Positions 1-64,000 of a DNA stretch of 64,000 nucleotides are shown piece after piece. A program made the position numbers and the translations under genes. The stretch lies in assembly GCA_947846985.1 (NCBI GenBank), contig CANTUZ010000024.1:1841046-1905045 (forward strand), in the 5' to 3' direction. Numbering within the stretch: position 1 is the first letter of the stretch; the number at the start of each line of letters is the position of its first letter. The DNA comes from Fratercula arctica (taxonomy: Eukaryota > Chordata > Aves > Charadriiformes > Alcidae). The notes under the pieces were generated by a model. It ran no database searches. It was given only the letters and a program-made list of their open reading frames with translations, and was not told the origin of the DNA.

Positions 1-3000
1 CTCCCATGCCTCACTGCAAGAGGAAAAATAAGTCTCCCTTGCAACTTCAACCAGATTTGGAATCTAAGATCCAACTGCATTTATTTATCAACGGGCCACT
101 TTCAGAGAGTTAGAAAGGTATCAGCTATAATCCCTACAGACCGTCGGTATTTTCTCCAGGGAAAATGACTGAGCAGGTAGAAGGGACAAGACATTGGGCT
201 CTGCTTTAAAAGGTCCCCAGCACCTTCAGTCTTCAACAACATCCCAATAAACAAAATAAACACCTCGCCCAGTTTCTCCAGACAAACGAGGGGGCAAACA
301 AAGGACTCGGCTACCACAACACAAGTTTTAACTCAGTGATGCAAGCGGAGAGAAGCAGGTCCCAAGTGTTTTCTATTACCCACCACACCTGTGGATGGCA
401 GGTTTTACACGGCAGCTGCAGGAAAAGGCAGCTGGGTCCCATCGAAGTGATCTCGAAAAGATGTGTGGTTATATATTTACAGTTTCATTCACAGCTTGAT
501 ATTATTTGACACAAAGCAAACAAGTTATGACATACATATGCTGTATATACACACACGCTTCTTTTTAAAAAGGACTTCAAATTAATGACTCGTTCACAGT
601 GTTCTTCAAAATCCACATCATGGGATGCGCCACTCTTGCTGTACAAGCTTCACTTTCTAAGGCTTTTAATTAAAAAAAAAAAAAAAGTATAAATAAATCA
701 GTACTTGTCAGGGCACCGCTGGTGGCCCAATTTCTGCCTACTGGGTGAAATCATCTGCAACACAATCAGTCTTAAGGGCATCCGAGCAGGTCAGAAATAA
801 ATACGCACTCCATGATACAGGTGACTTGGTAAAGCCAAAAGCTGAATTTTGTTTAAAGACAGAACAGAGAGGAGGGATGGAGCCTATTATCCCCAGGGGA
901 CAGAGACTATTACCCAGAATTTCACAACACCCTCCCTCCAAGGTGACATTACCTACGGAGGTACGAATACGGCCACATACTTTATTGATGGAAACACGGG
1001 AGGAAGAATTCATCAGCCTCCCTCGGATCAAATGCGGGAAGTTCTGAGAGCAGTGAAGGAGCCAGGAACCTCTGCTCCCACCTCTCGCTCCCCAGAGCTG
1101 CCCGTTCCCCTTTCTCCGGAGAGGGGTGAACTCCAGATGCAACGACATTTACGCTCTGCCCACCACAAAACGGGTCACAAGTTAAGTCATTTCAAATCAC
1201 AGATACCCTAACCCCGAAAGGTAACATCCAAGCCTTCACGAATCCTAATTTAAAGTTTTATTCACACTTGCAAAAGACAACATGCATCTTCACGTGAATT
1301 TACAATGTAAAAACCCAAGCGAATACGCAGCGAGAATCAGTCCAAGTATTAGCGCAGTGAAGGTTTAGGCTGGGCTGGCCACGACAGATGCTGTCTATGA
1401 GCCCCTCTCCCTTCCCAGAGGGGGAAAAGAGAGAATAAGGGAGAGAGGCTTATGGGCTGAAAAAACCCACCTAAACCAGCTATAATGAAATATTAACAAT
1501 AAAAATAAAATATAATATTAATAAGAAAAAAATGAAATATATACAAATGTATACAAAACCACTCTCAAGCTCCCAGAATGACAATCCCATCACCAGCAGG
1601 CACCGGGATGGGATCTGAATTTGGGAACGCACGGCTCGGGATCAAAGGCAGACAAACAAGCAGTGTCCTCCTCAGCCACCGAGGGAACAGCCCGACCCCT
1701 CTGATCCCTCGGCTTCACACCGCGCATGCTGCGGACGGGAGGGACACCCCGCCGGGCAGCCCTGGGTCACCTCCCGCAGGTGGGACCCCTCCGGGGGCAC
1801 CCGGCGCAGCGCCCTGACCTTGGCTGCTGTGGGAAGAAGCACAAGCAGGAGCCTCTCTGATAGCATCCCCTGGCGCAAGCCACAAACACCAGCCCTTATC
1901 ACGCTGGGAGCAGGCACGGCCTGAAAAACACCCCGCAAATTTCAGAGTGCAGTTAGTTACAGGACCCTTAACTGAAAAGTCAAAAATCACTGAAAAGAAA
2001 GTGGGGTTTGTTCTATCTCAAACTCGGACAAGTGCATAGTTTTAACATGCTAGGATTGTTTTTTCTTTTTTAAAGTCCCAACCGACTCCCATGGGGAACC
2101 CATGTTCATTGGTGACTATTAGCGATGAAGGACTGAATGAAAGCTGAGGAAATAGTTTATGAACTTTAAGGATGGGCCTCGCATCTTTCAAAAGCCTATG
2201 ACTAACACATTTTAGCACAAAGGTGGCTCCTGTACCTTCTCGCTGCCGCCTCCTTCACAAATGCCACCCCTGGCAGGACAGAGCTGGCACAGAGCGGCCC
2301 AGAACAAAGAGCGAGTCCCTGCGACTGATCTGCCACAGCTCCCAGCGAGGAGGGTCGGGGGCCGGCCCTTGGGTTACGGGCAAACGGCATCCACCGACTC
2401 ACCAAAACAGGGGACGCGGCTGTTCCACCCCGCAACGGACAGCACAGGTTGTGCACAAACTACATCCCAGATCACAGTTTTAGCACCAAGCATATAAACT
2501 TTCTCCATCCTTCTCGCCAAAGGTTTGTTAGCTTCTATGCCAGCCTAGGTTTGCCATTGTAGATTTAACTGCAGCATAGTTATGCTAGCAATACCCCAAT
2601 CCTTCCCAAAAATACATATTAATAATTAATTGACCCTTAAGTTTTCTTCACTGCTTGCTATAAAACAACCTCCTCCTCTCCTGACAGTCTAGAAAAGAAA
2701 ATCTCAAACATAAGATCAAGGGTCTGTCTTTAAGAGACCTACAAATAAACTTGAGGAGATGATTCAATGCACACTTTAGGACAGAAATTAATGCATAAAT
2801 CAACTTCTCTTGTCCAAGTTCTCCTGCAGAATGACCACTTCTTGTCTCCGTTACATCTTCCCCAGACGAACACCCAGCCTCAACAGAATTGCCTTCTCGT
2901 TACTTATTTTCTCACTTACTTTTGGTAATGTGTACTTAACAGCAAGGAACATATCCCAACTTTTAAAAGAAACCCGACGAGGTTACATTAAATGCAAATT

Positions 3001-4490
3001 AATCCTACGATAAAGGTTTCTGCCGTCAAGACATGCTGCAATCCCTGCCCTAAAAAAAGATAATGCTCCTCAGCGGCTTTTAATGACTAACTGGCAGAGC
3101 CTAAAACTGATATAATCTAAGTGCTGAAAAGACACATTGGACGATGTTTTCATTACTGTTTACATGGCTATTCATCACGAGCAACACCTCCGAAAGAAGC
3201 GGGGAGGTGAAAGGCACTGCACAAGCCGAATGCCAGAGTTCAACAGTTCCATCCTTCAGGCCAAGGTAAATTTACTTTCTGTTGACTGATGTGGTTGACT
3301 TGACTTTGCTGGGTACTGAAATAATTTCAGAAGGCATATTATATTTCCTACAAATGCTATCATTTAAAGTCCTATATGTTTCATTAAAGGCTTTGAAGTG
3401 TGTGATGCCTACTAATTAAAATGTATTATTACACACTCAATTATAATGATTGTTATCTACCTTAAAGTTTGAACTGCAGAGTGATGAAAACAAATCGCTT
3501 TCTGATTATTTGTCTCCGCTGACTGGCTTTTAACACTTTTGGCACATTCTGTGAACACGGGACTACCTTGAAGCTTCTAGAGGCCAAGAGCGTGTCCGTA
3601 GCTGTGTTCCTGCACTGAGAAACTCCTCTTCTGTGAGAAACCAGCATGGAGCACTCCACTCCTGTCAGTGCGGATGCTGGGCTACCGGCACGAGGACAGT
3701 TGGAGACTCTCTGACAGTATCTAAGCAGCTGTGGGGATGGTGCACACAAACAAGGTAACCATATATATCCACAAGCGCAAGACCAACTGTAAGGAACATT
3801 TGCAGAACCCCGCACCCAGACAGAGCTTAAAGTGGCAACGGAGAGCAAGGTCCCTGAGTGGGCAGCCCTGTGGGACAGCCTTATGCACCCTAATAATAAT
3901 ATAATTGAGAAAAAGATGTGCACGCAGCAAGCTTGGCTTCACGTTCAAGGATAAAAATTAACAACTGCAGCAACCTGAAGCTATGAGATGGAGAACCAGA
4001 GTAGGAAGATGCATAATTCCTATATCCTTGCAAAGTACTTCCCAAAAGAAGCAACAGATTCCCCCCTATCCTCTACCCTCACTTTTGATCACTCTCTCCT
4101 GCCCCATTTGGTGTGTCTTGGTGACAGCTGCAACTGCTGCCAAGTTAATAAAAATAAAGCTGTGTGTGTTGTCGTGCGCTGCGTGTTTTCCGCACGGGTG
4201 TTGGGCAGCAGGATCCATGCCTCTCCTTCAGCTCCACACACGCTTCATGTCGCATCCCAGCCAACAGAAGAAGCAGAGCACGGGGATACCCTAACGCAGC
4301 AGCCCGGGTTCCCCAGACACTCCGAAGAGCAGGACCAGAGCGAGGACCGGGGCAAACGCCTCGATGATACCAAACATCTAATTTTTAATATCTGTAGCCA
4401 GAAGGATCAGCCTCGGGGTATTCTGCATTAAGTCTTTCAGGGATCCCAGTCCTTCTCCAGAAGGACCCGCTGATCTGAATTCCTGCCCCA
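1..4490. other. No gene recognised (probable intron or intergenic)
   Basis: This stretch has mixed composition with A-runs and short scattered open frames on both strands. None shows a recognisable domain or a convincing exon with paired splice sites. If the CpG island to the right starts a minus-strand gene, this would be its first intron. That is inference. Confidence 0.4.
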
Positions 4491-5524
4491 GCAGTGGGCC
4501 AGGCCAGCAGGTATGTCGGGGCTTGCCGCTTACCGGGGAGAAAGCGCCAGCCAAGGGCACCAAGCGATCCAAGACTTCTTGTCGGTGTAAGGGGCTGGGG
4601 CGGCGCAGGGAGAGGGCCTGCGAGCTCAGGGAAACAAATAAAAAGAACAGTTTCCCCTCTCCACCTACTCGGCCGTGCTGGGAAGAGCCCCTTCCAGTGG
4701 GGCCACAGGGAGCCCGGCGAGATGGGGAGCCCTCTCCTGTCACCAGGGGATGCCATGGAAGGGAGCAGCGAGCGGGCAGAATCCCCCGCCCGGGGAAGGG
4801 GGGCAGGCTGGCGGGCCCGGCTGCCCCCGGCCTCGGCGGCGATGGAGAGGGGGAACCGCTCTGCGAAGGTGGAGAAAGCGCAGGCCAAGGAGGGGGCTCT
4901 CACCTTCCCACGGGCCGGGCAGAGACGCCCCCAACCGTGAACTCCCCCCAAAAAGGGGGCGAAAAGGCCATTCCTCCAGAGAAGCGAGGCAAAACCCACC
5001 CTCCGCGTATTGTGGCGGCTAAGAAAGAGAGAGAAAAATAATCCCCGTGCCCAACATGGCCGCCCACCCAGCACCAGCCACGGGAAAAGGAGGAGGGGGA
5101 GGCCGCCCCCCCCCCCCCCCCCTCCCGCGGGATGGCGACCCCGCCACCGGCGCCGTGTGCCGCCCCCTCGGCGGGGCGGTGGAGCGGGGGGAGCCGCCGG
5201 TTCCGCCTCACCACCCCCCTCAACCCCCTTTCCCCCCCCCCCCCGCCCCGGGGGCGGCGGAGGGGGTGTGCGTGGATCCCTCCGCCTCCCCTCAGCGCCC
5301 GGGCGGGCGGGGGGACATTCCGCCGCCCAGCGGGGGCCGCCGACCGCGGCTCCTCCCCGTTCTCCCTCCTCCCGCCGCCGCCGCTTTGTGTACGCCGCGC
5401 TCCGGCCCGGCCGCCCCCCCACACCAACACCCCCCCCCCCCCCCTTCTCCCCCAGACCCGGGCGGTTCGAACCGGTTCCAACGGTCACCGCCGCCCCCCA
5501 CATAACGGGCCCGCGCCGCCTCAC

Positions 5525-5840
5525 CTGCCGCGCCGCTGCCGCGCTCTCCCGCCGCCGCCTCAGCCGCGGCCCCTCGCTCTTAAAGGGCCCTCGCTCCGCC
5601 GCTCCCCGGGCGAGGCGACCGGCGGGGGGGGGCAGGTGGCATCGGCCCCCGGGACCCCCGAGCGCGGCGCGGAGGAGGAGGAGGACGAGGAAGAATTCTC
5701 TGTGTTTCTGGTCACCTCCCTGCGCTCCCGCGGGGGGCGGCTCCGCCCGTGTCTCCCCCAGCCTCCCCCCCCCTCCCTCCCCGGCAGAAGCGAGGGAAGG
5801 AAAAAACGCGCGCCCGGCGGGCTGATACACGCGCGGCGCC
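5525..5840 (-). other. Candidate non-coding first exon of a minus-strand gene
   Basis: Read on the minus strand, a GC-rich segment ends at 5525 in CAG followed by GTGAGGCGG, a good 5' splice site. It lies just downstream, on that strand, of the paired CRE palindromes and the CA repeat. No coding sequence is visible, so it would be a 5' UTR exon. The upstream edge is a guess. Confidence 0.3.
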
Positions 5841-5845
5841 CGCAG

Positions 5846-5914
5846 ACACACACACACACGCATGCACGCACACACACACACATACACACATACACACACA
5901 CACACACACACACA
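5846..5914. repeat. (CA)n microsatellite
   Basis: A run of CA dinucleotides interrupted by a few CG, TG and TA steps sits inside the CpG island, immediately beside the CRE pair. It creates Cys/Val-repeat open frames that are not genes. Confidence 0.95.
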
Positions 5915-5946
5915 AAAAAGGGGACCTAGCCGGCGGAGGGATACGG

Positions 5947-5954
5947 TGACGTCA
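5947..5954. promoter_or_regulatory. CRE palindrome TGACGTCA
   Basis: This is a perfect full-site cAMP-response element in the CpG island. A second one lies 55 bp away. CREB/ATF binding is inferred from the consensus alone. Confidence 0.65.
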
Positions 5955-6001
5955 TTTCCTTCTGGACCGCTGAGCGGCGGGGGGATTGGCGGGCGGCGCG
6001 G

Positions 6002-6009
6002 TGACGTCA
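6002..6009. promoter_or_regulatory. Second CRE palindrome TGACGTCA
   Basis: A second perfect CRE, extended to GTGACGTCAC at 6001-6010. Two consensus CREs in a CpG-island core are typical of CREB/ATF-bound promoters. Confidence 0.65.
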
Positions 6010-6549
6010 CCGGGAGGCGGGAGCCGCCGCTCCCCCCGCAGACTCTCCCGGAGCCTGAGCTGAGGCGCAGACGGTGCGGGGCGGGACGGCGCGGTCCCCC
6101 CTCCCCCGTCACACCCCCCCCGCCGTGGCGGGGCCGTGGGGCCCCGGGACCGGGGGGAGTCGGCAGGAGGGCTTCTCGCCGCCGCCAGGGGAGCCCGGGC
6201 CCCTTGCGGGGCCTATCGCGGCCTGCAGCGCCCGGCCGCCATCGCCTCAGGTGGGCGCTGAGGGGGCGCGCGCCCCTTCAGGGCCGGGGCCGCCTGGGAG
6301 GGCCTCGGCCCCCCGCGCCGTCGCCGGGCCCGGGGGCACTTGGTCTCGGCGAGGGGGGGCGCCGGCCGAACTCGCCCGCCCGTGGCAGGCCTCGGCCTCG
6401 GCTTCGGATTCACCCCCGGCTTCGGAATTTGCCGCCTCGTTTAGCGTCCATCGCGTCTCGGGGCCACCAGGCGCCATCGGTTGCTGCATGGCGAGGTTCA
6501 GTGTTACCCTTACAGGTGTAGGGATAATTAGGTTATGGGCGTTGTAATT

Positions 6550-9500
6550 TCCTTTTCGTGTCTTAACTGCAAGATCATCTTGGTGGCTAGCAGCGTTGTC
6601 AAGAGTCAAGCCTTTGCCCAGTAGCCTTTGTTTTCTTGGGGAAGGTGAGGAGAACTGATAGGGTTACCAGGCTAAAACCCGTCCTCCACAAAAAGTGATG
6701 TGTTGGTGGCCAGTGACATTTCCACAGTTCAAACACATTTTGGTGTCTGTGTCTCCAAACAATGAGAAGATAAATTTAGTGATGAAACAGACTTCCCGCA
6801 GTCCAAAAATTGTTAGAGGCCTTTTGGATGAAACTTTTCCTTATCACTATGTTTAATGTCCCTTCTATGAGACTCACAGGTTCCATACTTCGGGGGCGGC
6901 TTCAGGGGGGGGGGATCTGGGGATTAAATTCACATAAACTTCTCTGCAGCTTCTGGGGAGGTTTCCTGGAAGCCTGGTGGGCATGGCACCATGTCAGGAG
7001 CTGTATGCACAGATGCGAGGGCTTTGCTTAAGCAGATACCTGAGCCTGTATCTATGTATTTAAACGATCCAAACACAATCAACATAAGTATATAAATGCT
7101 TAAAATTGTGCATTTGCTTAAGTACGTTGCTGGATCAGGGTCATATAAGTTTCCTGCGCTGTCAAGCCAGCCTATCATCAGTGAGTACGTTTCTCCCTAG
7201 CATAAGTTCAGATGGTTTATATCTTTAGTAATGAACTTCTTATTGTGAATAATTGATCAATGATGGAACATACAGCTTTTAACTGCATACAGTACAGACC
7301 GAATGCTGAAGATAGTATGGTTAAAACAGATAACACATGGTTTTTATTAATAGTTAACATATTTAACAAAAATACAAGTACGCATTTTATAACTCTGTTA
7401 ACATTTACAGCATACTTTGAAATGTTATTTTATTTATTTATCTTAAAATGCACTTATGAATGTGGTAAGTAGTGTGCTCTCCAAATGGACCCCCTCGCTG
7501 TGATAGCCGTGTGTTGCTAGAATGTGATTTATCGTTCCGCGGTTCATTAAACAAGCACATTAATTTTCTTCTGATGGTCTTCATGAGTTACCAGTCATTC
7601 TTCCTGGTTTCCACAATGCACCAGGCTTCTTCACCTTGTGCTGGAGGGAAGTGTTTAACTGTCTGTCTGTCACCTATAAATCATATACATACGCAATACA
7701 AAGGGCTGCATTCTCTTCTGTGGTTATGCCACTGATAATAATAACAAACATAATTATCACTAGTTACGCATTTGTATTCCTGATTGCGCTTCACAGCCTC
7801 TGCCTTAGATGAAGCATTATTTAATTATTTAATATAATAATGACAATTTTCACTTGCTTTTTTTTTTTTTTTTAAAAAGATAATCTGGAAGCAGAAGCTA
7901 TGAATAAAAAGCGATTTTTTCCTTAAATGAAGGGGAAAACAGCGAGCCTCACTGGTATTGCTAGCGATGGGAAAAATTAAGTTTGTAAATGGAATTCAGA
8001 TGTCAATAGCAGCAAGGATTTACCAACCAAGTTTTATATTACTGACTGATGACTAATGATTGTGTTTACTGCTGAAAGAATTATCATCTGCTAATCCCAA
8101 ACTTGATTTCTTCCTTCCGTGCAAATGCAGTGTTTCTTAGAGCTGAGGTAAAAAGCAAAGTTAAAAAAAAAAGAAAAAGGCAGCCATAAAAATTCACCCG
8201 AGTGGTTTTGTTTGTATCCAGTGTTATGTTCTGCAGATACCAAATTCAAATGCAATTAATGACAGGGAGAATGCAGCTGGCTTAAATCACAACACCGTTG
8301 GTGAGTTATTTTTCATTTTTGCCATGTCCGGCTGGGACAGGAGGAAAGTCTCTGTTTTGGGAGAAAGAGAAACTCTTAGTTGCTATTGGAATGCATAAAT
8401 TCACGAGGGCAGCAAGACAGGAGTCTGATATTTCCCTGTTTCCTTTTGGTTACAGAACTGTCTCTCCATTTCATTTATCCTACTGAATTAATACTTGAGT
8501 TTATATTGTGATAAATTTAACGTTAACTATAATCTTTAGCTCTGAATGGTTAAAACATCCATGTGTTCTATATTTTAACTGACATAGAACGTTGTGAACT
8601 TTTTCATTTTTTCAAACAACCATTGAAATAAATGTCTCTAGTTCTTCCTAAAATGCTTTTCCCAACCTCTTCGTGAAGCAGAAATCAAATGTGTTGTTTC
8701 ACCTCAAAAGACTGGATTTGGGGAATCCTCCATTAAATGTTTTTCCTTAATGCTTTGCACAAATGGGTCACTGTGATGCCTGAGGATGCTTATTAATTGG
8801 TTCCGTGCTCAGTTTAATTCTCAAATACATTGTAACTCATTTACATTTACAAGGTGTAATATAGAGCACGAGTTTTCATTATTTTATGGCTATAAATTTC
8901 TCCCTTCTCTCCAAAATTTCTCTGTGACAACTGTGTAGGAATGCTTTCCCCTGTCCATCCTAGTGGATACTGCAGGGATGGGAATGGGTGACCAGGAGTT
9001 ACTGAAGCTGTTTCAAACCGGGTAGCTACCAAATGCGTAAGCCTCAGTCACCACTTGTGTCTTTGAAAAGATGGCTAAAAATCATTAAAATCCCTCTACA
9101 TTTCTATTTTCAGGGTAAAAATCCGCCGAGCCGTTTTAATACATTGCAGAGAGGTAAGGAGTACATTTTTGTTTGTTTGTTGTTTGGTCTCTAAGGAATC
9201 TTTTAAGTCTTTTGGTTTTTTTTAAACTTTTTTACTTAAATGAGCTATTACAGTATGAGGCCCTAGGGGACTTGATTAGCTATTGGAGGTACGCGCTTGG
9301 AGTTACATTTATAAAGATACTCCCGTTTGAAAACAAACCGCCCTCTGAGCAAAGGGGATCCCTAGAGTTCCCACGGAAGTTTTGGATACATTTGGCCAAG
9401 AAGGTTTATCACAATTCCAAGCTCTTCCTTGAATGCATATTTGGGAAACGGGGGTAAATACGGAGGTAGGTCAAACCTAAACAGTTCTTCTTAGAAGGCA

Positions 9501-12500
9501 GCGAACATTTGAAGGGATACTAAAGTGCCTTAGGTCCGGCTCTCAGCTAATGCAGGTCCCTCCTTTATTCTTGAGAGAGCATGATTGAGCAGCAAAGGTA
9601 CAAATAAGGAGCAGCATTCCTTTCCTTAAAAAGCTGCCAAGACGTAGCAGCTAATAATACTAGTCCTGAAAGAATGACAATATTATCCACAAAATAGGCG
9701 CTAATTACCTAGGCCAATAACCTACCACTGCAGAAGAAACCTACTCAAGGGAAGTCTTAATAAAAATAGAGTTCGAGGCCTGTCGCCTACAGGACTCGGG
9801 GATTTGGCCCAGGATCAAGATATTTCTCTGCAGGAAGCTGTTGTGGCTATAAAAATGTCTGTCTTTTTAATCACTGGGTTTGTTTGTCTTGTCGAGTCCC
9901 AGCTGAGATTTCCCTTTGCAGTTTCTGTAAACATCTGGTTGTTGTCATTTCATTATTATCAACCTCGAAGTAAAAGATCAGGCTCTCCAAGATTACGCAA
10001 TTTCTTTAAGCATTATGAAATTATTAACAATAATAAATGTGAGGGATTTTGTACTTGTTTCAGCTTCAAGCTGTGAGCTCTCCATAAAGATGAGGCTTAG
10101 CATATTGGCTCTTAAAGGAAAAACTGATTCCTTCAGATAGCGTGACTGCGGGATTTAGCAGAAATCTCAATTGTAAGACTTGTGATAAAATTTGAAAATT
10201 GTCAAAAGCATCATTTACTATTACATGTGTAGATATTTAACTCCGGTTGCCAATGGAATTGCCGTGCAGATGTAGTATTTCATATAACAATTAAAGAACA
10301 ATAATGTGGTTTGCAGCTATCAATGAAGTTGGAAGAAGGCTGTCAACATTTGTGTTGCAGATGATCACTTTGCCAACTTCACAAATTCCCACTAGCGCTT
10401 TTCAGCCTGCCTCTGTTTCCACATAAGGTTGGGAAGAAATATCCAGATAAATAAGCCGAGAAAGGAATTCTGAAAACTTTGTTGAAAATGCATTAGACAT
10501 TAGCTTCCAAGCTAATTCTGATAGCGATGTGTTATTTCAGGAAAAAGCACCCCTCCGCTTCCAAATTTCTCCATTTTTTCATAATCCCTTCTCTCTCATA
10601 ATCCCATAATCCATAATACTTGGTACTCCTGCTTTGCTATTGTTTGGAGATTTAACGTGCCTATTCTGTGTTTCACATGTGATACAGCACTGAAATCACT
10701 TGTTAATGTGGATCTGTAGTAGACTTCTACAGAGCTACAGTGGAAACATCCTTCCAATTTGTCAGTGAATCCATACATGGATATTTTTTTTATTTTATAG
10801 TTTTGTAGTGTTTTTACACCAAGTTTACAGTTGTTTTATATAAACTGTATGTTTAGTTAGGAGAAAGTTGTGAGGCACAACATCAAATGTCTCATTCGAA
10901 CCAAGACGTATGTTGTCTTCTACTTCTCCCCTTTTGATCAGAGTCTTCTCTTATCATAGAAAGAAATGGGTGTGCTATGATTTGTTCTTGATAATTACAG
11001 GCTACTTCTCTCCAAGTTATTTTAAGGTTCTAGCAAACTGTTGAACAATTTTCCAGGGAGTGAAGATGAATAGTGTATATTTCCCAGTTTCTTCTTTGAA
11101 GGTAGGCTGCCATTGACTCTTTTTTGTCTTCTGCAACCTAATTTATCCTCTACAAATTCTCAAAAATAAATTCTAGTGTCTGCTTGACTCCAAAGTTGTT
11201 GTGGACGAGTCACTTAAATTACAAATTGGGCCAGTAATTGGGTAGGTTTCATTTTTGGGTGCCCAGCATAAAACACCTGCAGCTAGATTTGCAGAAGGGA
11301 CAAGGCGAGCTGCATATGTTGTTAGAAATAAGCTAAATGCTTGGGCTTTTTCTAAAGCGGGCATTGAAATTTAGTAATTGTTTTGGGTCAATGGAGTTAT
11401 TGTTCTTCTCTCTCTCAAGTCAGCAATTGTAAAATAAATTAAATGATGCCACCTACCGCAGTGGGTATTGTGCAGCTAAATTTAATAGTGTTTATAGAAT
11501 ACTCTTATGGCAAGGTTCATATATAGCAATTTAAAAAAATGCACTTTGTGCTTGGTTGGAATGTGTTGGGGTTTTTTTGTTGTTGGTTTTTTTTTTTTTT
11601 TTTTTGCTAAACTTGGGGTTATGTACTAAATATTAATGGTTAAAAATGTATTAATTACTCAATGAATTGAATTAGGTGTGTGTCATGAAAAAATAATGGT
11701 GAGTTATTTCACAATATAGGATTTAAAATGCACATTTAGAAGGCAACTGAATTTAATTTATATCAGCATAAAGGGGGATTGAATTTAATTTATATTGACA
11801 CCCTGAACTGTAGCTTTTATTAACGAATGCTTGACTTTGCAAACACAATGGCCTCTTAATATTTTTTTCCTCGTCATAATTCTTCAGCAGGTCTCATTCT
11901 GCCCCCATCTCCCTGGTGCTGGGAGGTTTTCCCCATGGTCCATTGGATGCTCTGACTCCTGCTTGTCATGGTGGGGTTTTTCTTTCCCATCCGCTTTAGA
12001 GGGGAATGAATCTTCTCTCCAGTGGATTGCCCTGTTGTGCTGGGCTTTTTGTTTTGGGGGCTTATTATTGTGTTGCATTTGTTTGGATTTCTTTTCTTCT
12101 TTCCTTTGATTTACTACTTTCTGCGCAATCAAGAGAAGAAAGAAATAACATTGTTTGTCTAAATGCAATAGTCTTTACTCAAGCAACATTCTTTATGGCG
12201 TTGCCTGAGGTTTGCACGATTTTGCGTGTTTTATAAAGATTCATTTAAATTGACACAATGTTTTCATAAACATTAAAAGGATAAAACCTTAGTATTAATT
12301 TGTCTACCAAGCCAAACGCACAACAGGGAATTGCTGTACTCTTTGACAATGACATTTAGATTTTTCTTTTCATGTTCTTTTTTGGAGAGAGGATTGAGAT
12401 GCTTGGAGAGGGAGGAGAGTTGTTTGTATTCGTTGTATGACTGGAATGAAAATACGAGTGCAATGTAAAGGTCCTGATCCTTCTCCTGAAGAGGTTTTGC

Positions 12501-12905
12501 ACTTTGTGTGACTGCAGGACAAATTATACAAACAGAACACATAACTTTCAGTTGCTTAATTCTGTAAACACGTTAGTGAGTTCAAAAAGTCGTCAGTAGT
12601 AAGGTTGACAGAGAGGGTGACAGATGGCCAGTCTGAAACTTGTCCAGGGCAGTGAAGAAACGAAAACATTTCTAACTCAGACTGTACCTATTTCATGTCA
12701 TTTTATATGAACTTTTTGATACATGCCTGATGCAGTTTATAATGGTTAATAATGATAATTCATTCTTTTTATGGTGCTTTTATACAAGGACTCTCAATAA
12801 AAGATGAGGAACCCGATATTTCACATGCTGTGCACATGTAATATACAGGAGCTTACAGTTTATTTTTCTTTTCTAATTGTAACTGAAAGAATTGGCACAA
12901 TTGTT
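6550..12905. other. AT-rich stretch without recognised genes
   Basis: Composition drops sharply from the CpG island to AT-rich sequence with many TAATTA-like words and A/T runs. The short open frames on both strands have no family resemblance and no coherent splice architecture. I see no gene here. Conserved non-coding elements are possible but cannot be judged without alignment. Confidence 0.5.
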
Positions 12906-13545
12906 GATAGAATCATAGAATTGTTAGGGTTGGAAGGGACCTTAAAGATCATCTAGTTCCAACCCCCCTGCCCTGGGCAGGGACACCTCCCACTAGACCC
13001 GGTTGCTCAGAGCCTCATCCAGCCTGGCCTTAAAAACCTCCAGGGATGGGGCTTCCACCACCTCTCTGGGCAACCTGGGCCAGTGTCTCACCACCCTCAT
13101 GGCGAAGAACTTCTTCCTAACGTCCAGTCTGAATCGACCCATCTCTAGTTTTGATCCATTCCCTCTAGTCCTACCATTACCCGACATCCTAAAAAGTCCC
13201 TCCCCTGCTTTCTTGTAGGCCCCCTTAAGATACTGGTAGGCCACTCTGAGGTCTCCTCGGAGCCTTCTTTTCTCCAGACTGAACCACCCCAACTCTCTCA
13301 GTCTGTCCTCATAGGAGAGGTGCTCCAGCCCTCTGATCACCCTCGTGGCCCTTCTCTGGACATGTTCCAGCACATCCGTATCTGTCTTGTTGTAGGGGCT
13401 CCAGAACTGGACGCAGTGCTCCAGGTGGGGTCTCAACGAGAGTGGAGTAGAGGGGGAGAATCACCTCCCTCGACCTGCTGGCCACGCTTCTCCCCGTGCA
13501 GCCCAGGATATGCTTGGCTTTCTGGGCAATCCGGTAGATTTTCTG
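12906..13545 (-). mobile_element. 5'-truncated CR1 LINE (3' end of ORF2 plus tail)
   Basis: On the minus strand the element ends at about 12906 with the CR1 tail: the phrase for 'ggtcccttccaacc' followed by an ATTCTATGATTCTAT-type octamer repeat. The minus-strand frame 13436-12993 (147 aa) is the C-terminal part of CR1 ORF2, recognisable by [23 protein letters not shown] and the VRHWPRLP motif. There is no reverse transcriptase core, so the copy is dead. The remaining reading frame is uninterrupted over this short piece, which suggests a moderately young insertion. The outer limit near 13545 is approximate. Confidence 0.92.
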
Positions 13546-13559
13546 GTAGATCCTGTGTA

Positions 13560-16440
13560 TAATCCAAGGATGGAAAATAAAGAATTTTCATATTATATCC
13601 ACCTTGGAAGAATCTCACTCAAACATCTGAAAAACAGTGTGTCAATATATGAGAACATGCACCATGCTGTATCCGCTGAGAGTGAACTTGGCAAAATCTC
13701 ACAAAGAGGAATAAAACTAAGAGCATTTGAAATCCTGGCCTTAATGCCTGGACTCATTCCATATTGCTCATGAAATGCAATGAAAACATAATGAAAAGCT
13801 GGGATGGGACAGGTACTGTGTTGTCCCATGTTCCCAGCCTGGCTTTGAGAAGAAAACTGAGTTCTCTGTCCCATGCAGCACTTAATGAATGGCACACAAA
13901 ATAGGGGAGTGCAGCTTTTGGGGAATCTTTGGCGTGTGGAGCAGATAAACCATCTAGTCAGATTGTTTTGAGGCAAAGCAGAATTTACCTTACACATAAT
14001 TTGGAGTTTGGATGCCATGAAAAGGTATGGGCCAGAAACAAGTGTGGTTGGCCCCACCTACACGTTCTTTGTGTGCTGCCATAAATACAATGATGTATTA
14101 TAACCATCCCTCAAGCCAAGGCATGCAGATGTGTTGATAAAAGTATTCTGCTTTGATAAAGTGTGTTTGCAAATCTCAGAGATGACACTTTAATGAGCTT
14201 AATTCCTAGATGGGGGATACGAAAATCAGGCCTGCGCTTGCCGGAGGCGTTGGAGGAGCCTGCGCTGCCTGAGGGGTGTCGCAGCAGCGGGAGCTGCAGA
14301 AAGGCGGTGGGGTGGAGCGGGGCTGCCAAGGACTAGGTGAACGCACTCGTGGGTGCTGGTGGGGGATAGTTTTTAACACAGCCCTATTTCACTCAATGGG
14401 CTTTATCTCATGAGCTGTTTATGACATTTTCACCAGGCTGTTCCCGGCTGCCCCCTTTGGCACATGCTTCTTTTAGTCTCCAGTGTTTCTTCTGCAACTT
14501 CCCAGCTTCAGGCTGCCTCTGAGGCTGTTCCAAAGCCTTCGGGTGTGTACGCGCTCCTCTTGGCCTTTCACTGGTTTTGTCTTGGTGAGAGACACATCCC
14601 AAATTGTGTGGCGGATCTCACTGCCTCCGCGGTGGAATGCGACGTGAGCCAAGAGCTCTAATGATTTAATACAATGTGATTTTCATCCTGAGCAGTAATG
14701 CGTTTCTTCTTGGGTTGGAGAATTTAAACAGAAGTAAACTATTGCCCCATCAGTTTGCATGGTTTTGTGTGGTTTGTATTTCGTGCTTCTCCTGCTCTCT
14801 GGCAGCGTTACTCCTTGCACGGGACTTCAGTGGCTGCATGGACTGGCCTGGCTCTCCTCCTGCTGACCTGGAGAGCGAGAACACTGGGCGAGTTTGACGG
14901 ATGCAGAAGTGGGTCATTGCTGAGAATGGCTGAAATCTCACCCGCTCTGCCTAAAATTCAGGGCGTAGACCTTGTAATTGAAGAGATGTTTGTGAGCTCC
15001 CCTTCATCCTTGGAGTCCCCTTGGTGACAGTGGGGTTCTTCAGAAGACAGATCTTCAGTTAGCGTTTCATGGTGTCTCCTGAGAACGTAGTCTCTCGAGC
15101 TTCTGAAATAAATTAAGTTTTTTAATAGCAGCTTAAAAAAAGCACTGAATCAAGCTTATGTGTAGCGAAGTGGTGTTTTATAATGAAAAGTTAAGAAGGG
15201 AAGGAGCTGTTGGACAGACAAGGCTGTATCTGAGGAGGAAAAGACCAGAAAGAGTGATAGATGTGCAAGGAACTCTTAATGGAAGATGAACAGTCTGATG
15301 GACGCTAAGGATTTGTGGGCAAAAATAATAAAAATATCTTTTTTTCCCCCCAAAATTATCCTTTTGAATCAGTTAGCAGAAGTAAGCCCATCAAATGAGA
15401 TGAGAAAGACGTGACTTGGGTGGCCCATCACACAGTTCAAATAACCGCAGCTATGGAGTATTGAAAACAAAATTTAGAGAGAAGCTTTTTTGAACACTAA
15501 TTTGTTTACACGAAATATTTAGCAGTCTGAAGTGGTAAACAGGTTAACAGACCGCCTTGGGCTAATTCGTGATCAGGGGAAGAAGGCTCAGTTCGCTAAA
15601 CAGATCTAAATAAATAGTTATAGGTTATGAGCTCTCCTTGACAATCTCTTGGCTTGATGGAGGGGATTGCTTCAATAGTTGGAGCATTTCAGCACCCTTT
15701 AGTTTTTCTGCTGTTACCGGTGGCTTATGCAAATGGCAGAGAAGTGGGACAGGGTTGTAAAATACTCTCAAGAGTATCCTCTCTTGAGACTGTTTTGGAA
15801 ATGACAGAGGTAGTGTTGCCTAGGAAAAGGTACTGTCCTTTAAAAAATAATGGGAAACAATAGACTAATTCTTATTAGGGACAGTTTATCTGAATCCCAG
15901 ATGGAGTAAAGAGTGAAATCCAGACTTTCCGACACTCCGGGGCAGCTGTCAATCTTGAAAGAATCTTCTTTAGGAAGTAATGCTGTGACGTTCTCTGCAG
16001 GCAAGTTGTCCGTCTGTAGCTGCCTTGTTTAAGGGACTGAAGGGCCATGAAACCTTAAAAAAATCGCTCCTGCCAAAGCAGACACAAGGGAGAGCTGTGA
16101 CCCGCTCTGGCACGCACCAGCTCCGGGAGAACTTGAAGCATTGCCCAAAGTCTAGAGTTTTAAAGTACAATCGTCTCCCCTTTTGCTCTTAGAAAGCATG
16201 CTGGCTGTCTCTGCTGGGGGCGGTGACTTGGGTACAAAATACCCAAATAACCATATCTGGAATACGAACAGGACCAGGTGGAGGGCGCAGCGGCGTCAGA
16301 GCCCAGTGCAGCAGAGGACAGGGGCTCAAAGAGAGCTCTGAAAGCTCCTCCGCTCTCCCGGGAAGCGGAATCTCTGTCCCTGGCCTCCCGCACTCCCAGC
16401 TGCTCCGGGTCCTCCCCTTGGCAGCGTCTCTCCCCAGCTC
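13560..16440. other. Intergenic sequence upstream of SELENBP1
   Basis: No coding exon or RNA gene is recognised. The last ~250 bases become GC-richer toward the SELENBP1 promoter. Confidence 0.5.
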
Positions 16441-16461
16441 TGCCCGCCCCTTCGCTCCCGG

Positions 16462-16469
16462 ATATATCA
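16462..16469 (+). promoter_or_regulatory. SELENBP1: TATA-like element of SELENBP1 copy 1
   Basis: ATATATCA lies about 100 bp upstream of the start codon at 16563, in a locally GC-rich stretch. The second SELENBP1 copy also has a TATA-like box about 120 bp before its ATG, which supports this as the core promoter. A transcription start about 25-30 bp downstream is inferred. Confidence 0.45.
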
Positions 16470-16562
16470 CCCTCAACGAGCAGTTTTTGCTTCACAAAAA
16501 TCCAGTCCCGGCAGCTGAACTTCCTCTTGTGCACAGCCAGCAGCCTGAGCGTCTGATCCGAC

Positions 16563-19500
16563 ATGGGTAAGAGATCTAGCCCGGGGATCTGGCCGGGATC
16601 CGCTGCTCTTGGCTACTGTTCTGCGCTGGGAGACTTGTAAGCAGGGGCCAGCGGGTTCGTTAGCGTGGGGGACTGGGGACGAGAGACACAGGGCTGAAGT
16701 TCAGCATTTCCTCTAACTATTGAAAGGTTTATTTCTTGAAGCTATTGACACCCCCCCCCGTGGTTTTAAATAAGTAGCTTTAATGCTATCCGTAAATGCC
16801 TTTTATGCTGCCATTAAACGTGTCTCAGTACCTCGGCATTTAGAAACTGAAATAAGCATTTGGACTCTCTGCTCTGGTTCATTGTGAAGGTGAACGACGC
16901 TGAGGAAGATTGTCGGGAAACCAAGGAGCAGAATTTAACTTCTTGCTTATGTTTTTGTGTTAGACCGTATGATTTTCGTGGACTTTCATTTTTGGATACA
17001 TGGGCGGGAAATGGAGGGAGGGGACTAAGGTAGAAGGTTTTTTGCATGTTAATGTATTATTGTGTAATTTGCAAGGTGGACACTGTAACATTGATTTCAC
17101 AAACCAGGTTAAGATTGTAGACCTTAGTAAAAAAAAAACCCGTATTACACAGAGAAAACCAGTAATTCTGACTCAGCAAAAGTGAGCCTGGTTTATCTGC
17201 CTAGGGCGAATGTTTATCTTTTTGTGCTTTTGTAGGAACAAAGTAAAATATATTTGTATTGCTTTGCTTTCTAAAAAACTGTAAGTTTCAGTTTGTAGCC
17301 TGTGATAATGCCACTTTTGCCTAAGTGGTCGCGGCAGTCTGTAAGAAGTCGCTAGGCAGTGTATAAAGAGTAAATTAAATGCTGCACCTTAAACCTTAAA
17401 GTAGCGTGATGGTAATTCATTGGTCACAAGGTTTGGAAAAGTATGCTCTTGGCAGCGCAGAAGATCAAGTCTTGGACTGCTCTTCAAAAATTTAACAGAT
17501 CATTAAAGTCTGCTTGCATAATTTTGTTACTTGGAAAAAGGTTTGTATTCCAGAAAGAACGTGCTGCTTTTGTCTCTTGCTGTGTAAGACCTGCATCTTG
17601 TCACGTATATAGCACAGCTGACGCTCCAATTTCCTTTTTTCGCATGTGTGTGTTTTTTTCAGCAGTTTAGTACAATCATACCAGAAACCAGATTTGCCTA
17701 CCTTTGTTTTTAATATGTCGGTGTTTAACCCATGCATCCACCTTAACTTCAGAGGGCTTTCTCTTTACTTGGGCTCTGCAAAAAGCCCTGTTTGGCCCAG
17801 ATTTATTCCGCCGAACTTTAAGCTCTCAACCGAGGTGCCTGATTTATTGCCACATTTCTCCTAAACTCCCCCACTAGAATGAAGAGCCTTAGGCACCTTC
17901 CCAGGTTGTCTTGAGTGAGCTGAAGAACTCTGCTGCCGTAAAATAGCGCATATGAAAAGACAAAGCCTTTCCTGCTCCTTTCCTTTGTTTCACGCTGTTA
18001 AACCCAAACTATCAAAGGATACCTCTTTGTGTGAATAGTTATTGAATGTACTATGAAACTGCGCTTTATCAGGTGGGATATTTCTTTACAGTGCTATTAC
18101 CAATTGTTGTAAATCTACAAACGTCTCATTATCCGGACTACTACTGGCCCCGGGTTAATCTGGGTAGGGTTTGTTCGTGCTGCAGCTTCCTCAGTGGCTT
18201 TCCATAGCACTTCAAAACTTTTAACACACTGATTAGGTAACTATAAATGGATTGGCCTTTTATTTAAAAAAAAAAAAAAAGAAAAAAAAAAGAAAACAAG
18301 AAAAAGCTACTTTCAGAAGTTTTTCATTTAAAAAAAAATCTCCTAAATCTTACTTCTATAATGTTTTGTGGTATTCATTGTCCTTTGGGATGATCTGTAT
18401 TTCCCAATATTTCTCTGTCCTGAGGAGCTCAGCATTTCTGAAGCCTTTCCAGCCCTTTGAAAAGGCAGCGAGATGTCTGCGTCACCTGCTGACAGAGGAA
18501 GCGCTTGTGTCCAGAGACACGGAGCACCGCGGTGGCTTCGCTCAGCCAGTAACGGGGACAGGTGAACGCCGAGGTTTCTGGTCTGTTCGGCTGACACCTC
18601 CAGTCGCCAGTCTTTGACCTCGCACAGCATGAGATTTTACTCGGCACTGCGGGACGACTTGGTGCCCAAAAAAATGAGGGAAATGAAACGTTTTATTCTT
18701 CACTGCCACCCGAAAGAGTGCAGTGTCTTTGCCACCGTCAGAGAAGCTCTTTTAACGTTCTTCATGATGTTGAGAACTGCCTCCTTTTTGTCTAAAACTT
18801 ACAGAGCGAATGGAAAGCTGCAGGGAGTCCCTCGTTACGCTTTATGTGGGAAATTGTGGCTTGTGTATTTTCAGCTGTTGTAAGCGTAGCAAAATAGCCC
18901 CAGACCTCGTTGTTGATTTGCATGGAGTTTTCCAGAGTGGCCTGTGGACCATTGCTGGTGGCTCACGAAGGATTGGACAGTTGCCTTGGCTTTACTGTCC
19001 ATCCTGTTCTCCAAAAAGAGGAACAGAACAGATGTAAGGACATGAAAAAATACGGAGCAAAAGGAAACTAGACTGGGTTCCTCAATTCCTTTGGTTTCCC
19101 TGAGAGAGAATTGCTGCAGGCAATGGTAACAAAAGGAACGGTGATATTTTTATCAGCTCTTGGTGTATATATACAAATATAACTTCATGGGAGTAAGGAG
19201 GAATCGGGCTTATTGTAACTTCGTTTGTGAAAAAAGGAAAATTGGACAATGAAGCAGTTAAAGCTAAATGCAACTGTTCTTCCTGTTAAATTGACACAAG
19301 AGCCAACGATCATGTTCTTATATTTAGAAAGGCAAGGAAGGTGGACTTTGTGGATGGGAACCTGCCCAGATGAGAACATGCCTATGAAAGTGTAAGATAC
19401 ACTGCAAAAAAAAAAAAATAATCTCTATGCTTTTGTCCTCGCTGGAGTTTGCAAACCACAGGGGTGTGACACGGTGTCCCGCTTCCCGGTATCCGAACAC

Positions 19501-22500
19501 TTGGTCAGCTGCCAGATTAAGGGGGATCTGGGACATAACAAGTAATATTAACATGTTTAACCATGGATTATTAACATAGCGACGTAAATATTATTGTTAA
19601 CATGTTGCTACAAGATGGTACACATCACGGTTTCGTGACAAAACCCTTATTTTGCATTCACAAATGAGCTTGGCATCGTATAACAGGGACAGGCTTGCAT
19701 CATCCGCCGATATCTTCAGGCGGTGAGATACAATGGCTCGGAATAAAAGAGTGTTTGAACGAGATCAGAGGGAAAGCAGAAAAAATGTGTATGGGAAGAA
19801 GGAAGAGAGAACGTTCATCATCCTGCTGTATGTTTTCTCTGGAAAACAATTTGGCACACATAATCTTTTTCTCAAAGTAATCTGCAGAAAACTGCATTTG
19901 CAATGCTAATTAAGCTGTGGTCTAATGCATACTGAGCTCTTGCTAATTTGGGTGATTGAGAAAATTGGAATAAAGTTTAAATTATGGCTTAGACATAAAT
20001 GGAACAAAGCAAACTTTATATTTTGTGTTCCCAGAGAAAAATATTTCACAAAGAATGTGAAATTAAACCTAAAGGACTAAATTACTCTTTTTGAGAAGAT
20101 CCAGTTTTTAAAGTTTAGGAGCCTCCGCAGGCAGCGAGCGGGCTGCTGCGAGCGTTTGGCCCTCAAAGAACGGCTCCGTGATGAAACGGGCGCTGGAGCT
20201 GTCACTGCCTCTGCATTTGAAATCTTAGATCCGTGGCGTTCTGAAATAAACTGTTGCTATAAACTTCTCTCTTTAAATATCAGAGAAGGGCAAATAATTA
20301 GCTGATTTCCTTGCAGATAGTTGAGGTACGGAGGGAGGCAACTATACTATGTTTTTGCTTCTGGCAACGTGTATTTCACCTCATGTCATATTGAAAAAAT
20401 ATGCCGGCATCCTGCTGCACGCACAGCACTTGTATATTTTTGTGTTTTAAACAGCTGCTTGCATACTAGTTCCATTTAGGAATGGAGTAGAAGCGTCCTG
20501 CGTTGTGCAGCTCCTGCAGCTCTGTGACTCTAGAAAAGTTGAGATGTATTTGTGTCAGTTAAGCCTATAAACTTGCGACATGTTGTAACTGCCCCCTTAA
20601 AGCAATATTTCAGGGTAATATTGTCTTAATTCTAGCTAACAATGTATTGGTGCAATCCTGAGCACGTGTGTTCTGGTGACTGTGTTAGAGTAGAAGTTGT
20701 TGAGTGTGTTCGAACATAATTTTGAGGGCTTGTGCGTGGAGACACCCAGATGCGTTGGTTGGGTTTGACCCTCGGTGCTTCTCCGTCTTCTGCCACCATG
20801 ACATGACGTGCTCCTCCTGATGCAGAGCCCAGCCTTGGACCAGAGGTGGTCCCTCTGCTTGTGTGGGCTTCTCTTCTCCAGGGGACGCTCAGATTCCCTT
20901 TCTAGCTTTCGAAAACTACGGTTTCCCCGCTAAGTTGTCCGATTGATGATGCAGTTGCAGAGCCGGGAGCGGTGAATAAGAATTGCCGGTTCAAGGAGGG
21001 TTTGTGGTGGCTGGAAGAGTGGCGTGAGAGCAGAGGTGGGGAGCTGAGTCTTTAATAGAGAGAAGGTGGAATGGCTCGTAATTCCCCTTCCTCTTGTCCT
21101 TTCCAGTCACCTGCAGTATCACCTCTTACCCAGGCTGTAAATCCTTAAAAATAACCACTTCTTTCAGCATTTATACACAGAGAAAGACTGGAGGTTTTCC
21201 AGTAATAATAAAATGGGTTGTTCACATTGGGCAATCTGTCTGCTTACTCATCTGGCAGTGATTCAGCAGCTCTCTCTAAAACATTTAACACAATTTTCTT
21301 AAATCCCAGACCCTTGTCATATATGAATGTGCTTTAAAATTGTGCGGCTGAACTCCTTGAAATGAAGGCCCAAATTTCCCATTATTTTTGAGCATGAAGT
21401 GTCACATTCTGTATATTTTCAGAAACTCAAGTAACCTCAGCATTGACTGGAGTCAGTCAGACTTACGGGTGTTTGGCAGTGTAAAAATTGGATCTAAGAT
21501 TTGTCAATCTCTGAATGCAAAGCCAATGTCCTCATAGAGATAGGCTTTGAAATAATTTAGAGATTAAAACAGCTTCTTTTTTTTCTCCAATTAGCGAAAT
21601 GCGGAGCGTGTGGTCCAGGATATGCAACTCCTCTGGATGCCATGAAAGGCAAGTATTGTAACATCTTTTCTTAAATCCAGGCCATCAGTAAAGGAATTGT
21701 TTTCCAATTAGGTGAATACTAGGGATAGATGCCTTCCAGAATGGTTCATTAATTAGCGACACCAAGGAGACTTTAAATATCAGAAGAGATCTTAGTTCAT
21801 TTTGCACCCAACTCTGGGCAAAGCATGCAAGCTCTTGTTACCACGAGTCGCTGCACTGTGGTACTAAACTGAAGTGGGTCTGGGTTTAGATGTCTGCGTG
21901 GCTGAGGATGTTAACGCTCAGCAAGCTTCTGCTTTTCTATGCTGCAAAATAGAGCTTTGCTTTAAATTAACCTAAAGATATGTTTCATTGGTGGTTTTGG
22001 ATGGCGAGCTCTATAGGCTGCCCTCAGACTCACAAACCCAAGTGATTGTCTAAGCCAGAAGAAGGGGGAAATACGGCAATAGGCTGTGGGATATTCTGGG
22101 TGACATAGTTTAACGCAAGCTTCTCATCCACTCCTGGCTGTACAAAAGTCACGTTCTGTTCTTCCCAGCCATGTCTGGCTGAATCCTGAACCTCACTAAA
22201 GCCCTTGAGGCATTTTGCTGTAGCTTTTAATAGTGGCAGAATTTCGCCTTGAGTCCTTTGATACACTTTAAAAGCCTCGATTTTATAGATTGTAATAAGT
22301 ATGCTTTTGGCATAGGTGGACTGAGATCTGGGCCCTGGCAGCAGGGAGCCATCGCTTGTGGAGCTGGGGAGAGGAGAGGCTTGGCGTGGCCTTGCAGATG
22401 GGAAGGTGGTCTCCAGCACCGACCTTTTTCAGGGAAATAATTCCATCCCCAGAGTCTCGTACATTAGGAGGGCGAGGGAGTGGAAAGGGCCCACGGCTGA

Positions 22501-25500
22501 GTAAGGATTTTCTCCTGGTGATTTCCGGCTGCTCCAACTGTACACTACTAGTTTTTCTCCATAAAATGGAAATACTGAGGTCCAGCTTCCTAGGAGGAAT
22601 CGCAATTTACAGATTGGAGAGATTCAATCCGGAGAAGATTCTCTTAAAGTTAACCACAGCTTTTTGTAAAAATGGTTTCTTTCGATGCATTAAACAAGAC
22701 TTGTGCCTTGCAAGGTCCCCGGGAGGAGATTGTGTACCTGCCTTGTATCTACAGGAACACTGGGATAGAGAAGCCCGACTACCTGGCCACTGTGGATGTC
22801 GACCCCAAATCTCCGCACTATTGTCAGGTACCATTTTCTAGGCTGGTGTGCATTTGTGTGCACGTTCTCCATTTCTAGTCTTACTTCTCACCTGGTTCGT
22901 GACCCTTCCAGTTGTGAACTTTGGATCTCATGCAGCCTTTCCTTCCCTGCTCTGGCTTTGGCTTCATCTTTCTTTTTCTTTTCTCATAATCATTTTCAAG
23001 TAGGTATTTGTGTTGAGAACCAATCAAATCCCCTGCTGTTTTTCTTACTAGGTTACTCAAAGCTAACATTTATCCTGTTAGTCTCAAGACACTTTCAGAG
23101 TGTTTCTGTGCTTAGGATTTTGATTGTTCTTTTTGTAACACTGTCGCTGATTTATACTTAGCATGAGTATTAAGCTCTAGAAGCTGATACTTCCTCAGTA
23201 GTATAGACAGAGTTTATAATGTAGGATGTCTGATACCCCAGGAAATTCTACACATGAGGCATTATAAATCTAATCCATTTACTTTATAAATGGAAAGCTG
23301 TAGGTAGTTAGCTACGAATATACCACATCCAAACTATCAGCAAGGCTGTCCTTAGCTCAGTTTGTTACTGCAAGTGGTGTACACTAAACTGCATTTAAAT
23401 ACGACTCAAATTGCTGAAGATGCTTTGGACTGGAGCAGTGAATCTGGTTGCACATCAAAGATTTTCATAATTTGTTCTTTTTTTTTAAAATAGCCACTGC
23501 TTAGGGTTTTATTGCAGAGGAGTGGAGGAAACAAATCTGCTAAAACTTTGACAAACTTAGCTCTAATCTTTCAACTTCTCCTAGTTACACAGAGGAAAAG
23601 TAATCAGGAGCAAGAGTGCAAATTAACATGTCAGTTTGCTACAGTCAGCCCCAGCTGTAATCAGGTAAATGGTGTAAAGTCAGAGACTTGCAGCACATGG
23701 ACAAGTCATTTTTTTTTTCTGTTGTTCTTTCCCATGTCATTATTCCATGTCTCCTTAATTGGGCAGAGTCTTTTGAAGATTTGGATTAATTTAGTAGCAT
23801 CCAACATTTAACAAATGCTGTGCAATCATGATGTCCAACTTTCTTCTCCCACTTTACAGCTTCAGCTCTGCAGATCTCAGGCTGAATCTGCTTCCTGAAT
23901 AACAAATAGCAGTTTCCTTCTGCTCTTTATTAATTTATGCTTTGACATAAAGACCCATTTCTTTGCCTAGGGGAAAAACTATAGTAGACTGAATCTTAAG
24001 TTTGTCTCTGGCTTTGTAGGTGATCCATCGCCTGCCCATGCCGAATCTTAAGGACGAGCTCCATCACTCAGGGTGGAACGCCTGTAGCAGCTGCTTTGGG
24101 GATGCCACAAAGAAAAGGAATCGTCTGATTCTACCAAGTCTGATCTCTTCTCGCATTTATGTGGTGGATGTGGGAACGGACTTGCGAGCTCCTAGAATCC
24201 ATAAGGTATATTTAGATGACTTTAAGCTTTTATTTCTTATGTTTTGATCGAGAGAGAGTGATTTTATGGATTCCAACTTCAAATTAGAATAGGAGAGTCG
24301 GAACAGTTATGGAAGCTTTTGTCAAGTATTAGGAACTTGTGGGAGTTTTGAAACTCATACAATTTATTGATAAACTGCACACAAAAATCTTGCACTAAAA
24401 TACGAGTAAATGTATTACTCCCTCTTAGGGGTGGGACTGGTATTCTGTAGTGATCTCAGAGAAGGTGACTATGACTATGTGTGTACTCATTTTAGGTTGT
24501 TGAGCCAGTGGAGTCGTTCTGGAAGTGTAACGTGGCTAATCCTCACACCTCTCACTGTCTGGGCAGTGGTGACATCTTAATCAGCTGTTTGGGAGACCCT
24601 TCTGGCAATGGAAAAGGTATTCGTCCCCTTCATTACTTTAGAAAAGTATTTGTGGCGCAGTACAGACTGCAAGCTAGAGGAATTAAGAGCTTACAGTTCT
24701 TTTGTGCACGTAACCATTCCAGCGGTTCTTTAAGTAACTATAGAATGAATATCTCAGTTGGCACGTAAGCTGTACGGACATAGCTCTGCCACAGCAATTC
24801 AGACCTGATGTGGAGGAACCTCTATGGGACTGTTGACAATTTCAGCTTCCATGCCTCAGTCTTTCACATATATTGCTAAAGAAGACCAGCTCTAGTGGTT
24901 ATAATATGAGCAAGAAACCCATTAACATTTCACTTGCCCCCCTTTAGCATGGAGCAAGGAAGAATTGCTTTTGAACATGATCTGTATCAGCTCAGTATTT
25001 GTGACTTGGGCATGAAAGATTCTGTTGCCAACCTAAATCCTCTTTGTCTTATTGTCTAATGAAAATAAAGCCTTTCAAGCTATTCTAGATTGCATTTTCT
25101 ATTTAAAAATTCGAAGGATTCTTGCATAGAAATTTTGTTACCTATGCAGACGTAAAACGTCTGACATCTAAAGAGAAATACTAGCTATTAGGAGAAATAC
25201 ACTTCAGATGGTAAGTGGTGAACCCTACTCCTTTTCACAGGGTTTTTCTCTTCTGGATTGTGGGCAAACATGTCCTTGACATATTATGTACGCAATTCAA
25301 GGATACTGGTGGCAAGCAAAGAAAATCAGAGGTGACTCCTCCAGGATCTTCTCTAAGATATCTCTTAATTGAAACGTACTCTACAAGGGCTAACTGATTT
25401 ATTGGAATGACTTGAGTGGAAATAGAGCAAACCAAAGCTTAAAAAATTCATTACAGGGTGATAAACTTTAAAAATCCAGCTTTCATTTGCTTTAGTCTAC

Positions 25501-28500
25501 AAAAACGATACTAACAGAATCAGAAAATTTTCCTTGAGCATAGGTTGCATTTTACAGAGCGTTTAGAAAATAGACATTTAAAGATGAGTATACTGTTTAT
25601 CTTATTTAAAGCTGTGAATCTGTGTGAACGTCCTCAAACATTGTTTTCTGGTTTTATGTCAGGTGGCTTTATTTTGCTGGATGGAGAGACCTTTGAAGTG
25701 AAAGGGAACTGGGAGAACGGGGAGAAGGTGCCTCCCCTGGGCTATGACTTCTGGTATCAGCCACGACACAATGTCCTGATGAGCACTGAATGGGGAACCC
25801 CAAAAGTCTTGGCAGATGGGTTTAACCCAGCTGATGTAGCAAGAGGTGGGGGAGCATTTGTTTAAACTCTCAGAATTTAAAGTGATTCTTTGTTACAATA
25901 ATACCTTCTCTGCTTATTTTTTGTCTGTCCCAATCCATCAGGGCATTACGGCCGCCGCATTAACGTGTGGGACTGGAGCACTCACACCTACATTCAGGCG
26001 GTTGACTTAGGGCAGGGCTCCATACCTTTGGAAATCCGATTCCTCCACAATCCGGATGCTGCAGAAGGGTTCGTTGGATGTGCTCTGAGCAGTGCCGTGC
26101 ACCGGTTCTACAAGACAGAGGTGAGTAACGAAAGCTGTGACAAATACAGAAGCTCAAACCGAGTTGTTTCAGAAATACACCGATCACTTAGGAAATAGTA
26201 GAATTCAGCTTAAAAAAAAAATACAGCTTCTCATTCCAGTCTAATTCTAGCCAAGCTATGACTTTGTGTCAGAGGGCAAACCTTCCAATGGCAGTGTGCA
26301 CACACGCCAGCGCTGTGGCTTTCTGAAGCTGCCATGCAGTCCCTCATCTTAGAGCAACTGCAGCTGGTGGGCATTTTGAGTATCTCTGCAGCCGGATTGC
26401 TGATGTCCAGCGTGCAAATTTCCAGCAGCCTGATCCTGAAAGGAAGGGAAGCTTAAGAGGTCCTGGTGCTGGTCTGTTAGCCCCACTTCCAATGCTCCTG
26501 CCCTCCACAAGAACTTGTTGATCAATTTAATCACAGTTAACAAATTGTGAAAGTCTCCAAGAGGGGAAGGTCTTGCCAATGATAGGAACACTAGTGATCG
26601 CTTGAACACGAGACAATCTAATGAGCACTGACACTGAGGAAAGGGCTGCTGCACTGGCTCCACCGCCTGCTCTCTGGCCTGCATGCTGGTCACCAAACGT
26701 CTGTCAATTGGGCAGCTAATCAGAACATGTGAAACTTGTCACCCGTGTCAATGTGTGCTGCCTGCTGCTCAGCCGGTATTGGGAAGCACAGGGAAGACCT
26801 GAAGGTAGAAGAGGGAGGGAAGGGGCTGGGGGTCACGGACAGGGGAATGGAGCTATTGCTATTTTAGAGGGCAAGCTGGAGACAGAGAGGACACCAAGCT
26901 GTAGGAGATTAGCAGTCTTTAGTTCTGTTACTGTTACAGCAATCTGTTTGAGATGTTATTGCATAGTGTAATCATTAACATTCCCACTGGCAGTATAGTT
27001 ACCATCCTCACCCCTTGGTAACGCTTATTTGCAGTGTGCGTATCACCTCTGTACAAGACCTGTTAAACAAACAGCACTATTTGCTTCTCCTCCCCTCTGT
27101 CGTGCATAGCTGATCCCTCTTAACTAACATCAAGGCAATAATAATGCTGTGTTCCTTCCTGTGCCTTCGGCAGAAAGGAGACTGGGCCGCAGAGAAGGTG
27201 ATTGAAGTACCCAGCAAGAAGGTGCAAGGATGGGTTCTCCCTGACATGCCTGGTTAGTGTGAGCACGGTTGGAAAAGAAATGGGGCGTTGTCCTCTTCGG
27301 TTCCTTGGTGCGGTGTAGCTTTTTGCAAAATCTTATCCTCAAATGACAACCACTTCCCTTGTAAAATACTACGTTTCTGTTTGGGTTCTTCGTGTAACGC
27401 TTCCGATGTAACCAGATTAGCCTTGCTTATGAGCCAGAGTTGTCAGACCACTGCTCCCACGCTGCTCAATGCTTGAGGTCAGTTTTTCTAGAAAAATACT
27501 TGGAGTTTGGATCTTTGAGGATGAGCTCACAGTGTTCAGGAATGGTCCTGGGAATGCTGGGAAAGCCCGAATCTCCTTTGAGTAGGCACTGGTTTTCCAA
27601 GGATGAGTGATTGTCCAACCCATATTTAACATATTCTTCTGAGGCTACTGTGACTAGAATTTTGAAAGATAATAGGTTTGCGGTCTTATTTGTTGCTGGT
27701 CCTGTCCGTTTCCTGACTTTGCTACTGAATATTTTCTTGAAGGTCTTATTACTGATATCCTCATCTCACTGGATGACCGGTTCCTGTACTTCAGCAACTG
27801 GCTGCACGGAGACATCCGCCAGTACGATATCTCCAACACCCGCCAGCCCAAGCTGGTGGGGCAGGTGAGGCAGCATCAGAAAAGCTGCCACATATAAGGG
27901 CAGCACAGTCATCTTATTTCCTTTTTTTTTTAAAAAGAGACAAAGACAACTTACTTTTGCTTGAGAATTGTCACTATATTGCCTTCATGTTCCTTTGGTA
28001 GCCAACGCCTGCTCTCACACATCCCCTTGGTTACAGGTGTTTCTGGGAGGCAGCATCACTAAAGGTGGGCCTGTAACTGTAGTGGAAGACAAGGAATTGC
28101 AGTGTCAGCCAGAGCCATTTGTGATCAAAGTAAGTTTTGCTAACACGCGCATCGTCAGTGCTTTGCTAATTGTAATCCAGTTTGAAATGTCCCTACACCT
28201 CAGTCAAAGGTACCACGCATAAAGCAGTATCTGAGCTAGTTTGTGCCTTGGCTTGCAGCCTGTGCAGGTATCACGTTTCAGCACGGATGGAGGTGAGTAG
28301 GTGAGTCTTCTGGGTCCCTGGTGGAATTGGACAAGCTGTTCAACTGTACTGAAGCCTGTGTAATGACATCTTCCCTGCTGCTGTTAGCTTGCTAATCTAA
28401 AGCTAACGCGGTGTGCATCCATCACACTGACATCATTGCTTCTGATAATTTTTCACCAACTGGTGGCTGAAGCGCTAAACCAGCCCGTGTGGTGTTCTGC

Positions 28501-30054
28501 GGTGCTCCTTGTGTGTGTGTGTAAAGAGTTTGATGGCACCTGGCATCATGATAAAAAAATCAGAGAGCATTAATTGTCTCTGGTCGCTATCAATGTGCAT
28601 TAGTATTATTACTGTCAAGGCAGGTACCTATAGAAAGTCTCACGGGATGTGCAAGAACTGAACATGGTCATGGCTGAGATCTGTTGGTCACTGCATGCGG
28701 TTTTGGGAAGTTCACATCCTCCTTTTCTTCATGGTACAGCCTGGGACCTAGCTGCAACACAGACATCTTCTTATTTTCACCTGGGTTATGCCACCCACGT
28801 CTTGCTTGATTTTTTACGTTTCTGTCTAAGTAGAGCAACCTGAATCCTTCATCCCTTACTTTCTTACTTTACTAGTTCTGTGAGTTAAATGGAACTCATC
28901 GAGATTGGCTCCAAGGCTCCCTGCTAATAAGGAGTAAGACTCCCAATAAAAACTCTTCTCTCTCCAAAACAGGGGATTTGGTGCTCTTGTGTCAAGGATC
29001 TGAGAGTGCTGGATGGTCCTCCGAGTAGCAGAACTGCCGCGCTGTTTTGTTTCTCCTTGCTGTTGCATTTCTTCTGTTCAACCTCCGTGGCAGCTTGTCT
29101 TGAGCACCTCGTTCTCTATTGTAATTTTAGGGGAAGAGGGTGCCAGGTGGACCTCAGATGATTCAGCTTAGCTTGGATGGGAAGAGACTGTATGTCTCCA
29201 GCTCTCTCTACAGTGGATGGGACAAGCAGTTCTACCCGGATCTTGTCAAGTAAGAAAACTTTGGTAAACAAGGATGACTGTACAAGCTCATGTTCAAGAT
29301 TTCTGTCTTAAATAGTGCTATGCATATGCTGGCTGGTCCACAGAGCAAAGTTCCCGTACAGGGAGACTGAATCCTGTAACTTTTTATGCACAGCCTACCG
29401 GCCTAGATGTTTCACCCGCCGGCCAGAGTGCATCCCTCTCAACAGGCACGCAGCAGTTGGGGTCTGCACACACTATTTGTTGAAATCGTGGTCTTTTGGG
29501 AAGTAGATGAGAATGGGAAGAAACCAGTGAACATGACCTAGCCTCCTGGAATCCATAGTACTTCCAAACTGCCTTTGAGGGTATCAGCAGGAATTTCTGG
29601 TTTTTGGAATGAAAGAAAGAAGATGATCTTCCAGATGGCCACAGGAGGGCATAGTGCAGCTTGCCTATTCCTTTCTAAGTAACAACAGCTATTAATTTTC
29701 ACCCGTTCATTGCCAATTTGAGGTTGCAGGTTTCACTGAGGTGATGTAACTCACTTTTGAGACCTGCTAAGCCCCAATTTAAATCTGGGGTTCTTTCCAT
29801 TTTATGAAGACAAATCCTGCCCAAATATGGAAGAGAAGAGCGACAAATATGAATCCTTTTCCCAATATCTGTTTTCTTGTCCCTTTTTCAGGGAAGGCTC
29901 TGTTATGCTGCAGATTGATGTGGATACTGAAAGAGGTGGATTGAAAGTGAATAAAAACTTCCTAGTGGATTTTGGGAAGGAACCTGATGGGCCTGTCCTA
30001 GCTCATGAGATTCGTTACCCTGGTGGAGACTGTACCTCTGATATCTGGATGTAA
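16563..30054 (+). CDS. SELENBP1: SELENBP1, methanethiol oxidase / selenium-binding protein 1 (copy 1)
   Basis: Intact 12-exon gene, 1416 nt coding, 471 aa (human protein 472). Coding exons: 16563-16566, 21595-21648, 22715-22827, 24020-24205, 24496-24616, 25663-25845, 25942-26120, 27174-27252, 27743-27864, 28037-28129, 29131-29249, 29892-30054. Exon 1 holds only ATGG, as in mammals. The family is cytosolic and oxidises methanethiol to H2S, H2O2 and formaldehyde. Family landmarks are all present: N-terminal [11 protein letters not shown], the YCQ cysteine (C56, equivalent to human Cys57, the reported selenium site), [17 protein letters not shown] (H60, H72, H73), CSSC (79-82), WYQPRHN (H195), FLHNPDA (H256), NWLHGD (H328), LAHE (H456) and the C-terminal DCTSDIWM. 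It has 12 cysteines. Intron 2 uses a GC donor (AAAG|GCAAGT); all others are GT-AG. Intron 1 is ~5 kb and AT-rich. No defect is seen. Confidence 0.97.
17169..17177 (+). promoter_or_regulatory. AP-1 / antioxidant-response-like motif in SELENBP1 intron 1
   Basis: TGACTCAGC fits both the AP-1 core and the TGACnnnGC antioxidant-response core, about 600 bp into intron 1. A single nine-base match can occur by chance, so regulation by NRF2 or AP-1 is only a suggestion. Confidence 0.25.
29405..29732 (+). repeat. Intron 11 segment with a second copy at 32626-32958
   Basis: This ~330-bp part of SELENBP1 intron 11 matches, in the same orientation, sequence ~3.2 kb downstream, beyond the gene's poly(A) signal. 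Shared blocks include GAAGAAACCAGTGAAC, GTACTTCCAAACTGCCT and CCACAGGAGGGCATAGTGCA. It is either a remnant of a tandem duplication or an old dispersed repeat. Confidence 0.8.
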
Positions 30055-30628
30055 TTGTTGTATGGAGATGGTTTCTTTTTTTCTCTATATGTCTTTTCTC
30101 TTTCTCCCTCTCTCTCCTCCCTACCCTCCACTTCTCTTTCATGTAAGTGAATCGGTTCAGCTGGAGCTTTGCCTGCTATCTCAATGTAGACTTCCATTAG
30201 GGTGAGCCACAGAGGCTCCACTTTCTTCTCATTCTGAGGCAGCCGAGCGAATCTCTCTGAAACACAATATACATCTCATTTGCTCTACTCCTTCCTCTTT
30301 CGCAAGGTCCTGTGTAATCACGATTGACTGTAGGCTTCAAGGCCGAGGTCACCAGTCTTTGAAGGACTATTTGCCTTGGTTGGTGCCAGTTTGCCTTGCC
30401 ACTGTTTGGTGGTGGAGAAGCTGTTCCTAAATAACTCTGTAAGAAGGATACATTCCATGGGCTTGCCCCAGAGCCAGAGTCTCCTGCCCCTGCAAAGCTT
30501 AATTTGCTCATAAAGTACTCAGTGCTTTACAGCAGACATAAAAATCATGCATATCTAATCTGAAGCCACATGTTTACGGCGCTGGGTTATATTTTAACAT
30601 TTGTGCACTGCTGTTATAAAAAATCAAC

Positions 30629-30634
30629 AATAAA
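30629..30634 (+). other. SELENBP1: Polyadenylation signal of SELENBP1 copy 1
   Basis: AATAAA lies ~575 bp after the stop codon. The surrounding sequence AATAAAATTGTTCTTC is repeated exactly at the 3' end of the second copy (43249), which supports both as true 3' ends. Confidence 0.8.
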
Positions 30635-30659
30635 ATTGTTCTTCAAGTCAGGTGGAACT

Positions 30660-32620
30660 TCACTTTTTTTTTTTTTTCTTTTAAGAATTACAGCATTTTC
30701 TGTTTCAAAGAACTTAAAATGTAAGATCACTTCAGAAAGTTGACAATGTCATTGGTCTAAAAATTCGTTGATGAGGAATTTATTTTGCTGAAACCGCCTT
30801 TGTTCCCATTATTGCAAGGAAAGATTCTCTTCCATTTTCTAAGACTGGAGAAAACTGCAAAACCCTTTTCTGCAGACTGTGCTGAGCCAGGTGGCGCCAG
30901 CAACGGGTGTCTTACAGGTGTCTTTCCGCTGTCTTGCAACTTCTGGAGCAGACAAGCACTCACAAGTCCGCCCTTTCTTCTCTCGCCAGTTCCTCATACA
31001 TCTTCCCCAAGCTGTTTCTTGGGTCTGACTCTCTTTTCTGCCTCCCTGGATGTGTTGCTTTCCATCTGTGTCCATTGCCAGCCTCTGCTGCTTCCTGCTG
31101 AGCTTCAGCGTGGCCGGTTGTAACGCTGGAATTACGGCAGCAGTGTCAGAGGAGCAGCATGTTAATGGGACTTCCCGCTGGAGCATTTTGAGAGGGTTTT
31201 TTCTGCCTTCTACTGTGCTTCCACAGCAAAATCCTCATGTAGATGACAGATCTTGCTTTATAATCAAGACTTCTGTACGTAACCGCTTCCTGTCTTGCCT
31301 AAAATATTTGGAACCAGGCTTGGAGAGTTAAATTTTGCGTTTTTAACATAGGGCAGCTGGGCTGCTGCCACTTGGTCTCTCTGAAACCTGCAACAAGCAG
31401 TTCTGTTAGGACCTTGTAAAGCCAGAAATCTTTCTAAATGACAAGACCTTGATGTAAAAGCCTGTTTTCAGCAGCTTCTTTTTAGAAATGGGTGATGTTT
31501 AAACCATCTTGCTGCATTGTTTTCCTGGCAAAGGGACTGGTTTCAGGAATGGGGTACACACTGCCAACCTGTGTAAACGCTGCTGGTCGTCCATGCTGAG
31601 TGGCTACAGTGGGTGCTCAGTGTCTAAACTATCTCATGTTTTCCGGGAAAGTCATTGATTCGTCAGGAAATCATTTGCTACCAGCCAATACTACTGGAGC
31701 CCGTATTTTTTTCGCACCTAGTTCCTGTACGACTGAGTGTTTTAAATTGGAAAAGGTACATGATCTTCCCCGTGACCACCTGAGGGCAGGCTGCAGCCTG
31801 GCTCCCTGCAGTACAGGAGTAGAGCTGGGAGTTTCTCTCCCTCTGCTAGCCATTGTAGGTCGTGATTTTCCACCGGTCACAAACTTGCCTCTTCTGAGTC
31901 CATCAGTGTATTGCAGGGTGACGGAGGTCTCTCCTTCCAGCTCCAGTCTGCGTCCTGTCCTGAAACCCCAGTTGGGAATGCCCCTGAATACAAGTGCCTA
32001 CAGCTACTGAAGCGTGGATTGCTCGATTCCTTGTAAAAGGCAAACGTTAAATGCAAAAAGGTGCTTAGAGAAGGAAGAGAAAAACAAAGTGTGGGACTCA
32101 CTTGAACAAAAATATTTCATTTTTTCCTAACATCTGCTAATCTGGGTGCTGAAAAAGGTAAGCTGTGAGCAGAGAGTTTCTCGTGATTCTGGGAGGAAAC
32201 TGAATGGGTCTCGCCATGCTTATGGGATCCACGTCCGTAGCAGAGATTCTGCTTTTAGTGTGTGTGCCTGTCTGGGCTTACTTTATTGCAAGATGAGCTT
32301 TGCTGGGGAAGCTTTACCATGAAGGCTTTACCATGGTCTTCACTGGCTTCATGGAGGTTTCTGAGGGGACACTGTCATGGTAAATACCCACAGCCCATTG
32401 GAAATGGACCCCAGAATTTCAGACGTTAGCTAAATGCCTGCTTTTTGGAGAATCTGTGAAGGTGGTGTGAAGCTTTACTCTAATGACTGACCGTTGTCTC
32501 TCTCATGCTTCTCAAAGTGGAAGAAACAAACGCAGTGAAACAAAATAAGTTGGTGAATGCGGAGTAGGCCCAGATGTCTGGAGGGTGAAAAAAATGATAC
32601 TCACGTGTTCATTCAGTAGT
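30660..32620. other. Intergenic, no gene recognised
   Basis: Sequence between the copy-1 poly(A) signal and the intron-11-like fragment. Open frames up to 136 codons occur, but no domain or splice structure supports them. Confidence 0.45.
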
Positions 32621-32625
32621 ACTGT

Positions 32626-32958
32626 AGAGGTTTCACCCAGTGGCCAAAATCCATCTTTACTCACAAGCACACAAAGCTCTGGGTCTGTACACACTATTTC
32701 ATACTGTTTGCTGAAATCATGACCTCTTGGGACTTAGGCAAGAATGTGAAGAAACCAGTGAACGTGACCTAGCCTTCTGCAGTCCCTGGTACTTCCAAAC
32801 TGCCTCCCAGTGCACCAGCATGACTTCGGTTTTTGGCATTAAAGAAACTAGATGATCTTCCAGGTGACCACAGGAGGGCATAGTGCAGCTTGCCTGTTCC
32901 TTCATAGCTAATTATTTCCTAGTTTTCACTCATTCCTGTTAATTTGAGGTTGCAGATT
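32626..32958 (+). repeat. Intron-11-like fragment downstream of SELENBP1 copy 1
   Basis: Same-orientation diverged copy of 29405-29732. The flanking exons 11 and 12 are not found beside it, so if it derives from a former third SELENBP1 copy, the coding parts have been lost. Confidence 0.75.
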
Positions 32959-33271
32959 CATTTATATTTCTGCTGCCAGGTCATCTCCAAGACAAGTTAA
33001 TGTGTTTATACCAGAAAGAGGGACTATTGGTAGTATTTTCAACAAGTGCAGGAGGACAGCAAGATATATTATGTCCCAGTTATTAGCTGGGAAGGTTATA
33101 GAATGGAGAACAGTTTCTGCTTAAGTGAAGCCAGAGCAGTTGTGATGAGAGCTGCGATTAAAAAAAACTATTTTTGGTCTGCTTCCTCGAGCTCTCTACA
33201 TTTCTGGTGCAGACTGACCCCTACTTTTGGGTCTAAGACCGTAGGGAAGTGCCTTGTTATGTACAGAGAAG

Positions 33272-34355
33272 TGTAAAATGAGTCCTTGGAGGGGAACGTG
33301 AAATGTTTAGGTAAACTGCTCAGTGTGCGTATTCCTGGTTCGCATTTCCGTCTCCATCAGGGGAGGAAGGTCAACCATTCTTGATTCCATTTGTTGTAAG
33401 CGTGGCGTCTGATGTGCCGTGCTCGTAGGGACTTTTGAGGAACGCTGCTCGTGCCCATCTTCAAGCAGAGGCAGGAAGAGGAGAAGAAGCAGGTCCTGCC
33501 CGTCCGTCCTCCCCAGCTGCGTGGTGCTGCCACTCCTCTTGGTGTCAGATGGAGCGATTGTGCGGTGGGAGGAGGCAGCTGGAGGATCTGATCCGGTGGA
33601 AAACGGCACTGCCAAAAACGTGACTCACCGTCTATCTGCCTGTGGCTGCCCCTGGCAGGGCCCTTCAGAGGCAGCCTGAAGTCACTCCTCCTTACACGGC
33701 GTCTGAAATCACCACCTAAGGATGTGGGTTTTGGAGGGGTTTGTCCGGTTGTAGCTGTGGGCTGTAGTGGGGAGGGGTGATCCCACCGCTGCCCTGCCTC
33801 TGGCCAGACGTTTCTGCCCCCTCCCCTGTGACTCCTGCTCCAGCAGCAAACTGCTCATTCGGAGGGGAAGGGGCGGCTGGAAGAGCGGTGGGAGAAAGGC
33901 AAAGAGGTGCCTTGGGGGAGAAAGGTGTAGTTATGCTATGCTGATACTCCCTCCAGCAAACCTGGTAGCCTGCATATGGGAATGTTTTGAAGTGATGTTT
34001 CTTTTGAAGGACACGGCGTGTATGAGGTGTGAGTCCAGCAGCCCTGTGACATTTGGTTTGTCTCAGTGAAGTGGTCAAGAGATCCAGGGTGGTGGATCTT
34101 CGCTTTGCACAGAGTTTTGAGCACTCTCTTTGTGTCTCACGTGCCTTTGGTAGGCTCTTGTTGTGCTGCCCCGGGAGCCATTTGTGTCTTGCCGCCACCT
34201 GTGTGCCGTGAGCTGTGCCGCCTGCCATCGACTTCTTGCTGCTCCCCGGGGGATCTGCAGCTGGCGGGGAGGTTGTCTGCCAGGAATCTCACTGTCCTTC
34301 TGCTCTCCCCTCTGCCCTGGCAGGAGGTGAGCTCAGCTGGTTTCGCTCTGTGTTC
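33272..34355 (+). repeat. ~1.08 kb direct repeat, left copy
   Basis: Nearly identical, by eye, to 45789-46680 in the same orientation. Only scattered single-base differences are seen, plus a ~190-bp block (about 33811-34003) absent from the other copy. It contains GC-rich open frames on both strands (for example a Ser/Arg-rich 86-codon frame at 33419) that are conserved only because the DNA is. The two copies bracket the second SELENBP1 gene. It could be an uncatalogued mobile element or a local segmental duplication; no LTR, target duplication or transposase was recognised. Confidence 0.9.
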
Positions 34356-34359
34356 CCCT

Positions 34360-37320
34360 GTGCCATGAATTTACAGTTGGCCAGCAAAGCTCTCTTTCAC
34401 ATCATCTTCAGGGGTTGGATGGTGTGGTTTTCCTTCTGTTCCTGAAGAGGTGAATGGACTGGAACAGAATGAAGCCCCTGGGAGATGGGGAGCCTGGGAA
34501 GGTCTAGGACAACCTACCTCTGCTGGCTTTTTTTTGCTGGGACACTGGCACTGACTACAGGTTTTCCAAACTCCTGGTGCTCAGTGCCTTGCTGCCCTGT
34601 TTGAGGGTGGCAGGAGGCTGTAAAGAGAGTATGGAGGCCAGGACAGAGTGTAGGAAAGAGGGATTTAAGGATGCGAGCAGATGAGCAACACTGAGACACC
34701 CTGGGGCACCTCCAGGGTTAAATGGCAGGGTGAGGTGGGACACGAGGGAATGTCCCCCTGGAGCACTGGGGGAAGGTTGGAGATTGCTCCCGTACTCGGG
34801 GAGCTCTTGCTTGGCTGCTCAGAGCAGACGTAGCGTCCTTGGTGAAGCAAGGTCTTCTCCTGCCGTGTTTAGTGTGCTGTGCCAGTCTGCAGCAGGTTGC
34901 ATCACCTCGTCCTGCCCATTATCAAAATTATAGCGTGTTTTTTCCTATCAGGGTTGGGAGAGATGGTCGGGAGGAGGGGAGTAGCTGCCACCCCAGTGTG
35001 GGCTGTGCAGTGAAGCCCCTGGTTGCGTCTCCATGTCACGGCTTCCATCTCTGCCTGCCATGGGGAGCTTTCCTCGGGCCGAGAGCAGACCGCACTGATC
35101 GTGTTCTCCACTGACCATCGCTCCACTGACCATGTTGCTGAGCCGGCTCTTATCCTTCCTCCTATCAGTTTTAATTAGAAAACTCTACACCCCACAGCTT
35201 GGTTTTGTGAGGGCTGCCAAAGACGTCACCAAGGAAAGCCAAAGAGGATGACCAGCAAACTTTGTTAATGAGCGGAGGACTAATGAACTCTTTAATTAGC
35301 AGGTGTGCAGGTGCAAGAAGACGGTGCAGTGAGACATGCACGCTGTGACAGCAGAAGTGTGCAAAGAGGCATCAGCCGAGTGCCTGACATCGGCTCTGAT
35401 GGGGCAGGAGCAGCTCCTGCATCCTTGGGCCTGGCTGTGCTTCCCGCCCGCCGGGAAACAAGGACGGCAGCGCCTCAGGGACAACACCCGAACCTCCTCT
35501 GAGGAGGACACCTAGCTCCGGCCGGGGAGCTGCTCCTGGACTGAGGGCTTCCTTCTGCTACGTAGGGAAATGCCAGGCAGCCCCCCATGTCCCCAGCATC
35601 ACTGCTGGCCTTTCAGCCTCCAGCTCACCTCATGCTACTGCGTGCTGAGTTCTGTTCTGCCCATTGCCGGTCTCAGCTGCTGGACTTGTAGTTCTCGTTG
35701 CTGGATGAGAGCTGCGGCTGCTTCGTCCTGTCAGGCCTGAGTGTCCTTCAGTGGGCAGCATGCTCTGGTCCCCATTGCCTGGAGCACGTGTTCGGGAATC
35801 CTGCCAGCCTGGAAACTGAAATTTCCACTCTTTGTGGAAGGAGTGAGACCAAGCCTGCATAAAAAAAACCCAAACACGTTTTCCTTTCTACTACCTGAAA
35901 CAAAGCATTTGGCAAGCTGGGCCCACCTGCCTCTGGGTAGTGCACTATTTATTTGAGAAATTGCTTAAAACTGGGCACTGGTGCCGGGTGCTAGGCTACT
36001 CCTGTGTCCGCCTGTGGCTTGTTTAAAGTGCTGTTCTGGAACCAGAGAGCCATTAATTACAGCCCCAGTGAGATGGGCTATCTCTTCTGATAGAGATCTC
36101 CCGAGGGCTGCCTTAATGGCGCTGTCAGATGTTTCTGCATTCCTACATGGAGCAATTACTTATCCCGTGTAATTTGCCCACTGATTGAGGAGTTCTTCCA
36201 CAAGATATGATACTTGTTCCCCTACCACAGTGCTTGGTGTTTTCTTCCTGCTTTAGTTTGGCAGCTGGTGGCAGCCAGGCTCATGGTCATCTCAGGAGGG
36301 GACCCTTCTTCCAAAATTCTTCTGTCCAACACCTCATTCCGTTTAACGGAGATCTCTGCTGTTCCTGTGGGTGTTTCATGGCAGTTTAGTCTAGTTTGTG
36401 TGTAACTGAACAGCACGGGTGTCAGGCACTTTGCGGTGTTACTGCGTGCCGTGGGGCTTTGGGTGTTCATAGACCAGCCTGGTGGGGAGAGGAAGGAGCT
36501 GCTGCTCAGGCACTGTTTCACTGTGCTGAGTTGCCCTGGATCCTAAAGGTTCCTATTTTCCACAGCTGGACTGACTTTCCATGTGGAGATGCAAACCTGA
36601 GAGGCAGCAGGCATCTCTTGACCGTGCAGGTGCTGCATCAACAAGGGCACAGATTGTATTTCTTGAGGCACCCGTTTCTCACCTGATGTCTTTTCTAGCT
36701 GTTTGGGAGATGCGGGCGGTCACCTGAGTCTCTTCTGATGCCAGTGCTGTTGGAGCCCCCTCTGCCCTTGGAGCGCCATTCCCAGGTCACAATCCGTAGG
36801 AGCTCAGAAAGTCTTTATGGGCAGAGGCACCTCTGGGCCTGGCTTTTAGAGTCGACGCCAGGGAGCCCGTGTCTTCAGCTCAGCCCTCAGACAGAGACGT
36901 GCCTTCTGTCAGGGTCCAGATTTCAGCGGTGCCTTTGGTGGCCTCCATATGTTCAAAGCTTGTCATTTCACTGGTGGGGCCGATTATCTCACTGGACCTC
37001 TCATCCCTGCTGTGGAATTTGCAGCCACTGCACATTTGTATGGCAGCAACCTGGGTATGGGGGATGGCTTTAATTAGCTGAGTCTCGGCTGGGACCTGGA
37101 GGCCTCCAGAGTGTGGAGGAGACCATTGGAAACCAGCAGAGCCCCAGGATCAGATACGGGTGGTTGTGTTGAAGGAAAAGATCTGCATGGAGCAGCAGAT
37201 TTTTCCTCTAGATTGGTGGTTAGCAAGGCGGAAACAAGCCACAGCGCTGGTCTGGCACCTCCCAAATGCTCAGGAGCGATGGCTCCTCCCTTGGCAGTTT
37301 GCTTTCTCCCCCCACCCCTT
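34360..37320. other. Intergenic sequence upstream of SELENBP1 copy 2
   Basis: GC-moderate sequence without recognisable coding exons, RNA genes or repeats. Several open frames exceed 100 codons but lack family resemblance. Confidence 0.4.
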
Positions 37321-37328
37321 TGCCGTGG

Positions 37329-37336
37329 ATATAAGG
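37329..37336 (+). promoter_or_regulatory. TATA box of SELENBP1 copy 2
   Basis: ATATAAGG lies 116 bp before the ATG at 37452, in the same relative place as the TATA-like element of copy 1. A transcription start about 30 bp downstream would give a short 5' UTR. Confidence 0.55.
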
Positions 37337-37451
37337 CCCCCTCGAAGCAGCCTTGGCACAACACAACCCTCTCCAGCGAGGCAGACAGCGAGCTGCAGCT
37401 CCACTTCCAGCACCTCTGCTCTTGAGGAGAGTGACCCAGACGGCCTTCAGC

Positions 37452-40400
37452 ATGGGTAAGAGCCGCTCTGCAGCCTCCCCGCAGCAGCTCCAAGCCTTGT
37501 AGCCCCGTCCTGGCTCTGGCTCCAGCCACCGCCTGGAGGCTGCAGACATCCTGCCTTGAAAGCGAGTCCCGCTTGGGCACTGGTGGGTTTGTTCCTCTGC
37601 CGCGCTGCAGGGAGGAGAGATTTGGGGCTGAACTTTGGCGTTTGGTCCCACTGGTACCAGAGGTTTCTTTTGTCTCACTACTGATCTGCTTCCAGGGGAT
37701 CTTTTTGCCTTGAGAAGCTGCTTCCATGTGGCTGTAGCATCCGTGCTGAGGGGAGCCTTCCCTTCTGCTGGAGAATCATCAGACCAGACATTCAGTACTG
37801 ACGTGTTCTCGGTGGAAGCTCTCTTCACTGCTGATGGGGAGGGGATCAGTGAGGGACTCAGAGGATGCAGAAGGGAACTGAGCAGTGGTTTGATTGGTGA
37901 TTTTCGCGGTGGCACTTTAGGGAGGATTCTTCTCCTGGGTCCATCATTTGTCAGTGCCATAACAACAGCAGATGCTGGTCACAGAGGTCCCCATTGATAG
38001 TTGGGGTGGAAGAATGTCCATCAGGTGGGACAGGGTCTTCTGAAATGGCACCTTCTAAGGATGTGGACCTTTCTCATTTTATTCTTCTCTTCTTCTCAAA
38101 ACAGAGAGATGCAGAGGTCAGTGCTACGACTACCCCACCTGCCCGGATGTTGTGAAAGGCAAGTCCTCTTGAGCCTGTTTTGAATGTGTCAGTAATGGAA
38201 CCAGGGTCGGGCAGTTGTCAGTGAGCAAGGAGGAAGGTTTCAGCATCCAGAAAAATGAGTTCAGTCCAATTTGAGAGTCTGTTGAAGCTTTACTTTTCCT
38301 TTCTGGCTCGTTCACAGCACATTTTAACTGAGGCTTTCTCTATACCCAGCTCCTAGAGAGGAGATCGCCTACGTGACCTGTACCTACAGGGAAACATGCA
38401 TCGACCAACCTGACTTCCTGGCCACCATCGATCTCAACCCCAGATCTCCATGTTATTGCCAGGTACCTGTGTCTTGGCTTTTGATTGGGCTGGTGACTGG
38501 CTGCTGGCTCTGTGCTTCATAGTGCCCCCAGATTCAGGAAATTTACTCTTTTTGTCTGGGGAAAATCAGATTGCTTGATTCCCACTCTGTCACGCAGGCT
38601 GTTTATGCCTTGCACCTTCTTGTCTTCCTGCATCTTTTCTGTCTCCATCCTGGCTTGGCTCTTACCCGCTGCCTGTTCGTGTTCTGGCTGGGAAACCTCC
38701 TGTGAGTTTTGTCATGGCAGGTCTGCCTCTTGTTTCTCCACTGGTGTCATGCATGCGATATGGATGTTGTCTGCCTGGAATCTCACCTTCCTGCTCTCTT
38801 TTCACTCTAGTTGAATCTTATGCATTGCTGTGTCCTGGGGACAGGTCGGTTCTGACTCACTTCCCAACTCACTTCCCGAGCATCTTGGTGCTGCTAGTGA
38901 GCTTTTGAGCACATGCTCCGAATCACCTTCTCAGTATCTGCTCAGCGTGGAAAATGGTCTCTAGGGACGCAGGAGGTGTAGGGGATCTAGCACTTGTGCA
39001 GCGTTCAGCACGGTTCTGTTGTGCTGCAATGGCAGAGATGTTCTGTCGTGCACTGTACAGCCTGCCTGCTGTGATGGGACATCGGCATTTAGCTGTCTGC
39101 AGGCTGCAAAGGCAGGTTATCTACATCAAGGGTGTATATATGACCTGAATAGTCCATTGCTACAAGAGCTTAAACGAAAATGCACTTTAAAGCCAATATA
39201 GGCTTCTGAAAGTTTTTAGCAGATTTTGAAGTCCAGTCTAGGAGGAGTTTGCAGAGCAACGCACCTGTTTCATCAACATGATAATCATAATTTCTTCGTA
39301 TACGTGATTTTCTGAATTTTAGTGTCATGGGGTGAGGAATTCTTGAAAGAATTTCCACATTTCCCAGCTGCACACAGTACCCTATCAAAGAGCAGTGCCC
39401 AGTGCAAGGAGCAGAGTCTCCAGAGACAGTCCCAGCTACAGTCGAAAGGAGGCCACCAAGACAGGAGTATCTGCCAGCATTAGGGTCCCCATTTCTCCCT
39501 GCGCGACCCCTAACTCTCCCTTGACTGCCTAGGTGATCCACCGCCTGCCCATGCCCAACCTCAAAGACGAGCTGCATTCCTCGGGGTGGAGCGCTGGCTG
39601 CACCTGCTTTGACAATGTCACAACGAAAAGGAACAAGCTGATTCTTCCCTGTTTGATTTCTTCCCGCATTTACGTGGTGGATGTGGGGTCACAGTGCCGG
39701 GCTCCCAAGCTGTGCAAGGTATGGCTGAGGTGATTCCAGGTCAAGTTTCTGGGAAGGAGTTGGGAACTGGTGCTTCTGGAATAATACACAGGGAAGAAGG
39801 GTTCTCTCTTCATCTTCTCTTCCACCCTGAGTTTAGAGAGCTGGGTCACGTTTCCCTCTCGGCTCTCCCCTTTTGGGACCAGCGGCGGCTCTGATCATCA
39901 TTGTGTTCCTTTCTGTGTACCTGTTGCATTCGGGAAGTCAGGCAACGCCCCACGCCTTCCCCCCACCCAAATGGTGCGGTGGACAGACAAGCCCTTATGA
40001 GTTCGGTGTTGCTGCATTCTTGTCTGTGCAGAGGGGATCTGAGAGGCTTCTGTGCTCCTCTCCGAGGAGGGTCAGGCCCTGGCCGGTGTGCGTTCTTGGA
40101 AAGAAAGCTCCTGCAAGTGTCACAGATGTTCCGCAGTCTCAGGTGGCCACAGGCTCTGCCAGGGAGTATGAAATGCGCTGAGCAGCCGGCGGCTGAAGTG
40201 TGTGTGTGTGTGTCAACCTTTTTCAGATGATTGAGCCAGTGGATGTCTTCTGGAAGTGCAACAAGGGATACCTCAACGTACCTCGCAGCCTGCCCAATGG
40301 CGATATTCTGATTGCCAACATGGGAGACCCAGCTGGCAATGCGAAAGGTACTTTGCCCCGTAATAACTCCGTAAAGAAACTGACCGGTTTGGAAGTGGAG

Positions 40401-42745
40401 AATGTGATTTGTCATGCATCCCCTTTTGTCTCACAGGTGGCTTTATTGTGCTGGATGGAGAGACCTTTGAGCTGAAGGGGAACTGGGAAAACGAGTGTGA
40501 GGCCCCCCCAAGTGGATGCGACTTCTGGTACCAGCCGCGCCACAATGTTCTGATCAGCTCTGCCGGAGTAGTCCCAAAACGTGCAGGACGTGGATTTTGT
40601 CCCAGTGACTTGAAGAAAGGTGAGGGAATACAGATGCGGGTGCTGAGCCAGAACTCGCTGAGGTGATGGGAGGGTGTCGAGAGGGCAGAGAGAGGGGACA
40701 GGCAGATTTCTGCCCAAACAGCCCATTTTGCAGGCACTGCTACACGACATGCAGCGTCTGTCCTTAAGACCGCCTGGTCCCTGTGTTCTCCTGCAGCTCC
40801 CTAAATCACTGCAGTTTCTCGGCTACTTCTGGCCAGTCTGATAGCCATGGCTATGGCGTCTGTGAGCATTTTGGGGAGGGGTTAGTGTCCACAGGTAGCC
40901 CCCCACCACTTGTCCTGACTCGGTTTTCCTTTTCCTCAGGGGTCTATGGGCGCCGCCTGAACGTGTGGAACTTGTCCTGCCGCTCCCTCATCCAGTGCTT
41001 TGACCTGGGGGAGGACTCTCTGCCCCTGAGTGTGAAATTCCTCCACAATCCCGATGCTGCCGAGGGATACGTCAGCTGTGCCCTGAGCGGCATCGTCTAC
41101 CGCTTCTACAAGTGCGAGGCGAGTATTCTGTCAGGAGCCGGGGGAGACCCAGACCTTTCCTGAGCAGGCAGGGGAGTGCTCATGGCGCGGTGCCTGTGTT
41201 TCTTGTGCAGAGAGACAACTGGGCAGTAGAAGAGGTCATTCGGATACCGGCCAAGGATGTGGCGGGATGGATTATGCCCAAGATGCCAGGTTTGTGTACC
41301 CCGAGCTGGAGTTCCCTTTTTCCTCCCAAGTGCTGTGTTGTGCAGCCCAGCCAAGCCCCCTGGCTGCCCCTCCAAGCCTCGCTGCATAAACACGAGGGAG
41401 GGCTTGTTGGGGGGGCCTGGAGGGCTGTGCACACCCCAGGAAGACACTGCTGCCCTGGCTGGAGCCCGTGCACTGGGGCAGGTCTCCTGTGCCGGAGGCA
41501 TGCCATCGAGAATGGCAGGGAGAGATGCGGGCTGGGGCTCGATGCGAGGCAAGTTTCCTGTTGATGCTGCCTTCTCTAGAGCTCTTGGTTTCTGTGCCCT
41601 AGCCTTCACCGTCGACCTCATCATCTCAGTGGACGACAGGTACCTGTATCTCAGCAACTGGCTGCACGGAGACATCCGCCAGTACGAGCTCTCCAAGACC
41701 TGCAAGCCCAGGCTGGTGGGACAGGTAAGGCAGGAGCAGAAGGGCTTGCGCTGTTGGGTTCCTCGGCAGGATGTGGTGGTGGTCGGCTGACAGGGCAACA
41801 TGTCTCCCACTGCCTCGCTTACAGGTGTTTGTGGGAGGCAGTATCCTCAGAGGCGGACCCGTGACTGTGTGCCGAGACGAAGAGCTGAAGTGCCAGCCGG
41901 ACCCCTTGGTGATCAAGGCAAGTTCTGCGGCCTCTTTGCCCTCCGGTGTCCTTTGCGCTTTGGCTCTGCTCAGGGTTTCTGGGGTCGGTCTCCCCTGCGG
42001 TGCCCGTGTCCCGCAGCATCTGGTGTCTTGGCCTGTGCTGGGGAGGAGGCAGCCGCTCTGCTCTGCTCCCCTGCCCCTGCTTGTGCTTGGCTGCTGAAAG
42101 AAAGAAGGCGGTAACGTGACTGCTGTCCCTTGTGCCTTCAGTGCAAGAGAGTGTACGGCGGCCCCAGCAAACTGCAGCTCAGCCTGGATGGCAAGAGGCT
42201 GTACGTCACCAACTCCTTCTACAGCACGTGGGACAAGCAGTTCTACCCCAACATGGTCAGGTGAGGAACGTTTGGGAGGAAAGGGGATGTTTTGATTGAG
42301 CAGAGATGTTTTGCTTTAGCAAAGCAGACAATGACCTCCAACCCAAAGGCAAGCTCCGGCCAGCCTGGCACGCCGTGCCTGGTGGTTTGCTCACACCCAT
42401 TGAGAATTCAGGAAAAAAATGTGAGCGCTGGTGTGTGCCACTAGTGGAACCTGGCCCCCGCTCCCTTCTCCCTGTGGAAGCCAAGCTGTTAAGGAGAAAG
42501 GAGCAGGAGGTGAAGGGCAGGATCTCTTGAAGAGGACCACGGTTTGCTTGTCTGTAATGGCTGCGCTCTTGTCCCCTCGCAGGGAAGGCTCTGTCATGCT
42601 GCAGATTGATGTGGACACTGAGAAGGGAGGCCTGACCGTGAACAAGAACTTCCTGGTGGATTTTGGAAAGGAACCCAACGGGCCTTGCCTTGCCCATGAG
42701 ATCCACTTTGCTTCTGGGGATTCCACCTCCGATATCTTGGCCTAG
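37452..42745 (+). CDS. SELENBP1-like: Cysteine-rich SELENBP1 paralogue (copy 2)
   Basis: Intact 12-exon gene, 1416 nt coding, 471 aa. Exons: 37452-37455, 38105-38158, 38350-38462, 39533-39718, 40227-40347, 40437-40619, 40940-41118, 41211-41289, 41603-41724, 41825-41917, 42142-42260, 42583-42745. Every exon length equals that of copy 1, so the two arose by tandem duplication with frame preserved. The last exon matches at 42 of 53 residues, while the first 20 residues match at only six. Kept: YCQ (C56), [33 protein letters not shown] and LAHE. Changed: H73 to Ser, CxxC 79-82 to CxC (80, 82), the C-terminal SDIW to SDIL. It has 25 cysteines versus 12. Donors of introns 2, 7 and 10 are GC instead of GT. 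The paralogue may be a methanethiol oxidase with altered redox chemistry or a new role; it is not a pseudogene by sequence. Confidence 0.93.
40196..40213 (+). repeat. Short (GT)n next to the exon 5 acceptor of copy 2
   Basis: About nine GT units lie directly before the polypyrimidine tract of exon 5 (exon start 40227). Length variation here could affect acceptor use. Confidence 0.8.
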
Positions 42746-43248
42746 GCGCCACGTGAAAGACTCCCTTCTTCTCTCTCTCCTGTAGTGCAGCCATTAAGAA
42801 AAGAGCGTAGGGTAGTTGGGTCGGGGGGTCCCCATTCATTGCTGGAGTCTAGATTTCTGCTAACATGAGCTACAGAAGCTCTGCCTTGTTGCGAGGGTTT
42901 GGTTCGGGCAGAGCAGTGAACAGAGACACATGGCACGGTTTCAGAGTTGTTTTCAGTGCAAAGCAATCCCTGGGCATGATTCCCAGGGCAGAGCCCAGGG
43001 CGATTGCTGAGATGTGCAGGACGCACGGTGCCTTTCGGCAGAAAGTGAAGTGCCCAGTTCGTCTGAGTTGCTGTTCTTCAGCCAGGCCATTCCTGGATGG
43101 TCTTCCCCTGGCACGAGAGCTGTCCTGGCTCCCTGGCACACGCTTGGGTCGCTCTGTGTCACCGCTGAAGGAATATGAAGTGCTTTATTCTGAAAAGAGG
43201 TGCCTGTTTCCTGACACTGGTTTGCTCTTGTGTTCTGCTTTAAACATG

Positions 43249-43254
43249 AATAAA
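43249..43254 (+). other. Polyadenylation signal of SELENBP1 copy 2
   Basis: AATAAA about 500 bp after the stop codon, within the same AATAAAATTGTTCTTC block as copy 1. Downstream bases (ATCAGCTGGATCTTCAC versus GTCAGGTGGAACTTCAC) are also similar. Confidence 0.8.
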
Positions 43255-43269
43255 ATTGTTCTTCGCATC

Positions 43270-45785
43270 AGCTGGATCTTCACATGCCTTATTTCATTGA
43301 AGCCTTTCAGATTTATTTTGGGAGTAAACAAATACCAGCAGCGGTTAATGATAAGATCAGGGTTTTGGAATCCCTTAAGACAGGACACTGATTGTGCAAG
43401 AGTGCCTCTTAGTCTTCCTGGAAGTTTCTGGCAGAAATTGTCTTTGCTTGTGGTTTTTTTTGTGTGCGTTCTTGCAGGCACATGTTTTATAGGGAAACTT
43501 GGCAACCATGCGTTCTTTTTCTGCCCCAAATGAACGTACCTTGTCAAAGCAATGTAGTGCTCGTCAGACCAACTCTTTGGTTCTAGTAGGGCTTACTTTA
43601 AGATCTGGGACGGACTGAAAGAGCATGTTGAGCATAGACACTCTAGCGCAGCCCCTCGTGTTTGTTCAGTGGCTGGCTTGCTGCTGGTGAGAATGTTGGT
43701 TTCAGCTTGATGAGACCACATGGACAGCGTAGTCTTAACGCAGTCAAGGCAGAGTAAAGTTAGGGATTTTCACCCAAAGTACTCTGCATACACTTTACTT
43801 GATGGTGGCAAAATGACCTTAGGCCCTTCGAGATTCTCGACAGACTGTCCTCTTTCACCCTGAGTTTTTCACACAAGCAAGATGTAGTCATTGGAGGTGG
43901 AGATCGTCCTCCTGTTTACTGTGTGCTGTGTAGGATGTCAAATCCCACTTGTGTTGCACAGGACAGCAACCGCTGCCCTCCAGAACCCTGCTGCGCGCCC
44001 ACACATCTTCCCATTAGTCCCATTTGCCTTGAGCAGCTTCACAAGGGTACAATTTGTGGCCAAAACCACAATTAGTTTGGAGGCTGCAAAAATTAGGATA
44101 TAAAGAGGATCCTTCTAAGTTTTCACCTTTTATGTGTTCACCTTGGAAGAATACAACTTCATTTATTCCTTCACACTTCTCATGGCCAACCATATCACTA
44201 CCACTCTCTTGTGCGCCCTGGGGTGCTGCTGTTCAGCATCACGATCGCTTGAGCGTGACACCCTGTTCTGATCCTCCAGAGCTGCCTTGTTTGAGGGCCT
44301 TCTCGGGGGACGGCCCTGCCGTTGCGGTGGCTTTGGAATGAGCCTTATCTCACCTACCTTCAGACCCTACAACGCACACGTCTCAGGAGAGGTGCCTCCT
44401 CCTCTCTGCTGGCTGCAGGGAGTCTGGCCAGCAGACATCCCCATGCCAGCGCGCATCCAGACGGCTGGAGGTGGCTGTGCGGAGTTCACCCTGGAAACCC
44501 CTCCTTGGGATGGGGCCAGGCACCATCCACACGAATGCAGGGAAGAACTCCCTCACCTAATGGCCGTGGTTGCTGGGTTGGTCACAGAAGCTGCTGTCCC
44601 TCATGCTATCGACTGACCACCCTCTCTGCCTTGCAGGTGGTCGCACAGCGAGGTGAGGGCTCAGCCCGCACTTCGAGCTGCAGCTGGACCATGAAGATCA
44701 ACAGCAACGCAGCAGAGGTGACCCAGCTCCTCCTTCCACCGCCAGGCTGTGCTCTGCCCAAGTCGGATAGATGTGGACATATTTCTGCTGGTATGAGCAA
44801 ACTCTTCCACCCCATCCGAGGCCTGTTCCCAGGTCTTTGGGTCCTATTTCCATGTTTCAGGGAGCGTGGGCCTTTCCTCGTGCTTGGGCATGAGTTGTCC
44901 TGAGGAATGTGGAACGCGGGGCACCTGCCGTGGTGTGGATGTGCCTCGTACCTGGGGAGGTGGTGAATTGCGGTGGCTGAAGTTGGATGCTGCTTCTGTT
45001 CCCTCTAGTGGTTATTTGGAAGATATGCTTCTCCCTGGTGCCAGCACCTGTCGAGTCCGTCGCAGCTTCCAACAGCTCCCCAAAAGTCCTTTTTTGCTGG
45101 GGCACAAGCTCGGAGGGAGGATGGCATTTCATGAGTAGCTGAGGGCATCCTTAGGCTGCACTACCCATTGATGCGCCAAGTTAAGATGAGTCTTGCAGAT
45201 ACAGGACTGGAAACTAACGTCCTGAAAAATCCTGCTGGTGGTGCAGCCATTGCGAGTGCTCCATTCTGCCCCGGGTCCTGGATGAACCTTCAGTTTTCCC
45301 TCTCATTCCAGATAGGAGCAGAGGCAAGAAATAACCCCAGTCTATATTCAGCTCTTAGCAGCAGCAGACCCACGCGTTTCATCTCCTCGCCTCTAGTCTG
45401 CAGGGTGCAGCAGATTAATATTGAGATCCCCTAACCCTCCTGAATGCTCTTTGCTGTGTTTTTATAGCATTTGCTCATTTCAGTGTTCGGAAGCTGGGCT
45501 GAATATGGGGAACTCGCACTGAGTGTGAATGTGGCCTTTTTTTTTAATTCTTTAAGGGATGTTGCCAGGGAGATGAGGATGCAAATGTAACTTTGTGGCT
45601 GTTTCTTAAAAGTATTTTGCAGAGGAGTCATGGATATTGCAGAGTGTGGAAGAGGGGATTGATTAGGTTGTTTTACCACAGATAAAAATATTCTCTTCTG
45701 TAACAGATGAACAATCCACTGACACATATTCTGCCTTCGCATTCACAGTAGGATGAATAGAGACTGACCAGAAACTCATATGGAG
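43270..45785. other. Intergenic, no gene recognised
   Basis: Sequence between the copy-2 3' end and the right direct repeat. Open frames up to ~190 codons (for example 44322-44903) have no recognisable domain and are not supported. Confidence 0.4.
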
Positions 45786-45788
45786 AAG

Positions 45789-46680
45789 GGTAAATGAGTC
45801 CTTGGGGTGGAACCTGAAATGTTTAGGTAAACTGCTCAGTGTGCGTATTCCTGGTTTGCATTTCCGTCTCCATCAGGGGAGGAAGGTCAACCATTCTTGA
45901 TTCCATTTGTTGTAAGCGTGGCGTCTGATGTGCCGTGCTCGTAGGGACTTTTGAGGAACGCTGCTCGTGCCCATCTTCAGGCAGAGGCAGGAAGAGGAGA
46001 AGAAGCAGGTCCTGCCCGTCCGTCCTCCCCAGCTGCGTGGTGCTGCCACTCCTCTTGGTGTCAGATGGAGCGATTGTGCGGTGGGAGGAGGCAGCTGGAG
46101 GATCTGATCCGGTGGAAAACGGCGCTGCCAAAAACGTGACTCACCATCTATCTGCCTGTGGCTGCCCCTGGCAGGGCCCTTCAGAGGCAGCCTGAAGTCA
46201 CTCCTCCTTACACGGCGTCTGAAATCACCACCTAAGGATGTGGGTTTTGGAGGGGTTTGTCCGGTTGTAGCTGTGGGCTGTAGTGGGGAGGGGTGATCCC
46301 ACCGCTGCCCTGCCTCTGGCCAGATGTGCTGAAGGACACTGCGTGTATGAGGTGTGAGTCCAGCAGCCCTGTGACATTTGGTTTGTCTCAGTGAAGTGGT
46401 CAAGAGATCCAGGGTGGTGGATCTTCACTTTGCACAGAGTTTTGAGCGCTCTCTTTGTGTCTCACGTGCCTTTGGTAGGCTCTTGTTGTGCTGCCCCGGG
46501 AGCCATTTGTGTCTTGCCACCACCTGTGTGCCGTGAGCTGTGCCGCCTGCCATCGACTTCTTGCTGCTCCCCGGGGGATCTGCAGCTGGCGGGGAGGTTG
46601 TCTGCCAGGAATCTCACCGTCCTTCTGCTCTCCCCTCTGCCCTGGCAGGAGGTGAGCTCAGCTGGTTTCGCTCTGTGTTC
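45789..46680 (+). repeat. ~0.9 kb direct repeat, right copy
   Basis: Near-identical same-orientation copy of 33272-34355, lacking that copy's internal ~190-bp block; the junction reads CTCTGGCCAGATGTGCTGAAGG around 46325. Similarity ends near 46680. Confidence 0.9.
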
Positions 46681-47239
46681 GCCCGCGCCTACAGCTTCTC
46701 TGTGGCTTATGCTGGGAGCCGTGTCTCCTGAGCCTGGCTCACGAAGCCCCATGGCTCAGCCACGCAGGGCATGCAGCAGCTTTGGTAGGGTGCAGCGTGG
46801 CCCCTCACACCCGCGCTGTTGTGTTGCGCACTCTACTATCTACCCCTTCTCATCACATATGCGAAATCAGATTTGATCTCCTTTATGAGGCTGCAAATCC
46901 TGTTTATCTTCCCAAACCCTGTCTCTTTGAACAGATTAGTCTGCTCTTACAAAGAGTCTTCTATAAAGAATATACGGGAATGGGACGACACCGTGAAACA
47001 GCTGAGCTGCCAATCTGCTGCCTGCTCCATACTCGGAGCCAACACTTTGTCAAATTTTGACGAAACGCTGCCCTTTGTGCAAACTTTGCTCATTAGAACG
47101 GCATTATAATACCAAAACACACCTCCACTCCAAAGGCCGCCCGCCTCCGAGGTGCGACCGCTTCTCCTTGAGCCTGCGCCCTGAATTTTTCCTCAACGAC
47201 ACCTTTAAATGTGAAGCGAGAGAGTTTTACAGCGATCAT

Positions 47240-47665
47240 AATTAAAGTATTTATGATTAAAGTCACTCAAACTCCACCTTGAAGGTAACAAATGGTATAA
47301 AAATACCCCGAGAGAGGGGGGATACCCGGGGGAGACGCCATCGGGAGGAACTCCATCACCGACTCCCGGGATCAGTCGACGGGCTGAGCCTTTCTTCCCC
47401 CTCCCCCGTAGGGACGCCTTTGGGTAAGACTTAGGATATACCGAGTGTTTCCTGGGGAAACTTAGGAATTTCTCTAGAGAATCTCTTTCCTGCATTTACA
47501 GCCAGGCCGTATCGTTTATAACCTTGTTGCGCGTTTGATAGATGTAATAACACTTTCATTCGCCTGTGCTTTGCAGACGGTGTGTTTATCACCGGCAACC
47601 CTAAGAACTGATAGATCTGGTGTTTAAATAAACCGCGCTGTTTAAGTAGCTGCTCGTTTTGGTTC
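47240..47665 (+). mobile_element. LTR-like sequence (possible solo LTR of an avian endogenous retrovirus)
   Basis: A TATA box (TATAAAAAT at 47296) is followed ~330 bp later by AATAAA (47627) and a short tail, the spacing expected of a retroviral LTR. No internal retroviral coding sequence follows; satellite repeats begin ~260 bp further on. Edges were not defined and no target-site duplication was found, so this is tentative. Confidence 0.35.
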
Positions 47666-47924
47666 CTCATTGAATGTGACCAAACACTCGAGAGCAGCCA
47701 TGCTGGGTCACGAGCACGACGAGACCGAAGGCGCCGTCCACGATGAGTGTATCCAAATCGTGATAGTTTAATACATATTGAACATGACTGGATTGATCGT
47801 GGCGAATTGGGCATCACTCCAAATTTAAACCCAGCCGCCCCGAGCCTCCCGCCTCGGTGACGGGTGTTAGAACACGAGGGGGTTTATCTTCTGCCAAAAC
47901 CGCTTTGCCCCTTTCCACGCAACG

Positions 47925-48258
47925 GCACCGCTTGCATCGCCGCACAGACCTTGGGGCTCCGGGCTTTCCTGGTGCCTTCAGCCTCAAAACAACCCTGTCT
48001 CACTCGCCCCAGGGCCGGCCACAAAAATTACCATATGTCCAGAGATGGCTGCCATGCCCAAGGAGCCACGAGGGAAAACTGTGGCTTGTTTTAAAGCTCT
48101 CTAGAAACCGCTTGCATCGCCGCACAGACCTTGGGGCTCTGGGCTTTCGTGGCGCCTTCAGCCTCAAAACCACCCTTTCTTAGTCACCCTGGGGACCGAC
48201 TCAAAAATTTCCCTATGTCTGGAGATTGCTGCCACGCCCAAGGAGCCACGAGGGAAAA
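47925..48258 (+). repeat. ~180-bp satellite, first two units
   Basis: Two units start near 47927 and 48107. Each begins ACCGCTTGCATCGCCGCACAG and ends with AGGAGCCACGAGGGAAAAC. The array is then interrupted by ~1 kb of other sequence before resuming at ~49300. Confidence 0.9.
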
Positions 48259-49290
48259 CAGACTTCATAACTTTGAGATGCCAGCTATTCCAGTGCTGCT
48301 GAACTGCCCCTCCTCCATAGCTCCCCGCTTCCCAAAAACCACTAATGAAACAACTGTCCACAGCACCTGATGAAGGCTACTCCATCTGCAACAACTGTAC
48401 CACCTTCGCCTCAGCAATCGAGGCAGATCCACATATTAACGGTAGGTTCTCGTTGCTGCTCCAGCTCCCCCGATGCTACGCCCCCAGGCAAGGCAGCTCC
48501 CAGCCGAAACACACACATATGCGCAAACCGACGCTGCACGGAACACTATGAACAACACGCCTCAAAGAGGAGAGAAAACTCTCAGCAAGAAGGATGACAC
48601 CCGAATGGAAGTCATTACAGGGTAAGACGACCTGCAGGATCATAACGGTGACTTGAGGAGGCTCCATGCAAGCCCCAGAACACGTGTAGAACATCCTAGC
48701 CCGTGACAAGAAAGGACTATCAGAACTGAGATGTATGCCCAGGAAGCCTGGCTTCAAGACCGAAGACATTAAGGATGCAGGGCTGAAAACCCAGTCCCTG
48801 AAAATGGACTGCTAGAAAGCAGAACTGCTCATGCAGGTGGGAACAAAACCGCAACTGAGAACCGTTCAGAGTTTTCCATTGCAGAAGACCGATCCATGCT
48901 TTAAGCTTGTAACTCAAGAAAATCGGCGCCTAAATACAGCCATTTCAGACTTTATGGATAAGCATGCCATGCTCCTTGAGTGTAAAGAGGACAACGAGGC
49001 TCAAAGGTCTAAGACACAGAAGATGCAACACAAACTATACAATGGACACAGCCTAGAACTGACACGCCAGACACATGCCAGCATCGAGCTGAAAACTCAC
49101 CCCCTCCCTTTATCTGCCCAAAGCGCATGACTCCTGCACATCCCTCTGCCCTGTGCTAAATTAAAACCCCTCCCTGCAGTTGTCAACCTTGTCTACTTCC
49201 TCCTAAGCCTACCCTAGCCCTGGCCCCTCCACTGAGCTTCCAGAGGGCTGAGGGTCTGAATCGGCTGTCAAGGACAGAATGACGCATCAT
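48259..49290. other. ~1 kb exon-like insertion inside the satellite array (unidentified)
   Basis: The satellite breaks off and resumes around this non-repetitive, lower-CpG block. It has short plus-strand frames that look coding: one with GYSICNNCTTF ending at a donor-like AACG|GTAGGT near 48440, and one at 48831-49130 (~100 codons) with a charged, possibly coiled-coil stretch. I do not recognise the family. It could be an old retroviral or retroposed gene remnant, or exons of an unknown gene. No frame spans the block. Confidence 0.4.
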
Positions 49291-49299
49291 ATATCTGGG

Positions 49300-50690
49300 A
49301 CATTCTTGTAGTAACCAGGGTCCTATTCATCAGGAGCCAGGAAGGAAAAATATGGCTTGTTTTAAACCTCTCTAGAAACCGCTTGCATCGACGCACAGCC
49401 CTTGGGGCTCCGGGATTTCCTGGCACCTTCAGCGTCAAATAACCCTGTCTCACTCGCCCCAGGGCCGGCCACAAAAATTACCGTATGTCCACAGACGCTT
49501 GCTACGCCCAAGGAGCCACGAGGGAAAACTGTGCTTGTTTTAAAGCTCTCTAGAAAAAACTAGCATCGCCGCAGACACCTTGGGGATCCGGGAATTCCTG
49601 GCGCCTTCAGCCTCAAAACAAGCCTATCTCACTCGGCGCAGGGCCAGTCACAAAAATTACCATATGTCCGGAGACGGTTGCCACGAGGGAAGCTACGTGA
49701 GACATGCGCCAAAGGAGCCACGACGGAAAACTGTGGCTTGGTTTAAAGCTCTCTAGGAACCGCTTGCATCGCCGCACAGCCCTTAGGGCTCCGGGCTTTC
49801 CTGGCGCCTTCAGCCTCAAAACAACCCTGTCTCACTCGCCCCAGGGCCAGCCACAAAAAGTACCATATGTCCGGATATGGTTGCCACAACAGAAGCGACA
49901 TGAGACACGTGCCCAAGGACCCACGAGGGAAAACTATGGCTTGTTTTAAAGCTCTCTAGAAACCGCTTGCATTGCAGTACAGACCTTGGGGCTCCAGGCT
50001 TTCCTGGTGCCTTCAGCCTCAAAACAACCCTGTCTCACTCGCCCCAGGCGCCGGCCACAGAAAGTACCGTATGTCCGGAGATGGTTGCCAGGAGGGAAGC
50101 CACGTGAGACACATGCCCAAGGACCCACGAGGGAAAACTATGGCTTGTTTTAAAGCTCTCTAAAAACCGCTTGCATTGCAGTACAGACCTTGGGGCTCCG
50201 GGCTTTCCTGGTGCCTTCAGCCTCAAAACAACCCTGTCTCACTCGCCCCAGGGCCGGCCACAGAAAGTACCGTATGTCCGGAGATGGTTGCCACAACGGA
50301 AGCGACATGAAACACATGCCCAAGGACCCACGAGGGAAAACTATGGCTTGTTTTAAAGCTCTCTAAAAACCGCTTGCATTGCAGTACAGACCTTGGGGCT
50401 CCAGGCTTTCCTGGCTGCCTTCAGCCTCAAAACAACCCTGTCTCACTCGCCCCAGCGCCGGCCACAGAAAGTACCGTATGTCCGGAGATGGTTGCCAGGA
50501 GGGAAGCCATGTGAGACACGTGCACAAGGACCCACGAGGGAAAACTATGGCTTGTTTTAAAGCTCTCTAAAAACCGCTTGCATCGCCGCACAGCCCTTGG
50601 GGCTCCGGGCTTTCCTGGCGCCTTCAGCCTCAGAAAAACCCTGTCTCACTCGCCCCAGGGCCGGCCACAAAAATTGCCGTATGAGCTGCC
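49300..50690 (+). repeat. 180/204-bp satellite array, seven more units
   Basis: Units start near 49377, 49557, 49758, 49961, 50164, 50368 and 50573. Spacing is about 180 for the first interval and 200-205 for the others; the long form carries an extra block GGAAGCGACATGAGACAC or a variant of it. Short peptides ending in ENYGLF or FKAL recur in every unit but are repeat translations and not genes. Confidence 0.95.
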
Positions 50691-51035
50691 ACGAGATCTC
50701 CCTGGGAGCTTGATAGATACAATATTTACAAATACAAAATCCTATTTCATTGTTTCCTTTTTATTTCATTAGTAATAGCCCAAACCCTTTCCACCCCCTA
50801 GCACTACTTCATGAACTGTTTAGAAAATGAATGTTACTTTCATAAGATGTTACTTTTATTGCTGTTTTTCCTGAATGTCTTGCAGCGGTGGTTTTCTGGA
50901 AAAGAAACGGATGCAGGACCGGATATTGTGTGAAAGGTGCTGCTGCTACTCAAATCCTATGGGCTGATTTGAAGTCAGCAGCCGCTGGACAACTTACATT
51001 TTTCAGCCCAGCCCTAGGAAGAGTGAAGAAAGCTT
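50690..51035. other. Spacer between satellite blocks
   Basis: AT-rich unique-looking sequence separating forward-oriented units from inverted ones. No gene is seen. Confidence 0.5.
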
Positions 51036-51039
51036 GTCT

Positions 51040-51395
51040 GGAGGATGACAACGCCAGGAAAGCCCGGCGCCACAAGGCTTGTCGGGTGATGGAATTGATG
51101 CCCAGAGAGCGTGAGAACAGGCCACGGTTTTCCCTCCTGGCACCTTGTCTGTATGAACAATCCCCGGACGCTTGCGATTTTTGTGGCTGGGGCTGCGGTG
51201 GGTGGAGGAGGTGGGTCGGGGGCTGACGCGGCTTGGAAAGCCCAGCGCCCCAAGGCTTGTGGGGTGAAGAAAGTGGTTCCCAGAGAGCGTGAGGACAAGC
51301 CACGGTTTTCTCTCCTGGCGCATTGGCTGTGGGAGCAATCCCCGCCTCTTTGGGATTTTGGGATGCTGGATGGAGCAGCGGCGGGGCCCGGGGCC
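51040..51395 (-). repeat. Satellite family units in inverted orientation
   Basis: Two diverged units are recognisable as reverse complements of the 47.9-50.7 kb family: CAGGAAAGCCCGGCGCC, AGAGAGCGTGAG, GCCACGGTTTTCCCTCCTGG and GATTTTTGTGGC match the complements of the forward unit's landmarks. Confidence 0.75.
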
Positions 51396-51439
51396 GTGGC
51401 TTTCATAGCCACCGCATCCCTGGGCCCGAGTCCCTCCTC

Positions 51440-51770
51440 CGCTCGCTGCAGTCCCAGCTGCAAAAATCGCAAACGGCCGGGGGTGGCGCCCCGGGCAAAG
51501 GAGCCAGGGGGGACAACCTGGGCTTTTTCTCATCCCCTGGGGGAACCGCTTCTGCTGCCGCCCCAGACGCAGGGCCCTGGGCTTTGCTGGTGGCGGCGGC
51601 CCCGGCTGCAAGCCCCGACGCTGCCCTGGCCACTGAGAAGCCTGAACGGCTGGCCCTGGCGCCCCCAGTCAAGGCACCAGGGCTGACAACCGGGACCTGT
51701 TCTCACCCCCCAGGTGAACCGCTTCTGCTGCTGCCCCAGCCCCAGGGCACCGGGCCTTCTTGTCGTGCCA
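51440..51770 (+). repeat. GC-rich diverged satellite units, forward orientation
   Basis: Two GC-rich relatives carry the order GGAGCCAGGG...CTCATCCCCTGGGGGAACCGCTTCTGC...GGGCTTTGCTGG. Further single units lie near 52395-52510 and 53935-54060 (forward) and 54075-54230 (inverted). Confidence 0.65.
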
Positions 51771-52195
51771 GCCTCTACCCTGGGAGGTGTGGAGGGTACC
51801 GAGAGGGCTCCAGGGGGTCCCAGAGGGCTCTGAGGTTTCCTGGTGGGCTCCAGGGGATTCTGGATCATGTGTGGGAGGATCCCAGGGGGTTCCGGGAGGA
51901 ATGTGTGGGGTCCCAGCCTTTCTCAGAGGGCTCCGGGAGGGCGTCCTCGTGTCCCCGTACCTGCATCGAGGATGGCGATGATGCAGGCCCCCAGGGAGTA
52001 GTTGGTATGGAGGAAGCAGCCCCCAATGCGGGGGGGGGGGGTGTGACATGGCGGTCACGGGGAGACACTCCCTTGAAGCTGAAGACAATGACAATGGAGG
52101 AGTTGCTGGGCCCCTCGCAGACCCTTGGGTACGGGTTGCACAGTGGGGGGCGGTCAGCCACAGGGCCCCCCCAAGTGCTGGGAGACCCTCCCCGA

Positions 52196-52375
52196 ACCTC
52201 CAGGACACCGGAAGTGCCCCCTCAGTCCTCCGAAGTTCGTCTCTATGGCACTATAGACCTCCAAAATGCCAGAAGTGCCCCCTTAGTCCTCCAAGCGAGT
52301 CTCTATGGCAGTTTGGTCCTCCAGGCCCCCAGAAGTGCCCCCTCAGTCCTCAGCTATTGCTCGTGGTCCCTCAGA
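52196..52375 (+). repeat. 60-bp minisatellite, short block
   Basis: About three units of the AGTCCTCC...GTCTCTATGGCA family, with GGAAGTGCCCC or AGAAGTGCCCC in each. The main block of the same family begins near 53135. Confidence 0.85.
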
Positions 52376-52509
52376 ACCCCTAATGGCTGTGCTTGGCCTC
52401 CCCGGCTAAGGAGCCGGGGCCAACAACCTCGGCCTGTTCTCACCCCCTGGAGGAAGCACTTCCCCCGCTGCCCCAGCCCTGGGGCGCTGGGCTTTCCTGG
52501 CAGCAGCTT

Positions 52510-53130
52510 CCTCATCCCACTCCCCCTGCTCAGCTCAGGGCTCCCTCAGGCCACCCCCCCCCCCCCCCAGTCCCCCCAGGGCCCCTCCCTCAGCTCCCCC
52601 CAGTATTCCCCCACACGGCCCCCTACAATACTCCCCCTCAGGGCTCCCTCTTCCCCCCCATCACGCCTCAGGACCCCTGTCCAGGCCACATCAGTGCCCC
52701 CTTCCCCTCTCTGTTCCCCCCTCAGAGCCCACTCAGGCCCCCCACCCCTTCTCAAGGCCTTGTCAACCCCCCCACTCCCCCTCAGGACCTTCTTGTGCCT
52801 CCCACCAGCCCCCTTCATAAACCTTCAGAGCCCCCACACTCCCCCCGCTGCCCTCAGTCTCCACCAAGGCCCCCCCTCACTCCTCGGGGGTCTCCACAGC
52901 CTCTCCATTCCCATCCAACACCCTCCTTCCCCTCCAACATCCCCCCTCAGTGTCCCCTCAGACCCCCCCCATGACCCTTCAGGACCCCCCAGCCCCCCTC
53001 GGGGTCCCCTCAGAACTTCCCAACCCCCCTCAAGGCCACCCCATTGCCCTCAGGATCCCTGTCCCCTCCCTCAGTCCCCCCCAGAGCGGGTTCTGTGCCG
53101 CCCGCCCGGCCCCGAGAGCGGCCATCGGCG
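52510..53130 (+). repeat. C-rich low-complexity stretch
   Basis: Almost pure C-rich strand with irregular CCCCTC and CAGGCCCCCC motifs. It lies between two blocks of the 60-bp minisatellite and opens long Pro-rich frames that are not genes. Confidence 0.85.
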
Positions 53131-53134
53131 CTCC

Positions 53135-53905
53135 AGTACCGGCTCCTACAGAAGTGCCCGTCTATCTTCCCAGGGCCCATCTCTATTGCCCCGTGGTCCT
53201 CCAGGACTCCGGAAGTGCCCCCTCCATCCTCTGAAGTGCATCTCTATGGCACCTTAGTCCTCCAGGAACCCGGAAGTGCCCCCTCAGTCTTCCGGTGTGC
53301 GTCTCTATGGCACCTTCCTCCAGGAACCCGGAAGTGCCCCCCTCAGTCTTCCGGTGTGCGTCTCTATGGCACCTTCCTCCAGGAACCCGGAAGTGCCCCC
53401 CTCAGTCTTCCGGTGTGCATCTCTATGGCAGTTTAGTCCTCCAGGACCCCATACGTGCCCGCTCATCCCTCCGAAGTGCATCTCTATGGCATTTTAGTCC
53501 TCCAGGACCCCGGAAGTGCCCCTCAGTCCTCCAAAGCACGTCTTTATGGCAGTTTAGTCCTCCAAAGTACCGGATGTGTCCCCTCAGTCCTCCGAAGAGC
53601 ATCTCTATGCCACCTGAGTCCTCCAGAGACCCGGAAGTGCCCCCTCAGTCCTACGAAGCACCTCTATGGTAGTTCAGTCCTCCAACACCCCAAAAGTGCC
53701 CCCTCAGTCCTCCGAAGCACCCCTTCAGGGCATTTCAGTCCTCCAGAGAAGCAGAAGTGCCCCTCAGTCCTCCAAAGCGTGTCTCTATGGCAGTTAGGTC
53801 CTCCAGGGTACCAGAAAAGGCTGCTCACTCCTCTGAAGTGCATCTCTGGGGAACTTCAGTCCTCCAGGAACCCGGAAGTGCACCTTCAGTCCTCGGCTAT
53901 TGCTC
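53135..53905 (+). repeat. 60-bp minisatellite with ETS-like motif
   Basis: About a dozen tandem units of ~60 bp: CTCAGTCCTCCGAAG, then TGCATCTCTATGGCA, TTTAGTCCTCCAGG and ACCCGGAAGTGCCCC. Two adjacent units at 53281-53400 are almost identical, implying recent homogenisation. Most units keep CCGGAAGTG, the ETS/GABPA consensus core. Confidence 0.95.
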
Positions 53906-54214
53906 CGGGTCCCCAGAACCCTGAACGTCGGGGCCTGTCCCCCTCGGCCGAGGAGCCAGGGCCGGCAACCTGCGCCTCTTCTCACCCCCCCGGGCGAACG
54001 GCTTCTGCCACCGCCCCAGCCCCGTGGCGCCGGGCTTTGCCTGTCACCCTGGCCCCGGGCCCGGCCACCACCCAGATTGCCGAGAATGCCAAATGGCTGG
54101 CCAGCAAAGCCCAGTGCCCTGCGACTTAGGCGGCGGTGAAAGCGGTTCACCCGGGGGGGTGAGAACAGGCCCAGGCTGTCCCCCCCCAGCACCTTCGCCG
54201 AGGGCGCCAGCCCT

Positions 54215-56830
54215 GGCCATTCGAAATTTTGGAGCTCCACCTGGGGATGGAGGAAGACCCACCGGAGAGTTTATGGGTCAAGATTAAAGGGAATGCAGGG
54301 GCGGGGGACATTACGGTAGGGGTCTGCTACAGGCCGCCTGACCAGGACGACGGAGCGCATGAGGCCCTCCATAGACAGATAGGAGCAGCATCGTGTTCAC
54401 AGACCTTGGTCATCATGGGGGACTTCAACCACCCCGGTATCTGTTGAAAGGACAACACAGCGGGGCACAAGAAACCCAGGAAGTTCTTGGAATGTGTCGA
54501 TGACAACTTTCTTCTTCAAATGGTAGAGGAGCCCACAAGGAGAGGAACAATGCTGGACCTTGTCCCTACCAACAAGGAGGGCCTGGTGGGGAGTGTCAAG
54601 CTCCAGGGTAGCCTCAGCTGCAGTGATCATGAAATGGTTGAATTCAAGACCCTTTGGGCAGCAAGGAGAGCACGCAGCAAGCTCACTACCCTGGACTTTG
54701 GCCTCTTGAGGGACCTGCTTGGCAGGGTAACATGGGAAAAAGTACTGGAGGAAAGAGGGGCCCAAGAGAGCTGGTTAGTATTCAAGGATCACCTCCTCCA
54801 GGCTCAGGAGCGGTGCATCCCAAGAAAGAAGAAGTCAGGCAAAAATGCCAGGAGGCCTGTGTGGATCAACAAAGAGCTCCTGGACAAGCTCAAGAGCAAA
54901 AAGGAAGCCTCCAGAGGGTGGAAGCAAGGACGGGTTGACTGGATGGAATACAGAGAAACTGTCCGAGTGACCAGGAACCAAATTCTAAAGCCCAGATAGA
55001 ATTAAATCTGGCTGGGGGCATCAAGGATAACAAGGAAAACTTCTATAAGTGCATCAGGGGTAAAGGCAAGATCAGGGAAGATGTGGGCCCTCTCCGGAAG
55101 GAAACAGGAGACCTGGTGACCCAGGACATGGAGAAGGCTTGTGATGAAATGATAAATGACTTTTTCGCCTCGATCTTCACCAGCGAGGGCTCCAAGCACA
55201 CCACCCAAGCTGCAGGATGCAAAGGCAGGGTCTATGAGAATGAAGAACTGCCCACTGTAGGAGAAGATCAGATTCGGGACCACCTGAGGAACCTGAAGGT
55301 GTGTAAGTCCACAGGACCGGATTAAATCCATCCATGGGTCCTGAGGGAGCTGGCAGACGAAGTCGCCAAGCCGCTTTCCATTATATTTGAAAAGTCGTGG
55401 CAGTCTGGTGAAGTTCCCGCTGACTGGAAAAGGGGAAACATAACCCCCATTTTCAAAAAGGCAAAAAAGGACGACCCGGGGAACTACAGACCAGTCAGCC
55501 TCACCTCTGTGCCTGGCAAGATCATGGAGCAGATCCTCCTGGAAACACTGCTAAGGCACATGGAAAATAAGGAGGAGATTGGTGCCAGCCAACATGGCTT
55601 CACCAAAGGCAAGTCGTGCCTGACAAATTTGGTGGCCTTCTACGATATTGCCACAGCGCTGGCAGATAAGGGGAGAGCAACCGACGTCATCTACCTGGAC
55701 TTAGGCAAAGCGTTTGACACTGTCCCGCACGACATCCTGGGCTCTAAATTGGAAAAGCATGGATTGTATGGATGGACCACTCAGTGGATAAGGAACTGGC
55801 TGGATGGCCGCACTCAAAGGGTTGTGGTCAAGGCCCAATGTCCATGCAGAAACCAATGATGAGTGGCGTTCCTCAGGGGTCAGTACTGGGACCGGTGCTG
55901 TTTAACATCTTTGTCAGTGACATGGACAGTGGGATTGAGCACACCCTCAGCAAGTTTGCCGACGACACCAAGCTGTGTGGCGCAGTCGACACACCGGAGG
56001 GAAGGGATGCCATCCAGAGGGAGCTGGACAGGCTGGAGAGGTGGGCCCCTGTGAACCTCCTGAAGTTCAACCAGGCCAAGTGCAAGATCCTGCACCTGGG
56101 TCACGGCAATCCCAGGCACAAATACAGGCTGGGCGGAGAATGGCTGGAGAGCAGCCCTGAGGAGAAGGACTTGGGGGTGCTGAGGGGGGTGAGAAGCTCG
56201 ACATGAGCAGGCAATGCGCGCTGGCAGCCCAGAAAGCCAACCATATCAAAAGAAGTATGGCCAGCAGGGCGAGGGAGGTGATTCTAGCCCTCAACTCCAC
56301 TCTGGTGAGACCCCACCTGGAGCACTGCGTCCAGCTCTGGAGTCCTCAGCACAGGAGAGACACGGAGCTGTTGGAGCGGGGCCGGAGGAGGCCCCGGAGC
56401 TGCTGGGAGGGCTGGAGCCCCTCTGCTGTGGGGACAGGCTGAGAGAGCTGGGGGGGGTCAGCCTGGAGAAGAGAAGGCTCCGGGGAGACCTTCCAGCCCC
56501 TGCCAGTCCCTAAAGGGGCTCCGGGAAAGCTGGGGAGGGACTCTGGAGCAGGGAGGGGAGCCATGGGACAAGGCGTAGCGGTTTTAAACTGGGAGAGGGG
56601 AGATTTAGATGAGATCTGGGGAAGAAATTCTTGGCTGTGAGGGGGGTGAGCCCCTGGCCCAGGCTGCCCAGAGAAGCTGTGGCTGCCCCATCCCTGGAGG
56701 GGTTCAAGGCCAGGTTGGACGAGGCTTTGGGCAACCTGGGCTGGTGGGAGGTGCCCCTGCCCAGGGCAGGGGGTGGCACTGGACGAACTTTAAGGTCTCT
56801 TCTCACCTGAACCCTGTCACCCCCCCCATC
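54215..56830 (+). mobile_element. CR1 LINE, broken ORF2 (endonuclease C-terminus, reverse transcriptase, 3' region)
   Basis: Starts inside the endonuclease (VIMGDFNHPGI near 54410) and runs through the reverse transcriptase: [68 protein letters not shown] and FADDTKL at about 55510-55975, then the C-terminal [13 protein letters not shown] at ~56313. In-frame stops at 54445, 54997 and 55323 and frame changes between about 55000 and 55083, near 55850 and near 56200 make it non-functional. ORF1 and the 5' end are missing. The 3' end is degenerate, with no clear octamer repeat. Confidence 0.95.
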
Positions 56831-56834
56831 ACCC

Positions 56835-57775
56835 CCCCTGTCACCCCCAGTGGAAAACCAGCAGAGCCCTGTGGTGGGACGACCCCCGGGCTGGGGACGG
56901 GCAGAGCCTGGCGATAGCCCCAGCTGAGACCCTACAAACTCATCACACGGGAGGGGATGTGTGTCTCACCTGGGTTTCCTCGAAGCACCGAGGCTCAGCC
57001 CCACACACACACCCCCCCCCCCAGAGCTCCAGCTTCCCCTGCTTTTAACAAACTATAAATTCCCTTAGATTGGGAAAAATCATCATTAATTGGCGGAGGG
57101 GCTTCATTAGCCAGTACCTAAAGCTGGGGCTTTGGTTTGGAAGGGGGGGGATCACAGTGACGTGGGGAACCCCACTGTCAGGGGCCAGGGGGGTCCTGCC
57201 CTGCGCCAGGACATGGAGATCTGGGGCTCAGGGACTTTCTTTGTTACAAATTACTAGAAAATTACTGTCAATAAAACCATATATATATATATTTTTTTTT
57301 TAAATAATGTATGTTATATCTGTTTGTATATATATAAATATTTCATATTTAGTTTATTTAATTTTCATTGTTTCTTTAACTTTCCTAGCTGTTTAATTTT
57401 CATCCTTGATTTTAATCCTTCATTTTAATTTTTATATTAAATTTGCAGAAGCTCCAGGCTCCCTCAGTTTCCCACCCCCCCCCACCCCCCCCGCCCAGAA
57501 TCCTCCACGCTGGCATTTATGTGCCCTCAGGGGTGTGTTGGCCCCTCATTTCCCACCCACCCCCCCCCCCCGGGGAGAACCGTTAAAAGGTTTTTCCAGC
57601 CCAGTACAACCGTTTTCCAGCCGCCCCCTTTTCCTTCGGAAGCATCTTCGTGGCAATTGAGGGATACGGGGTCGTTGCATGGCGGGGGTGTGGGGCCCCC
57701 CCCACCCCGAGCCTCCAGCGCTCTTAAATCTACAATTTTATACCAAAATATCCCCGTTATTCAGCAGGATCGTCT

Positions 57776-57831
<56 letters not shown>

Positions 57832-58480
57832 CCATTTATCCAAGTATTTGTCCGGCTGTGGACTATAAGGAGGGTAGAGATCATACCCTGGGGGAGGAGG
57901 GACTAATTCCAACTAATTAGCATTATTACTGAACTAATTGCAATGAAATCATCTTTATTTCCAGACCCCGTTGCCAGACCCCCTCCTGCAGCCACAACGG
58001 GGCTTTCCTGGGCGAGAGAAACCCTGAAACCGAAACCAGACCCAGGAACTGTCATCCAAGTTTGATTGGCATTAATTAACCAGGGCTCGTCCCGCCGTGG
58101 GCGGACGATGGGTGCGACCGCGGTGGGCTCGGTGACACCTCGACAGCGTCCCGGCAGAACCTGCGACACCCATTTAGAGCGTTTTCCTACCCAGTTTTCT
58201 ACAGATTTTCTACTGGGGCTTCTACCAGGCCTTAGGTAAGGGAAAAACCACGTCGTTAATTGGAGGAGGGTCTTTGTTAGTCGTTAATTAAGGAGAGGGC
58301 TCGGGGCTGGGCTTCTGGATGTGTCCCAGTTTGTGGCTGGTGCCTGGACTCCTCTGCGGGGGGCTGGGGCTGGAGGGGACCCCCCTGGGACCACCCCCCT
58401 TGGGACCCCCCCAGGACCCCCTGTGTGCAGAGGGATGGAGCCGGGGCATCGCCAGGCTGAGGGGGGGCTTGTACTGGGCA
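56835..58480. other. Intergenic, alternating AT-rich and C-rich, no gene recognised
   Basis: Includes a TATATATAT plus T-run at ~57280-57300, C-runs at ~57470-57500 and 57560, and the AAT array. No coding or RNA feature is seen. Confidence 0.5.
57778..57831. repeat. (AAT)18 microsatellite
   Basis: Eighteen uninterrupted AAT units, likely polymorphic. Confidence 0.97.
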
Positions 58481-58489
58481 GCTGTGAGG

Positions 58490-60150
58490 AAGGACTGGGG
58501 ATGCTGGGATGGACTGGGAGGGCTGCGCACACTGGAGTGGGCTGGGAGGGCTGGACACTGGGGTGGGCTGGGGGTGGTGGGCTGGACTGGGGGTGCTGGG
58601 CTGGACTGGAGGCACTCAGCTGAACTGGGAGTCCTGGGCTGGACTGGGGGGGCTGCTCTGGGATCACTGGGAGGGACTGGTGGGGACCGAGCTGGGCTGG
58701 GGACACAGAGCTGGAGCTGGGCTGGAGTGGGGGTGCTGGGGTGGACTGGGGGGGCTGAGCTGGGGGTACTGGGCTGAACTGTGTGTACTGAGCTAATTTG
58801 GGAGCACTGGGATGGGAACACTGGGCTGAGCTGGGGGTACTGGGCTGAGCTGGGGTTGCTGCGCTGGACTGGAGGCACTGAGCTAAAAGGGGGGTCCTGT
58901 GCTGGACTGGGGGGGCTGCTGTGGGGTCACTGGGATGGACTGGGGGCACCAAGCTGGGCTGCGCTAGGGGCATTTGGCTCGACTGGGGGTGCTGGGCTGG
59001 GGGCATTAGGTCAGACTCGGGGTGCTGGGCTGAACTGGGAGTCCTGGGCTGGACTGGGGGTGCTGGAGTGGGAATGCTCAGGTGGGCTGGGCGTGCTGGG
59101 CTGGGGGCTCTAGGTCAGACGGGGTCGCTGGGCTGGACTGGGAGCACTGGGCTGGGGGCACTAGGTCAGACTGGGGGCGCTGGGGTGGGCTGGGAGCACT
59201 GGGCTGGGGGCACTGGGCTGGACTGGGAGTACTGGGCTGGGGGTGCTAAGTTGGACTGGGGGTGCTAGGTTGGACTGGGGGTGCTGGGCTGGACTGGGAG
59301 CACTGGGCTGGGGGCACTAGGTCAGACTGGGGGCACTGGGCTGGACTGGGAGTACTGGGCTGGGGGCACTAGGTCAGACTGGGAGCACTGTGGGAGGCTG
59401 GGAGCACTGGGCTGGGGGCGCTCGGGTGGGCTGGGAGCACTGGGCTGGGGGCACTAGGTCAGACTGGGGGCACTGGGCTGGACTGGGAGTACTGGGCTGG
59501 GGGCACTAGGTCAGACTGGGGGCACTGGGCTGGACTGGGAGTACTGGGCTGGGGGCACTAGGTCAGACTGGGGGCGCTGGGGTGGGCTGGGTGTGCTGGA
59601 CTGGGGGCACTGGGCTGGACTGGGAGTACTGGACTGGGGGTGCTAGGCTGGACTGGGGGTGCTGGGCTGGACTGGGAGCACTGGGCTGGGGGCACTAGGT
59701 CAGACTGGGGGCGCTGGGGTGGGCTGGGTGTGCTGGACTGGGGGCACTGGGCTGGACTGGGAGTACTGGGCTGGGGGTGCAGGTTGGACTGGGGGTGCTG
59801 GGCTGGACTGGGAGTACTGGGCTGGGGGTGATAGGTTGGACTGGGGGCGCTGGGCTGGGAGCACTAGTTCAGACTGGGAGCACTGGGCTGGACTGGGAGT
59901 GCTGGTCGGAGGGCACTGGGCTGGACTGGGAGCACTGGGCTGGACTGGGAGTGCTGGTCGGAGGGCACTGGGCTGGACTGGGAGCACTGGGCTGGACTGG
60001 GAGTGCTGGTTGGAGGGCACTGGGCTGGACTGGGAGCACTGGGCTGGACTGGGAGTGCTGGTCGGAGGGCACTGGGCTGGACTGGGAGCACTGGGCTGGA
60101 CTGGGAGTGCTGGTCGGAGGGCACTGGGCTGGACTGGGAGCGCTGAACAC
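58490..60150 (+). repeat. G-rich minisatellite (CTGGGCTGGACTGGGAGCA family)
   Basis: About 1.65 kb of short tandem units built from ACTGGGCTGGACTGGGAGCA and CTGGGGGCACTAGGTCAGA, with higher-order repeats; the block GTGCTGGTCGGAGGGCACTG recurs about every 60 bp at 59900-60120. The plus strand has runs of GGG throughout, so quadruplex formation is likely. All six frames are partly open, giving Trp/Gly-rich and Ser/Pro/Gln-rich pseudo-proteins that are not genes. Confidence 0.97.
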
Positions 60151-60154
60151 ACAC

Positions 60155-61000
60155 AAGGTTGCATCGTTCTGGGGCGCGGGGGCCTTTGGGGACCCGCCCC
60201 CCACCCCGCGATCCAGGCCCTCGGCACAGCCTGTTGCCGTAAACCTGCCTGAGGACAAAGTTCCCCCCCCCCCGACACCGGGTGACAGCCGTCCCCCCCC
60301 CGCGGTCCCGCCGCCCTGTCCCGCTCCCATTCCCGCCCCGGGCTGAGACCTGCCAAACTCGCCGCATCCCAGGCGCCGTGTTGGGTGAGCAGGGGCCGGG
60401 GGGGGGTGGGGGGGGTGGGGTGGGTGGTGGAACTTGGGGGGTGTTTTGGGGGTGAGCGGCTGCTGCTGCTGCATCCGGGTGTGGGGAATGAGGAAGAGTT
60501 TGGTGCCAGGAGGGCTTTGGCTGGGGGAGGGGGGGGGGCAGGGAAGGAGGGTCCCTCCGTGCCTCAGTTTCCCCACGTGGGTGCAGCGGTGACACGGGTC
60601 CTTCCCACGGGTGACCACACCAACCCCCCCCCCGGTCCCCCCCTCACCCAACCCGCCACCATTTTGGGCCACTTCCAGGTGTTTTTCCTTCTTCCCTTGC
60701 GAGCGTGGGGAGGAGCGGGGCGGAGGGGGGGGCGGAGGGACGGGACAGTTTTGGGACGAAGCAGGGTGACTCCCCCCTGTCCCCACGTCGTCCCCCCCCC
60801 AGGCTGGGGTCTGGCCCTGGACCCCAGGGGGGGCCATACCTGGCCTGGCCATGCCGCTGCGGCGCTGGGGCAGGACAGACGCCCGTCTGTTTTTTTCTCC
60901 AGTTTCCTGCTTTTTTAATCTTCCCCCCCCCCCACCCCCGGTAAAAATACCAAAACTCTTGGCCGCAACCTCCCCGCGGCCGAGCAGCACAAGTTTGCCT
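60155..61000. other. GC-rich spacer without recognised gene
   Basis: CpG-containing, with runs of G and C. One donor-like site (TTGG|GTGAGC at ~60384) could belong to an upstream non-coding exon of the receptor gene at 62105, but nothing links them directly. Confidence 0.35.
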
Positions 61001-61004
61001 CTGT

Positions 61005-61006
<2 letters not shown>

Positions 61007-61062
<56 letters not shown>
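61007..61062. repeat. Poly-A tract, 56 bases
   Basis: Pure A-run. No retrogene body or poly(A) signal is evident just upstream, so its origin is unclear. Confidence 0.97.
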
Positions 61063-61066
<4 letters not shown>

Positions 61067-61399
61067 ACTAATTTTTTAATGGTTTGGGTTGGATTTTTTT
61101 TTTGCGTTTTTCTTTTTTTTTAATTGGAAAATAAAACCTGCCCTGCAAATGAGCGGGGGAGCCAAGTGGGGGGCCTGCGGGAGCGCTCCCCCCCCGCCCC
61201 AGCCCCATTCCAGGCAGCCCCAAGCGAGGAGGAGGAGGAGGAAGAATTGGGCCTTCAGCCCACAGGATCCGGTGTCCCATATCCCAGGGGATCTGGTGGC
61301 TGAGCTTCACCCCGGGATCGGGCCTGCAAATCCCAGGGGATTTGGCCCCTGACACCCTCCTGCCTCCCCCCATCTCCCTCCACCCCCAATCCAATGTCC

Positions 61400-61915
61400 T
61401 TGGGATCCTGTCTCCGGTCCCCCTGGAATCCGATTACCCCAGGGTACAGTTCTTGATCCCTGGGATCCAGTCCCCATTCCCCCTGGGATCCAGTCCCCAG
61501 TCTCCCAGCATCCAGTCCCCACTCCCTCAGGATCCAGTCCCTCACTCCCCTGGGATCCAGTCCCTAATCCCCTGGGATCCAGTCCCCACTCCCCGCCGGG
61601 ATCCAGTCCCTCAATCCCCCAGGATCCATTCCCTAATCCCCTGGGATTCAGCCTCCCAATCCCCCAGGATCCAGTCCCCACTCCCCTGGGATCCAGTCCT
61701 CCAATCCCCCGGGATCCAGTCCCCAGTCTCCCAGCATCCAGTCCCTCAGTCCCCTGGGATCCAGTCCCTCACTCCCACAGGATCCAGTCCCTCAGTCCCC
61801 TGGGATCCAGTCCCTAATCCCCTGGGATCCAGCCTCCGAATCCCCTGAGATCCAGTCCCCACTCCCCCAGGATACAGTCCCCCAATCCCCCGGGATCCAG
61901 TCCCCAAGCCCCCCA
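61400..61915 (+). repeat. GGATCCAGTCCC minisatellite
   Basis: About 20 tandem units of 20-30 bp, consensus CCCTGGGATCCAGTCCCCACT, each with a GGATCC (BamHI) site. The array ends about 95 bp before the splice acceptor of the receptor exon. Confidence 0.95.
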
Positions 61916-62000
61916 GGCAGGATCTAACCCCGGAGCTGATCCTGGTGCTCCCCAGGGGGGTTGGGGTTGTCCCCCCCGTGGCACTGCTGACCCCCCGTCT

Positions 62001-62010
62001 CCCTCCGCAG
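62001..62010 (+). promoter_or_regulatory. 3' splice site of the receptor coding exon
   Basis: A pyrimidine-rich run ending CCCTCCGCAG, with exonic sequence from 62011. TLR genes commonly have non-coding 5' exons followed by one large coding exon, which fits an acceptor ~95 bp before the ATG. Confidence 0.6.
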
Positions 62011-62104
62011 GGCGGCTCTGCGGGGACGCCCGGATGCTCCTTCCAACCCCGTCCCCGCCACCGGCGGCGCCTCCCCGGCCACTGCCGCTGCCACCCTGGT
62101 GGCC

Positions 62105-64000
62105 ATGCGGCGCCCGGCCACCACCCGGCGGGTTTGGTGCCTGGTGCTGCTGGCGCTGGCGGGGGACGCGGCGTGGCCGCCGTGCCACATCGACACCGGC
62201 AACGGGACGGGGCTGTGCAAGGGGCAGGGCCTGGTGCAGGTGCCCAGCGGCCTCCCCAGCGGCCTGCGCAGCCTCGACCTCTCCTACAACAAGCTCCGGG
62301 AGATCACGGCGGGCGACTTTGCCGGCATGACCCAGCTACGGCGCTTGGATTTGGGCTACAACAACATCTCCCGCATCGCGCCAGACGCTTTCCTCTCCAA
62401 CCTCCTCTTGGAGCATCTCCGGCTCTTCAACAACTCCCTCCACCACATCCCGGCACCGGCGTTGCGACCCTTGGTCAACCTCCGTTGGTTGGACATGTCC
62501 AACAACCTCTACCGCAGCGCGGCGTTGGACGGCGCCTTCGGCAGGCTGCGGCAGCTGCGGGAGCTGTCGCTGGGGGGGCCGCTGCTACGGGACATCTCCT
62601 GGGGGGACTTTGCCATCTTGAAGGACACGGTGCTGCAGAAGTTTGCCATCAAATCGGCCTCCAGCCTGCACTGGTACGAAGCTGGGGCTTTCTCGTGGTT
62701 GAACACCACAGAGCTGTGGTGTGACATGGCCTTGGACGAGAACGCGATGGCTCTGCCGGTGATGCTGCAGGACCTGCGGGACAAACCCCTCGACTACCTG
62801 CGCTTCCGTAACCTCTTCGAGTTCACCTACTACACCGGCAATGCCGATCCCTTCATCGGCTTGGCCGAGTTGCGGATCACCAAGTTGGTCTTCTATCGGG
62901 GCAAGTTCAACGAGAACCTCCTCCGCTTTGCCCTGCTCAACGTCCAACGCTCCCGCGTCCGTGACTTGGCACTGGTGGCCATCGACTTTGCCCGCTCGCC
63001 GCGGTGGAACAGCTCTGGTGTGGGGGCGGCCGCCCCGCGGCTCGACCGCCTCTTGCTGCAGGACATCAGCAACCCCGACATCCTGCGTTTCGACTGGACC
63101 TTCACCTGGTTGAGCGGTGTGGCCACCCTCTCCATCATCAACGTCAACTTCAACTACGTCCCCTGTGATGTTTGGGGTGAGTTGCGTAACGTGGAGGCCT
63201 TGGACATCTCCAGCAACCGTCTGGAAGATGGTTATATCTACAACCAGCGTTGCCACTACCAGGGCGTCATGCCCAAGCTGGAGAGCTTCATCTTGGCCAC
63301 CAACCAGCTCCTGAGCCTGGCTGTGGTGGCCGCCTTGACGCGGACCTGGCCACGGCTCACCCACCTCGACGCCAGCCACAACGCGTTGGGCAGCCTGCAG
63401 GAGGTGTGCCAATGGAGTCACACCTTGCGTTGGCTGGCCCTCCACCACAACCATGTGACAGTGGGCACCTTCGGGTGCCTGCCCACCACCCTGGAGTATC
63501 TGGACCTCTCCTACTCCCAACTCGACCGCTTGGACATGGACTACTTCACCCGAAGCCCCCGGCTCCAGGAGCTGCGGTTGAGTGGCAACAAGATCAAGTT
63601 CATCCCCTCCGAGTGGAGATGTCCCCGTTTGGAGGTGCTGGCCATCGACGGCAACTCCTTTGGCGTCATCAACCGCGGCTCCTTCGTCAACATGCCACGG
63701 CTCATTAGCCTGGCGGCCGGCAACAACCCCTACTACTGCACCTGCGACCTCTACCTCTTCCTGGAGGAGACATGGCAACGGGGACGACCCACCTTGGCCG
63801 ACTGGCCCCACAACTGGACCTGCTACCACCCCGAGCCGCTGCTGGATACAGCCGTGGCCTCCTACACCCCGCGTCCCTTGGAATGCAACATGCCGGCTCT
63901 GGTGGCCGTGGCGGTGGCCAGCACGGCAGTGGTGGTGGCGGCGTGCGCCGTGCTCTGCTGGAAGCTGGATGCTGGTTGGTACCTCCGCGCCACGTACCGG
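62105..64000 (+). CDS. Toll-like receptor (TLR1/2-like ectodomain), 3' end outside window
   Basis: The frame is open for 632 codons to the window edge without a stop. Chosen start ATG 62105 (G at -3) is followed by a signal peptide (residues 1-23, core VWCLVLLALAG). Next come an N-terminal cysteine pair (C27, C38) and LRRs from ~50 (LRSLDLSYNKL, LRRLDLGYNNIS, LRWLDMSNNL, then irregular central repeats, then VEALDISSNRL, LTHLDASHNAL, LEYLDLSYSQL, LQELRLSGNKI). An LRRCT follows (YYCTCDLYLFL at ~544, further cysteines to C594), a transmembrane helix (~597-619), and CWKLDAGWYL just inside the membrane. An ectodomain of ~595 residues fits TLR1/2/6/10-type receptors and is short for TLR3/7/8/9. Several N-glycosylation sequons occur (NGT, NIS, NNS, NTT, NSS, NWT). 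The TIR domain should follow beyond 64000. It senses microbial ligands at the cell surface or endosome; the ligand is unknown. Orthology to a named TLR cannot be fixed from this sequence. Confidence 0.9.
   Translation, partial: MRRPATTRRVWCLVLLALAGDAAWPPCHIDTGNGTGLCKGQGLVQVPSGLPSGLRSLDLSYNKLREITAGDFAGMTQLRRLDLGYNNISRIAPDAFLSNLLLEHLRLFNNSLHHIPAPALRPLVNLRWLDMSNNLYRSAALDGAFGRLRQLRELSLGGPLLRDISWGDFAILKDTVLQKFAIKSASSLHWYEAGAFSWLNTTELWCDMALDENAMALPVMLQDLRDKPLDYLRFRNLFEFTYYTGNADPFIGLAELRITKLVFYRGKFNENLLRFALLNVQRSRVRDLALVAIDFARSPRWNSSGVGAAAPRLDRLLLQDISNPDILRFDWTFTWLSGVATLSIINVNFNYVPCDVWGELRNVEALDISSNRLEDGYIYNQRCHYQGVMPKLESFILATNQLLSLAVVAALTRTWPRLTHLDASHNALGSLQEVCQWSHTLRWLALHHNHVTVGTFGCLPTTLEYLDLSYSQLDRLDMDYFTRSPRLQELRLSGNKIKFIPSEWRCPRLEVLAIDGNSFGVINRGSFVNMPRLISLAAGNNPYYCTCDLYLFLEETWQRGRPTLADWPHNWTCYHPEPLLDTAVASYTPRPLECNMPALVAVAVASTAVVVAACAVLCWKLDAGWYLRATYR

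Follow-up and report, generated by a model that had tools for sequence, protein, structure and literature searches.

Which Toll-like receptor (TLR) lies beside SELENBP1 in the genome of the puffin Fratercula arctica, and does it belong to the accepted avian set? The window that we analysed comprises 64,000 nucleotides (C24:1841046-1905045), and its end holds an open frame that the original prediction, made from the letters alone, had taken for a member of the TLR1 superfamily, perhaps related to TLR14/18/25 and possibly overlooked in birds. We are highly confident that this gene represents TLR14/18 in birds, orthologous to the TLR1-family receptor that fish, amphibians and reptiles retain. Its receptor architecture, intact frame, phylogenetic place and presence across many bird lineages are direct observations.

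Gene structure and genomic neighbourhood

The frame starts at the ATG at 62105 on the forward strand and stays open for 632 codons to the window end. The assembly that the window comes from (28 contigs, 1.21 Gb) contains the gene in full: its coding sequence (L001:1576-4017) ends at C24:1905591 including the stop codon and encodes 813 amino acids with no internal stops, and window and locus L001 are identical base for base across their overlap. Thus, 62105..64000 (+) represents the 5′ 632 codons, with a start codon picked via alignment; several other bird models of TLR14/18 start further upstream. The layout is that of a type I receptor. On the forward strand, a predicted signal peptide with the start of the N-terminal cap (residues 1-26, 62105..62182, an approximate boundary set by eye and model) is followed by the LRR ectodomain (residues 27-540, 62183..63724, from Pfam, the mouse TLR2 alignment and the model), the LRRCT cap (residues 541-595, 63725..63889, with C545, C547, C573 and C594, by alignment), a predicted transmembrane helix (residues 596-619, 63890..63961; 596-621 in the model, at low confidence) and a juxtamembrane stretch (63962..64000). 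Signal peptide, LRRCT and transmembrane helix were assigned by eye, alignment and model, without a dedicated predictor. Within the 632 codons, Pfam matches LRR_8 (E 2.9e-41) and mouse TLR2 aligns across residues 34-598 (1.7e-59). The TIR domain, on whose presence downstream the original prediction had staked its case, begins at about 64055, 55 bases past the window end, and covers residues 651-777 (PF01582, E 9.3e-20). NCBIfam matched the protein to bacterial LRR and TIR models only, far under their cut-offs.

We discarded the open frame as sole evidence of coding, since the antisense strand of the same GC-rich stretch is likewise open, for 471 codons. Conservation together with a GC content by codon position of 0.58/0.45/0.88 establishes that the frame is coding. 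The original observation of signal peptide, LRRs, LRRCT and transmembrane helix is confirmed. A probable 3′ splice acceptor AG lies behind a pyrimidine tract at 62009..62010 (+), judged from the sequence only. As the same exon reads from this acceptor to the stop codon, the gene looks like one coding exon preceded by a non-coding exon. Minisatellites, another feature that had been predicted, are found just upstream, at 61437..61913 inside the presumed intron and as a cluster at 58488..60145.

The TLR14/18 gene has SELENBP1 on one side and an integrin alpha gene on the other; the size of its contig, C24 (3.69 Mb), fits the microchromosome that had been suspected. The expected SELENBP1 neighbour turned out to be two tandem copies upstream, located with a human query: exons of copy 1 are spread across 21594..30051 (+) and those of a more diverged, SELENBP1-like copy 2 across 38334..42736 (+), each copy with one exon matching PF05694. 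Measured against the human query, copy 2 is the more divergent of the pair in most exons. An integrin alpha I-domain exon of the alpha-1/alpha-2 type follows 12.6 kb beyond the window end (L010:2608-2970, by sequence match), and a RING-finger exon lies on the opposite strand 23 kb beyond it (Pfam). We take these exons to belong to ITGA10 and RNF115, which in human are 1q21 genes, as is SELENBP1. Pfam returned nothing on five distinct neighbour stretches, one of which is the RING exon in another frame and one, L010:2608-2970, the integrin exon recognised by sequence; tRNA and Rfam searches were empty. Six fish TLR18-type models among the matches listed (P0085, P0098, P0113, P0121, P0249 and P0251) carry an S100 domain, hinting at an S100 gene next to TLR18 in fish; S100 is another 1q21 family. 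S100 and PSMB4 were not found in the window plus 30 kb (94 kb; no positive control). Elsewhere in the window, 55017-56182 (+) contains reverse transcriptase pieces (RVT_1, E 4e-6, 27.1 bits, below the 29.6 cut-off), which we take to be probably a remnant of a CR1-type retrotransposon. Both strands of the GC-rich stretch 5060-6500 have several open frames, and this stretch is probably a CpG island where a gene begins.

Phylogenetic place among TLR genes

A search of 5.8 billion proteins (7987 candidates scored, 679 matches, best 120 listed) and a second one with a profile of 19 sequences (7988 candidates, 1238 matches, best 120 listed) gave the same picture. Among the matches listed, bird proteins mostly share 79-90% identity with the puffin protein, with ostrich at 74%, kiwi entries at 65-74% and one eagle model at 61%; turtles and alligator follow at 65-66%, squamates at 54-61%, caecilians at 55-57% and, below these, frogs and fish TLR18 at about 49-56%. 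The avian TLR2 comparison set was gathered with a chicken TLR2A query (7979 candidates, 1844 matches, 120 listed).

The other TLR genes of the puffin come from a survey of TIR genes in which 54 of 227 candidates were scored, so that the gene list is a lower bound. C4 holds two pairs, TLR2A/TLR2B at 34.57 Mb and a TLR1-like one near 65.9 Mb; a TLR15-like gene lies at 8.90 Mb on C3, and additional TIR genes were located on C16, C14 and C1. The names TLR1-like, TLR15, TLR4 (C16), TLR21 (C14) and TLR7 are our assumption. Apart from these, C6 carries at about 7.61-7.62 Mb (L012:1744 onward) two near-identical 496-codon frames some 8.8 kb apart, with LRRs, LRRCT and a transmembrane helix and without a TIR domain. 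This pair presumably resembles CD14 and is possibly a recent CD14 duplication.

Two full-length trees were built, one from 72 hand-picked sequences (71 of 241 proteins plus mouse TLR2) and one from 60 sequences including the other puffin TLRs and 7 of the 18 named bird sequences of the first. Eight near-duplicates were omitted before the domain trees were made. The TIR-only tree holds 48 sequences, without Columba, Anas, the mouse TLR2 ectodomain and the puffin C16 and C14 genes, in which no TIR motif was found; the ectodomain tree holds 44, eight of 52 having been dropped. The puffin TLR21-like gene (C14, L008) failed the TIR-motif filter and was excluded from the 60-sequence tree as well as from both domain trees, and the C16 gene is in the 60-sequence tree only. 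Both full-length trees recover one TLR14/18 clade separate from TLR2 and, in the 60-sequence tree, also from the puffin TLR1-like, TLR15-like and C16 genes. The TLR14/18 side splits off at 96/94 in the TIR-only tree, and in the ectodomain tree all 29 TLR14/18 sequences, the window included, fall on one side at 100/100. In both domain trees the puffin gene groups with fish TLR18/TLR14 and with tetrapod TLR14, where the tetrapod proteins bear other database names and owe their TLR14 identity to the clade. Grouping with a known avian TLR, which the original prediction had named as counter-evidence, was seen in none of the 60-sequence, TIR and ectodomain trees. TLR1-like and TLR15 identities are ruled out by separate branches in these three trees; the puffin TLR15-like and TLR1-like genes have long branches and an unsure placement, yet remain outside the 29-sequence clade. 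Some of the forks among fish and amphibians lack firm support, lungfish falls with amphibians in the TIR tree, where turtles and alligator have no firm place, and the composition of the GC-rich bird sequences departs from the model in the full-length and ectodomain trees.

Going by database names, one would take the gene for a TLR2, whether TLR2A, TLR2B or an additional copy: it bears the automatic name “toll-like receptor 2” in 21 of the 24 named bird species among the matches listed, and TLR2 is the best PDB match both by sequence and by fold, the seven best matches to the full-length AlphaFold model (mean pLDDT 79, weaker in the transmembrane and TIR parts) being TLR2 ectodomains with TM-scores by target of 0.81-0.83. 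However, an ectodomain tree constrained to unite the bird genes with avian and mouse TLR2 is 72 log units worse and is rejected (AU p = 1.3e-6), the TIR tree agrees, and the puffin has its TLR2A and TLR2B at the C4 locus, with only 31% identity to the bird TLR14/18 query P0002. Moreover, the two genes lie on different contigs in several species, among them Calonectris borealis (TLR2 on 86.0 Mb, TLR14/18 on 5.10 Mb), Strix uralensis (133.7 and 3.72 Mb), Struthio camelus (88.0 and 5.30 Mb) and Chlamydotis macqueenii (84.6 and 3.29 Mb). The contig with TLR14/18 is larger, 44.6 Mb, in Buteo buteo. We therefore give a TLR2 identity hardly any credence.

An assignment to the neighbouring TLR25 or TLR27 type is very improbable as well. 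Part of the literature unites TLR14/18/25/27 in one group (passage in PMC4877655), and our trees were built without TLR25 and TLR27, likewise without TLR3, TLR5, TLR7 and TLR21. Against it stands that none of the 120 + 120 matches listed (of 679 and 1238) is named TLR25 or TLR27, while coelacanth, bichir and many teleost entries are named TLR18 or TLR14. In addition, the full-length and ectodomain trees run through squamate, turtle, alligator, palaeognath, waterfowl and other birds, the species order expected of one inherited orthologue. The original placement in the TLR1 superfamily, near TLR14/18/25-type genes, is supported.

Occurrence and naming among birds

At least 24 named bird species carry TLR14/18, the same 24 being found among the matches listed in both searches. 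Among them, by common name, are ostrich, kiwi, swan, duck, pigeon, sandgrouse, cuckoos, bustard, rail, kagu, sandpiper, shearwater, cormorant, ibis, hawk, eagle, owls, falcons, seriema, frogmouth and owlet-nightjar. Sandpiper, eagle and kiwi entries are named TIR domain-containing protein. Misnaming is systematic among the database entries listed, with tetrapod TLR14/18 given as toll-like receptor 2 and many avian TLR2 as TLR22 protein. Apteryx owenii has three differing entries (P0031, P0040 and P0058), which are gene copies or fragmented models.

No galliform or passerine is named among the TLR14/18 matches listed, though both are well represented among the TLR2 matches listed; parrots are named among neither. 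Clusters at 90% identity conceal the names of their members, 120 matches were listed per search, about seven avian- or reptilian-looking ones without a species name, short models were filtered out, and older assemblies often miss GC-rich genes. Within these limits, the lists suggest loss of TLR14/18 in galliforms and passerines as a possibility. The GC-rich, minisatellite-dense DNA that had been proposed as the reason why the gene escaped notice is a plausible cause of missing detection; the gap would be accounted for just as well if chicken and songbirds truly lacked the gene.

These missing groups could also point to a decaying or unexpressed relic, as could the models of Falco, Nipponia and Podargus, which are labelled LOW QUALITY, and that of Columba livia (isoform X1, P0024), whose TIR region is in another reading frame. 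Such models mean that a working gene is possibly not kept in every lineage. Yet P0023, which groups with Columba, has an intact TIR domain; P0024 reflects either a model error or lineage-specific damage. The puffin gene itself combines 813 stop-free codons and a GC3 of 0.88 with a TIR domain recognised by Pfam and orthologues in the 24 named bird species. A relic is very improbable on this evidence.

Previous accounts of TLR14/18 differ. In the passages cited here, TLR14 was assigned to amphibians, teleosts and lampreys only (PMC2275738, 2008), the TLR14/18 group was stated to be missing in Aves (2016) or to have been lost by amniotes (2018), and its presence was inferred for the jawed-vertebrate ancestor (PMC8455134, 2021). 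TLR14 was reported in nearly all amphibians and reptiles (PMC6946030, 2019), where the bird part of the table, covering 37 bird genomes searched, gives ten TLRs and no TLR14, and the green turtle is listed with TLR18 (PMC9951749, 2023); a statement that TLR14 occurs in mammals (PMC3125219, 2011) stands alone. Among open-licence PMC papers, with subscription papers and preprints outside our scope, we found none that describes the bird gene in its title or the start of its abstract. However, a transcriptome table gives the name TLR18 to a goose blood-lymphocyte unigene, marked absent in all four comparison birds and not analysed further in the passages cited (PMC4376690, 2015), which also hints at expression. 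The suspicion that the gene had been overlooked in birds holds in the sense that TLR surveys do not include it and databases mostly call it TLR2; it had already been sequenced, and its family is known.

The bird gene contradicts the statement that the group is absent from Aves. We favour, by a small margin over even chances, a history in which palaeognaths, waterfowl and most Neoaves would have kept a reptile-derived TLR14/18 that works as a receptor in its own right and usually lies on a microchromosome, whereas galliforms and songbirds would have lost it, and in which it was declared absent because chicken, turkey and zebra finch served as reference birds. The accepted avian TLR set, which is used in disease, adjuvant and conservation-genetics studies, lacks TLR14/18, and the TLR2 labels could mislead TLR2 surveys and primers. 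A receptor that ostrich, duck, swan, raptors, owls and pigeon have and that chickens perhaps lack would be worth considering where poultry and wild birds differ in microbial sensing, and it raises the question why chickens and songbirds may lack it.

Proposed signalling and comparison with known receptors

The bird TLR14/18 is likely a MyD88-coupled membrane sensor of a microbial ligand, considering its TLR2-like model, the BB-loop proline and reports on lamprey TLR14d and fish TLR18. The receptor would sit in the membrane, its LRR horseshoe would dimerise once a microbial, probably bacterial, ligand binds, and its TIR domain would recruit MyD88, leading to NF-kB activation. The BB-loop proline, aligned with the TLR2 TIR domain 1fyw (H in 1fyx), is kept in the bird protein P0005, and P691/G692 are invariant across 44 sequences. 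According to PMC10151648, lamprey TLR14d interacts with MyD88 but not with TRIF, and increases NF-kB, IL-6 and TNF. In HEK cells the same source places it in the cytoplasm, so that location of the bird receptor at the cell surface is not assured, and it cites Nile tilapia TLR18 as recruiting MyD88 and also TRIF, so signalling through MyD88 alone is not assured either. Fish TLR18 is cited as responsive to bacteria (passages in PMC6946030 and PMC9951749).

Compared with known systems, the bird gene shares its domain order and its TIR and ectodomain clade with reptile and amphibian TLR14 and with TLR18 of fish and sea turtle. Its length is similar to that of the turtle proteins (834-835 amino acids) and of reptile TLR14 (835 in the table of PMC6946030, apparently codons). 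It differs from TLR14/TLR18 of other vertebrates in being GC-rich and mostly named TLR2 in databases. With avian TLR2A/TLR2B it has in common the TLR1 family, an LRR ectodomain of TLR2 fold and the same BB-loop proline, but it forms its own clade at its own locus with about 31% identity. Lamprey TLR14d, described as an orthologue of jawed-vertebrate TLR14 in PMC6043800 and PMC10151648, resembles the bird gene by description in its MyD88-dependent NF-kB activation and is longer, with 1094 amino acids according to the abstract of PMC10151648 compared to 813 in the puffin.
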